From Gyrodactylus bullatarudis (taxonomy: Eukaryota > Platyhelminthes > Monogenea > Gyrodactylidea > Gyrodactylidae), in the NCBI GenBank assembly GCA_012064415.1, contig SSNU01000096.1, positions 41,791 to 105,790 of the forward strand: 64,000 bases of DNA, read 5' to 3'. Under the pieces are notes generated by a model that made no database searches, was not told the origin of the DNA, and saw only the letters and a program-made list of their open reading frames with translations. A program made the position numbers and the translations under genes. How positions within the stretch are numbered: position 1 is the first letter of the stretch; each line of letters begins with the position of its first letter. Shown here one piece after another: positions 1-64,000 of the stretch.

Positions 1-521
1 TTCAGAGTTACCTTATTAATAACTCCTTTTCATTATCTTAGTATCTATACGCATAACAGGATATTAGTTTTGTAATCTCCCTAGAACATATCCGTCAAAT
101 TAGAAGAAAATTAGTTCTTTATTCCATTCGTGTCATCTTTAATCACATTTTCCAATCATTCTTATTTATCCTGCTCTACCAATTCTTACAGTCTTTCGAA
201 AATAACATTTATTTAAAAATTAATTAAAATAAGCTGATAGCAAAATGGACTATTTTCGATTCCGTTGAATCTCGTTAAATCGCCTGAAAAATCATTATTT
301 TTTCATCAAGGTCTTTAATTAGAATTTTTTTTTTCGAAGATGTCGAATCATCCTACCTTATTACCGGTAAAATATTTCTACATTTTTGAGCCAACGAAAT
401 CGACATTTTTCCTAGGTAAATTAAAATTTCATAAAATGTATCAAAATTATTACTACAATACAAAACATGATTTAATAGCATTATAAAATTGTAAAAAATA
501 AAGAAGATGATGCCAAGCGTT

Positions 522-571
522 TCACAAATAAGGCCTTTATTTCGGGCATACTCATCAGTGTGATACATGCC
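522..571 (-). ncRNA. Hammerhead-like ribozyme motif, PLE-associated (pseudoknot type, family A)
   Basis: On the minus strand the order is GGCAU (571-567), spacer GUA, stem I strand UCACA (563-559), core CUGAUGA (558-552), G, U, AUGCC (549-545), C, GAAA (543-540). A 4-bp stem III with loop AGGCC follows, then UU and the second stem I strand UGUGA (526-522), which pairs fully with UCACA. Predicted cleavage is between 527 and 526. Stem II is only one G-C pair, but its loop AUGCC is complementary to the upstream GGCAU. No reverse-transcriptase ORF is left beside it, so this is a solo PLE terminus remnant. Confidence 0.7.
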
Positions 572-824
572 ACATAAGTACAAATTTACAATAAGTGTTA
601 TCCAACTTTCATTGGTTTCGGAAATATTCATTTTTGATTGGTTTATTCCTGTTTCCAGGACTCATAGTATTTTTAATATTTAAACAATTATTCGTACATT
701 GATAATTACAATTATAATTATAGTGGTTTTGATAAAAATGTTTTTTTGCATAATTAATTTTGACAAAATATGTGATAATTACGCAAGTGGTGTATATGAT
801 TTTTTGATAATTATAATTAACATT

Positions 825-1150
825 TCATTGGGGTGCTGCAAAGTACTTTGTGATCTGGTTATTGACCTCCACCTCTGCTCTGAGTCTCTTACCGGGTGGT
901 TGTTGGGAGGATTGTGGAATCTGAGGTTTAGCTTTGGGGAGGTTCATTGGCTTCACATAGTTCTTTTGTACACATAGAATTGGTTTCTCACAACTGATCA
1001 AATAAGCTTCAGCGCCTTTTAGCATGTTGACATTGTTTCCTTTAGGTTTGTAGATGATTTCAAAGTTTATTATAAAATTGCATTTTTAGATTGCCAGTCT
1101 TGAATTTATTATCATTCAGCATTGAGAAAGTCCGCTCCTAACATTCCAAC
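825..1150 (-). pseudogene. Decayed retroelement protease-region fragment
   Basis: The minus strand has a protease-like motif of the LGADFL type at about 1135-1115. After stops and a frameshift, an open stretch (about 1080-825) reads on through a region rich in Lys, Pro and Gln and ends in a stop. The arrangement resembles the aspartic-protease part of an LTR-type gag-pol polyprotein followed by a linker. The reading frame is broken, no reverse transcriptase is found beside it, and no LTRs were seen. The family is not resolved. The ORF on the opposite strand at 699-977 is its shadow. Confidence 0.35.
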
Positions 1151-3346
1151 CACTTGAGAATGTCAGTAAATAAAAAAATACTGAGGGATTGAATCAGTCA
1201 TGAAATGACCAAGCTAAAATATCGACAATTCAAGGATTGTCGACATTCATCGACATTTTGTCTCGCTTATAAAAAAGTATTACTCAAAACTGTGAATATC
1301 ATTAGAACTAAAATGAGCAAATTTCGGCCTACTTATTACTAATATTATTACTATTATTACTAATATAATATATAGAATAATTAGTTATGGAGCATTATCG
1401 AATGGGATATTTTCTAGAATTGCTTTAAAAATAGTAAATCGGCGTCTCTAAAATTTTCTTAAAATTTTTTCACTTGATATGGCCTTTTTAAAGCAGTCTT
1501 GAATTTTTCAAACGGATAGTCTATAGAACATTGGCCCCTCTTGTTTTGCAGTAATTTTTCTGAAAGACAAAGAGACTAAGGGCTTTTTAACATCGATGAA
1601 ATGAAAACGAATCCCTTGCGTTTTGTTGTTGAGCAGTTTTTTTTGAGCGAATTGAAAATCATCTTTTACCTCTAAAACGGTTGATATGGATGAAATAACA
1701 TGCTACATCTTTTGTTTGAAACCTGATGTCATATTATAAAAGTTTCTAGGTTTACAGAATTGGTTTTCCGCTGGTTAAAATAATTTTGAAATTATAATTG
1801 AAAGGATCAATTTATTACTACTACTATTATTTGGTCTCTTTTTACTCTAGACAAAGATCTGGCTGAGTTTTGATGATCTGAAGAAAATATCTTCTCATCT
1901 AATCCCGTTTTAAAGATGACTGGTACTATTTCTGTAGTTAATTTTTGCCCAGGTACTTTTTTTTCAACCAATTCTCAAAATATAGCATTCCTCAACTATT
2001 ATAGTAAACAACCAATCACCAATTAACAATTAGATTCAGGATATAGAGATTTCATCATTTAAGCAGCTAGCACCTAGATCGAAGCTTTGAATTACGCTGG
2101 AAAATATTCCTTGAGAATTGAAAATTTTAACTAAAAGTATTTATTTCGTAAAATATGCGCTATAAAAGCTGAAATTTTCCTAAAATTTTAAAAGTTTAAA
2201 ATATGTCTAATAGAGATTTGATACCTTCTTCTTCTTCGCAAGAACCATCTCTAAGAGTACCTAGAATCTTCTCTGGACCTGTATATAATATATTTTCCAA
2301 AAATATTTTAATTTTTCTGTGTCTTAAAACCTCATCTTTTACATGCTAAAAATATGCCTTTTATGACTTGCTAATGAATAGTAATTGGTTTTCTTGAGGC
2401 CTTCCATTGATTTGCTTCTGTACCCCTAGTTTGGTTCATGATCAATTCTGTGAAATTCTAATCGACTCTGTTTTGAAATATGAGGTTGTCCTTTTTTCTT
2501 CACACGATAAATCTTTTTTTCGCTTTCATCTAATTTCAATCATTTCGCCCGTTAGCTCAACAATGTTGACTCAACATTCCAGCCCCCACCCATTCCATTC
2601 CTGCAGCATGCAAAACAATCAAATTTGTCATATTTAAATGAATGAATTTCTGCTATCTCTCTGTTCCATTAAAAGAAAACATCCATTTCTTTTTTTTTCT
2701 CTTTTCTTCGGTACTAGAGTTGGAGAAAATAACTAATGGAACTGCTCTCTCATTTCTTACCAACTCTACTTTTCCTGTCTTTTTTTCTGACAATTTACTC
2801 CTGAAATTTGTGCAGAGATTAAATATAGTCTTATCATTTTGTCATCTGTAGATTTTTGAATACTTCCTGGATAGTTTAAGCCTTTTTTAAGAAATTGAAT
2901 TTACATTTATGTCACAATAATTGAGTTTTACGCATTAAAGAGTAAGACAAAAATTTTATGTACCTAATTTTCAAGAATTTGGTTAATCTAAAGGGGTAAT
3001 TCTCAAAATCTTATTTAGCAAAGTTGGTTTTTTTTTACTAATCGGGGTCCTAAAAATCAACTTTCGATCCCTATCTCACTTTGAAATAAAATAAAATTTT
3101 CTACTTTGGCACGTCCAAAAAATGGTTATTTTGGCGTCAACTCGAGATTTGGAATGCCATAATTTTCTCAAAATTTATGTTTTCAATTTTTTTTCGCAAA
3201 AATTTATCTAGATTCCTAAAAACTTTACGATTTCAATATTGCTGCTGGGATTTGTTACAGATTTTGTGTCTTTTTCATCGAGATTTTTATTATTTTTGAC
3301 GTTGCTTTTGACCTAAATGAAACGTAAACAAAAATACAAAATGTTC
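1151..3346. other. AT-rich intergenic sequence, no gene seen
   Basis: Low-complexity AT-rich DNA. The short open frames at 2407-2637 and 2642-2851 are rich in Phe, Ser and Leu, have no domain-like pattern and lie in pyrimidine-rich DNA, so I do not call them genes. Confidence 0.5.
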
Positions 3347-3505
3347 AGACATTAAACCTACTAGCTAAGTGTGGTCACTGGTTATTACTATATCCTTGTG
3401 AATCTAACTTGATGGAGATTGTCTTTTCACACCTAGATGTTAGAGTTCGGATAAGCAAGTGTCACTTCCATAAGAGAGTCAAATAATATTCAACTCACGG
3501 TGGCA

Positions 3506-3548
3506 GATGTATACGCGTTTCGTCCTTATTAGGACTCGTCATTACACC
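3506..3548 (-). ncRNA. Mirror copy of the hammerhead, core C3 mutated
   Basis: This is the inverted copy of the 3673-3715 ribozyme in the left arm. The only difference I see between the arms falls in the core: on this strand CUGACGA reads AUGACGA. C3 pairs with G8 in the hammerhead fold, so this copy is expected to be inactive. Confidence 0.6.
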
Positions 3549-3619
3549 ATAGCCTGGAAACCAGTGTGTAGGTGGTGTCAATACTATGGGAGTGTTGAGT
3601 GATAGGAGATGAACGGGGG

Positions 3620-3671
3620 TTCTGGCCTAGTGGTTAGAAGCGTTGCCTCACCACGTTGAAGACCCGGGCTC
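3620..3671 (+). other. tRNA-like (polymerase III A-box) sequence in the spacer
   Basis: TGGCCTAGTGG at 3622-3632 fits the A-box consensus TRGYNNARNGG exactly and is followed by GTTAGA, as in tRNA-Glu/Asp-like D arms. A poor B-box-like stretch (GTTGAAGACC) lies about 20 nt downstream. No full cloverleaf can be drawn, so this is a tRNA-derived or SINE-like head rather than a functional tRNA gene. Confidence 0.45.
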
Positions 3672-3672
3672 G

Positions 3673-3715
3673 GGTGTACTGACGAGTCCTAATAAGGACG
3701 AAACGCGTATACATC
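3673..3715 (+). ncRNA. Hammerhead ribozyme, canonical stem II and minimal stem III
   Basis: Stem I strand GGUGUA (3673-3678), core CUGACGA (3679-3685), stem II GUCC/GGAC with loop UAAUAA (3686-3699), GAAA (3700-3703), a 2-bp stem III AC-GC-GU, then A and the second stem I strand UACAUC (3710-3715). All invariant core bases are present (N7 is C). Predicted cleavage is after GUA, between 3709 and 3710. A stem III this short usually works only as a dimer of tandem copies, as described for PLE and satellite hammerheads. Confidence 0.85.
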
Positions 3716-3874
3716 TGCCACCGTGAGTTGAATATTATTTGACTCTCTTATGGAAGTGACACTTGCTTATCCGAACTCTAACATCTAGGTGTGAAAAGAC
3801 AATCTCCATCAAGTTAGATTCACAAGGATATAGTAATAACCAGTGACCACACTTAGCTAGTAGGTTTAATGTCT

Positions 3875-5199
3875 AAAAACAATGTAATTTCTACTTTGTG
3901 CTTATTCAAAAAATACAAAATGTTTCACCGTTATTTGTCTTCAGTTCTTAAAATCATTTTTAGGGATTAATTTTCTTCAAAAAACCCTTAGTATCTTGGT
4001 TAATTCATCTTGATTACTGCTAAATACGAGGATTAAATGTCCGACTATCAATTTTGTACTCAATAATCCATTTGATGTTTCAATATGCGAGATTTGGTAA
4101 ATTACTGTAAAAACTATTTGTCTCATTAGGATAATGGATTAGGCCATACTAAAAGAATGTCTAGAAATACTCAGATTTAATTTCAAAAGAATAAATCTTG
4201 AACTATTCCCACATTCCAAATTAACAAGATGACTATACTATTTTAAAAGAAAATTCAATCAATGCTGTTAATGATCTTGATGCCTTCTTAACAATGGGTA
4301 CGTTTTCTTTACCCGATATAAATTCGGCATATTTCATTCCTTCCTTTATCTATAATATGTATGTACATAGTTTATATTTTCGTATCAATTTCATTGTGTA
4401 CATATTTATTTATTATTAAATTATCCTGCCTGTTGTGTTTTTCCCTATTTCCTTATTCCCTCAAAAATTAACTCTGGGAAATTTTGAGCAAATAATGAAA
4501 TCTGATTTCTTCCATCATCTTCTACTCCATATTACACATGTACACCGCTTTTTTCCTAGAATATATTTGGCAGCTGTTTCAAAAACTTGAACTGCATTGA
4601 CTAATTTTTTATTCTTCCTATTATTGCATGTTCATCATATCAACTTCCAGGCTTGTCAACAAAATCTCGGCTATTTTCTAAATTTCAAAATTACACCAAG
4701 TTTTATTTGTTTTTTTTGTACTGAATAGATTAAATACAGAACGGTATTTACAAAACGTCGTTCGCTTGGTACCTGAATTCCTCTGGCGTAAGATTCTTCA
4801 AAAAACTCAAGATACTTAAAACCTTGTGTGACCAGTTAAAACTTCTTCTCCTGAAGAAAAGTTTTTAATCTCTTTTCCGAAATGGGGTTTCGAGTTGTCC
4901 TGGAGAGATATGAGTCTACAGAATCTCGGATAAGATTAATCGAATCGTCAAAAAATGATTTGTGCATTTTGATAGTCCCAAGCAATACGCATGTCTGGCA
5001 ATCTGCCAAAAACCTTTCTAAACAAAATACTCAAAAATATTTATGCTTTTCAATTTTAGAAATATTTTATAAGTTCAAACAAATATAGTGATTTATTATC
5101 TTTCTAATGGTACAAAATTTGTTCGAATTCATATTAGTTTTAGAGGATAAAATTTTTGTTCAAGTTGGAATCCCATTGCTTATCACACAACCTATATCT
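3875..5199. other. AT-rich intergenic sequence, no gene seen
   Basis: No conserved coding signal. The short open frame at 4882-5088 has no recognisable domain, no signal peptide and no matching splice or promoter context. Confidence 0.5.
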
Positions 5200-5203
5200 T
5201 TAA

Positions 5204-5283
5204 CCATTTCAGCGTCAATGGACATATATTTTTCAATATTTTCAAATTTTGGGTTTTATGAAAATTGTGGCACTGAAAGGGTG
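5204..5283. mobile_element. Putative short piggyBac-type MITE
   Basis: TTAA at 5200-5203 and 5284-5287 bracket 80 bp. The left end (CCATTTCAGCGTCA) and the complement of the right end (CACCCTTTCAGTGCC) are imperfectly related. ATGGACATATAT lies directly inside the left end, like the palindromes of the better preserved elements at 14201 and 51852. The repeats are degenerate, so this is tentative. Confidence 0.4.
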
Positions 5284-5841
5284 TTAAATATAAATCTCTA
5301 GGTACGAAATAAAATCAGTCGTGAGATAGTCACCATGTTATTTTAAAAAGATATCACTCTTCCTTTGCTATATTTACCTAATACACTCATCAATTGGTAT
5401 TTACATTACAAGATAATTCTCTCTTCAAATGGAGATCTTTCTCACTACAGAGAGACATAACTAATTCATTTCCTCTCACTACAATTCTTTTAATTAATTT
5501 TAATCCTTTTACGAAATGAAATGAACAAATCCAATGTAATCTAGACTGAAATTCGGTAACTGTCAATAAATATTTGTAAAAGTAGATTTAATCGGGATAT
5601 AGCCAACCTTTTCTTCAAAGCCTCTTTCAGACGTTTCGGTACTGAGAGAGTCAATTACCTTCCTCTGAAGAAACCATTCAAAATTAAAAAGAAAACCTTA
5701 TAGTCATAAAATATAAAAACTAATCCAACTTTTTAGTCAAGTATTTTTATCTCAATCAGACATTAAAATTTTAATGACTTGGGAGTTTTGAGAAATAAGC
5801 CAGGACTTGAAAATTCCAATAGAATACGTAATTTATCAATT

Positions 5842-6162
5842 TTAAACAAATGTAGAATCAGATGAGACATCATCAGAACTTGTATCATCTTGATTGTACA
5901 TGTCGCTGGAACTATCGCTATTGTAGTCATCACTGGAATCAGAGCTAGTATCGTCTTGGCCGTACATGTCACTGTAGGTATCATTGGCCCAATCATTGTT
6001 ATAGTCGTCACTGGAATCGTTGTAATAATCGGGAGAGTAGTTGTCTTCGCCACCTTGCTGATCTACCGAGACATCGTTACCAGCTCCGACCTGGATTTGG
6101 ATGAATACGGGTGAGCAGCGAGCCAATGCGAAGAGAGCTGAAGCCAAGATTGCAGTTTTCAT
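5842..6162 (-). CDS. Small secreted acidic Asp/Ser/Tyr-rich protein
   Basis: Single-exon gene of 106 aa. Residues 1 to about 16 form a signal peptide (MKTAILASALFALARCS). The rest is dominated by Asp, Ser, Tyr and Asn and includes an imperfect repeat, SDMYGQDDTSSD and later SDMYNQDDTSSD, each preceded by SSDDYN. There are no cysteines after the signal peptide. Acidic, Ser/Asp-rich secreted proteins often bind calcium or act in extracellular matrix, mucus or mineralised layers, but nothing here fixes a role. The TATA box at 6204-6210 sits about 45 bp upstream of the start, which supports a real promoter and this start codon. I do not recognise a family. Confidence 0.7.
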   Translation of the reverse strand: MKTAILASALFALARCSPVFIQIQVGAGNDVSVDQQGGEDNYSPDYYNDSSDDYNNDWANDTYSDMYGQDDTSSDSSDDYNSDSSSDMYNQDDTSSDDVSSDSTFV

Positions 6163-6203
6163 TGTGTTTTGTTCGATTTGAGATTCATCTCATAGATAGG
6201 TCC

Positions 6204-6210
6204 TTTTATA
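6204..6210 (-). promoter_or_regulatory. TATA box of the acidic secreted protein gene
   Basis: TATAAAA on the minus strand, within GAGAGTATAAAAGG. It lies 42-48 bp upstream of the ATG at 6162, leaving room for a 5' leader of 10-20 nt. Confidence 0.7.
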
Positions 6211-6219
6211 CTCTCCTAA

Positions 6220-9200
6220 AGTGGAACATTTATCAACTTAATTTAATCATTGAGTTGATTTATGGGCCCTTACACAGGTATTTTCTCGAAAAATACTTAT
6301 CGATCTGTTCTTTGATTTATATGTTTTTATTCTGGCAGAAAAGTTACAAAAGCTAGGTTGAATTCTCTTATTGATAACTGTTCACTTGCTCAAACTGCTG
6401 GTTGCGTTAGATTCTGTTTATTTCAAGATCTGAAAAACCATTCAGACTGTCAGTTTCCCCAATTGATAGATATCTCAAAGTTTAACAGAACACACATGGT
6501 CTTGTTTATGCCAGGAACCCCTTCGTGAGAATTCTCATCTATTTTTCATAGTTTACTCAAACGTATCCCAAGACAGACTCAAAGAGATGTAAAGCTAGTT
6601 GGTATCATAAGAATTAAAAAATACTCAATAAAATTTCTGATAGGCTTTTTTGACCTTTTTTCTGTAAAATTGGCGCATTTTGAAACATAAAAAAGGACCC
6701 AGACCCATGGTAACAGAAAACAACGCTTTGTTCAATCAATGTAAAGAATCAAAGTTTATTTTTTCACACTATCAGAGAGCAGTTGAGTTAATAGATTTTC
6801 CATCAAAACAAAAATATGTCAAGATCATCTTATTTCTCCAGATCCAGTCTTGTCTATCCTTTTTCTTTTTCTGAGTGTTTGCGTTGGAGAAAGTATAAAA
6901 ATTAAGATTACTCTTGATGAAATAAAGTTTTAAAATTTACTCAGTAATTATGAGTGAATCTGTCATCTTGATAGAATTATTCCCAATCTGAACAAACTAT
7001 CCTCTTAATTTCAATTACCGTAAACTAGCCAATAGTTAGGGTAAACTGTTTCTTCATTCACTACTGTTTTTCCATCGGACTCTTACTGCCTAATCTCTAT
7101 CATCTTGAATATCTTTGCAATTAAATGAGTTTTTTTATTGAATAATCTCGCATTTTTAATAGTACAGTCAATTTCCTTATTTAGACTTCTTAGCCCTAAA
7201 ATTCAAACCAATCAGTGTTGAGTACTCTTTAGCCAATAAGGAAAATTCTCATTCAATTGGCATATTACGAGCAAGATCAAGTTCTAGAATTATTATTCTT
7301 CTGAAGGTTTGAAGAATTCATAATGAGGTGAAAAACTGTTTATCCCTTTTTTGCTAATTAGTTTGAATTTTGGGGCAGAGAGAAATCGATTTTATTTAAA
7401 AGCTTAACCAGTGTTTAGTCTGAAGAGACCCGGCGAAATATAACGCTTATCACTATAAATTTTCGTCCGTTTCCTCGTAACTACCTTATGAGTTCAGAAT
7501 CATATTAAAATCTTGATGAATTTCTACAAAATCGCTTAAAAACTTGCTATTCCAACAGACTCATTCAACGATATTCATGATTTAAGGGATTTCTTAGTAA
7601 TAGTTGATTGAAAATTTCGCGATGATTTGAGCATGCTTTAGATACTTAATAAAACAAGATGAGTAGGTTGAATTAATTATTGAATCAATCATACGAAAGT
7701 AAAGAAGGTTTTTTGGAATCTCCTTCATGTTTGCACCTTGATTGCAATCTTTAGACAGAAGGAAATCTTTTTTATTCCGGCATCAGCTGAGAGTAATAGG
7801 AATTATGATTCTCAAAAGCTTTCATTTTTTACGATATTCAGGTTATTGACAATACTTATTAATTCGCTTCATTTTCCCTCTAATCATAATCGACATTCTC
7901 TCATCCGATTCCTTTTTGTAGCATTCATTTGTGCAACTGGCCAACTATTTTGAATTCCTATCCTTGATTAACCCCAAGGGAATAGTTTGTCCTCTACTGA
8001 TTAGTATACTTATAAACATATATCAATGAAAAGACTCTTGAGCTATATTAAATCTGAAATTGAAATTTTACGAAATTGATCTGAAAACACAACCAGTTGT
8101 CTAGTAAATCTTGCAAATCTCTGAGCCTTTTGGTCCCTTTTGATCGCTTCACAATCTTCAAATAGAGTGAATAATTTTTTTTCCATTTTTGAGTTATAGA
8201 ATCATTAACATTTCTCCTTCTTTTTGTCTGAGAAAAGTTTTCCTGAAAATGACTATTAGAATAGCAAAGAAATTTTATTTCATTCCATCCTAGGAGGTGT
8301 CTAGAGGCATTTTATTTTACTTATTACAAAAAGTACATATTGATTATTATCATAATAATTATTGATAAAATTCCTTGGAAAAATACAGATGAATTTAAAT
8401 CATATGCATCTACGCCAAAAAACATACTCAAATTTGTGTCATGATTAGTATTTGGGAATTAAATACATTAAATGTAAATTAAAAGAAAACACCAAGTCTT
8501 CTATTTCTTCAAAATACTAATGAAAATAAAACATACGCTATAAACTCCCTTCTTTTACTCCTGTGTGTGTTACCATGGTGAGGATATTAATCAAAATTAC
8601 TTTACATTTTATGTTATGTTCGCATGGTATCAAGTTGGTATACACAGACCATATAGCATCTTGGAGAATACTCCCCATTAGCACTACAATATTTCCTAGT
8701 TATATAAAGGATACATTTTTTTCAGATGTATTTCTTCTCCAGCAATGAATGGATTGTATTTAAATTTTTATTCCAGTCACAAGTTTTCATTTCTATCAGA
8801 TATATCATTTTAACAACTCGTTGCATTACACCCTTACAAGTGCTGCGATTGTGTGTAATTTAAATTTACAAAAATATGTGTTTTGAATACGAGAGGGTTA
8901 AATAAATTCGAAAATGTTCTTGTATTTTTGTGTGCAAATTTTGTAGCCTTTACCAGCTAAAATTATTTTTTTTAGATCTTTCTAGTCCCTAATAATAATC
9001 ACCAGTTAAAGGTTTTGTTTTGATGAAAGCCGATGTCCAAATTTAGTTCATAAATTTGATTAAGACTTAAACCAAACCCTCAATGAGGAATAGTTGACAT
9101 GTACAATGTTATTTATGATTACATACAAATTACGGAAGCAATTCGTTTCTGTTTCAGCGAAAAATTCGGCCTAACATTCCTATTGCTCGTGGGGTTTTAC

Positions 9201-9749
9201 TACCATCGTTTCTCTTATGTGTTTTTGCTTAATTAGTGGCCTAGGGAGCATTAACTGTTGTACGAATTTCTTTTGAACACAGTGGCTTCTGCTGTCTTGA
9301 GGGCTGTGATGTTTTAAAAAGATTAAATTATAAATCAAGTTAATTCTTTCAGGTCCGAGTCTATTTTATGACTTAAAACATTGAATATAAATACATATTC
9401 GGAATCAGAATGAATTATAGATGAACTATAAAACCTTGAATCATCTGAAAATCTTTACATGAAAAAATTCTTTTCGACATTTTTCAATACATTTTCCCTA
9501 TCTACTTTCAAGCGAGCGCAAAAGTAATTTCTAATAAATAAGGTGAAATTACTCAATTCCGATGAAATATTTTTGGGTCCAACTTTTTTGGGAATATTGG
9601 TAAACACGGTATTTAATGGTGTGTATCTTTTATAGGTTCTTTATTTCTAAAAAAAATTAAGTTTTAATATTTTGGCCCACATATGGGCCATGGACATGTT
9701 ATTCAAGAGATAAAGACATATTTTAATGTGATATTTTTCCATTTTCAAG
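6220..9749. other. AT-rich region with no recognised exon
   Basis: Apart from the ribozyme-like motif at 7408-7455, I see no supported feature. The missing 5' exons of the DEG/ENaC gene (first transmembrane helix and finger region) may lie here or outside the window, but none could be recognised. Open frames at 6680-6874 and 7738-7953 have no conserved features. Confidence 0.4.
7408..7455 (+). ncRNA. Hammerhead-like ribozyme motif, partly decayed
   Basis: Stem I strand UAGU (7416-7419), core CUGAAGA (7420-7426), G, A, CCCGG (7429-7433), C, GAAA (7435-7438), a 3-bp stem III (AUA/UAU), then C and the second stem I strand ACUA (7452-7455). Core bases are intact and cleavage is predicted after 7451. 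The upstream block CCAGU (7408-7412) only partly complements CCCGG, so the loop-to-upstream pairing seen in the other copies is eroded. No PLE coding sequence is adjacent. Confidence 0.55.
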
Positions 9750-12700
9750 GAAGAAATTAATAAAGTCTGCAACTGTAGTGCCGTGGAATTTCCAATACTT
9801 GACGAGAGCCTAGACTACTGCTTGAACATTAGTTCCTTCATTGAAGCTGATTCATGTGAGCATTTTGACGAGCAATCTCCGTGTACTCAAGATGTTTATA
9901 AACTCATCAAGAATGTCAAATGTAAATCCATACAATTCTCTCAATTCTCGGTGAGTCCTCCTATTTCATAACTTGTCTTATATTCATATTTTTTTATCAT
10001 CATAAAATTTTCTTTTTTATCTTGCAGTCTCAAATTTCCTGAATATTCCATGTTAAATATTGAGTATTTTGGGTTAACATTACATGTCCCTCTCATATCT
10101 AGAGATAAGCTAATTAGATTTTTCTATCTTTGTCTCTAATTCGATGCAAAAAAGTCAAACAGCTCGCCTCAGAGAGAAATACTCAGCGTGTATCTATTTC
10201 CTCAATTTTTGCAATGATTTCTGCTTCACTAATGATTGAAGGCCTTCCAGACCTTCCTTCTGCTACATAAACAATCCAAAAACTCTTTAATATAACGTAG
10301 TTGGGTATCGAATCCACCTAACAGAACTTTGGACCAACTCCCTAGCTATATTTTTCAGCTTCCGAGATTAGTTTAGATTAGTGTAAGGGAAGTCAATATT
10401 CTCATTATTAAGACCAGTTTCTTTTTCCTCAAAGAAGTGAGACAAAATATCCCTTTTTCCCTTGTCAATAGAAGTCTTTAGAAGTGTACTCCATGCAACA
10501 CGAGAAACTTCTCAGGAGGGAGAAAAAAAATAATATTTTTATCTATCTTCATTGTGTCTAACTCCTTTCTCATTGTGTGAATGTATAGATATAGGAAAGA
10601 GTAAACTTTGAATTAATTTTTTTTCCAAAGAATGGAAAAATTCGTTTTCTTACTACACAGATACAAAAGAATCAAAAATTGATTTGATAATTCAGCATAT
10701 AAATTCATGCTACTATATATACTCTTGACTGACAGCTTATTATTGTTCTCAATAATTTTCCACTGGGAGATTTTTGTTATTTTTCTCATCCATCTTTCTG
10801 TATTTTTATTTCCCGAATGATAACCCTTCAACTCAACTTTCTCAGATACTCTGCTGGCCTCTTATTATGAGTCAAATTTAAAGTTGGTTCATATGAAGTT
10901 GGGAATCTATGACTTTTACGAAAACCTAGAATTTTTTCTGAATTAGTAGAAATATTCATTTCTTAGAGGATTTTGAAGACGAGTGAATAATGAGTAATTA
11001 AGCTTTTATTTCACCGGTTCTCATCAGACTCTTACACCGGCTAGATATTTATACATACAATAAGGAAAATTTAAAAATCCTCTGATTGGACAAATGGGAA
11101 TTGAAAGAATATCACAGGGGGGAGGGGTAAGGTTTCACTGGATTCATTGTCTTTTCTTGAGAAAGGGATCTAGTTGTAACTGCCCGCTACATCTTTTTCC
11201 TTTGACTCCTCGTTTTTTAATTGCACACTTTTTTTAGAATTTCTTATCAGAATTTCGAATATGTTAAAGATGTTTTTGGAATCCAAATTGCCCAAAAATT
11301 CTTTACAATTTGAAGAAAAAGAATTTTGAAAAAAAAAATTGTCAAATTTCGATTTGGCACCAAAATCCCATTTTTTCGAAATTGAAACTGAAATTCTTTA
11401 TTGATTTCAAAGTGAAAGAGAGATCAAAAAAGGTTTTTCAGGATCACAATAAGACGAAGAAGCTAAATATCACCGAAAACTTTTCGAAAAATCCACCACT
11501 TTTAAGGGATTTCGATTTGTCAAAATTTCATTATTTAAAACGATGTCGTGCTTCTCCCATTTTCATGTACGTCTGAATAACTTGCATTCCAATGCCGTCA
11601 AAATTTTATAACGGTCTCGTCAGTCTCAATTCCTCGTTCATTATTTAATAAAAATAGTCATGATGAATATTTTTGAATGAAAAAGGAACTGCGGTTACTA
11701 GACATTAGGTGAGGGTGAAATTATTAACCTTAAGCTTTTAGTTTCAACTTTTCTGATAGAACTATCAATGCTAAGCATTATTTTTTAGCTTCGATTTCGA
11801 ATTTATTTGTTTAGTACAAAAACCCTGAGGATGAAAGCATAGATGCCTGGGTAAAGGAAAAATTCGTTATCAGTCTACACTAAAACCTAATCCGAAGCTA
11901 GTTGATATGAAGATGAGAGCACTAATTTTTACAATAAACTTAATATTTTTTTCCGCATACTCAGGAATACAGATATTTTTTGGATCCCATAACGGAATAA
12001 GCCAATAATTTTTTTTTAAATTACACTTAAAAGAATAAATCTTAAAAAATTGCCCAAAGAAGTGAACTGAAATTCGTCATTATCGTGGTTAATCGAACCA
12101 TTTGAATTTTCTTTCGCAAAACCATAGCTGTAGGTCATAAAGAAAAGAATATTGATTTAGTAAGAAAGGCGATGCCTGAGAATATGAAGAGATTGAGCTC
12201 TATTTCGGGCATACTCTTCAGTCTTTACATGCCAAATATAAATACATCCATATTACAAAAAGAAATCTGATTGGTTAGCCTTTCATAGGTAGTAATAGAT
12301 TTTGAGAATACATAAGAATAGATAGAATTTTCGGAGACTCTGTCTTCGAGCCTTCGCGTTGTGTGGCCAATGTATTCTGCATTGTAAAGGCATTTGAATT
12401 TGTATACTACGTATGACTCTGATAATGGGTTCGGTCTGTCTTTTGTTTTGTTAGTGAACATTCTCTTCGATTTGAAATGAAATCTCGGTTCACACATGGG
12501 AAAATTTGACGAATACCATTGTTTTATTTTGTTTTTTGTTGTGTTTTTCAATACTTCTCCTTTGAATGGTAGGAATGTGTTAATCTTCTCTTTCGCCTCT
12601 AGTTCTTTATCCATTGGTTCATCCCATTTCAAAGCATGGTGAACACTTGTTTAAGTTTGATTCTTTCCTCTTCTAAGCAATCCGATGATACTTGTTTTTT

Positions 12701-15700
12701 CAATCTCGAGAATGGTGATTTCACCAATCCCTTTTTAATAGACTTTGGAGAGTATGTTCTTTCTTTATTCAATAATAAAAAGTTTTATTCCCCACAGGAT
12801 AGATAGTTCTCATATTAAAATGTAGGAAATTTTCCTTTGTTGAGTGGAATTGTTAAATTCAAAACTCTTAATACAGAATCTCCCCTGCCGTCAGATAAAT
12901 CGATCAAACTCCTTTCTTAATATCAACGAATTAACTTTCTACTTCAAAAAGAATGTTATTGTAATTTTTGCTTGAGCTCGTCAAAGCGTGTTCTTTCATC
13001 GAATTAATTAAAAAGCGGATATAAAAAACTTTTAATGATATGAAATTTTATTGAAAAAAAAAGTTCCCTTTCGCATAATTTCTTCAGGGTCTAATTATCT
13101 TGAAATTACTATTTACTTGTGAGTAATTTATAATCTGTCAAAAAGGATATCTTTTCAACTTTATTGCAAAAACATATCATGACAACAAATCAGTATCATC
13201 CAAAGGGTTGTCATTCGTAATGACTTGGTTCTTTAAAAATACTATATATATTACAAAATATTGTTTTTTCCCGAACATCATAGTAAAACTTATTCAAAAT
13301 TTTTTGGCTCGTATTTAAAAACAGTAATTTTCAAATGAGATTTTGTAAATCAGAACAAAAATTGAAATATTTGAATTCAAAAGAATTTTTTTCTCAAAAT
13401 TTAATTCTCTATCGAATAAGCAAATAGCCGAAAACGTTGTAAACATTTGTATTACCCTAATATATTTTGAAGATAATTAGTCAGATATATTTTGGAGAAT
13501 ACTTCGTATCAATTTAGTATCAAATAAATTGAGCTTATTGAAAATCAATTATTAAATAAGGGCTTATTCCAAAAAGGACCCTAAATAAATATCTCAGAGA
13601 TTTTGAAAAAAATTCATTGTACTCACAAAAATATATCGACTCAAAATGATTTGAAACTTGAGACCAATTTACTTTAAGTTCAAAAATTCTTAGATAACAC
13701 TACCAAATATATTTGCTTTCAAAGGAAAAACAAATAAATAGAACTTTTATTTTGGGATTAAATTTCTCAAAGTTGCTTCTGGCTTGTATATATCTGTAGC
13801 ATATCTGTAGGTACTGTTGAAATCAAAAATTACGTATCATTAAAATCCTCCCTAACTTATTTTAGTCTGTGTTTTAGGCAGGAAAGGAATCAAAGATTTT
13901 CTTGAATTGTTTATTATCTGATCATGTTTCAAGGTAATCATAATACATACCTGTGTTCGTAATCATATTCTATTCATTCTCTATAATTGTTATTAAGTTA
14001 ATTAGCTTCCATGTCAAGTCGCTTATCTCACTACAATCTTTTACTTTTGTAGGCCTATAAAGACTTGTTCTATTCTCTTCTTTTTTATACCTAATAACTT
14101 GAAAATCTCCGTATCTATAGACAATATAGAATCAATATGTTTGATAGGCAGGTAGTTTGTGAAATTTCAAACGAACAATGTTCAAACTTAAGATACTTAA
14201 CCCTTTCGGTGCCGAGACTATTTCACAATTTTATAAAAACCAAAATTTAGCTATTAAGATACCAAGTTATTTGGCCAAAAATATTACTAATGCAAGTTTA
14301 CATTGTGGGCTTCAATTTAAACTTTAATTAGTCCAGAAACCTATCAAACTGGCAGAGTTATGAAGGTTCAAAAAAATTGGAAAATGGACATATATGTCCA
14401 TCGGCACCGAAAGGGTTAAAACCTTGTGTGTCCAATCAAAACATTAAACCAATCAGATTTCTTCTCAACTTTAATCAATAAACTCTAACCAACAATTTCC
14501 AATATTTATATCCGTTTTATCACTCAAGTCAGGAAGCAACATTCTATGCCGAAAAGTTCCCTGAAGAACTACTTGGTTCAAAATAAAAATTTATTATTTT
14601 TACAAAAAATTTTAATACTTTTCATAAGATAGTCAGGAACACGAATATTTTTGATAAGTTCCTGAGTATTTTTCAATCCAACCATGACTGTTATGCACTA
14701 GGATATGGACAAGTAAAAAAAGTAGACGTATTGGGCTGGGACTTTAATACACTAGGTTTCCACTTTCCCTAACGTTTAAGCCCAAAATTTTTATCAATTT
14801 CCAAGTTTTAATTTGATCAATTACGGTAATAAAAATTCTGTATCATTATCTCTCGTGATGATTAAGAAATTTAGATTTTATTTTGCTAATTTTGTTATCT
14901 ACCCCTCATAGCTGTAATTAACTCTATTAGATCTACTCGAAATTGCTTCTTCCTTTTGGGAATTACTCTCTGTATACTATACAGTGTGTCTACTTTTGTC
15001 TGCTCTTTTCACATTACAAATCTTTTACAAATTCCCCTTGTAAAATATATGCCCTCAAGGAATATCCAAGAAAATTGTGAAATACCCTCATTTCTAAAAA
15101 TACTCTCTTTTCTCACAAAGAACCTCAAGATTTCTCTCATTTATAGTATATTCGAACTGACAAGAACCATGAATATACATATATATATATATATACAGGT
15201 TTATTCAAAGTGTTCGACAGACATATGGTTAAGATTTTTTTGGAATTCAAGGTAAAATATGATTTTTTTCAAATTTCGATTTGGCGCCGAATTTTAATTT
15301 GAAATTCTTTGATTGTTCAAAAGGAGATTTTCAAGATCAAAATTAGAATAGCAAATTAAATTTTATTCACTATAATTATCGTCTGGGAGTTGAATATAGT
15401 TTTCTTGATCATTTTCATTACCTGAAAATCAATGAAGTTTCAATAATTCCAAAATCCCTCGATGACGGTGGATCTTTCGTGAATATGATGGTAATATTCT
15501 CTTTCCTTGTTTAATTTCGATTACAAAGACTTCTTTTGACCACTTTACGAATTTCAGCTCAAATTCCATATAAATGGGAATTTGGCACCAACTTGAAATT
15601 CAAAAAATGTTTCAATTTTTTTCAAATGAGAAGGCCAAATGATCTGGATTCCAAAAAACCTTCATAATATTGGTCTTCTTGATTGTTGATTTCAAGGTGT

Positions 15701-17334
15701 GTGAGAGTAATCACCAATTTTTCAGGATCCCCAACAGATAAGGAAAACAACTATGGTTCTTGATATTTTAGGAAACACTTCAATATATCGTGCAAAAGTC
15801 TACTTTCTATTTCTCGACCCTTTTTATGGCTTCAAAATTAGTAAATTAGGATGATCCGAGATCAGGTCAAATTGACGTTTCTTTTACTTTTTAAAATCGC
15901 CCCGACTCGAAGTTTAAATTTTGGGGAAAATAATGCAGAGCTTCCTCGAAAATATTTTCTGATGACGAAGGGATCTTCATGAGGAATTCAAAGTCAAGTG
16001 AATATTTAGTGATAAAGCTTCTATTTCTCATCAGACTATTACACCGGCTTGATTTATATTAAATTTTTGAGAATATATGCAAATTCCTCTTATCGGTTCA
16101 AATGGTTTTTAGTGATGATAATAATTTCAGAAATTAAATTGTCTATTAATTTTTTCTCTTTTAAATAGGTGCAAGTATGAATTACATATTAGAACTCAGT
16201 GGGTTTAAATAATAAATTTTTTAGAGAGGTAGGTACTGTACCAATTAGGACATTCCAATCTCGAAATTTATTTCATGAGTTCAATCTAACTTTTCAGCTT
16301 AACAAAGAACGTTCTCTAACTGGCTTAAATCCTAGCTTACGATCAGAGGGAAGATGTTTTAGAGGTTATCTTGTTCAGGTTTTCTCTAATTAGAACTCTT
16401 TGCAATTACAGAAAGATGTCGTTGCAAATTGTACCCTGCCGTGCTCTTTTTATTCCTATGAGAGTGATCGGTCCACGTCAACATGGCCCACGAAATCTCA
16501 CCTACTTCACTGGATCAATAAAATGGAGAGGGATAAAATTGTCAAATTCGATTACTACACTCAAGTGAAAAAGATGAAAGATGAAAAGGTTAAAGCGGAA
16601 GCCTTGCATAACTCGTCGATATTGGAGAAGAACATGCTCGCCCTCATGTTGATCAAGCCCAACTCAAACGTTCAAAAGGTAGGAAATTATTTGTTTTCAA
16701 ATTTTCTCCAGCAGTTAGCTTAGTTGTGATTGTAAATGTTCAAGAATGACTTTAGATTCAATGTTATTGGTCGATAGCTATCTGAGTTTTTCATCCATTG
16801 AACCAATCAGAGTTGAGTAAATTATAATTCAATAAGAAAAACACCTTTGAATGAAGTTTAATAACTCTGAAACCAGAAATCACATGGATTTAGATGACAC
16901 GTCATTGGAAAGAACATCTAATTTAAAATATATTGTCATTTTTCGATAAAAATTATGTCGAGACGTAATTTGTTTATTTTTCTCTTATCAAGGTTGAAGA
17001 GAAAGAAGTCATTTCTTTGACCTCATTCCTGTCACAGACCGGCGGTCTACTCTCCATCTGGATAGGCCTATCAATGATTTGTGTTGTCGAGGTGATTGAG
17101 TTAATGATCAACATTTGGGAACTCTTTCGTGGGAGAAACTCAAATCTGCACGATGAAAGCATTCCAAATCAATCTGCTTTCAGTCCAATGACACGTCTAA
17201 CGAAAAGTTCACCCCTCGATCAGGAGGATGTAGAGGAGAGGACCTCATCCAACTTGTTCGAGTTGATTGAGAAAAATCCTTCTGATGACAGGGATTGCTC
17301 AGCATTGACCCTTAAATCCTCAACTTGTGTATAG
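9750..17334 (+). CDS. DEG/ENaC (amiloride-sensitive) sodium channel subunit, 3' half
   Basis: Three exons are supported: 9750-9950, 16412-16678 and 16993-17334, all joined in phase 0 at GT-AG sites, giving 269 C-terminal residues. The first carries the cysteine-rich extracellular segment (CNCSAVEFP ... C ... C). The second has the CTLPCSFYSY motif typical of the family, followed by Ser and Trp-Pro. The last has the second transmembrane helix with the GLS selectivity-filter motif (GGLLSIWIGLSM), a basic stretch and a Ser/Asp-rich cytoplasmic tail. Family members are about 450-700 aa with two membrane helices, so the first helix, finger and palm exons are missing upstream. The family forms trimeric cation channels in the plasma membrane, gated by peptides, acid or mechanical force. 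The ligand cannot be inferred. A small in-phase exon around 16299-16379 is possible but unproven. Confidence 0.85.
10992..11040 (-). ncRNA. Hammerhead-like ribozyme motif, pseudoknot type, family B
   Basis: On the minus strand: CCGGU (11040-11036), spacer GUA, stem I strand AGAGU, core CUGAUGA (11027-11021), G, A, ACCGG (11018-11014), U, GAAA (11012-11009), an imperfect stem III, UU, then the second stem I strand ACUC (10995-10992). ACCGG is the exact complement of the upstream CCGGU. The closing pair of stem II is G-U. About 100 bp around this motif is repeated at 57000-57100, so it is part of a dispersed PLE terminal repeat. Confidence 0.65.
11273..11480 (+). repeat. Foldback-family arm, single copy
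   Basis: Matches the arms of the inverted repeat at 54310-54946 and shares the phrases AATTTCGATTTGGCACC and TCAAAAAAGGTTTTTCAGGATCA. Other single arms are recognisable near 15240-15400, 15560-15740, 24960-25090, 30055-30310 and 31165-31320. Members are diverged, AT-rich and carry no coding sequence. Confidence 0.5.
12187..12233 (-). ncRNA. Hammerhead-like ribozyme motif at the 3' end of a PLE
   Basis: On the minus strand: GGCAU (12233-12229), spacer, stem I strand AAGA (12225-12222), core CUGAAGA (12221-12215), G, U, AUGCC (12212-12208), C, GAAA (12206-12203), a short stem III, C, then UCUU (12190-12187), which pairs with AAGA. AUGCC complements GGCAU exactly. It overlaps the stop of the GIY-YIG ORF on the same strand, the place where PLE hammerheads are expected. 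Confidence 0.7.
12190..12790 (-). mobile_element. Penelope-like element fragment with GIY-YIG endonuclease domain
   Basis: The open frame 12632-12225 encodes 135 aa with a PLE-type linker followed by a GIY-YIG domain: VVYKFKCLYNAEYIG, then TTRRLEDR and E. This is the class of endonuclease at the C-terminus of PLE reverse transcriptases. In-frame sequence upstream (about 12790-12650) is rich in Lys, Glu and Leu like the linker but is separated by a frameshift. The reverse-transcriptase part is lost. A ribozyme-like motif follows directly, so the 3' end is preserved. It is inserted in the channel gene intron. Confidence 0.75.
14201..14415. mobile_element. piggyBac-type MITE with perfect 15-bp terminal repeats
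   Basis: TTAA at 14197-14200 and 14416-14419 flank 215 bp whose ends are perfect inverted repeats (CCCTTTCGGTGCCGA). Directly inside the right repeat is a 16-bp perfect palindrome, TGGACATATATGTCCA (14385-14400). There is no palindrome at the left end and no coding sequence. TTAA duplication and CCCT-starting repeats are typical of piggyBac elements. Confidence 0.8.
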
Positions 17335-17635
17335 TTTCCCGAATTTTTATCATCCCTGCCAATTATAAAATATTCCCGCGCAAATCAGTCATATAAACCA
17401 TTTGCGTACGATAAATTTATTAGATAATTTCAATAATCTAGTAATATGATATTATTTGTCTGTAAATTCATATTGAAGTTGTAAAAGAAATCAAGAGTCA
17501 AGATAATCTCTTTTTAATATTTCCTACCTACTTTCAAGTAGATTGTTTTTTGTTTTTTATATATTGAGCGTGTATGAGAGGTCATTTATTTAAACAGAAT
17601 CAATTACAAAAATATATAATTATTAACACATTCGA

Positions 17636-19123
17636 TCAAGCAGTCAACTGGACAGACGAAGAACTATTGGCATTGCCTTGGGTTGTGTTGGTTTCCATGT
17701 CTGATTTTTTGGCAATGTTTGGATTCACCCACTTTAGAGAATGACTATTACTACCCATGTTGCGGTGATCATAGTAACACAATGGACGATTTCGACACTG
17801 ACTACCATAACGACACGGTATTCCAGCAGTTGACTTGGCCAAAATCTGCTGCTTTGGTATAATTGGATGGATGTAGGGACAGGCTAAGTTTGTACAATTT
17901 GGGAAAAATTTACATGACATGGGAGTAGCCAGAGTGGCTATTTTTGGCTTTGAATGCAGGTAAATGCAATCTGGTCGTGTACATTCTCCATCGTACTTAC
18001 ACTTTGGATGAATGTACAAACAGGTGGAGGCTGAGTTTTTGCAATTTGGAAACGCCTTACACTGTTCTGTTGGATGAATAAAGTTACACTCTTCTGGCTT
18101 GTTACAATTAGGCCAGAAACGGCATCTTTCCAGATTTCTGAAATTTGAAAAGCTGGTTAGATATTTTGTCCCAGGATTCATCTGACAAAGTCTTGAAATT
18201 AAAAAAAACTCACTCAGGCAAGTGATTTGAGGATGAAATATCTTCCTTATCAGTCATTACAGGACTGGAGAGTTGGATTCGTTTAGCCTGAACAAAGTTG
18301 TTATCGCCATCGGTGTCCATTAGATCTTGAGAAGGAACGACCTTGGGACCAAGACGAGATTTTATATCAGGTCTAGTTCTCTTGGTTCCTGTCTGAATGG
18401 GAGTCTCTTCGTCTCTGGCATCAGATTCCATTTGATTGGTATTATTATTTTTACTGCTACGTCTTTCACTGCGATGACCGATACGACTTCTAAAAGTTAA
18501 ATTTTTATGTTAAAAACGATAGCCAAAAAGAAAAAAAGAATAATTTACTTTACACTGCCTCGTTTTTCGTGAATGCTAGTTTGAGCTTCAGCAACAGCTT
18601 TTTCAAAGATTTTAGAGCTAAAATCATGGTGTCTGGGCCTGCGTAAATGATGGCTACTTTCAGGTTTATTTACGACTTTGATGCTACTCTTGGGATAATC
18701 TGGAGACGTATCCTCGATATCCTTGTAGACAATTAATTTTCGAGATTCGGCCTCTTGTTCGCGTGCATCCTCCTTGTCAAATTCGTTCTCTGAGTTGAAT
18801 GAAACAGAGAGAATATCTTTATTAAAATTATTGTGTGGAGAACGAGATCTAGTTTTTTCTTCAATACGACCGGAATTAGAAGACTTTTTCTTTTTATCTC
18901 CAGATTTTTTACGTCCCTTGGATTTAAGAAGGTCGTCATGAAGCCAGTTACAAAACTTTTCTGTGTCGGAACTCAGGAAGAGTTGGAGATCTTCAATCAT
19001 CATTTCTTTCGACTTTTTATTGGCAACCATGACCATTATATAATCGGGTAGCTCATCATCAACAAATGCTCCAAGCTCTTTAAGCTTTTCTCTAACCTGG
19101 TCCTTAACAGAATCGTTCAACAT
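17636..19123 (-). CDS. ZC3H14: ZC3H14/Nab2-type nuclear poly(A)-binding zinc-finger protein
   Basis: Three exons: 19123-18549, 18489-18214 and 18152-17636, with introns of 59 and 61 nt; phases match and give 455 aa. The N-terminus (MLNDSVKDQVREKL ... FCNWLHDDL) fits the PWI-like domain that binds the nuclear-pore/export machinery. The middle is basic, Ser/Arg/Lys-rich with likely nuclear localisation signals (KSKGRKKSGDKKKK). The C-terminus has tandem CCCH fingers of the Nab2/ZC3H14 type (CRFWPNCNKPEECNFIH, CKAFPNC ... CLYIH, CKYDGECTRPDCIYLH, CKFFPNCTNLACPYIH, CRYGSQC ... CYYDH) and the conserved tail LKWV. The family binds poly(A) RNA and controls tail length and mRNA export. The poly(A) signal is at 17585-17590 on this strand. 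Confidence 0.92.
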
Positions 19124-19214
19124 TTTTTAATTACTATCTATTATTAAAACAGAAATTTACTGCTTTGAACTGCTTATTTTTGTTTCTTTTGTTATCTTAG
19201 GAGTAATATTTAAA
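19124..19214. promoter_or_regulatory. Shared 91-bp head-to-head promoter region (ZC3H14 / NEDD8)
   Basis: Only 91 bp separate the two divergent start codons, so both promoters must overlap. No TATA box is seen. A good 3' splice-acceptor-like site (pyrimidine run then TTAG at about 19197-19200) lies 14 bp before the NEDD8 ATG although no upstream exon fits in this space. It may be a 5' UTR intron or a trans-splice acceptor. Confidence 0.55.
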
Positions 19215-19448
19215 ATGTTGTTGAAAATAAAAACTTTGGTCGGAAAGCAGATTGAAGTCAATGTAGACAGGGATAGTCAGGTTAAAGAAATAAAAAAAAT
19301 GATTGAACAGAAAGAAGGAATACCACCTGCTCAACAGCGTTTAATTTACGCCGGTAAACAATTAGAAGATGATAAACTTGTCTACCAACATAGCATCGAA
19401 GGAGGAGCTGTTCTTCATCTCGTCTTGTCTCTCAGAGGAGGTCTCTAA
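19215..19448 (+). CDS. NEDD8: NEDD8-like ubiquitin-family modifier
   Basis: Single exon, 77 aa, full length for the family. The ubiquitin fold is clear: [15 protein letters not shown], the [21 protein letters not shown] core, and C-terminal HLVLSLRGG followed by one extra Leu that would be removed to expose the conjugating Gly-Gly. Position 72 is Ser; NEDD8 has Ala and ubiquitin has Arg there, and this residue decides E1 choice, so NEDD8 is favoured over ubiquitin. The [10 protein letters not shown] segment is also NEDD8-like. NEDD8 modifies cullins and activates cullin-RING ligases. Several otherwise conserved positions in the region 58-65 differ (YQHSIEGGA), so it is a diverged member. AATAAA follows at about 19467. 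Confidence 0.88.
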
Positions 19449-19474
19449 ATGCCAAAGTTATTTTTATAATAAAC

Positions 19475-19861
19475 AAACTGAAAAGATATCAATCGAGTAC
19501 ACTTAATTTATTGTAAATGTCGTCTATTCGAATTACACCATCAATAAAGTTCCTTTATCAAACCAAAATTCTCCTCATTATCGTCATTCTTACAAATTAA
19601 TACCTTTCTCTACTAAATTTACAACTATTTTATGATCATGAATCATGCATTTCACCAGATGTAAAACTTTTCTGATGTTATTATATGCACTGTAAAAATA
19701 CACCAATGAAGATGAAGAAGCATTCTCTAACATGTCTCTATCTAATATTACTAGCACAAACTATTTGTATTTGCATCAAGTAAGATCTAATAATAATTAT
19801 TATTTTATTCTCTACACTTTAAAACAAGATATAAAAAGATAGATATTAATAAATAATTCAT
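19475..19861. other. Intergenic spacer between NEDD8 and semaphorin
   Basis: AT-rich, with AATAAA near 19541 that could serve as a second poly(A) signal for NEDD8. No TATA box for the semaphorin gene was identified. Confidence 0.4.
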
Positions 19862-22800
19862 ATGCTCAAAAAATTCATGAGTCATTTGACTAGTCTAAAC
19901 TCAACCTTCCTGGTCCTGTTTCTAATTCTTGTCTTTTTCACACCAAATTATAGAGCTATCAGTGTTCTTTATCATCCAAACTATTCGAATTATACAAATA
20001 TTGTCGAAATTCTCAATGAGAAATCTGTCTACCTTTTATCGGATGAGTAGGTTCAGTTTTATCAATGAGCAAAACATTTTGTCTAGCTCCACTATTCTCA
20101 AGGTTGACTTTGACCAGTGGAAAATAGAGAATGCCATCAATATAAGAGATTTATTCAAAGATGTTTGTTAGCTCTCTTTACTTGTAAATTTATAGTTTAG
20201 AAAGTTACATCAGAAAATCACCCATTTCGGCCTGACAAATGATGGCAAGAAGATATGGTACTGTTTCTCCATTGTAAAGGATGAAGATCACCTTGATAAG
20301 ATCCTCTCTCGGTGTGAAATGCCATCAGTGGAAAATATAAATAGCCTCTTACTGGAATGGAACAATGACTTCTTTGCCTCTAATGATGTTGGCAAAACGG
20401 TTGTCCTCAATAGTGACAATGGCTTCCTCTACACTGGCATCTCAAGGAATGGAATTCTATCCCTCCATAAAACCCTCATGCCGAGGCTAGATGGTAAGAA
20501 GGAGTTTGCCAAGAAACAAATATCAACGCCAGTTCATCTTGGATTCTTTCGAGGTTAGTTCTGTAAAAAAAATAATCGATAAATAAATAAATAAATTTTC
20601 TCTAGAGCCAGCAGAATTCATCGACTCATTCGAAACTAATAAAACAGTTTTCTTCGTCATTCGTGAGACATGCAACCGACCAGGCTGTAATACGGAGTTT
20701 ACATGCACTAATTTGATAAGAATTTGCAAAAATGATCATGGTTTCAGTGCTAATAATCACAATCGAGAGTTTATATCATACTCAAAAGTAGAGTTAAAAT
20801 GTAAATTCAACCAGGAAATCATCTTGACTGTTGGCCTCGATTTGTCATTTGTGCCCGAGGATGAACGTCTCTTTATTTCGTTTACGTCTGAAAGGTAAGT
20901 CTTGTTACTTAACCATTTCAACACAGCCTTACTTGAAAAAAAGTTAACTATATTACAAGATAAGCAAGATATACAATATATAATAGAGATTTATTGAAAA
21001 TAATTTATAAAAGGTTTGTCTTCTAGAAGAATGATAATTTTCTTTGACATCTGGTTTATTGTTTGGTGTTTATAATTTAATAGGTTGAATTCTTTGAGTC
21101 TAAATCTGAGGGGATGTAATGTCTGGAGAAGGACTGTGAATCTGATTGGACGAAAATGTCTCTTTACCAGTTAGCTTGACTACCACTTTTGTTGAGATAA
21201 GCCTTGGGTAGTGCTCTGTTGAATTCATTATGGCCACAACTGTATCAGTTACTCAGTCTTTCATAAAGAAATTCTAGCCAATAATAATATTGACCAGTTT
21301 TGCCCATCTTGAAAAATTCTAAATTAGAGTTTTCGAGTTATTGGATAAAAACTAAAAACCTGACTTGCAGGGCTTTGCCTTTTTATACACAAGAATATAA
21401 ACGAGATAGAAAAACAAAAATGACATTCTCTTGTCCAGGAATAAATTCTTAACAAAGAAGAAAAGTTATTTTTCGAAATTTTTCAACATCAAGTCAATTT
21501 TGTGAAGGTTGTAGGAAAGAAATCTACCAAAACTCGGATGCAAAGCATTCAAAGCGTAAAAAAACCTTTTGGGAAATTATGATCCTGTAGAATATTTTCA
21601 TTGACGAATCTCTATTTTTTAACACCTATAAAAACAAAAGGCTTCATGTGCAAGTTGGCGCTGTTTGTGTCTACGAACTGAACGAAATAGAAGAGGCCTT
21701 TGATGGGGGACGAATTAATCGGAAAAATTCCAAACTAGCTTCTAATCAACATCCCAATGTCTGTGAGAAGCTCGATGGTTTTGACTTGAGCCAGGAAAAT
21801 GTTGCTGAAATCCACGGCTTCTACAGTGAATTCTTTCAGGTTGAAAAGTCATTGGCTAAGAACAGTATTCTGAGTCGGCCAGAGTCCATGGAAACGGCCA
21901 TAAATCCTATGGATATATCCTTTTATCAAGTTAACGTTGACAGAATCTACAGGAACGGGTACATCCTATATTTTGGCGGAAGTACAACTGTCTTTCGCCA
22001 TGTATTCATCTTTGAAGATCACGGAAACTTTACCCATTGTCAGTATGACTCATTCTCAGTTGATAAAGAAACCTTTGAGGTTATTCTAAAAGTACATCTC
22101 TCCAAGCTACAAGATGCCTTCTACGTCCTCACCAATCACCAGGTTATTAAGCTAGAGAAAAATTATCCTGCCAAATGTAACCAAAGCGTACTGCCCCATC
22201 TACCGGAAAGGAAACTCGAATGCCATGAAAGCTCATTGTATTGTACCTGGTTTAAGTCAAAAAACAAGTGTCTATCAAGTAGTGAACACGAGAACCTAAA
22301 CAGACTTAAAGATTATTGCCTAGCCAAGTCAATAGTTCCTGAGAAGAGATACCAACCCTTTGATGTAGTGATGATCCCAGAGGCTCCTCACGACGTCAAG
22401 CTGAAATGCCAATTTGATGTTTGCGGTAATTGCAGAGACAAACTCGACGAAAAGATCATCCTGAGAAATTGCACTGGTCAACCTCGATGGTCTGGGTGGA
22501 GTAACTGGTCCATGTGCTATGGTGACTGCTCAAAACGATATCAAACTCGAAAGAGAGTTTGCTCTGATCTATTTTCCAAGGGCAATCTTTATAGAACTGA
22601 TCAAAGTCGATCTTACTATGAACAAATAAAGCAAATATCTTGTCGTCTTAATGAGACAAATCCATCTAACCGAGTGACAGTCTCCCCTGATGGTCGCATT
22701 GTCGAGATACAAACACGCCAAGACTGTCATTTATCGAAGGAACATAAATGCCCACGATTCAAGAGGAATTCCAACCTGATCCATTGGTCTGAGTGGACAG

Positions 22801-25800
22801 CCTGGTCAGAATGTCATCCAAGAGAAGAGGGCCATTTCATCAGCCGATATAGACAGTGTATTGAGTATGAAGGGGTCAGCGATAAGACCAATGTTGTCAA
22901 GGACAGCCTTTGCTCATTGGACTCGTCTGAGGAGTTGAAACCTTGTCAAAAATCAACCAGATCTAGTAATTCCTTAATCATTTAATCTCATGATCGAGAT
23001 TGAGCTGCTTGCTTCAATGATTTTATGTAGTATTTTGTTTTTTTTATAGTGAATAGTCAAACCCTGTCTGAATGGACTGAATGGTTTCACAATTTCGGCC
23101 ATGACTCGCAACTAGACCAGTTTCGGATCTCCTGTGAAATTGATCGAGAATATTCCAACGATTTTGTTCTTATCATGGATAATGATCACGAAACCAAGTT
23201 TTGCAATGAACAAGAAAATGAGCCTTGCACAATCGTTGTAGGTAAGTCATAAAAATTTTTAGCTACACAATTTCTCATTATGCCAATATTTGTGCCAGTA
23301 TAATAGTAACTTGCTCAATATTAACTTTGTAAACTCACTTGGAAATTTGAGTTGATATCATATCAGGAGTTCTTTTTCCATTTCAAATACAGTGGTTTCC
23401 CTATTTTTCATCCATAATTATAACCATCATACCTATGAGTGGCATCATGTTTTTACAAGATATTTAGGCTTGTGGTCGAAATAATCTGATCAGATTTGGT
23501 CTCAGATTCGTAATTTCTAGTACAATTAACCTTCTCTTTCAGATAAACTTAGATTTTTCGTGCGATTCCTTCGTTCACCCACGCTGTTAAAATCTTTTAA
23601 AATGTTATACAAACAGTTATGATTTGAACATCATTCAATAGAGAATTAAAAACTAGACGAGGATGCCAAAATTCAATGTTCTATCCCAATATTTTATTTA
23701 GAAACCATCCTTTCTAAATACAAGATTTATTTTGTACCGTCCAAAGTAGAACATGAGAAAATAAAGTATTTACCAAATAAAAATTGAAAAAAATTCGGCA
23801 TTCATTTGAAAATTTTTGATTTCCAAGCACTAGAAGATCGATCATGATTAGATAAACTAAGAACTCTATTTCTAGAAGATAATCCAAGCAGTTCAAATGA
23901 TGGTGGAAGAGATCCTGAAGCCTATCAAATTGTCAATCCAAAATGGTCCAACTGGTCCGAATGGGTTAATGAAGTGCACATGGAGAGTTGTACAAATTCC
24001 AGTATTTTCCAAATGGACCCTCAAATGAAGAGTAATCAAAGGGCAAAGATTAAACAGACAAGGATACGAATTTGTCTCCTCCACGACAGGACTGTTGGCA
24101 AGGAGTTTTGCATGAAAAATGATGAAAAGTCATCCTTTGAAGAGAGGCAAGTTGAAGTTGATCCCCATGAAATTTGTAAAGGATCTGAATCTTTCTGGTC
24201 GTGTTGGTCGGAATGGGACAAGTGTAAGGCAAACACTGATACTGGCCTCGTAAGTGTATTCCTCGTTAAACACAAAAAGTATTATTTTTCAATAATTACT
24301 TACAAGTAACTACTATAAATTATTAAAATAAATTAACTAGTAAATAGTAATTTAGGTAGTTTTTAGTAGGGCAGTAAATTTGCTATATATATATATATAT
24401 ATATATATTTGCTGGACAATATAGTTAGTATGTGATAGGCTGAAGTAGATGTGGAAAGAACTTTTTCAAAAATACTTTTGTAAAGTACGTAAATTTTTCT
24501 TGAAAATTATACCATTTCGAATTCGTATAGATTAAGTTGAAATTGAAATTGAATAAAATATTATTAAAACAGAGAAGGCCAACACCTTTTTGTGATTTTT
24601 CAAAAATTTTGTATCTTGACTAATTTTCTTAAGCCTGTCTCTGATACGTATCAATGAACAAGAGCACTCTTCCGTTTCATCTAGAGAAATTTTCATATTT
24701 AATGTCGAATCAAATAACTACAATATCGAAGAATTTTAATCTCATACTAATTTAAAATGGGAATTTCGACACCTGAAAGTGGAGTAAATATTCTCAAATG
24801 TGAATTTTGTACTAACGAAAACTACTGAAAACAGTTTGGCGGAGTCTCACATAACTAGAGGATTCGGATGATACCTAAATTCTCGATCAAATAATGTCAG
24901 CAATGCTGATTTCGGCTGAATTTGAATGAAATAAAAATCAGATGGCGCTTATTTTGGCGTAAAATTTCTGAGATGGTGCTTGTTATATTTTTTCGATTTG
25001 GCACCAAATTCCCAAACTTCACCAAATTCGAACTTTTATATTGATTTTAAAAGTGGGAAGGTGATCAATTGAAGTTTTTGAGGATGGTAATGAATTTGAG
25101 AGAAAAGGAATGAGGAGAAATTAGTACAAAATGAAAGAAGAAGAAGAAATCGAAAAAAACTACGTTAGAACTTTATAGGAAGGGTTTACTAGATGTGAGA
25201 TTTTGAGAAAAAACTCAATGTTGTCAAGACTTTATTTCCTACCAAAGACACACAAAATAGACTGCGAGAACATACCACAAATCCTACCCATGAGACCAAT
25301 ATTAGGGTAATTCAAAATTTTATTTTCCCCGAACAATGTTCCATACCTTAATCAAAAATAGATGTTGTAACCATGAAAAACACATTTTTGAAAATCAAAA
25401 TGAAAATTTTTCATGTTCTGATATACAAAAATCCCATTTTCCCTAAAATCATCAAAATTTACCTAATTTCCTGGGACTTTCCTCCGACATGTGAAAGAAC
25501 ACTCAATTTTTATTATAATAAATAAGATTTTTATTTGAAAAAATTAGTAAAATAGTTATGTGAATCTGGTAAAAAAAGTTTGCAATAATATTTACAATCT
25601 GTGAGATTTTTTGGTTTTCAAAAACGTTAAAATTTAATTGGAATCTGTGTCTGAGGGGGTGCAGGGTAGTCAATAAAATTGTAAAACCTCTTGATGAGCG
25701 TAGATGATAACAGCGGTCAGGAGGAGGAGGAATCTTGTGGTAAAGTGCTGCAGAAGAGGCAATCCTTCTCATCCAAATAGGGTCGAGATTTGATCTGTTC

Positions 25801-28800
25801 CAATCAATAGTAGGCTTAATCAAGAGAACCAAAAGAATTGTTAGTGAAGAAGAATTCTTAAATGAGATAGATGAAATAAAACTGCGATTAAAAGAAAATG
25901 GATACCCAGACAATTTTGTTCGAAAATATATAGAAAAAGCTTTGGAAGACGAAGCAATCAATCAACCCGAAATACAGGAGGAACAAAATGAATCGACTAT
26001 CCAAATCTACGTCAAACTCACGTTCAAAGGAGATGGTTTCAGCCACAATTTGAGAAGAAAATTGAACACACTAGTTAATGAAAACTATAACGAAGTACAA
26101 TTGAAGGTTGTATTCAACACAACTCGTCTGTTCAAATTTCAACTCAAAGATAAACTTGAACCAAAAGAGCAGTCAAATCTCATCTATTGTTTTCAAGCTA
26201 CATGTGGTGCCAAGTATATAGGAAGAACCGAAATAAGACTTGCCATCAGAATACAAGAACACCTCAACAGAAAGAGTTCTTCTATAAAAAGACACCTAGA
26301 ACAATGTGGTTGCCAGGCTAATGAAGAAAATTTCAGAATTCTATTCAAATGCCCAGATGACAAGCAAATGCATATTAAAATTCGAGAAAAGTTCTTAATC
26401 ATGAATGAAGATCCCAATTTATGCATACAAAAGAACCATCTTCATGACTTGCAACTACCTTGGACAAATTGATTTTTAATTTTTCTTCTCTATACTTGAA
26501 CAAATCAATGGAGAAGTTTTTTTGTTTTTCATCAATTGGAAGTTTTTCTTCACAACTTTACGAATTCATTAACAATTTTTCTTTCAAATTCATAATTTTA
26601 TAAGCACATATCAGACCAGGATTACAGATTGATAAGACCTGGCGAAATACGTATTTCTCTTCAATAAAGTTCTTTTTAAAAACATCCAATAATGATACTG
26701 GAGAGTTTCAATTTTTTAAATTGTAACACTTGTAGGTTACATAACAACGAAACTCCGTAGTCGAGATGGGGTAGAATACATAGTTTGAGTAACAGCAGTC
26801 TTAGGTCTGGTGCATGAACGAATTTTTGAAGGAAGTACGATTTGATTCTTAGGGACTTATGGATGGTTACTGCATGAACTGAGGTGTCAAGTTTATTATT
26901 ATAATTGAGTCCCAGGTCCTTTATCTGAGATACCAATAAGGGAAGAAGATTTGTCTTCAGTTGAATGTTGGGTGAAAGACAGAGAATTTTTGTTTTGAGA
27001 TGGTTAAGGGACAGTCCAATTTGAGCGAGTTGTAAGTCTAAGTGATTGAGTTCTTGCTGGATTATGTCAGAATTCTGATTAATGGGACATAAAATCTTAA
27101 TGTCATCAGCATATTTAAAATATGTTACATCAGGAGACGAGTGAGTTATCTGTGCAAAAACAAGATTGGGCCCAATTGTGGATCCTTGTGGGACTCCGGA
27201 GCTTATTTGGGATAGGGCTGATAAAGGAGAATTCCAGAGTGAGGTTGATGATGTATGAGTTAACCGTATTTCTTATGAGAGAATCTTTGATGACATTGAA
27301 AGGTAATTTGTCAAAAGCTTTTGAGATATCGACATATATAACAGCAGCTGAGTCGATGAATGATATGATATTTGTGGCAGTTCTTCGGCCTTGAACAAAT
27401 CCATGTTGGGAAGGATCAATATTACAATCAATTTTTCATGTTCTGATATACAAAAATCCCATTTTCCCTATAATCATTAAAATTTACCTAATTTCCTGGG
27501 ACTTTCTTCCGACAGGTGAAAGAACACTCAATTTTTATTATAAGCCCTACTTTTATTCAAAATGTTGCCAAAACTATTCAAAAATCTCAATTTTGTCCTT
27601 TCTCGTAGTGAAATTCATTGGCGCGTGTTCAAAAATTGTCATCTTCAATCGAGATTTTGTATATCAGAACAAACTCGAAAACGTATAGTTTTCTAGGAAA
27701 AATGCTCAGTTTTCGATAATCTTCAAAATGAGATTAAGGCTGGGAAATGTTGAAAAATTTGGCCTACTCTAATCTATATATATATATGTCAGCAAGTCCG
27801 CAACACAATTTAGCGAAATGGTTATTGAAAATTTTGAAACCAATTCATGACCACTTCAACCGATATGTAGCTACAGATGTATTTCAATTCGTCGAAAGAG
27901 TTAAAGACTACCAGGTAGGATCCAGAGAAATGATATCATTAGATATCAATGCGTTATTCCCAAACATCCCTATAGAAGAAACCTTGAATATTATAGGAAC
28001 ATATGTCAACAATAACAGAGACATTTTTGAGTCAAGTGGAGAGGAAATCATCAAGATATTCTCCAAAGAGTTATAAAAAAGGATTAATAATAGGACTTGA
28101 ATAGGATCAAAAGAATAGTTAGTGAAGAAGAAGTATTGAATGAGATTAATGAAATCCGAAGAAGACTGGAAGAGAACGGTTATCCTGAAAGATTTGTTCA
28201 AAAATACTTACAAAAAGAACAAACTGAAGAAGCTATCCCTATCTACATGAAACTAAACTTCTTGATGGATTCAGCTATGAACTAAGGAGAAAACTGAATT
28301 TGCTTCTAAATGAACATTACAATGATATACAATTGAAGGTTGTATACAAAACCACCACAAGTCTGTTCAGATTTCAACTCAAAGACAAGCCGAAAAAATC
28401 GGAACAATCTAATCTCATTTATCGCAGAATTTTGTAGGATACTTTGAATAAATAAGAAATTATGAGTGGGGGCATATTGCTCAATAGAAATAGCAAAAAT
28501 AAACCTACCAATAAGAACAAAGAATTCTATCTGAAATGGAATAGCAAAAGAGGGGCATATCATGTTTTATTGCTAAAAAATACCAAAATCTTCTTGATTA
28601 TAATCTATAATTATCAGAAATTTCAGAGAGAGAAAAAAATATACCGACTTATTCTTATCAAATTCTATTTATCGAATCCAAAATAGCAAAATTACTGCCC
28701 TAATGATGATTAAAAGGACATTTCCATGGCCAAAATTCTCTTCTTCTCATTTGACCTCTTATTTTTTTATTTTTATGTGTGTATTTTGGATACTTTTCTA

Positions 28801-31800
28801 AAGCTATTTTCGATGAATTTGGGAATTCATGATTTTCACAAAAATCTAATCTTTTCATCAAGGTATCGAAATTTTTGAAAGATTTTTTGGTGACTGATTC
28901 AAAATGTACACTTACTGAGAAAAAGAATTTTGAAAAAAAGTTTTTCTTGGAAAATTTTAGAGATATTTTAAAATTTGAGATGGCGCGATTTTTTTAATTT
29001 TTTAAACTTTAAAAAAAATGTATAGGAGTAAATATTTTCTTTGTCTAATAAAGATCATGAAAAGTAACGTTTGATTCCTCTCAGACCTTGAAATCAACAA
29101 AAAATTTTAACTCCAAGTTTAAAAAAATTTTTAAATCGCGCCATCTCAAATTTTAAAATGTCTCTAAAATTTTCCAAAAAAACTTTTTTTCAAAATTCTT
29201 TTTCTCAGTAAGTGTACATTTTGAATCAGTCACCAAAAAATCTTTCAAAAACTTCGATACCTTGATGAAAGAATGAGATGATATGTTATTTTTTGTTTTG
29301 GGGATTAGTGTTCATGTCTTTTATTCTCTCTAATTTGATGCGGACAAGTCACGCATCTTGCCTTAGGCATAAAACAGTCTATTTACAATCTATTAAAGAA
29401 ACAATCCAATCATGTAAGGCTCAGACCACTGGACCAACTCTCCTTTTGTGGTGTTCTTCTCATGTGCTATATTTCTCAAGATATATTATACATGAGGATA
29501 TCAGTGGTAAAAATAGAATTGCCCCTTTTACAAGAATCAAATTTCATTATCAAAACCAATCTTTTATGGGGGAAAAGATCTAAGCTTACTTAAGGGAAAG
29601 ATCCTAAGGGGGGAAGATTAGGAGAGATAAAGAATCATTGATCAAGATATTATAATAAGCTTTTTACCGTTTGTGTTGTTTCTTGCTAATCTCGTCAATC
29701 TATCCAGAAATTAGGCATTCCAAATGGGTGGACATTTTTCAAAATCATCTCACACCACTCATAGAACGACGAATTAAAATTTGGACAGTTTTGGCGTGAA
29801 AAAGCCTGAAACTCATATAATGACCGAGATTTTAGTCATAACTTGGTTGAAATTCATTGACGTGCAATTTGATAAGAACTCTGGATTTTAAAACATTGAT
29901 GACTATACTAAATAATGCTCAGAAATCACTTTACACCTTGCTGAATATGAAAAAAAATCATTCACTTTTACGTTGGAAAAAATTCAAATTGCCGAAAATT
30001 CCCATTTTTTCAAACTTTGAGTTTAAAGGTTTTTCTGATTTTAAAGTTGCTTGATATGAAGTTGGGAATCTATGGTTTTTACAGAAATCTCGATTTTTTC
30101 ATCAAGAATTCTAATTTCTTGAAGATTTTTTGAAATCCTACTCATGTTGCCCACTTTTACTAGTTGAAGATGAAAATTTATTTTTATGAAAAATATGGCC
30201 ATTTTTAAAATTTCAATTTGCCGCCGAAATTCCCATTCTTTCGAACTTAGAACCGAAAATTTTTATTGATTCCAAAGTTTGAGGGTGATCAAAAGGAGTT
30301 TTTCAAGATCAGGATCTCGAACGCAGAGAAGCTTAACGATTAGGACCAATGAAACTTTGAACAAGAATAGTTTATCAATTAAAAAACACATTGATAGATG
30401 CGGGTGTGAGACGAACGAAAGTAATTTCAAGATTGTATTTAAAAATTCAAGCGACCAACTGACCAATTAGCTTTAGAATAACTCGTCATTTTTCAGGAGT
30501 CTTTCAGGGATCATCTAAATTTTCTAACAGTAAAAATGATCAAAAAATACAAAATTCGAAAAAGGCCGATAACTTGAGATTTGAAAATATATCTGTTTTT
30601 CTTCACATCATAAAGGCGGACTTCATGATCTAGATTTCAAAAGTATCTTGATCGAATTCAGTTTCTTGATAAATTCCCATCTTCATGTATTCAACTATAG
30701 TTTTTACTAACCTTTCATTTACATTATATAAAAATATGCGCCTTTGTGGCCTCAGTGTAATTTTTTTCATCCATTTCAGATTGACATCAAGACTGATTTT
30801 CATTCCCCCGGCTGTGTATGGAAAGATTCTGGAATGCATCGTCGATTTCGACAGTGTGTCCAGTCGGACCAGTCCTTTCCTGCTGATAGTTCCTCGTGTG
30901 CTGGGGATAAGGAACAAGTGGAACCATGTCGATGGCTCTTCAAGGGCAATCCAAACAAATGTTCGCCCGGTAAGTTTTCAATTTAATCGATAGAAAAGTC
31001 TTTTTTGACATGTTGAGAAAAATTTCCGGAAACTTAGAAGAATTTTGAAATTTGCCTTTACAAAATTCTCTTGTCAGTTTACCGAAAGAGAATCTGTGGG
31101 GGCAAACATAACCATAAAAAATAATATCATAAGCCTCGTTCTTTAGTTATTGGTCGAAAACAGTTGTGATCAAGAATTCTAATTTGTTCAAGAGTGTTTG
31201 GAATTCTCATCTTAATCATATTTTACCTACTTTTACCATTTGAAGAAAAAAAATTTAATCAATGAAAATATGGTTATTTTTCAAATTTCGATTTGGCGCC
31301 AAAATCCTATTTTTTTCAAGAGAGAAACTCTTTGAACTCTGTTTTTAGTTGAGCTACAGATAATTCAATGAGTAAAAGGGGTTGATGCCAGTTTTGAGAA
31401 TATAGCGCATAGTCATCAGCTTTTACATGCCAGATTTATATAAAGAAAATTGTGTACAAAATATTGATTTTAATCTTGTTGATTGTTCTCTGATACGTGT
31501 GTACTAATCATAACATAGACTCTTTGGGATATACATGTAAGAGTGAAACATATCCCTATCACGTTTGATTATTAGGTGTGAATATAATGGTTACATTTGG
31601 GAAAAATATTTGGTGATCTTGTTTTGTCCTAGGTCATCGTCTGATATGTTTCTTTTCCTTGAGGTTGATACAAGTGTTGGTTGCGAATTCGTCAGTGTTT
31701 ATCTTGGTAGTACAAGTGGTTTCACGAATTTCCTTTGGATACATAGATTTGGCACATACTCTTGAGCAAATTTGAATGTTTGATGAAAAATTCGAGATTT

Positions 31801-33003
31801 TTGTAAACTACATTTATTTCCAATTTCATATCAACCAAACAAACAAGCCCTATGAATTAAAAATAGTCTCATAATTTGAGATAATTCCCATTTGTTCTAG
31901 GGATTTCCGTCCATTCACTGATTTCCCATATTCACGCTAAAAATATTTATCAATGTATTAAGGCATGGAAAATTGTTGGCAGATAGTAAAATTTTTTTCT
32001 AGCCTAATGTGGATCATTAATCGCACCTCCCTCACACACAATATAATACTTCCTCCAGGTAATAACGTGGAATAAATCTAAACTAGTCTAAATTTATATT
32101 TATTACAACAAAGGCCTTGAATCATCTTGTATTAAAATTATTTAGAAGAAAATGTTGATCGACATTGGTCAAATTGGAGTGAATGGTCGAAATGTGACCC
32201 GGACCATTATTATCAATATCGTTGGCGTAAATCTTCGAAAACCAAGCTGGATTATGACGAGGAGAAAAGAGATTGGATCACCTTCAAGACCTGTCTCATC
32301 GCTGAAGATATAATTCCAGAGGAAATAAGCCGTAGCTTCCTTCATGATAAAACTCTTGAAATTCTAGGCGGCCAATTAACTGATTCACAGTCTGATACAG
32401 TCAACAGGGCCAGTATATTCGGATCGAATCAAAACTTTTCATCATACTTGATGAGCTCTTTGTTGTGTTTACTCGGGGGCATTCTAGTCGGTGGTCTTTT
32501 GACTTTATGCCTTTATTTTTATGATAAATACAGGTCCAAGACGACAAAGCCAAATCCTCGAAAGCCTTCTATTCCTGTTGATGAACCTGATGACGTGACA
32601 AGCAAGACCCAGCCGCCTATCCTGTAAGTTAATTAGAATAAACTGATTTCCCTAGGGCTGTGGAGAAGCATCCTATTTCTGATGAAGACTCCTATTCTAT
32701 GGATCCCTATGAATTAGACGAACGTTCACCACCCCCTCTAAATGATAGACTCGAATCTCTCCTCCTTAACAAGTATGATGATTTTCCCAAGCCGACATCT
32801 GTTCTTGGTCCACCAGGTTGGTTTATCCTTGCTCTAATTTTCTAGTCCCTAATCATGCCACTTGGCCTAGAAATTATAATCAGACGTTTGAAGAAGAACC
32901 CAACGTGAATCATATGATTCATGAATTGGGTGTACCGCCAGAGATGCCACTTTTATCAGGGGAACGGGAAAAGCTCTACAATTCCTTCAAGGATCCCTCA
33001 TAA
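19862..33003 (+). CDS. SEMA5: Semaphorin-5-like transmembrane protein with thrombospondin repeats
   Basis: Eleven exons with consistent phases: 19862-20046, 20087-20162, 20196-20553, 20606-20894, 21641-22965, 23050-23241, 23876-24249, 30780-30969, 32146-32623, 32656-32816 and 32846-33003, giving about 1261 aa. Order: signal peptide (hydrophobic stretch up to about residue 32), a diverged sema domain (VYLLSDDSTILKVDF, a CKFNQ-type strand, VQVGAVCVYEL), a PSI cysteine module, then six thrombospondin type 1-like modules marked by WSGWSNW, HWSEWTAW, SEWTEW, KWSNWSEW, WSCWSEW and HWSNWSEW, which are likely C-mannosylation sites. One membrane helix (SSLLCLLGGILVGGLLTL) and a Pro/Asp-rich cytoplasmic tail follow. 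Class 5 semaphorins are cell-surface guidance cues that bind plexins and proteoglycans. Five introns are 29-52 nt, while the one after exon 7 is 6.5 kb and packed with transposons. Confidence 0.92.
25190..25310 (+). pseudogene. PLE reverse-transcriptase finger fragment
   Basis: One frame reads YFLPKTHKID followed by MRPILG. This fits the conserved LPKIHK ... RPIVS region at the N-terminal part of Penelope-like reverse transcriptases. It is cut off downstream by the repeat starting at 25406. Confidence 0.55.
25406..25520 (+). repeat. Direct repeat of about 112 bp, copy 1
   Basis: Nearly the same sequence occurs at 27430-27543 (copy 2) in the same orientation; I count only a few differences. 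Both copies begin TTTTTCATGTTCTGATATAC and end with ACACTCAATTTTTATTATAA. They bracket the GIY-YIG fragment and the LINE and may be terminal repeats of the PLE or a duplication. Confidence 0.65.
25787..26472 (+). mobile_element. Penelope-like element C-terminal region with GIY-YIG domain
   Basis: One open frame runs from the linker (KRIVSEEEFLNEIDEI ... LKENGYPDNFV), typical for the segment after the PLE reverse-transcriptase thumb, into a GIY-YIG nuclease domain (LIYCFQATCGAKYIGRT ... IRIQEH ... IKRHLEQCGC) and ends at 26472. No stop or frameshift interrupts this part, so this copy is relatively young. The reverse-transcriptase core is not contiguous with it. A ribozyme-like motif follows 144 bp downstream on the same strand. 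Confidence 0.8.
26616..26658 (+). ncRNA. Hammerhead-like ribozyme motif with swapped 3-8 core pair
   Basis: CCAGG (26616-26620), spacer AUU, stem I strand ACAGA (26624-26628), core UUGAUAA (26629-26635), G, A, CCUGG (26638-26642), C, GAAA (26644-26647), a compact stem III in UACGUAU, U, then UCU (26656-26658). Compared with CUGANGA the core has C3 to U and G8 to A. These two bases pair in the hammerhead structure, so pairing is kept. CCUGG complements the upstream CCAGG exactly. It lies downstream of the GIY-YIG ORF. Confidence 0.6.
26676..27425 (-). pseudogene. Jockey/CR1-like LINE reverse-transcriptase fragment
   Basis: Translating the minus strand with frameshifts gives, in order: QHGFVQGRRTATN (fingers), AVIYVDISKAFD (palm motif with catalytic Asp), SGVPQGS, YADDIKI (catalytic motif), LNHLKTK, and an intact 3' frame with DLGLNYNNKLDTSVHA and LPHLDYGVSL, as in non-LTR retrotransposons of the Jockey/CR1 type. 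At least two frameshifts make it non-functional. It lies between two PLE segments on the opposite strand. A second fragment of the same kind is at 38821-39190. Confidence 0.8.
27430..27543 (+). repeat. Direct repeat of about 112 bp, copy 2
   Basis: Second copy of the repeat described at 25406-25520, starting just after the LINE fragment ends and followed by PLE reverse-transcriptase sequence. Confidence 0.65.
27747..28436 (+). pseudogene. Penelope-like element, reverse transcriptase plus broken GIY-YIG linker
   Basis: Frame 27747-28076 contains the PLE palm motif MISLDINALFPNIPIEETL, equivalent to the family's DVTSLFTNIP with a catalytic Asp. After a stop and a deletion, 28097-28285 gives the linker (RIVSEEEVLNEINEI ... 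LEENGYPERFV), close to that of the 25787 copy, and another shift leads to KDKPKKSEQSNLIY, where the GIY-YIG domain is truncated at 28436. The palm YADD-type segment and thumb are deleted, so this copy is dead. Confidence 0.75.
28852..29271. repeat. Foldback element with arms of about 160 bp
   Basis: Left arm 28852-29010 and right arm 29112-29271 are inverted copies with few differences, around a loop of about 100 bp. It shares the GATGGCGCG and TTTTCATCAAGG words with the other foldback-family members. No ORF is present. Confidence 0.75.
30330..30470 (+). pseudogene. PLE GIY-YIG C-terminal scrap
   Basis: The frame contains NKNSLSIKKHIDRCGCETNE, matching the KSSSIKRHLEQCGC region of the 25787 GIY-YIG domain. 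Only this piece remains, joined to a foldback-family arm just upstream. Confidence 0.6.
30970..32145. other. Semaphorin intron 8
   Basis: Contains a foldback-family arm (31165-31320) and a decayed family A ribozyme motif on the minus strand (core at 31413-31419, upstream GGCAU kept, GAAA lost). The short frame at 31565-31765 has no recognisable content. Confidence 0.5.
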
Positions 33004-33323
33004 TGGTCAAATGAAAAAGGATGAGTTTCCATTGATAAAAAAGTTCTATTCATAATATTTTTTAAAAGATAATAATAATAATAGCGCTGGTTTATATATT
33101 CAAATTTATTCATACACATTAACATGCGGAAACTTATAACAATCTCAAGATGATTAAAACTCATGTTTTTCTAATTATTATAAAAAAGATTTATTATTTC
33201 CATTGAAATCTTTTCCCAGCTCCAATAGCCATGAAGAAATTTATTTTATTTAATCAAACGCACAATAGCTCATTGTTTAGAAGACAAAAATATGCTTCAT
33301 TTTTGATTGGCTGAATACTTGTT

Positions 33324-33330
33324 TATAAGA
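33324..33330 (+). promoter_or_regulatory. TATA box of the small peptide gene
   Basis: TATAAGA 29-35 bp before the ATG at 33359. GATTGG, an inverted CCAAT box, lies about 20 bp upstream (33304-33309). Confidence 0.55.
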
Positions 33331-33358
33331 GGATTGATCTTTGTCTCTGAGAGAAAAT

Positions 33359-33556
33359 ATGAAATCTGTAACTAGAGTTTTCATCTTCACTACACTGGTC
33401 TTTATCGTATTAGCCTTGAGTCAAGTTAATGCAATCAATCATCACGATGGACAGATTGGCGAAAGGATGAAAGACGAATTGGAATCATTTTACGACTCTG
33501 ATGGACCTGATAACATGTTCAAACGAAAATTTTGGAAGAGAGCTCCATTTTGGTAA
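33359..33556 (+). CDS. Small secreted peptide precursor (candidate neuropeptide or antimicrobial)
   Basis: 65 aa, single exon. I use the ATG at 33359 because it follows the TATA box at a normal distance and begins a classic signal peptide (KSVTRVFIFTTLVFIVLALSQVNA, residues 2-25). A short acidic propeptide follows (DELESFYDSDGPDN), then a basic C-terminus, MFKRKFWKRAPFW. Two Lys-Arg dibasic sites would release KFW and APFW. There is no Gly for amidation and no Cys. The design is that of a neuropeptide prohormone, though the short cationic, Trp-rich end would also fit an antimicrobial peptide. I recognise no known family. AATAAA lies at 33563, so the transcript is compact. It sits between the semaphorin and the convergent primase gene. 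Confidence 0.68.
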   Translation: MKSVTRVFIFTTLVFIVLALSQVNAINHHDGQIGERMKDELESFYDSDGPDNMFKRKFWKRAPFW

Positions 33557-33665
33557 ACCGAATAAAACTTGTATTATTCCTACACTCAACAACATTATTT
33601 AACAAGCGATGATACAAACAAGAGATAAAAAGAATTCATTTTTTTCTGAACATTTTATTTTTTTA

Positions 33666-34943
33666 CTAATATTCAATAGTGACTTTTGATAGGAGATGGG
33701 CTTCCTCACCTCTGGTGACAGCATCAACAAACTCTTCGAAAATTTCAATTCCTTCTCGCATAGAAGTCTTTTTGTAGGGGTGAAGGTTCTCCGTGTTCTT
33801 GGCCAACTCGTCAAGAACTCGGGGTAAAGTTGGCACTGATTCCAAGCTAAACTTGTCGACATTCTCCGCAAGGAAGGGGACACAGATTTGTCCAGTCTTT
33901 GGATGGACACAAAAGGGACTCTTCAATAAATGATTCATGCCTGTGGTTACGTTGGCGTCAAGCCTTGGAAACGAAAAGAATAAAATTATCTCTTTGACAA
34001 TGTCATGTCTATTCTCTGATTCCAAGAATTGCCGGATTGCTTTCCAACGTTTGAGGGAGACATCATCGGAATCAGAAGATTTATCCCCCAATCCTCTGAT
34101 TATTTCAGCTTCTTTTGACATTTCTTTGGGAAGTAATTTTATCACCAAATCTAAGCCTTCTTTACGGCCAAAAATATTCTGGCCATTCTTTGTCTTGATG
34201 TAATCGAGGAATCGATTATTTAAAAGTGCCAAAGATTTCTCAACAAAGGGATGATTGTAAAAGCTAGATGAGGCTCCCTTGCGTCCAGCGGCTTTAGCCA
34301 GACTTAAATAGTCAACAATACACGAGCGAATATTTGAATCAAGATTCCTTGCTTCTCGATCACCGATCCAACAATGGACTCCACGACGACCCGAGAAGAT
34401 CCAGAGCAGATGCTTGAATCCAAAATCTTCTTTTAGAGCTCTATCGAGGACTACAACAGCATTCTTTGCCAATTTCCAACAAAGGGAGCAAACAAAAGTC
34501 TTTGAATTAGGATTTTGCGATCCACAACAGAATCGAATATCATCATAATCAGTTAAATCAATATCAAAAACAAGTTCTCGAGAAATTGGCTTTGGAAAAA
34601 TTTAATAAATTACCATCATACTTTGTAGCTGGGTGATATAAGGGATCTATGCAGTTTAGGTGAAGCAGTATAGACAGCTCCTATATCGAGTTTAATCGGC
34701 ACAACTTTGGTTACTTCATCTTTAAAATTCTGCACGGATTTGAAACTTTGATATCTTAGAAAGATATCACCTTCAAGAGTAAAGGATATTTCTCGTTTAT
34801 TTAGCTAAGATAGATTAAATAGAGCCTTTTACCTTATCTTCATCTATTTTCTTGTCGTATATAATCCATGAGGTGAGTAGATCAAATGGAAATAACTTTT
34901 TATAATATATCGCCATCAATTCCTTGGAATAAAACTCTGTCAT
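33666..34943 (-). CDS. PRIM1: DNA primase small (catalytic) subunit
   Basis: Three exons: 34943-34833, 34804-34622 and 34589-33666, separated by introns of 28 and 32 nt; phases are all 0 and the product is 405 aa (human PRIM1 is 420). It synthesises RNA primers for DNA polymerase alpha in the nucleus. Visible landmarks: REISFTLEGDIFLRYQSF, the catalytic Asp pair in VFDIDLTDYD, a zinc-binding set (FCCGS ... VCSLCW), ALKEDFGFKHLLWIFSGRRGVHCW with the nucleotide-binding S-G-R-R-G-x-H, FPRLDANVTTGMNHLLKSPF and VHPKTGQICVP. The reading frame is intact. An AATAAA is at about 33653-33658 on this strand, overlapping the 3' side of the convergent peptide gene. Confidence 0.95.
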
Positions 34944-35363
34944 CTTTGAAATTAAAGAATGAATTTTAAATTCGAATATGTTTCAAACTTTACCAAATCA
35001 ACATAACGTCGTAATGTTTTTGTTTTGTTAGTTAAACATTCAATATTTTGGCAATATTTAAATATTTCCTTAAAAAAATTAAGCAATAAAATTAAGTTAT
35101 CAGAACACTTTTACTGATAAATATTTATCGAAATACGTATGAATGATTCAGATTAATATAACAACTGTTAACAATTCGTAAAATAAATGATAAGGATAGA
35201 TTTGATCGATTAGATTGATTGTAAACTGAATCAAGTTGCATACTCTGCAAATATAAATCATTACATCATCTTTTCATCAACCAATCATTGAATATCTTTT
35301 CTCTAGTTTATGATGAACCCCTTGTAATAACAAATTTTAATTCATTTCAACTTCTCAAACGTC
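34944..35363. other. Divergent intergenic region, primase and MVP
   Basis: 420 bp of AT-rich DNA between two divergent genes. No TATA box or known element was identified. Confidence 0.4.
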
Positions 35364-38300
35364 ATGACCGATTGCTCAAATCTATTAAAAATTAAACCTT
35401 ATTTTTACGTCCATATTCTTGACAAAAATGACAATATCGAACGTCTCATAATTGGCCCAAAAACTGTTGTTCTCCAAGAACATGAAGAGCTCATAGGTAG
35501 TATCCAGTCCATGGTCAAATTAGGCGTAAATGATTTTGCTATCATCCAAAATCCAACAATCAAAGATGAGCAGACCGGTAAAGTTCTCTATGACTCTCAT
35601 GGTATGGCAAAACTGCAACATGGCGAACTTGAATATCGTTTCTACCAAGAGCCCTTTCCTCTCTACCCTGGGGAAGAATTGATAAGCGTAAAAACAATGG
35701 AGATGATTGACCACAACTCTGGTATGATCCTAGAAGTCCTCTCAGACTACACTGATGAAAAGGGAGTCAAGAGATTTTCTGGCGAGTTAGTTCTGGTTAG
35801 TGGACCAGGCCTCTACAGACCTCGGAAAGAATTGCGCAAAATTATCTGTACTTCAGCGAAAATGGTTAGACCGGGTACTGCCCTTAGGATGAAAGCTTCT
35901 AGAGAATGCGTAGACGCTAATGGGGTTAAGAGAAACTTTGGTGATGAATGGCTTGTCACATCACCCGGCTCTTATCTGCCAACGCCTTATGAACAGTTTA
36001 TCGAAGTTGTTGAGTCGATTCCCATCAGAGAGAATGTAAGTTTCATCAAGATGATATTTTTACATTGTTCAAGTCTCAGTCTAAGTATTGCAATTCTCTT
36101 GAGAAACTAAAATTACCTTCCGTGAAGAATGCTTTTGCCAAAAATCAATATCTCCTAGGTGAATTCAATTCATACACAAAACTCTTTTTTCTCTATCAGT
36201 CTAAGTTGAGCAGATCAACTTTATCAGATCAACTTTTTAATCAGATTAACTTTATATAACCCAATTTATTCAGACTGCTCTGCACATGAGATCCCTGCGG
36301 ACACACAGAGATGAGTTTGACAAGATCCGAAAAAATGGTTCTGAATACCTGATAACCCAACAAGAGACAGACTCCCATACGCCCAATGTCTACGAGGAAT
36401 TGGTGGGCATTGTCTCTGCTACTGTTCTTGATAAACATCAGTACTGTGTCGTCCTAAATCCTGTGGACGAAAACCTTGTCCCGAAATACGGTTTCAAAAA
36501 GCTCATTCGTGGGGAAGCACTGTTCTTTTTGCAGCCTGGTGAGAGCCTAGAGAATGGCATTCAACAGGCTTATATTCTTGCAAATGACGAGGCCTTACTA
36601 GTTAAGGCCGAAGAACCTTTTGAAGTTGGTATATAATCAAGGTTTAGAAAGATTTTCTAATCAAATTTTTTTTTTGAAGGATAGAAAATCCGGGGAAAGT
36701 TGGATGATCAATGGTCCCACTGCCTATGTACCTCCCATTCAAGTTAAAGTCATAGAGCTGAGACGGGCCATTCCCCTTGACTCACATGAGGGCATCTACG
36801 TGAGAAACTTGAAGACTGGCCAGGTTAGGTCTGTGATTGGCCAGACATACATTTTAAACGAGGATGAAGAGCTCTGGGAAAAAGAGATACCTGAAGATAT
36901 CGAAAAGTTACTCGGACGTGGAACTATTCCCATCGGTATTAATCCATCAATAAGTCCAGTGCCAGGGTTCTTACCAAGTCCACCTATTGTCAAGCACAAA
37001 GTAAGTCAACATTCATCTTTCAAATCCATAACTTTTCAAGTTTTGCTTTTCTCTCTCTTAGGTTATCACATTCCGTGTACCTCACAATTCAGCTGTTCAA
37101 ATATACGATTTCAAAGCGAAAAAAGCCCGAGTTGTCTTTGGACCGGAATATGTGATGCTCGGCCCTGATGAACAATTCACACGTCTCTCGTTGAGCGGAG
37201 GAAAGCCTAAACAGCCCAACATGATCAAGTCCCTGAATCTTCTATTGGGTCCTGACTTTTCCACGGATATCATTGCTGTGGAAACGGCAGATCATGCTCG
37301 ACTCAGCCTCAAGTTATCCTACAACTGGCATTTTCTCATAAAAGATAAATCAAATCAAAAAGAGGCCGCCAAGTTATTCGCTGTTCCCGATTTCATTGGG
37401 GACATGTGCAAAGCGATCGCTTCCAGAGTCAGAGGCGTGGTTGCTTCTATACCCTTTGATGATTTTCATAAAGTTTGTTCTATTGACCCTCCATTAAGGT
37501 TTCATTGAGAAAGAGATCAAAAAGTATTCATTAAGGAAATAGTATCGTATTCCATTTGAATCAAATTCATTCATCTACGCTTAGCATGCATGCGGTTTTC
37601 ATATAAAATCAAAAATACCAAAACCAACTGAAAATAGAAAATAATCTTTTTCCGATAGTTATGTGGGGGATTAGAGTGTTAAAAGACACAAAACTTGAGA
37701 AGATTTCTATTAATCCAAGGTTTATTTTCTGATAGAATTCCTCAAGGATCATTCGCAAGTCTTTCTTTGGAGTCAATGAAAATAACAAGGTTAATGATAG
37801 CTTTTTATTTCCACAAAATAACATGGTTGTCACTAACATTGACGTTCAAACTGTTGAACCTATCGACCAAAAAACTAAAGATTCCCTTCAAAAGTCTGTA
37901 CAATTGGCCATAGAGATCACGACCAACTCTCAAGAGGCTTCGGCAAGGTAAATCTTACGATGCATGTTGAAAATATCATTCTCTTGTAGGTTTTGTTTTA
38001 CATTAGTTTTGAGCTGGATCACCGTGATGTCATGAGATTTTAAATAAAAATATGTCAGGGTGTTTTTCTCACAAATAATAATTCGGGCATACTCATCAGT
38101 GTGATAAATGATAAATATAGAGGTTTTTACAATTAAATAATTGGATAATATTGTTTCTAACATTAACCAGGCATAGACACATCCTGGTATCTTTTTGTTT
38201 GGAAATACCAAGGAAACATGGAACTATCAAACTTCCTTTTAGGTTTCAAATTTCGATAGGACACTCATATTACTCATGACTCATGAATAACTATAATGAG

Positions 38301-39873
38301 GCCCTTGCATTCTTTCTTCAAAACCAGGAAAGAACTTTATAAGATGATTTTAACTTTAAAGATCGACAATTTAATAAGCTTAACTGTCGTTAAATTTATT
38401 GCGTTGCAAAGATAATTAACTACAATTCATTCAGATTGGAATTCCTGAATTTGTTTTTTCTTGATGCTTGTAAGAGATCTCTTGGCTTCATTCGACATTT
38501 CTTCCAATCTTCTCATAAGAAACTCCTTAATTGAAATTCCATTTTGGCGTCTCTAAAATCAACTTCTTTTGCTCTAGCATAACCCAAAGTTTCATCTTTC
38601 AAATATACACTGAAATGCATCAATTCCAAGCAATAAATACTTTTTAGTTTACCCTACTCCATTGAAATGCACGAAAAGCTATAGAATGACAAATATGGGT
38701 GGAAGATTACTAATTAGATTACACTTATTTATAAATTATTTATATTTAATTTAGAACCAACCAGGCTAACATTGGGACCAGCGAGGTATGCGAAACAATG
38801 TTATTTTTCTTTTAAATGAGCTAATATGGATTTTCAAAGCAGTAAAAACCATTAAAAAGATTTTTATGGTGATACAGTATGAGAATCTTCACGACTAAAT
38901 CATATGGGGTATGGACCAAAGCATAAACTGAGGAATTGAAATAGGAGGTTCTCAGTTTTCTTAATAGTTCCGACAGGGAGATCAAAGAGGAAGGAGGCTG
39001 CATAGTTCAGAAAGGATAGTATGCACTGCTTGAATAGGAAGAATGGCCGTAGCATAAATCGAGGTGTCAATTTTTTGGATTAATTTCAGTCCCAAGTCCT
39101 GAATTTGAGATACCATTAGGAAAATGACATCTGGCGCTAGTGTAATTGTGGTTGATAGCCAGAGTATTTTCGTCTTGACACGATTCATTGATAAATGCTG
39201 ATTTCAAATCTATTATTATAAATAATCACTGTCCAATCAGGAGCCGCGATCATATACCTTTTTATTTAGAAGAGAAGGAGAACGATTGGAACAAGAGTCT
39301 AGAGGTAGACTTGAGCGTCAAAGAATCTTGGACCAAGCAATGGTTGAAAGGGTCCGACAAAAGGTCCTCCAACTACAGGTTGACTCAAACTCTATCGAAT
39401 CCTGTGGCCAGGCAATGTCAGAGGCGCAGAGTAAACTCGTATCAGCAAACATTGATGGAGAATCAGCTGTACTGCTATCTGAACTGAAATCGAAGGCTGC
39501 TGACATAGATGCTGTTAGTTTTTATTAGTTTTTATTTTATTCTTTCTAGGAACACGAAATGACTCGACTGAGGAATGCTCGGGTAGAAGAATTGAATTAT
39601 CTCAAAGAAACTAATGAGAGAGAAATCAATGTGGAAACTCGCATGAATCAATTGGAAACATTCAAATTTGAAAAGATGCTGGAAGCAATTTCACCAGAGA
39701 CTCTGACAGCTGTAGCAACTGCTGGCCTTAAATGTGATATACGCATGTTGGAAGCACTTGGACTTCAAAGTACTCTAATCACAGATGGTTCATCTCCGAT
39801 TAACCTACTACAGACAGCTAGTGGACTGATTGGATCTGCTATGGGTGTCAAAGATGTTGTTAATATTAAATAA
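35364..39873 (+). CDS. MVP: Major vault protein
   Basis: Seven exons with consistent phases: 35364-36035, 36274-36624, 36680-37000, 37062-37472, 37736-37947, 39270-39513 and 39550-39873; 844 aa against 893 in human. MVP forms the shell of the vault ribonucleoprotein in the cytoplasm. N-terminal MVP repeats are clear ([64 protein letters not shown]). The shoulder ([61 protein letters not shown]) and cap helix ([12 protein letters not shown]) follow, then the cap end ([15 protein letters not shown]). The human C-terminal extension after this point is mostly absent. Exon 2 appears to use a GTTGGT donor (36625), as does a semaphorin intron. Intron 5 carries a LINE and a PLE terminus remnant. AATAAA is near 39899. 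Confidence 0.96.
38069..38112 (-). ncRNA. Decayed hammerhead-like motif, family A
   Basis: Minus strand: UCACA, CUGAUGA (38099-38093), GUAUGCCC, then GAAU instead of GAAA, and UGUGA. Stem I is perfect (UCACA/UGUGA), as in the 522-571 copy, but GAAA is damaged, stem III does not form and the upstream 5-nt block has diverged (AUCAU). Probably inactive. Confidence 0.5.
38821..39190 (-). pseudogene. LINE reverse-transcriptase C-terminal fragment
   Basis: The minus strand reads NRVKTKIL ... [11 protein letters not shown] ... IDTSIYA, corresponding to the NHLKTKIL ... VSQIKDLGLNY ... LDTSVHA part of the 26676-27425 LINE. Stops and frameshifts follow. It is the same family, older and inserted antisense in the MVP intron. 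Confidence 0.65.
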
Positions 39874-40167
39874 ATCCTAAAAAGGAAGTTAATTTGAAAA
39901 TAAATAATCAAAATGATTGTTTTTTTATTATCAAATCAGACTACTACTAATGAATACGAGAATATTACAATTTAAAATTTGAGAGTTTGAATTAAAACGT
40001 TTTCAATCTTATAATATCACAAGAAAATTTAATTAAAAATTTATTCATTGATTAAATAGAGAATAAATAACTAAAATTTTATCCACGAGTAAAAACTGAA
40101 AATTTGTTTAAATAGTTCAAGAATTGATGACTATTCAAATAGTCTCAAATGACAATTGAAATAAAAT

Positions 40168-43100
40168 ATGGAGTATTCTAATTCTTCAAAACTAGGTACA
40201 CAGCCTAAAAAGAGGACAAAGTCCTTTGATGAAATTTGGGACAAGTAATTGGTCTTTAAATGATTTTAGTTTCTGGGAAAACCTATTCAACAAATGCAAG
40301 CCAAAGAAAGTTTACCAACCACGATTTGTGTCCCTTGGATATACTTACAAGAATCAAAAGTTCCCCTCTAATGTGATATGTAATCAAAAGTACAATTTTT
40401 TAACCTTCATTCCATACGTAATTTCATCATTCTTACTTTATCAACTTAGGTACTCTTTGATCAATTTTCTGTTTTCATTAATCTCCTTTTCTTAATTATG
40501 GCCATTAGTCAGCTTATTCCAGCCCTTCGTGTTGGCTATCTTTACACATATTGGGGTCCTTTAATTTTTGTCTTGGCCATAACAATGATTAGAGAAGCGA
40601 TCGATGACATTAGAAGATGGAAGCGTGACAGGGAGGTTAATCTTGCTGCCTACACAAAGTTGACTCAAAGCGGCAATTCCATCATAACCAGTGCTAAAAT
40701 CAAGGTTGGTGATATGATTTGGCTGGATAAGAACCAGACAGTTCCAGCTGACATGATTTTACTCTATACAAGTGAGAAGAATGGTTCTTGCTTTTTAAGA
40801 ACTGACCAATTGGATGGTGAGACTGATTGGAAACTGCGCAATGCTGTCCCAATTACTCAAGAATATGTCTCTCAACATGATCATAAACCCCAATCCTTGA
40901 TGGGATTAAAAGCTTTGGTTCACGCTGAAAAACCCAATCAAAACATTTACAGTTTTGAGGGTCTTTTTACTAGAAAGGACATTCTTGAAGACTCAAATGC
41001 GTCCAAAGAGGTTGGCTTGGGCCTTGAAAATACTCTCTGGAGTAATACAGTACTCGCTTCAGGCTCTGCAATTGGTTTAGTGAGTTAATTTTGGGTAAAT
41101 TCTCTCAAATTAAGGTTGTCTACACTGGTGAGGAAACTCGTGCTGTCATGAATTCAAGTCCAGCAAAGTGTAAATACGGTCTACTGGATAAGGAAATTAA
41201 CAATATCTCCAAACTCTTAATTTTATTCGTCATTGTACTCTCTTTCGTTATGGTCGGCCTTAAAGGGTTCACTGGTCGATGGCCCATCTATTATTGGAGA
41301 TTCTTTTTGCTCTTTTCTTACATCATACCCCTAGCGTAAGTCATTATTTCTCAAAATTATTCATGTATTTATATAATAAATATTTTTCAGTCTTCGGGTA
41401 AACTTGGACTTGGCCAAATTAGTCTATGCTTTCCTAATTCAACGGGATCAAAACCTTACAGGTACTGTCGTCAGGAGTACTACCATCTCTGAGGAATTGG
41501 GACGCATTAGTTATCTCATGTCTGACAAGACTGGCACCCTAACACAAAATGAAATGGTCAGTTTTTTATCTTGTTGAGAATTATTATTTTTATACATATC
41601 TCTTTTGTTTAATAATATTGTTAATATAAAAATCAATAATCTATTCTCTACTCTAATAATAATCTATTCTTTACTTCCAAATTTAACTTTACTTCCGCAA
41701 TTTTCTTCATGAAACGATTCTGTTATCCTAAATAAGCCTCAAGATGAGCTAATGTTTTCTTTTGAACCCTGCATAGATCTTTAAAAAGTTGAATTTGGGC
41801 ACAATCACCTATTCAAATGAATCAATGGAAGATTTGGAGGGTATCATTCGAACTGAACTGGAAAAACTCAGCCGAGGATCAGTTAGCGACGAAGGTGGCC
41901 AATCGGTAAAATCTTTTAACCAGGAAAAAGTTGTAAACTCAGTGTTGGCTGTCGCCATTTGTCATAATGTCACTCCAATGGCTAGTGATGATCAAAATGA
42001 AGCTTCTATTTCCTACCTTATGGATCCAATCGGCTACCAGGCATCTAGTCCTGATGAAGTAGCCCTAGTCAACTGGACAGGAAGCATCGGGGTCACTCTT
42101 GTCGCTAGAGACCAAACATCCCTTGTCCTAAGACTACCCGATCGCTCAACTCTTTTGCATTATGAAATTCTCAACGATTTTCCATTCTCTTCTGAAACCA
42201 AACGCATGGGAATTATTGTCAGGGAGAAGAGTACCAAAAAGATTACACTCTACGTCAAGGGTGCCGATGTTGTCCTGAAGAATATGGTCAAATTTTCTCC
42301 GTGGCTTCTCGAGGAGGTCGGAAATTTAGCTAGAGAGGCTTTAAGAACATTGGTTTTCGCCTCGAAACCCCTTACCGAACAAGAATACCAAGAGTTTTCA
42401 AACAAGTGAGACTAAACATTTTCTTTATCTAATAATTTATTAGTAATAAACAAACAATTTAAACTTGTCTCAATAGACTACAGAATGCCAAAACAGCCAT
42501 GGAAAATCGATCACAAAAGGTTAACGATGTCGTCAACTCCCTAATGCAGGACTTGGATTTACTTTGTCTCACTGGGGTTGAAGATAAACTCCAAGAAAAT
42601 GTGAGTACACACCCTAAAAATTTAATTGCTCTTTTTTATTGATGTTTTTTTTTCACCTATCAAAAAATATTGATAACAAGTAAAAATGTAGAAATTACAG
42701 TGTTTTTAGACATTTAACCTACTAGTGTGGTCACTGGTTCTTATCATATCCATATGAACCCTAACTTGATGTTAGAATTTGGATAAGCAAGTTTCAACTC
42801 TATAAGACGGTCAAATAATATTTAACTTATGGTGGCAGATGTAGGACTCGTCAGTACACCATAGCCAAAACTACACCTTGCTAGTATTTATTTTTTTTTT
42901 CAAAACAGGCCTATTATGCCCGACATGTCTTTTCAAGGCTCTAATAATAAGTTATTGATAATAACAAATCTTTTAGGTGAGGACAACTCTGGAATCCTTG
43001 AGAAATGCTGGAATCAAAATTTGGATGTTAACCGGGGATAAAATGGAAACAGCCGAGTGTATTGCCAGGTCGAGTCGTCTTGTGACAAGAAACCAAGCCC

Positions 43101-44068
43101 TTCATTTATTCCCCAACGTCTCAGATAGAAGTGAAGCGCATATGGAACTGAACTTATTCCGACGTCGTGGAGATTCCTGCCTGGTCATATCGGGAAATTC
43201 TCTTGAGGTAACTTGCATTGATAATTTTTTCAATTTTTAGATTTGTCTCCAATTTTACGAGTACGAGTTCATGGAGTTGGCTAAAGCCTGTCCCGCTGTC
43301 ATCATTTGCAGGTGTAGTCCCACACAAAAGGCTCGTGTTGTTAAATTAGTACGCCTGCATACTGGTAAAATAGTAGCTGCTATTGGCGATGGCGGTAACG
43401 ATGTTAGCATGATCCAAGAGGCAAACGTCGGCATCGGCCTCGAAGGTAAAGAAGGCAAGCAGGCGTCTTTGGCATCTGATTTTAGTCTGCCCCAATTCCA
43501 ATTGGTCATGCGACTCCTATTGGTTCATGGAAGGAATAGCTACAAAAATACGTGTAACTTGGCTCAATTCGTCATGCACAGAGGCATCATCATCAGTGTT
43601 ATGCAGGCTGTATTTAGTGCTGTATACTTTTTCGTGGCAATCCAACTATTTCCTGGCGTGTTAATGGTAGGCTATGCTACAGTCTTTACAATGTTTCCAG
43701 TCTTTAGTCTAGTCCTCGACAAAGACCTTCCCGATGCAACTGCACTGACATTTCCTGAACTCTATCGTGACCTTCAAAAGGGCAGAGATTTGACATTCAA
43801 GACATTTTTCCTCTGGTTCCTAGTGTCCGTCTATCAAGGCGCTGTTATCATGTACGGTGCTATACTTCTTTTTGAAGATGACTTTATTCACGTTGTCGCC
43901 ATAACATTTACGTCATTAGTATTTACCGAATTACTCATGGTTGCTTTGACAGTTAGACATTGGCATTGGGTTATGATTGTTGCAGAATTTCTATCCCTCG
44001 GCATCTACATTGTGGCATTGGCTGTGCTCAAGAATTACTTTGGTAAGTTTACAAATCCATACATCTAA
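40168..44068 (+). CDS. ATP9: P4-ATPase of the ATP9 type (phospholipid flippase)
   Basis: Nine exons: 40168-40244, 40270-40417, 40450-41079, 41115-41335, 41391-41556, 41777-42405, 42477-42600, 42977-43207 and 43241 onward; about 1017 aa if translation runs to the stop at 44068. Introns include 25, 32, 33 and 35 nt. Landmarks: [24 protein letters not shown] (actuator), [12 protein letters not shown] with the phosphorylated Asp, the class-typical [23 protein letters not shown], and [28 protein letters not shown]. These match ATP9A/ATP9B, which act in the Golgi/endosomal system and, unlike most P4-ATPases, need no CDC50 subunit. A strong donor (GTAAGT) at 44043 lies just after the ninth membrane helix, so the tenth helix is probably on an unidentified downstream exon; reading through gives GKFTNPYI and a stop. 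Confidence 0.93.
42708..42860 (-). repeat. Partial arm of the 3347-3874 element, ribozyme core deleted
   Basis: Lies in ATP9 intron 7. Matches the arm of the hammerhead-bearing inverted repeat, but the 3' part of stem II, GAAA and stem III are missing: on the minus strand CUGACGAGUCC is followed directly by UACAUCUG. Confidence 0.7.
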
Positions 44069-45350
44069 TAATTCTATTCGATAAGGCTAGTTTTTTTGTT
44101 GAAAATATCTTGAAATCCGAATCAAACGGTGTACTTTTACCAGTCTAAGTAGAGAGTTTTGTAGCCATTTTAAACTTTGAACTATCTTCAATATTTTTTT
44201 CCCTGTCGGTTGTAGGCTAGGGGGAAATTACTTTTTCTCCAACCATCTCACGAGAGGACTTTCTTTTCTGATAAATTTTAGTACTCAGATCATGTTTTGC
44301 ATAATTTTAAAGTGTGAAAGTCATTCTCCATTATGTCATTGCACATTTTTCCCACAATATCCCACGGAAATGATAAAATAACGAAATTAACCATGAAACC
44401 CCTTTTGATGAAAAGATTACTATTTTTGAAGAGAAAAATTAAGAAACTCATTGAATGGCCAAGATATTCCGGATTTTAGTGATTGTGTCATTCATTGAAA
44501 ATTGAGCGGCAATTTAAATTTTTTTGGATTTTTAAAACCGAATGACATAATGGTGAAGTTATTTTCGACACATGCTTCAATACAAAATAATGGTTAGAAT
44601 TGATAGTTCTATCAGAAAAGTAGGTCTTAATATGAAGTTAAAAATTTCATCCTAGCCTATTGGATAGGGATCTTGAAAAAAACGTTCTCTATAGATATTT
44701 AAAATAGGCCTTTTAACTCGGATTTCTATAAATTAATAAAACTATTGATAAACAAATTGTGCTTTAGGCCTATTCGTAACCTTTTTCTATGCATGTAAGC
44801 TTCCTTGTTGGATTCATTATTATTTCATTTTATATGGAATAGATTAATTAAAAATATTATGTAATCATACCTTTCAACTGATTTCATTCATTACTGATAT
44901 ATCATCAGTGAGTTGAAAAAAGAAATTTGTCAGGCAAGGAGTAGTGTATTACAGATGCGAAAATTATCAATAAAAACTAACGTTTAAAACACACAATGGC
45001 TTCCACTTGGATTAACATAAAAAATATTGGGGGTATTGATTTCAGTTGTTTCTAACTCAAGAATTAGCCTATTGATTGTCTCAGTCAGATCAGTTAATTA
45101 ATGATTCTTTTTTCTTGAAGGAGTCTCTGTGAAAGCTTCGCGTAAGACTCAAATAAATATTAGATTTAACATTTTTCCAAAGCCTCTTCCAGACTGCGGT
45201 AGTCAAGTACTCTAAGACTATTGGTTAATACTCTCTTGTAGAATAATTACTCTTATGAAACAATCCAAAGTAAAAATACAGACCATTTTCTTGAAAAAAA
45301 ATCGTACATTCATGCTATTTAATGTGCACTTGAAGCATTCCGCTATTCAA
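44069..45350. other. AT-rich stretch, possible site of the last ATP9 exon
   Basis: No exon could be recognised. A small exon encoding the tenth membrane helix of ATP9 is expected downstream of the donor at 44043 but none of the frames fits convincingly. Confidence 0.35.
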
Positions 45351-45357
45351 TTGCGAT

Positions 45358-45366
45358 TATATAAAA
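45358..45366 (+). promoter_or_regulatory. TATA box of the 45435 gene
   Basis: TATATAAAA about 70 bp upstream of the ATG at 45435, a normal distance for a leader of roughly 40 nt. Confidence 0.6.
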
Positions 45367-45434
45367 ACATGAGTATACTCTATAAATCTTGGTGTTGCTA
45401 AACATTTGAAAAGATCATTCTTCTAAACTCCAAT

Positions 45435-45809
45435 ATGCTGTTGGCCGTCTTCTTTTCAAGGATAATTCTCCTCTTTGGTATCATCCTGATCCTTTTTGAG
45501 AAGGAATTGATGGTCATGGGTTTCGGTGCACCCATTCAAATTCCACCGCCAGCACCACAGCCACCATTGGCCGAGTTTCCCTCCGGCAAGTTTGCCATGT
45601 TTCTTGCCCTCAGCTATTACTTTGTTAATCAAGAACGCAAGAAAAAACGCAAATGTTGTCAAGCTAGAAAGACCCGTTGTTGTACTCTGACTAGATTTGA
45701 ATATAATCCAAACTTTAATGATTTTATGAATACTCTCGGACAAGGAGATCATTCTGTCTATATGCTACTCTCGCCAAAGCTCATGACTACCACGACACTA
45801 GTCCATTGA
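45435..45809 (+). CDS. Unrecognised small membrane or secreted protein
   Basis: 124 aa from the first ATG after a TATA box. Residues 1-22 are strongly hydrophobic (signal peptide or anchor), followed by a Pro-rich stretch (PPPAPQPPLAEFP), a second hydrophobic segment (KFAMFLALSYYFV), a highly basic Cys-containing block (RKKKRKCCQARKTRCC) and a polar tail. A second open frame, 45909-46182, starts after an acceptor-like CAG and reads STLFANLDVYLEG ... NCCQLYTIGDIKVPP. It could be a 3' exon, but no donor of the needed phase was found, so I leave it out. No family recognised. Confidence 0.5.
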   Translation: MLLAVFFSRIILLFGIILILFEKELMVMGFGAPIQIPPPAPQPPLAEFPSGKFAMFLALSYYFVNQERKKKRKCCQARKTRCCTLTRFEYNPNFNDFMNTLGQGDHSVYMLLSPKLMTTTTLVH

Positions 45810-46185
45810 TAGAATTCCTTTTTGATAGATACAAATCTCTCTCTATATATAGATTGAAAAAATCTATGTAAAAAACCCAATCATCTTGTTTTTTTTCTCT
45901 CCCAACAGATCCACTCTTTTTGCAAACCTGGACGTTTATCTGGAAGGTTCTGTTGATAACTGCTGTCAGTTGTATACCATTGGTGATATTAAAGTTCCTC
46001 CGACTCAAACTACGTCCAAGCATCTATTCACGGTTAAATTGAACTCGTTATTTTTACAAACTCCAAACCATGCTGTGTCCCCCCCTTATCTTCCCCCACT
46101 GTATCCCCTTCTATACCCACATAATACCATGATGATGATGAGCTTTTTAATAATATTTGTGACAAGATTTTTTTTATTACTATAA

Positions 46186-47877
46186 TTATCAATTAATATT
46201 ATTCAAATAATATACACATTTTGTCTAACATGATCCATATCTCTAAAGAACCAAACCAACATCACCTTGTGTCACATAATTGATTTCAGTTGTTGTGTTG
46301 AGAAAATGGGAAAAAGAAAAGATTATTATTACACAGTATATATATTCAATAATGATTTAGTTTTTCACTTTTCTCTCTTCCATATATACATCTTTCCGAA
46401 TTTTATTTCTCTCATTAGTTCTTTTATACTCTCATTAAAGAAAGAAATTCTCCTTGAAATTCACAGAGTGAGTGATGTGATTAGTTGTTGCATGTACTGT
46501 ATGTTTTTATTTGTTCACTTTATAGTTTCTCTATTTTTATCCCTTCGTTAACATAAAATTGGATTTAGATCAGAGAATCATGACACTAAATCCTTACTAC
46601 ATTGAAATTAATAAAATATTAAAAAATCCATCTACTAATGAGTAGACCATTAAATATTTCGACATTTTTTCTAGGTAAATTACAATTACAGCATTATAAA
46701 AGTGAATCTTTAGATTTAGTGTTCTCTGTTTAGCCTCAGCATAGAGAAATATTGCTTCTAATATGCTAAACACTTGAGAGCAGGCATCATTTATGCCAGA
46801 AAATAAAAAAAAACTAAAAGATTGGTCTCTCAATTTTCATTAGATGGAGTCGAAACTAGGGATTGTCTATGAAGATTCTACAGTATCAGTGATGAATCCA
46901 AGGGATTGATTCAGTTATTTTGAAAAGTAGAAAAAGGATTTATTAACACAAAATGTACATTACTCAAAGGTTCTTCAGTAGTGTCTCTTTGAAAATGATA
47001 AAAGTTGAAAGATGAATGAAAATAATAATTTACAAATTATGAAAAAAATAGTAAAAGTTGAAGTAAACTAGAATTAATATAAGCTTAAAAAACACCATTT
47101 CTTTTATTATTACTACAGTTGTCGCATAAACCACTTCTAGGGATCCAATTTTAAAAAAACGGTTTTTTAAACCCTCTTTTTTGAGAGAACCATGAAACTC
47201 ATTCAAATTTTCAACAAAGATATTCATTAATACAAAATTATCTACACATTCCATGTCTTAGTTCATTAATTGATGATGATTTGTGAAAATGAGAGCAAAT
47301 TTCATGATTTTCAAAATGCAAAAAAATACCTATTTTCAGCCATATTTTTGAGCATAACTTTGTTATTTGAGCAGGTAAATTTTTGGAAAATACGTCATTC
47401 TGAAGCTGAATCAGATCTGTATTTCTTTCAAAATTATTATTTTCATTATCAATCTTTTTTCAAAATAACAGAATTCAATATTCCGGATCCAAACTCAAAA
47501 AATTAAGCACCATCGAAGCCTTGGATTCCAATGCGGAATTGAAAGCTAGAAATTGATTTTCATTCCGGAAAATTATTTTTAAGCAGTGTTAAAGGAGGTA
47601 GAAAACATTTTCCGATTTTTAAACTCAATTAAACTTTTTTGGAAAGGAATTTCTTAGAGTTTTCACAAATTACCCAATCGTATAGAATTCAACCTTTTTC
47701 CTATTTCACGTTGCAAGAATGAACACAGCTGAGTCGAGCCCCCAATCGATTGTATCGTGAAGAATTTAGATTTTTTATACATATTTATACAATGTGTTTA
47801 CTCTATAGTAGATATGATAATATTATTTTATTTATCTAGAAAAGTGTGTAAAAATATACATTAATCTGTTTCTCATG
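46186..47877. other. AT-rich intergenic region, nothing recognised
   Basis: Open frames here are short and rich in Phe, Ile and Lys. No repeats of the families described were identified with confidence. Confidence 0.45.
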
Positions 47878-47891
47878 TTTATTGTTTGATA

Positions 47892-50800
47892 TCAGATTGA
47901 TTCGAATATCTCCCGATTATCCATAATCTCCTTTACAATCTTCTTATTAAAGTAATACCTCAGGAAGAAGCAATGATCCTTACACTGGGTGTACCTCGAT
48001 TCCATTTCGTTGATCGTTTCAATGCAGGCATCAATTTTTCTCTGATACTGTCGTATTTGTTCACGTATCCTCTTGGTCTCTTTCAGTAATTCCTCGTTTG
48101 TCAAAACTGAAAAAAAACAGAGTCAATTAGTGAGTCTTATTCAATCTGTCTGATTAATATTTTTTAATTAAAAATGCTTTAAGTATACCCTGGTCTTGAG
48201 CAGAATCTGTGAATGTTGATTTATCAGAAACAGACTCAAAGTTTTAAAAATGGGAATTTTGAGATTTGAAAATGGCATAATTTTCTTCAAAGTTGATGTT
48301 AAAATATTGAGAATTTTATAAAAATCATGTTGACTATCACTAGTCAATAGAAATATTAATATTTTAGTCATACATGAATAATACCTTCTCAACCAATCAG
48401 ATTCGAGTAAACATTCTAGTATTTAACTTGGCACAAAAATGATAGAATAAGTTGAAATGATGTTCTTGGAAAATAATTTTTATTCAATTTTGCTATCTAA
48501 AAGTAAAATCGCTTAGAAATTAGCTGAAATATGCCCTTAAAATTCCACGTCATTTTTTAAAATTTTCTTAGCGCTAAATTCACTAGCTCAATTTTCCATT
48601 CTTAATTCGTAATTACACAAGACAAATTGGTGCTTGAAGGGTCAATTTGGCTTGTATGATTTTATTTCAGGTTTACACTTTGTAGCCTTAAAATGGCCAT
48701 CTTCAACTACCCTGGCCGATGTGAGCTTTTTCACTTTTCTTTCCACTGTTACTTTTACTTGGAGAATTTTGGTGTTTTTATAGCTGACATTTTATTCGGT
48801 ATCTTAATCTTTTACTATTTGTTTGAGAATTTGTAAATTACTATCATATTCATTGATCTTTTAAAATTATATCAACTTTTAAACTGACACTGCTGATGAT
48901 CCTTTGAGAAATGTACATCTAGGGATTTAATATGATCTCTGCCAACTTTTGAATTTTGAAATATAGTTATCTTGCTATCAGTTACCACTATTATGTTGAA
49001 ATTTATTCCTGCATACTCAAACAATTTTCCAATGTGTGGCAAGAGAGTAATGACTGTGGTAAATTCGCCAATCTGAAATACGTAGGATGCAAATTTCCGG
49101 TTTTCATTACATCTCTAATAATTATTTTTTTCATCCATTCAGTGGATAGGATGATTATCTCAGGAATTTCGTCCGATTCCTGAAGCTAGCTCTACAAAGA
49201 TTGACTTGATACTTCTCAGATAATCTGGAGAAAGGCAATCTATTATTAGGTTGGGTCTCTTCATGAATCGTAAGAAAGTCACCCGAGTTTTCATACTAAT
49301 TATAATTATGAGACGTTGAATCAGAAAATGGGCTTTATTTTGGCATAACTAGCTTAAAAATGCTTGTAGAACTTTTGATGGTTCAGAATCTCTTTACTAC
49401 TTAAAATAGAATATACAAAACTACAAAATTCGGTTCATATAATTATTTCAAAAATACATTTTTTCATCTAAAAGTAAATTTTAATTTAAAGAAAAACCTC
49501 CTTTTATAAATAACCATATGATGCTTCAAGATCAAGAACTCTAAAAGCTTTCTGGCGCATATTACAACAATAATACCTAATTGAAAAAAATCTATCGAGA
49601 AGATATCGAAAAATTCTTTTGAGGATTAACTCAATATCAAATCTTTAGGACTTTTACTGTACGTTTATTAAAAGGTTTTTGGTGTTTATCCAGTCTACAT
49701 TTCATTGCAAGTTTTTTAACTCTAATTATATTTTAGCCCTTAAAGTCTCACAGTAATAGAACTATCACATGTCATTTTAGCAACTCATTATTATTCATTC
49801 AAGCCTCAGAAAATACCTCGTTTACCAGCCACTCGATAGGAAATTTATTAATCTCCTGGAATACGCAAAGATCTTGATTTTTTGATCAATAACTTCTGAA
49901 CCAAAAATAATCGTACTAAAATTCGTAATCAGCGTATTCACAAACCACAAGATAGACAAAAGATTGAATGCGAGTCATGAAAAAAATTTCTTTGGGACTT
50001 TAAGGATTAATCAATCAGACAGTTCAAACCCTTTTCTAATATTAATTGCAACGATATGATTGCCAATGTAATATGAAATAACTTGTTGAACAACGATGAC
50101 AGATCGGGAAAGTCTCCTTAACGCCATTCTCTCATTATTTTAATTACAAATATCTCTATTACACGATTACTTGTGTATATCATTGAAATCAATAATACAA
50201 TACTAATGACTCTAATTCTCAAGAGTTTACGTTCCTAGACACATTTCTCTATAAGGTGGTGAATAAATTTGAATCAGAATTAGAAAATAATAATTATAAT
50301 GCCAAATTTGGGAACACATCAAAACCGCCAATCTATTTTCACAACACATGAGCGTGATTAGGAAATATTTGTTTGAATAGATAAATTTAAATTTAATTTA
50401 TAAATTCCATGTCAAGTATCATAAAAATAAATTTAATCGATCTATGTTTTTGGATGAATTTTAATTTTATTAAATTAGCCACTATATCCATCAATGTAAA
50501 ATTACATATCTATAAATTTTTGATGTAATGAATCAGTTTCACTTGGCCATCAACACTAATAACAATTGCAAACTATACCGAAAAGACCTAATTTAAAACT
50601 GGTGCGATCAATAATGTGTTGTAACTAAATTTTGGAACAAAGTTTTCTCTACTAATCATCTTTCTTCCTTCAGAGATTGAGCGTAAAACTATAGCGAGTC
50701 AGATTAAAAAATTAATTCTTTCTTTGTTCATAATTAACAAGAATAACTCTCAATCTTAAATGAGGCATAAATAGAAATGCGAATAGTCAAAATGGATGAT

Positions 50801-53800
50801 AACGAATAATCGGTAATCTCTCGTTGGTCTATTTCATGTCTGGTTATTTCACATTCTAGCATTTTCTGGGGCTCAAATAAATATTACTGAAGTGCCCTGT
50901 TTACCATTCATCAAACATTCAAATATCTTTACTCATATCCGTAGAAATTGAGTACGCAATTGCCTATGAATACTATTTGCGCAAGTTAGAAGAGCTCGAA
51001 TAACACTTGATCATTCTACAATTAAAGTTCTTCTGAAGGTTTATCCATTTTTTAGTCTGGCAATTACTATATCCATATGAACTCTAACTTGATGGAGATT
51101 GTCTTCTCACATCTAGATGTTAGAAATTCGGATAAGCAAGTGTCAATTCCATAAAAGAGTCAAATAATATTCAACTCACGTTGGCAGATGTAGACAGTGT
51201 CTAGCCTACCGTGAAATATCTGTTTAGATTAATTAATTAGAACTGGACCAACAGAAACGTTTAAAATGCTTAATACTGTTTTCAGAGATAGAGTAAAACG
51301 TTGGCATTCAAAGAGGGAAAAATGAATTTTGATCCAATTATAGGACAATTCGTATTACTGTATTTGTACAAATCATTTTAATCATCTTGGTGGGAGTTAA
51401 ATTGTCACATTTTTCCATGTTGAGAATAAAAATTGAGTAAATATTTAATAAAATTCTTGAAAATCCCTCTTTTAATGAAAAACTGAATTCTACTACTCGT
51501 AAAAATATTTCAAGTATTTTCAGGAAATTAGATAAATAAATGTCATGAAATGGAGAGAGTGGCCCCACCAACCTTCCTTTTTTCTCAGTCTTTAAGTCTC
51601 TCTCCTTCGCACTCTTCTACGCCTACACAAAGAATAAGATTGCCACACCTACAAGTAGCTTTAAGATGAGTCTCCATTGCCCCATATATATTTCCTGCAT
51701 TTGACCATGGTTGGGGTTTTTTCAGTGACCGACTTTATCAAGCGTAACTTAACCCTATAGAGACGAAATGAGATTCTAATGTGTTTTCTTGTAATTAGGA
51801 TTCTTTAAGGTCCCTGATGAGAAAATTGGAAGTTCCCGTCTACTAATTTAACCCTTTCGATACCAGAGGTCATATATGGCCTCTATGTTCGAACTGACTT
51901 TTTCCAATGATTTTGAAACATTTTTTATGATTATTTTTTGATAGCATATCACAAACTATCTTAGTTTGCTATCATGCTATATTTTTGCTAGCCAGGCATA
52001 AGAATCCCATAGATATTTGAACTTTTACCGAAGGAAGTAGAATTCCTTAATTCATGATTCTTCTCGATCGAAATTATTAAACTTATCAATGTTCAGAGAT
52101 AATAAGATTAATTTCCTTAGAAGCTGAATAGTTAATCCAAAACAAAGTATATTTTTTATGCATGAAATCAATGAGCAGTTCCATCAATAGTCTCGTGAAA
52201 ATAGGGCAATTTTCAACCCCATTTTTACCTTAGATCTTCAATATCTAGTTTATTTTGTAAAAAGATCGAGTGAAATTTAAAAGATATCCTTTTTGACATC
52301 AATTGAGTCTTTGAAACAACTAACTTTCAAATAAATTCCTTCATCGGCAAAGATAAAATTTCATTACTCACCACTAGATGGGAATTTCAATATAAATCAT
52401 AAAATTTTGTCCTAGTAAATGTCATCACATTTTAGGTAATTCTGTGAGAAAATTAAGCCTGAAACTTTATTCATTCAGCTATGGTATCGAAAGGGTTAAG
52501 TATAAATTTTATCAAACCTTAGATATCTCTTTTTTGGATTATTGAGATTTCTCTAGCCTGAATTATAAAATAGATTATGTGATTTTGTTGAAACCTGCGT
52601 GTAAGCTGAAAATTTCTGACGGTTTTTTACATTCTAAAACACTTGGATGTAAACCAGATCTCTAGTGATCAACCAATTCAATTAGACGTATTAAAATTGT
52701 AGTTAAAAAATCCAAGCATCTACTCGTAATCATAATTTTACCAATGTTTTTTCAGTCATATGATTAAAACGACCTTATATTTTGGTTCGTTATGCATTAA
52801 TCTACCATTTATCAACGTTTCAAAGCAAATGAATCTAAGATGAAAATTTTAAGCATTTTTCATAATTCATCGATTAAATTTATACCATTCGATTGTGAAT
52901 CAACAAATATGTTTCCTCTATTTGATTTTAGAAAATACGTAACAGAAAACATTAGTGGCTGTCTTTTATCAATTTCGAATTTTATCTGCCAACAATTCAT
53001 TTCTTAAAAATAATCTGAATTCCAAAGCTTACTTGCGAAGGGATTGAATTTGATGTGGTACAGAGTTTAGAGAGAGTAATGTTTACCATTTTAATATGAC
53101 TACTTTATAGCAGACGGTCGATTATTTTTATCGAGTTGGTCTTTTTCGTATACAATTATTACAGAATTCACTGTATTAAAAATTTTTATATCCGTGATTT
53201 ATCAATTGTGAATTAATACTTTGTATTTTTGAAAACAATAAAAAATTGTTTGAATGATCCAGATTTACAAAAATAGCTTTTTTTGAACAATAACATAATA
53301 TGTTTAATTGAGAACTCATTAAAATTATCTGAGAATACCACAGAGACTTGGAGTTATCACAATGAGATATTTCATATTTCTCCCTGTAGAACCTGTCTAA
53401 CTTTATGTGAAATAGCCTTTGATTTGATAATTTCAATACTTGACAAAAGGATGGGGGAATTTCGAAGGAATATCCGATCTGAAATTGCAACTTTCTCTAG
53501 GATAACTTATATTATTTAGACTGACTTTGTGATGGGAAAAGTCAAAATATTTTATTATCATCATTGATCTAAATCTAATTTTGTATTCTATTATTGCCAA
53601 ATGATATAAATCAATTTCCACATCGTCTCTTGGCTGAAATATCTCGTTTCAAAATTGAAAAAATGTCAAAATAAAATTATCCCTTAATAGATTATGTTAA
53701 TTTTCTTCGTCCTTATCTTTGTCTATCTCAAGACTATTTTTTATTACCGTCGATTATATTACAGATTTCTAATACTATATTATTCTCAATACATCGTTAT

Positions 53801-56800
53801 AAAGCAGAGTAATTTTTGACACCCTTTTTAGAATCACGTACAAACATGAAGCTCTCTTATTTATTCTTTGATTAAAAAATTTAAATTTAATTAAAATGAA
53901 TATAAAGACTAACGTATTTTGTTTAGAAAACAAACAGAGTTACTCAGAGAGAGCTGATTCTATGAATAATCGTTCCTCTCTGAATTTCATACATAAAATA
54001 ACACTGTCCTGTATTAATCTCCTGAAAGTATATTTGAGTCAAATAAATGTATTTAAGTTGAAAATAGTTTTAGAAATAGTTTCATAGAAAAAACTATGAT
54101 TTCCATTTAGACAAATCACAGTAGAATTTTAGAAAAATTCTAAACAATTCATTGCATCCTCACTTTTATTTTCACTCTACTGGACTTTCTTGATTAAACC
54201 CTTTCTCAGGAACCTTTAATATAAACCATAATAATACTGAAATATTCAGCGGGATGAGAGGCATAGAATCTGAAGTAAAGTTAGTTGATATGGAGTTGGG
54301 AATCTATGATTTTTACAAAAATCTCGATATTTTCATCAAGAATTCTAATATGTCAAGGATTTTTTGGAATCCTACTCATGTTGTCTATTTTAACCAGTCG
54401 AAGAAAAAAATTCTGAAAAAAAATTTTCAATTTTCAAATTCCCATTTTTCCGAACTTTGAGCTGAAAATTTTTTTTATTTGAAAATTGGAGGTTGATCAA
54501 AAGAGGTTTTTCATGATCAAGATTAGACAAGAAAGCTGACTAGCACCGTCAAATTACAGACAGTTACCCCATTTTCGGGAGATTTTGAATTGTCGAAATT
54601 TCATTGATTTTCAAGTAATGAAAATGATCAAAAAATCCGATTTCAGCTCTCAAACGATAATAAAGGTATGCATCAGATACGATTCAGTTGAATTGATTTT
54701 CTTGTCTAATCCTGATCTTGAAAAACTCTTTTGATCACCCTCCAACTTTCAAATCAATAAAAAATTTTAGTTCAAAGTTCGAAAAAATGGGATTTGCCGC
54801 CAAATTGGAATTTGAAAAATGACCATATTTTTCATGAAAACAATTATTTTTCTTCAACTAGTAAAAGTGGGCAACATCAATAGGATTCCAAAAAATCCTT
54901 GACATATTCGAATTCTTGATGAAAACATAGGGATTTCTGTAAAAATAGTGCAATAGTGTCAATGGGTTCAGATTTTTACGTCAGTATCATCACTTAAAAA
55001 ATACTATATAGTTTTAGAAGATGAAACTATCCTGTTAATCATTCTCCGTTCTTCTCAATCTGAATATAATGAATATAGCAATGGAAATAAGGTATTAAGA
55101 GTCCATTAAGTCATATTCCAGTCATGAAATATTTTTATCCATAGTAACCAATTCTCTCAGAAGTTAAATTATTAAGGAAAGAAAGAGGGGGTGGGGAGTT
55201 AAACTAAACTAATATTCCTAAAAAAGAGGTATTAGTAATAAAAAATTCTCAAAATTTAAAACATTACTACAAAATATGGAAAATATGGATTCATTTGAAA
55301 TCAATCTAGAATTATAACTGGCTGTGTAATCAAGTAGGAACAAAACATGCCCTTTAATTATCTATAGATGGTCTTTGATCTTTTCTCTTTTAATCTTGAC
55401 TCAATATCCTTCAAATTAGCGCCACTTGTTCTTTCAATGAATTCACTACTAGAAATAAATGGAATAACATTTTAAAATTTGTATTGAAATCTCACAGTTA
55501 TTTTTGATCAAAGTAAACTTTAACGCCAAAAATTCTCTAGACTTTTACTTCTTCTAATTAGATAATTCCTCAAGAAAAGAAAATTAGTTTTTTAGCATGT
55601 AAGCTAGAAAATTGTTTCGGGGGGAGGGGGGGGGGGGAAAATGAAAAACAACTCTAATTCAAGTCATTTTATTTTAATTTATTCATTATTTAAAAATGTA
55701 CGCCGTTGAGTTTGTTCATTCTTTCTATTTTTAGTTTTAGTTCCCCTTAAAATTAATAAAACAAGCTTATAATGGTATAAGCTCATGAACACACTATTCA
55801 GAATATTCTGTCCAATCAGAATTAAGAGATTAATCCAATTCTTCTTTCACAGAAACAATAAAGTATATTTACATGAGTATCGTATTCAGATGCACTATAA
55901 AATAATTATGCAAAAATTCAGTGGATATGTTACCGTGAGTCTGGGAAATCAGTGAGTATTGGTAATTCACTAGTGTATGATGGTAATCAGTGTGACTTTA
56001 GTGAGTCTAGCTAATAAGCCCTCATTACCCAAACACACTGAGAAGGTCAGTGAATTCAACACCTCAACTTATTGATTAAATATTTATTTATTGCCATAAG
56101 GAAGAGAATATAGAATTAAATAAAACTTGATTTTTTTACATTGGCAGGTCAGTAGCAGGTCAATTAAATTTAAATATTCCCTATAATATGATATATAAAT
56201 TATGTGAATGTAATAATCTCTCTAGTATAAAATCCGTTATGTCACATATCCGATCTAAACTTGACTATACTAAGAGTCCTTTATATTCTAATCTCCACTA
56301 ACTCCAGAATGTTAATTGAAAATTCTTTAATGACCTATTTATCTTCATTACAAATCCAACCAGATTATATCTAATTCATTCTACATTTACAAGATGCCCA
56401 AGATGCAGAAAACCTTTATTTTAATAATGCTTTTCCAGATTACTATATCTTTTAAAATTATATATTAATATTGAATAAAATTTTCTAACAAAAAAATATC
56501 CAAGGGCATAGATCTTCCCTAATGAACACTGATCTTCTTTGACACTTGAAATGTCGAAAAAATTTTCAGGAAAATCACATCTATATCATTAGTCGCTACC
56601 AATTTATTCAGGGTATCATGAATATACATTCAATTCACTGACCTTCTCAGTGTGTTTGGGTAATGAGGGCTTATTAGCTAGACTCACTAAAGTCACACTG
56701 ATTACCATCATACACTAGTGAATTACCAATACTCACTGATTTCCCAGACTCACGGTAACAGATACACCCTGAACCTAGTAGTTCTTGAGATTAACCCTTC

Positions 56801-59800
56801 ATTTCACAAATTATTATTTTATCATCAGACTATTGAGAAAATTTTTGAAAAAATAATCACGTTGATTCCGAATCTGTCAGCTATTGATAAAAAGTTATTT
56901 TATTTTTTTGTGAGAAATATTCAAATATATTAGATTCTGGTTTTAATGAGAAATTCATTGTGAGAATTGGAAGACAAATGAAGAATTAGTAATAAAGCTT
57001 TTATTTCACCGGTTCTCATCAGACTCTTACACCGGCTAGATATTTATACAAAATTATTAACAACATTGGGACCCTCTGATTGGTCCAATCACTTCCCGGA
57101 TTTAATAAGGAACATTTTTGTGATGTGGTGGGGATAAGATGATATTTCTAGGGCTTCTTTCTTCTCTTTAGGTAATGAATCATAATCGGGCATAAATTTC
57201 AATTGAAAAGGGCATTTTTATTTCAACTTTGTAGCAAAAAAGGGCAAAATGAAACACGCTACTGCTAAGTAGTTTCAGTTAAATAATTATTTATATTATA
57301 ATATTCTTCTTGATAGTATGACTTGACATGATATGTGACCAACACATATATATATATGAATGTAAGATTTGATTGAATGACTAATGAGATTGTTCTATGA
57401 ATCAGACAGGGCTTACAGGTTTCACGAAGACGAAAATAGAATTTTAAGCCTTGATATTGTTTGTGATTGTTATCGTTGATTTTGTATCGAAACTATCTTA
57501 GTTACAACCTTGGTTAGGGCAAAAAAATGGCGAAAAATTCTTGGCTTATGCTTCAACTCATCAAACTTCTGATACTAGGAAAATAAAGAAAATAAAATTT
57601 CTTGCTCTGCATTCAAAATGGCAAAAATGGCATTTTTGCAGCTCTAGTGAATGATCTAACGTAGATTGTCCTTTGGATAATATTCTCTTTCTACCCCGAT
57701 TTGTAATAGCAGGTTTATGTTGTGCTGATTACATTTTATTTTTTCCTTACATCTCAGCAAATAGGTTTTCAAAAAAAACTTTCTAAATATTTGACTAAAT
57801 TTTCAAAAAATCACCCTTCTCTGTTTAGCATCAGTGAAAAGCTATCTTTATGAATTGTACTTATTTTTGTAGCTTAATAAATTTCCTTTCTATTGAGGGA
57901 TTGAAAAGTTATTTCAACTATCTTTCAGTTTAAATTATCTCTCAGGAAAGTATTATGCTCCACTGGTGGAGCAATGGGACATGAAGGGTTAACCTTGCAC
58001 AATAATGCTTAGAATTCCATGAAAATCGAATTCAAAATCTTACACCTCTCTAATTTTTTTAGTAACCTGTCTCTGTAGGACAGAGAATACTAATTTTTTA
58101 CTTTTGGAATACAATTTTGAGATAAAGAAATGCTCAAATTATTACAGCAAGATTATTATTATCATTTCGTTCTCGCCGATAAAACGTTTAATGAGAAAAA
58201 AAATAACTGTCAATAAATGAATCTTATTTATTTTTCTTGTGAGATTGATGAATGTTTCGTGTAGAATGCGAACTTTGGATGGGATTCCTTTTTATAAATT
58301 ACAAAATTTGACTTTGTCTCCTTCTGTACCATCATGATATACCACAAAAAAGACTCACATTTTATTAATAGTAGTATAGGGTCTCAAAATGACTTACAGT
58401 AAAAATATTTCTATTAAACATTTCATTAAACATCTTATTTTTAATGAAACACAGTGAATTTTCTCATCTTCATAAAAAACACACTTTTTTCCTATCTAAA
58501 TGTATAGAAATCACTTGCCGCATTCTGATTGGTCGAGATAAATAATACTTAATTAGGGGTTAATATTCGTGTTTCAATAGAAATATTTTTACTGTAATAT
58601 TAATCTCATTTATAAAGATCAAAACGGATTTAATAATTTGAAATTTTCATTTCTGGTAGTAAAATTCATTGAAAAATGGTGGCGTAATTTTTCTTATCCT
58701 CTTATTTTCTATCAAATGAACATATAAACTCGAAAAGTTAAAAATTATGTCTTATCCTACTTTGAGTACATAGTATATTTAATGAATAGAACCTACATCA
58801 AGTGATAATATAAGATCCAACATCAGCAACACCAGATACAATCATCAGCAAAATATCATAAATTATGAGCAATTTATAAATATTTAAACAAAAAAACCAG
58901 AGTACTTAAATTTCCATAAAGTTAAAAATGCGACTTGTAATTTTCACTACTTAAAATGGCTAATAACGAATTCATTAAAGGGTTATTCGAAGGAGATAAC
59001 GATACAAAGATTAATCAAGCTGACTGTTGTGTAGCTGATTCCTGCTGAGCTGTTAACTCGTACTGTAAAGGGAATGCTTCGCATAGACAAAATGTCTGCT
59101 AATCAACCTTACAGTTTCCGTTTATAATTTTAAGATTATTTTCCCCCAATTTAATCTACTCTGGGGGATTCTTTCTTGCTTATTTTGAGTTCAAATTTGA
59201 ATAATTAGGAAATATATAAAAGAAGATGTGTTTGAAAATCATATGTACATTTCTCAAAGGATCATAAGTGGTATTACTTTAAAAAATGATAAAAGTTAAT
59301 AGTTTACAAAAATTAAAAGAAATAGTGAAAGTCAAAGAAAAGTAAGTAAAGCAAGCTGAAAAAGACCAGAGAGGCCAGGGTAATCGAAGAGTAATTTTTC
59401 TGAACACATAGATTTTTTTTAAGTTAAGAATAAAGAATTTCTCTTTAACCCATATATTCTATCATCACTCGGAATTTTGTATAAAATGGAAAAACTAAAG
59501 CAACATGTTTCTCCCATACACAGTAGACTTGGACGAAAATTTGCAAAATTACTTAAATCGCCCATGGATATGATAAATTTCATCTTATCAAATTATTCTA
59601 CCAAATTTCGCTTCAAAATACCTTTCCATGCTTCTGGAATAAGATGAACAAAATTGTGAAAATTTTCAAATTAAAAACTTTTTCTAGTGTTTTATATCCA
59701 TAATTTCAACTTGAATTCACATTATTTCTTACAAAAATATTGCAAAAACGACACAAATCCTATTAAAATTGTTTTTCCAGTACGATAGACTAATTCGAGA

Positions 59801-62153
59801 AGAACTGAAATTTGATTTATACATTACATTGTTGACACGCAGGTACAATAGAAATTTCTCTTATTTTTCATGGATATTACAATTGTCAAAAAACGTTTTA
59901 AATTTGAAAATTTCACAATTTTGTTTATCTTATTCCAGAAGCATGGAAAGGTATTTTGAAGCGAAATTTGGTGGGATCATATTAAAATACACAGTAGCTC
60001 CACAATCACATTTTGGAATTTATAAATTAGTAGTAAAGTATTTAATTCAATGTCATATCCTCTAGAACAATCGAGTTCTCATTCTTGAGTTCATCCATCT
60101 AAAAAGATGTAGTTTATGAATTCTATATTCTGATTATAATCTTTATCTTAGATTTCTATATTTGATTCTCTTTCCAAATCATTGTCAAGAATCATTTGTA
60201 TTCTATTTATTCATTTATTGAATAAATTTCTATACTAGGGGGGACTAATCATTGATCAGTGATCAAACAATCATGATTTGTCTAAAGTACATCAAACCTC
60301 TCTATGCATCTGGTTCATTTCTCCTCTTCTTCTATGAAATGAAACTAACGACATGTGAGACAACTTTTCAATATGTTACTCTATTTATTCTTTACTCTTT
60401 TAAAAGTACATACATCGCTTTATGAAAATTATTTTCAATTTACCCAATTTGTGTCCTATTTTAAACGAGCTTAAATTGTTCTTATAAATCTTACAAAAAT
60501 CAATCACATTTTTTATGATTCAAGTCTTTGGAATCTAATAAATCTTGGGAACAAAAAATAGTCCCTATTTAAATAGTGATCGAATTTCAACACTTTTGGC
60601 TATTTCAATTTTTTCAAAGAGATTAATATTACTCTGCTTGAAAAAAAACAAAAATTTAGAAATTTTACACTAATTACGAATATACAAAAATTTGGTATGT
60701 TGACTACTTTTTGAGATATCCTTCTTGAAAGATTTTTCAAAGTTTTGTTGGCAAACATTAATTTGACATAACTTCTATAGTTTATATGTTAATGAGCTGA
60801 TTGACATGTCATTCAATAGATAATTAAATTTACTATAAAGTGGCAAATTTCGATATTCATCAGTAAAACTGTTAAAAAGTTATGATCAATCAAAGACAAA
60901 TTTAACAAAAAAACTGTTTTTAAGTCCCCATTTTTCGCTTTCAATTTCAATTTATATTTTTTGAGAGATATTAATCAAAGATCAAAATAGCAGAGATTAA
61001 CAAACAATCTTTTAGCTTTGCAATGATACGTTTATCATACGCATGAGTTATTCCTTAGCTTCTGTATTTCACATCATAAGTGGCTACCTTAACCCCCGTA
61101 AAATTGCCATCCATGTTTCCTGAAAGGGGTTTTGAGCTAACATTTCAAGTGGTTCTTGTCTAGTATATTCAGTTTAAGTTCTGAGCAACATATCTAAATT
61201 TCATTATTTTCTGAAATTTTATTTCGCACAGTGTTAGGGTTCATAGAGGATTCATGTTGTACTTGATTGCTTGGAACGATTGATCTTTTAGGAAAATTAA
61301 CTGAATGAAATATCAAGATGAAAACGGATACTTGATCTATAGAAGAGATTATACTAGTTTCGGATTCAGTAGAAAAGGATCTAAAATTAGTTTTATCAAA
61401 TCTTACGTTTCGAAGCCTCTTACCAATGAAAAATGGCGTGTGAAGACAACCAACAATGGCTCAGATTCCCTTTTGAAAAATACCTAAAAATATTCAGCAA
61501 ATTAAAACAATTGTAAATTTATTACACAAAATAAGGAATGTACCGAAACTGAGTAGATTGAGCAAATTAACATGTAACTCACGTGAAGCTTGCTCCTCAA
61601 ACTTTTTCCTTGCCTCTTTCGATTTTGTCTCACTCGATAGGACAGACCCATTCAGGGCAATATTTGCTAAGCTATCTTGCCGAGATCTTCGTATGGACTC
61701 TTCTGAAGTCCTCTCGGAACCGTTCGAAATTATCATGCCATTGGTTACGTCCATTAACCTCAAATACAATACTGTTTTCTTAATGGCACTACAAATTCTC
61801 CGGTGTCTACGTATCGGATCTAAGCCTTTTGATTTTTCGTATTCCTCGAAAAGAGTCTCAAGAAAACCCCTGATTCTCTTCAGATCTTGTTGCAGACAAG
61901 TAAACGTTTCTTGGTGCGTGATGTATTCTTCCTTTGTACTATTCATATTCAACATTTTCGTCTGCACTGTAGAGCCGAGCTGGAAGAGACCAGAGAGCTT
62001 CTTAAACCTTGCCTCAGCTGTTCCCGAACCAATTGGCGTTGTCTGCTTAACAGATAGTGTGGCCATTGTATTTCTTCGTCTATAGCTGACATCGGGTACG
62101 ACAGATGTCCTCCTCGAGTGATTTCCATATAATACTGGTGTTACATCACCCAT
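47892..62153 (-). CDS. Unrecognised helical protein, two exons around a 13.5 kb intron
   Basis: Exon 1 is 62153-61583 (571 nt, ends in a GTGAGT donor, phase 1). The terminal exon is 48106-47892 (after a TTTTTTTCAG acceptor, two bases completing the codon). Together they give 261 aa. The N-terminus is basic (NHSRRTSVVPDVSYRRRN), then comes a helical region (KLSGLFQLGSTVQTKML, LQQDLKRIRGFLETLFEEYEK, RRICSAIKKTVLYLRLMDV), a Ser-rich linker (RTSEESIRRSRQDS), and a C-terminal coiled coil (NEELLKETKRIREQIRQYQR). AATAAA lies 9 bp beyond the stop (47883-47878). The join is inferred from phase and strand; the exons could belong to two genes, or further exons could lie between. No family recognised. 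Confidence 0.6.
51061..51192 (-). repeat. Partial arm of the 3347-3874 element
   Basis: Shares TAACTTGATGGAGATTGTCT, GATAAGCAAGTGTCA and TCAAATAATATTCAACTCAC with the arms at 3347-3874, but stops before the ribozyme core. Confidence 0.7.
51852..52495. mobile_element. piggyBac-type non-autonomous element, 644 bp
   Basis: TTAA at 51848-51851 and 52496-52499. Terminal repeats CCCTTTCGATACCA are identical over 14 bp. Directly inside the left repeat is a 20-bp near-perfect palindrome (AGAGGTCATATATGGCCTCT, 51865-51884). No transposase frame is present. The end sequence resembles the 14201 element (CCCTTTCG), so the two are related. Confidence 0.8.
54310..54946. repeat. Foldback element with arms of about 235-250 bp
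   Basis: Left arm 54310-54541 and right arm 54697-54946 are diverged inverted copies (for example TTTTCATCAAGAATTC ... GGATTTTTTGGAATCCTA) around a 155-bp loop. It is the best preserved member of a dispersed family whose single arms occur in the channel and semaphorin introns. Confidence 0.7.
55619..55637 (+). repeat. G-rich tract
   Basis: A run of G interrupted by a single A (about six, then twelve G). It is striking in AT-rich DNA, could fold as a G-quadruplex and is prone to length variation. Confidence 0.7.
55929..56759. mobile_element. 831-bp element with 128-bp terminal inverted repeats
   Basis: Arms 55929-56056 and 56632-56759 are inverted copies; no mismatch was noticed on reading. 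Outer ends are GTTACCGTGAGTCTGGG. The arms contain internal repeats of CAGTGAG and TGGTAAT. The 575-bp interior is AT-rich and non-coding. No clear target-site duplication was found, so the superfamily is open; long terminal repeats of this kind occur in Mutator-like and other MITEs. Confidence 0.8.
56987..57035 (-). ncRNA. Hammerhead-like ribozyme motif, pseudoknot type, family B
   Basis: Minus strand: CCGGU (57035-57031), GUA, AGAGU, CUGAUGA (57022-57016), G, A, ACCGG (57013-57009), U, GAAA (57007-57004), a 5-bp stem III (AUAAA/UUUAU, loop AGC), U, then ACU (56990-56988), which pairs with the end of AGAGU. It has a better stem III than the 10992 copy but a shorter stem I (3 bp). Confidence 0.65.
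57973..57988. mobile_element. piggyBac-type right terminal repeat with adjacent palindrome
   Basis: A 16-bp end (its complement is CCCTTCATGTCCCATT) abuts TTAA at 57989-57992 and is preceded by a perfect 16-bp palindrome, GCTCCACTGGTGGAGC (57957-57972). The spacing equals that of the piggyBac element at 62652. A possible partner end is TTAACCCTTCAT at 56791, but only 8 bp of the repeat match. Confidence 0.45.
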
Positions 62154-62216
62154 CTTTCAATAGACTACTCTAGTAATAATATCGTTGAAGTAAACAAGTC
62201 GTTTTTATTGCTATTC

Positions 62217-62243
62217 CTCTCTATCTCTCTCTCTCTCTCTCTG
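62217..62243 (-). promoter_or_regulatory. GA-repeat (GAGA-like) element upstream of the 62153 gene
   Basis: A GA dinucleotide run on the minus strand 64-90 bp upstream of the start codon at 62153. Such tracts are common in promoters, where GAGA-type factors can bind, but a plain microsatellite is equally possible. Confidence 0.4.
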
Positions 62244-62647
62244 AATGATAGGCGATCATGAATTAGAGTTTTAACTTTGAAATGAAGCTAACAGCCAATG
62301 AGATGATCGCTCCATAATCATACGTCTCAAACCAAATTCACAATGCTGTATTATGCTTCTATGATATTAATAAAATATTAATTATTCCCTCTCTTTGTCT
62401 CGGGATTATAGTCTGTTTCTGCTTCAACCCTTAAGATGGTTACATTTCTCTAAAATTAAATCCCTAACTAGGGGTTAAGAAAATCTTTTCTCTATTTGTT
62501 GACCATACGTACCAAATTATTCTCTTTTAATGGCTCTCAAAATTAATTACTAGCAATGTTTGGAAATAGAATTTTGATATTTTTTGAATGAGCCATGGGA
62601 AAGAAGCAACTTATCTGGAATTTCATTTTGATTCTAGTTTTGTTGTA
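62244..62647. other. Short intergenic stretch, nothing recognised
   Basis: AT-rich sequence between the GA run and the piggyBac insertion. Confidence 0.4.
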
Positions 62648-62651
62648 TTAA

Positions 62652-64000
62652 CCCTCGCCCTGGAAGTGGGGTCCATACGGACCCCAACCATATTTTGATT
62701 TGTAATAACTTTGGATAGAAGTATGATATCTTATCCAAACAAAAACCTAATCCTAGCTAAACTAATAATCTACAACCTTGTTATTTTATTTTTTTATCTT
62801 ATTCCTAAACAAACATTCAGCAAAAATTTTAGTCTGTTATGACACATTGAACAAATGGGGTCCGTAGGGACCCCACATTGTATTCTATATGATTTTCTCA
62901 TTTTTTCATAACATGAGCTACGAAGAAGACGTGTACTCTGATATCGAAACTCTTATCGGTCCTGAGAATTTAGGAAGTGGTTCTTCTGAGAGTGAAGAAG
63001 AGGATTACACAGAGTATCCCTCTGATATCTCGAATCCAGATACTGATATGGACCAATCCTTTGGACCTGATCTAGTTTCAAAATGCGGTTACATCAACTA
63101 CCAGACAGCCAGAGTGCGAAGTCGTACTGGAAGCCACAATATCATTCATACAAATGTTGCTTCTTCCCTTACAGCGAGTTCTCAAAAGATGATAACTCAT
63201 CAGGATTTTTTCAGTCTACTTTTATGTCCAAAAATTCTCGGAGATATCGTAAAATATACGAACAAGTATATGGACCATCGAAAATCAAGTAGTGCAAGAA
63301 TAAGTATAGACGAACTTCGTAAATGGATAGGCATCCTGTTGTATTTTGGAGTTTCTAAGCAGAAAAATATGGATCTCCAAGAGCTTTGGGAAGATGACCA
63401 TGAATATTCTGCTGTCAAAAATTGTCTTTCATATTCAAGATTCGTAATCATCAAACAGTTTATTCGATTTGATGACAAAATCAATAGGATCACTGGTTCA
63501 AATAGAGACAAATTGGCACCTATCAGGATCGTATTTCAGGATTTTATTATCAATTGTAGAAAAGCATACACCCCTTCCGAACAAGTAACTATAGATGAAC
63601 AGCTAATAAGTTTTCGTGGGAGATGTCCCTTCAAAGTGTACATGCCGTCAAAGCCTGGAAAATACGGTATCAAAGTGTGGGCTTTGTGTGATTCTAAAAA
63701 TGCATATCTCTGCAATGCTGAAATTTATATCGGAAAAGAAGGAAATTTTCCTGAGAAAGGTCAAGGAGAAAGAGTTGTTAGAGAACTTGCAAACCCTTTC
63801 ATCAACAAAGGTCGAACAATAACTTGTGACAATTTTTTTACGACCCATAATTTGGCCTTAGATTTGGTAAAAAAGAAAACTGCATTGGTTGGTACAGTTC
63901 GTAAAAATCGTACTTTTCTGCCGCCTTCTTTTCAAACCAGTAAGATTGATCTTGGTAAAATTGAATATATATTTGATGGTCCAATATCAATTCTACGTTA
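62652..64000 (+). mobile_element. piggyBac transposon, 5' end, runs off the window
   Basis: TTAA at 62648-62651, then a terminal repeat starting CCCTCGCCCTGGAAGT. An 18-bp palindrome (GGGGTCCATACGGACCCC, 62668-62685) follows, and a second version (GGGGTCCGTAGGGACCCC) lies at 62857-62874, so the 5' end has a repeated subterminal motif. The transposase frame starts at 62913. The 3' terminal repeat is beyond 64000. Confidence 0.92.
62913..64000 (+). CDS. piggyBac transposase (partial, open at window end)
   Basis: The frame from the ATG at 62913 is open for 362 codons to the window end. It begins with the acidic N-terminus typical of the family (SGSSESEEEDYTEY). The DDE/DDD catalytic core is recognisable: the first Asp in TIDEQLISFRGRCPF, followed by KPGKYGIKVWALCDS, and the second Asp in ITCDNFFTTHNLA, then VGTVRKNR and FDGPIS. 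The third Asp and the C-terminal cysteine-rich domain lie outside. No stop, frameshift or intron was found, which suggests a recently active or domesticated copy. The terminal repeat and TTAA favour a mobile copy. It performs seamless cut-and-paste at TTAA. Confidence 0.95.
   Translation, partial: MSYEEDVYSDIETLIGPENLGSGSSESEEEDYTEYPSDISNPDTDMDQSFGPDLVSKCGYINYQTARVRSRTGSHNIIHTNVASSLTASSQKMITHQDFFSLLLCPKILGDIVKYTNKYMDHRKSSSARISIDELRKWIGILLYFGVSKQKNMDLQELWEDDHEYSAVKNCLSYSRFVIIKQFIRFDDKINRITGSNRDKLAPIRIVFQDFIINCRKAYTPSEQVTIDEQLISFRGRCPFKVYMPSKPGKYGIKVWALCDSKNAYLCNAEIYIGKEGNFPEKGQGERVVRELANPFINKGRTITCDNFFTTHNLALDLVKKKTALVGTVRKNRTFLPPSFQTSKIDLGKIEYIFDGPISILR

Follow-up and report, generated by a model that had tools for sequence, protein, structure and literature searches.

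Candidate compact pseudoknot hammerhead ribozymes of Penelope-like elements in Gyrodactylus bullatarudis

Related hammerheads and the layout of the motif

The closest described system is the PK hammerhead (Weinberg et al. 2015, as cited in the structural work; crystal structure 8YDC, Zhan et al. 2024, PMC11300833), in which, according to the available portion of the structural paper, the pseudoknot fulfils the role of helix II while G10.1-C11.1 is kept, and cleavage runs at 16 per min. The same portion gives the Pistol ribozyme the helix connectivity of the PK hammerhead, with a shorter core loop and without CUGANGA (PMC11300833). The accessible text of Perreault et al. 2011 describes a metagenome hammerhead of type II whose stem II is a single pair and whose essential 6-bp pseudoknot was rescued by compensatory mutation (PMC3088659). 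Finally, small hammerheads are placed in the terminal repeats of Penelope-like elements (PLEs), with a reduced stem III and proposed dimers (Cervera and De la Pena 2014; Lunse et al. 2017; per the available excerpts of PMC7761336 and PMC6466107), and the former excerpt describes them as minimal forms in which either helix III or the usual tertiary loop-loop contacts are missing, and whose role is unknown (PMC7761336).

We describe motifs in a window of 64,000 nucleotides (the whole stretch of DNA analysed) and in the genome around it. Judged by their letters, they are very likely compact pseudoknot hammerhead ribozymes of Penelope-like retrotransposons, probably a dimeric variant of the PK hammerhead. 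The focal copy lies on the minus strand and reads, 5' to 3', GGCAU GUA AAGA CUGAAGA G U AUGCC C GAAA UAGAGCUCAA UC/UCUU, where the slash marks the expected cut. Its parts are as follows.

12229-12233, minus strand: upstream pseudoknot block GGCAU, read from the sequence; partner 12208-12212, version GGCAU/AUGCC
12222-12225, minus strand: stem I 5' strand AAGA, after the 3-nt spacer GUA (12226-12228); partner UCUU at 12187-12190
12215-12221, minus strand: hammerhead core CUGAAGA, read from the sequence
12207-12214, minus strand: 8-nt loop GUAUGCCC, made up of G10.1 (12214), U, the pseudoknot strand AUGCC (12208-12212) and C11.1 (12207)
12203-12206, minus strand: GAAA core box, read from the sequence
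12193-12202, minus strand: stem III strand UAGAGCUCAA, containing the palindrome GAGCUC (12195-12200)
12187-12192, minus strand: predicted cleavage dinucleotide UC at 12191-12192, followed by the stem I 3' strand UCUU at 12187-12190

The hammerhead rule and the register of the motif place the predicted cut between 12191 and 12190. The hammerhead features present are the core CUGANGA and GAAA joined at the helix II position, stem I, and a stem III ending in UH. Stem I is 4-6 bp long, and the loop has 8 nt, the last 5-6 of which pair with the upstream block. Among copies that form four or five of the pairs, nearly every one has 7 or 8 nt between the end of this block and the core. When loops of 4-16 nt were scanned, 96 of 117 palindrome-followed candidate cores had a loop of 8, in a survey for which most loci had originally been fetched with the 8-nt-loop pattern; the 21 candidates with other loop lengths look like chance, except two with a loop of 14, which are of the canonical type.

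This layout shares with the PK hammerhead the hammerhead core, an 8-nt loop between core and GAAA and an upstream strand paired to that loop, the loop being GACUGGAC there, in the available text, and GACCUGGC in one family here (PMC11300833). The same source gives a 5-bp helix IV, an AUA4 linker and a CCAG block ending 18 nt before the core (PMC11300833), whereas in our copies this distance is 7-8 nt, stem III is palindromic and one family carries U3-A8; G10.1-C11.1, present in that RNA, is kept by some copies here and missing from others. A helix IV of at least 3 bp is possible in 30 of 44 contexts, a few of which are chance motifs, against a shuffled mean of 27.7 and maximum of 36, and is not above chance. 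With the type II hammerhead, as far as its accessible description goes, the motif shares a possible one-pair stem II, a pseudoknot and the natural U3/A8 cores reported there, but that RNA is a single one-pair case with loop I-3' tail connectivity, while ours are type I with thousands of pattern matches and a palindromic stem III (PMC3088659). The position in a PLE and a self-complementary stem III too short for a monomer recall the small PLE hammerheads, whose tertiary contacts are said, in the excerpt available, to be missing (PMC7761336), whereas here there is a pseudoknot. The hammerhead core CUGANGA/UUGAUAA sets the motif apart from Pistol, and the Rfam pistol model gave no match in the whole window at the gathering score, in ten loci, or in window positions 1-14000. 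Close layouts are already known, namely, on the available text of both papers, the PK hammerhead (PMC11300833) and the type II one-pair hammerhead (PMC3088659); in PLEs the present layout was not found in the open-access literature searched, though specialists may know it from Lunse 2017, Cervera 2014 or Weinberg 2015.

Copies in the window and across the genome

The sequence-only reading had described five copies with blocks GGCAU/AUGCC, CCAGG/CCUGG and CCGGU/ACCGG, each pair of blocks complementary. All five stretches were confirmed on reading the sequence, with the blocks as described. The CUGANGA-like core ascribed to all five holds for four; the remaining copy, at 26616-26658, has UUGAUAA. 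A search model made from 23 copies, of which the window supplied two, recovers all five at 29.5 to 43.5 bits and adds five weaker ones (18.1 to 27.3 bits, E 0.0031 to 0.24), each with damage. Besides the focal copy (12187-12233, minus strand), the window thus holds the following.

522-571, minus strand: GGCAU/AUGCC copy with stem III palindrome AAGGCCUU, 39.7 bits; downstream of an endonuclease remnant at 828-1067 (minus strand)
10992-11040, minus strand: CCGGU/ACCGG copy with a G-U closing pair, 43.5 bits; among the model's own rows
26616-26658, plus strand: CCAGG/CCUGG copy with core UUGAUAA (U3-A8) and palindrome UACGUA, 42.1 bits; among the model's own rows; 160 nt after an endonuclease reading frame
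56987-57035, minus strand: CCGGU/ACCGG copy with decayed stem I, 43.5 bits; in an 87-nt repeat shared with 10969-11055 at 92%
7406-7439, plus strand: decayed copy with loop GACCCGGC and upstream CCAGU, 21.2 bits, E 0.056
38080-38113, minus strand: decayed copy with loop GUAUGCCC, upstream block and GAAA lost, 18.1 bits, E 0.24
46959-46992, minus strand: second-clade copy UCAAAG/CUUUGA (6 bp) with A10.1 and A11.1 and box GAGU, 27.3 bits
48879-48912, plus strand: second-clade copy with decayed upstream block and palindrome UGUACA, 22.2 bits
59249-59282, minus strand: second-clade copy with damaged core (CUUAUGA), 27.2 bits; weak endonuclease remnant at 59369-59458 (minus strand), E 0.046

A further model match at 30096-30123 (minus strand) scores 18.1 bits, like 38080, but has no core and was judged chance, as were, by eye, candidate cores at 13087 (minus strand) and 54058 (plus strand). 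With one core mismatch allowed, a scan of the window gave 10 matches with a 5-nt complement, 4 of them real copies, against a mean of 3.07 and a maximum of 7 in 30 shuffles. Statistics from the window alone are modest; the genome data decide that the motif is not chance.

The genome searched (77.3 Mb, 471 contigs) holds more than 3,000 pattern matches. The C3-G8 core with an 8-nt loop (CTGANGARNNNNNNYGAAAT) matches 1099 + 1201 = 2300 times, and the reversed pattern 5 + 3 = 8 times. A second clade has A at 11.1; its pattern gives 897 matches, with none in the control. The U3-A8 pattern UUGANAA gives 433 (control 57); among the first 100 matches listed, 38 are exactly UUGAUAA with GACCUGGC (in DNA, TTGATAA with GACCTGGC), 5 are one letter off and most others look unrelated. 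The half-changed cores TTGANGA and CTGANAA give 181 (control 16) and 219 (control 25) matches, for part of which another repeat accounts: among 90 CTGANAA matches shown with letters, CTGAAAAATTTTAACGAAAT occurs 21 times, a different repeat family that mimics the pattern. UUGAUAA also occurs in seven elements fetched by their endonuclease gene (loci L082-L087 and L099). As read from the letters, it is a compensated change from C3-G8 to U3-A8, in which both substitutions jointly preserve the core pair.

The Rfam models tried do not recover the pseudoknotted copies scanned. No hammerhead family fell on a pseudoknotted copy in the whole window at the gathering score, none matched ten loci at E up to 5, and none matched the pseudoknotted copies in window positions 1-14000 at E up to 10; the sole scoring site was a canonical copy at 3673-3715, at 20.2 bits, under the cut-off of 34.

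That canonical copy belongs to a separate structure at 3331-3890, a 227-nt inverted repeat (96%) with a canonical type I hammerhead in each arm (4-bp stem II, loop UAAUAA); the plus arm holds 3673-3715 (plus strand) and the core of the minus arm is changed to AUGACGA. Its canonical core and loop recur elsewhere in the genome (CTGACGAGTCCTAATAAGGACGAAAC), and the repeat is perhaps a retrozyme-like element.

The link of the hammerhead core to PLEs, which the sequence-only reading had taken as established, is supported by the flanks of the endonuclease gene and by the RT domain. Directly 5' of the focal ribozyme and 160 nt before the 26616 copy the window contains the following.

12240-12760, minus strand: Penelope-like RT/endonuclease remnants, tblastn E down to 3.7e-20
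25744-26472, plus strand: open frame for the end of a Penelope-like endonuclease, 84% identical to element L101

The frame 25744-26472 alone has no Pfam match at E 0.001, and has at least 151 genome matches (150 of 3182 first-look candidates were scored). Eighteen 3' flanks, hand-picked among the matches that reach the C-terminus and fetched blind to the motif, carry the motif on the same strand in 18 of 18 cases, 133-191 nt downstream of the frame; 11 were detected by the strict scan and all 18 once the U3-A8 core was allowed. The 19 motifs in these flanks have a full pseudoknot in 18, the exception being one mismatch in L099, and a palindrome in all 19. Three open frames submitted to Pfam (812, 781 and 713 aa) each contain the RT domain PF00078; no GIY-YIG domain was found in them at E 0.05, though the frames look GIY-YIG-like by eye. 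Database relatives, which carry PF00078, PF28514 and PF26215, include a Dicrocoelium protein (35%) and two rotifer proteins. Among loci L001-L081, which were fetched round the motif and partly overlap, 36 have PLE coding matches.

Element L100 has two identical ribozymes in tandem, 2676 nt apart, within a 125-nt repeat (95%) that flanks an 813-aa RT frame; cuts at both would yield a 2676-nt RNA starting 43 nt before the first ATG. L102 has an inverted 61-nt copy (836-896 and 3127-3187). Neighbouring copies with the same loop block are in tandem in 6 listed cases and head to head in 10 (one duplicate in each, from overlapping loci), with none tail to tail; for Penelope, the accessible part of PMC3846280 names inverted repeats in head-to-head order as the commonest arrangement.

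The 5' inverted copy of L102 begins inside the ribozyme core, and in several other copies homology starts no earlier than 1-7 nt upstream of the core, as though this were a frequent end point of copies. The CCGGU-family copies lie in a common 87-nt repeat (10969-11055 and 56964-57050, 92%); no PLE coding match was found next to either on the same strand, and they are perhaps short non-autonomous elements.

Covariation of the loop with the upstream block

Pattern copies (113 matches, merged to 101 distinct, those near sequence ends omitted) have five Watson-Crick pairs in 53 cases, four in 29, three in 16 and two in 3, and we infer decay and truncation for the 19 of 101 with three or fewer. Across the genome, pairing of 5-6 nt between upstream block and loop occurs in at least nine distinct, fully paired versions. 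In the second clade the matched blocks UUGAAG/CUUCAA and UCAAAG/CUUUGA occur 125 and 207 times, against 1 and 2 for the swapped combinations.

Alignment rows were used in several sets. An any-offset motif search yielded 83 rows of 142, a few of which are chance matches (for example L020 at 2153, window 13087). A chosen set comprises 23 rows at offset 8, 21 of them distinct (L064 belongs to offset 7). In the 21 distinct rows, 96.2% of pseudoknot cells are paired and all five pairs vary on both sides; sliding the register by one column lowers whole-structure pairing from 95.2% to 36.7-43.5%, and the whole-structure covariation score was reached by 0 of 500 shuffles. Two of five measures in the chosen rows do not exceed the shuffles, namely pairs changed on both sides (54 of 500) and further pair types (280 of 500).

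In an R-scape-like test of single column pairs (1326 pairs in 86 rows, with 60 simulations), none of the pseudoknot pairs was significant. Two of these pairs reached E 1.33 (rank 4) and 4.87 (rank 5) and the other three 21 to 53, in a register set by the spacer letters that places the UUGAAG rows one column off and so is biased against pairing. The best stem I pairs had E 1.25 and 1.25 (ranks 2 and 3), and a stem III pair ranked first in rows that had been palindrome-selected. On the branches of the tree, double changes are compensating in 6 cases and lead to a pair in 1 more, while single changes break a pair in 37 cases, keep one in 19 and restore one in 11, with 3 between unpaired states. 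We read the absence of significance as due to few independent events, most differences lying between families, and the 37 single breaks presumably reflect decay of dead copies.

Since the single-pair test was not significant, a directional tree-null test of paired cells was run on the 86 rows, which had been selected by palindrome and independently of pairing (2 rows skipped, cores restricted to C3-G8 or U3-A8). Pseudoknot cells are paired in 84.8%, against a mean of 43.5% and a maximum of 73.4% in 500 runs of a null that keeps tree and substitutions. Nine fully Watson-Crick 5-mer versions occur, several of them one pair apart, against a null mean of 0.064 and a maximum of 3. Of the stem I cells in these rows, whose selection required a C3-G8 or U3-A8 core, 84% are paired, where the null gives 43% on average and 81% at most.

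The covarying pairing of loop and upstream block that had been proposed from the window is supported by the nine versions, the 84.8% of paired cells and the two-by-two counts (125 and 207 against 1 and 2). As for covariation among genome-wide copies, the paired-cell and swapped-block counts speak for it, but the tree-based test of single column pairs does not.

Stem II, palindromic stem III and the proposed fold

The sequence-only reading took stem II to be a single pair and the loop-to-upstream pairing to be a pseudoknot that probably stabilises the fold. A standard 10.1-11.1 pair is indeed possible in 18 of the 21 distinct chosen rows (G-C, G-U, U-A and A-U), and the loop does pair upstream; but in 359 of 897 second-clade pattern copies A10.1 stands opposite A11.1, so no standard stem II pair is possible. 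In three flanks of this A/A kind (L095, L097 and L098) a sixth pseudoknot pair reaches 11.1. Taken together, the A/A copies and the six-pair pseudoknot make the pseudoknot helix, and not a stem II hairpin, look like the constant feature. The idea of stabilisation needs a refinement: in the closest solved structure, on the text available, the pseudoknot helix replaces helix II instead of contributing a side contact (PMC11300833). It is unlikely that these are minimal hammerheads with a true one-pair stem II, in which the loop-to-upstream pairing would be an extra side clamp; the 18 pairable rows would suit such a structure, but the A/A copies would not, and the available description of the PK hammerhead combines a G10.1-C11.1 pair with a pseudoknot that takes the helix II role (PMC11300833).

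Directly after GAAA, 82 of 100 rows have a palindrome of at least 6 nt (30 of 47 when identical 12-mers are counted once), against a mean of 10.1 and a maximum of 18 rows in shuffles and 4 rows at a position 24 nt further on. Fifteen different palindromes of 6 or 8 nt occur, including UGUACA, UACGUA, UGCGCA, UAUAUA, AAGGCCUU, AAGCGCUU, AAAGCUUU, AAACGUUU, GAGCUC and AGAUCU. Since a 6-nt palindrome in this place, from GAAA to the cut, cannot fold back on itself but is able to pair with that of another copy, stem III probably forms across two RNA molecules. The hammerhead work of Lunse in 2017 reportedly gives a pseudoknot for most earlier examples and a weak stem III for the new ones. Palindromic stem III fits published statements, in the parts of these papers available, that PLE hammerheads form double hammerheads (PMC6466107) and that stem III of an axolotl hammerhead bears a palindromic tetraloop (PMC7229834). 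It is likewise unlikely that the ribozymes work as monomers with help from the protein that the element encodes, the palindrome serving another purpose; an Anolis PLE hammerhead is described, in the accessible text of PMC11167929, as cut only with its protein present, but palindromes such as UGUACA leave no hairpin room, fifteen different ones occur, and PLE hammerheads are said to work as dimers (the title of Lunse 2017; PMC7761336 and PMC6466107, in excerpt).

We propose a model in which the pseudoknot helix would stack at the usual helix II site, as in 8YDC, and two RNA copies would pair through the palindrome into a symmetric double hammerhead. Cleavage would follow the UH dinucleotide that precedes the stem I 3' strand, and in a tandem transcript it would release a unit-length RNA with the whole gene. 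More tentatively, and with rather less than even confidence, the copies may constitute a distinct compact subclass of the PK hammerhead, with no helix IV, some members without the stem II pair, and an obligate symmetric dimer through palindromic stem III, giving two hammerheads and two pseudoknots in one two-fold particle. If this is true, the Penelope hammerheads described in reviews as minimal, with no tertiary contacts, would do their work in the form of this compact dimeric subclass. The copies suggest how PLE hammerheads could still work, with a pseudoknot contact replacing helix II and another copy lending helix III, and they offer a possible explanation for an association of self-cleavage with tandem arrangement in PLEs. 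They also provide a candidate PK hammerhead of smaller size than the RNA in the crystal, and a search model for copies to which the Rfam models used here gave no match.

Two further explanations are very improbable. The upstream and loop blocks could alone form a nested hairpin without catalytic role, for example for protein binding or as a start structure for reverse transcription, which an Anolis PLE is described as beginning in a stem-loop (PMC11167929, in its available text), but this would give no role to the letters of the core, to the exchange of C3-G8 for U3-A8 or to stem I, in which 84% of cells are paired. Just as improbably, the copies are old inactive relics complementary by shared descent only, as the many truncated or mutated copies, the few independent double changes and the single pairs not significant on the tree might suggest, yet the motif is retained by elements whose open frames reach 813 aa, and differing block sequences stay complementary.

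The window also contains animal genes between 21591 and 44068, including the following.

33666-34601, minus strand: DNA primase small subunit
35331-36110, plus strand: major vault protein
41777-42409, plus strand: P-type ATPase

Frames at 21591-22985 (plus strand) appear to encode thrombospondin repeats, with a Pfam match below the cut-off. The primase gene has its best match in the monogenean Cichlidogyrus casuarinus (52%), and the first 19 matches listed are all flatworms by name.
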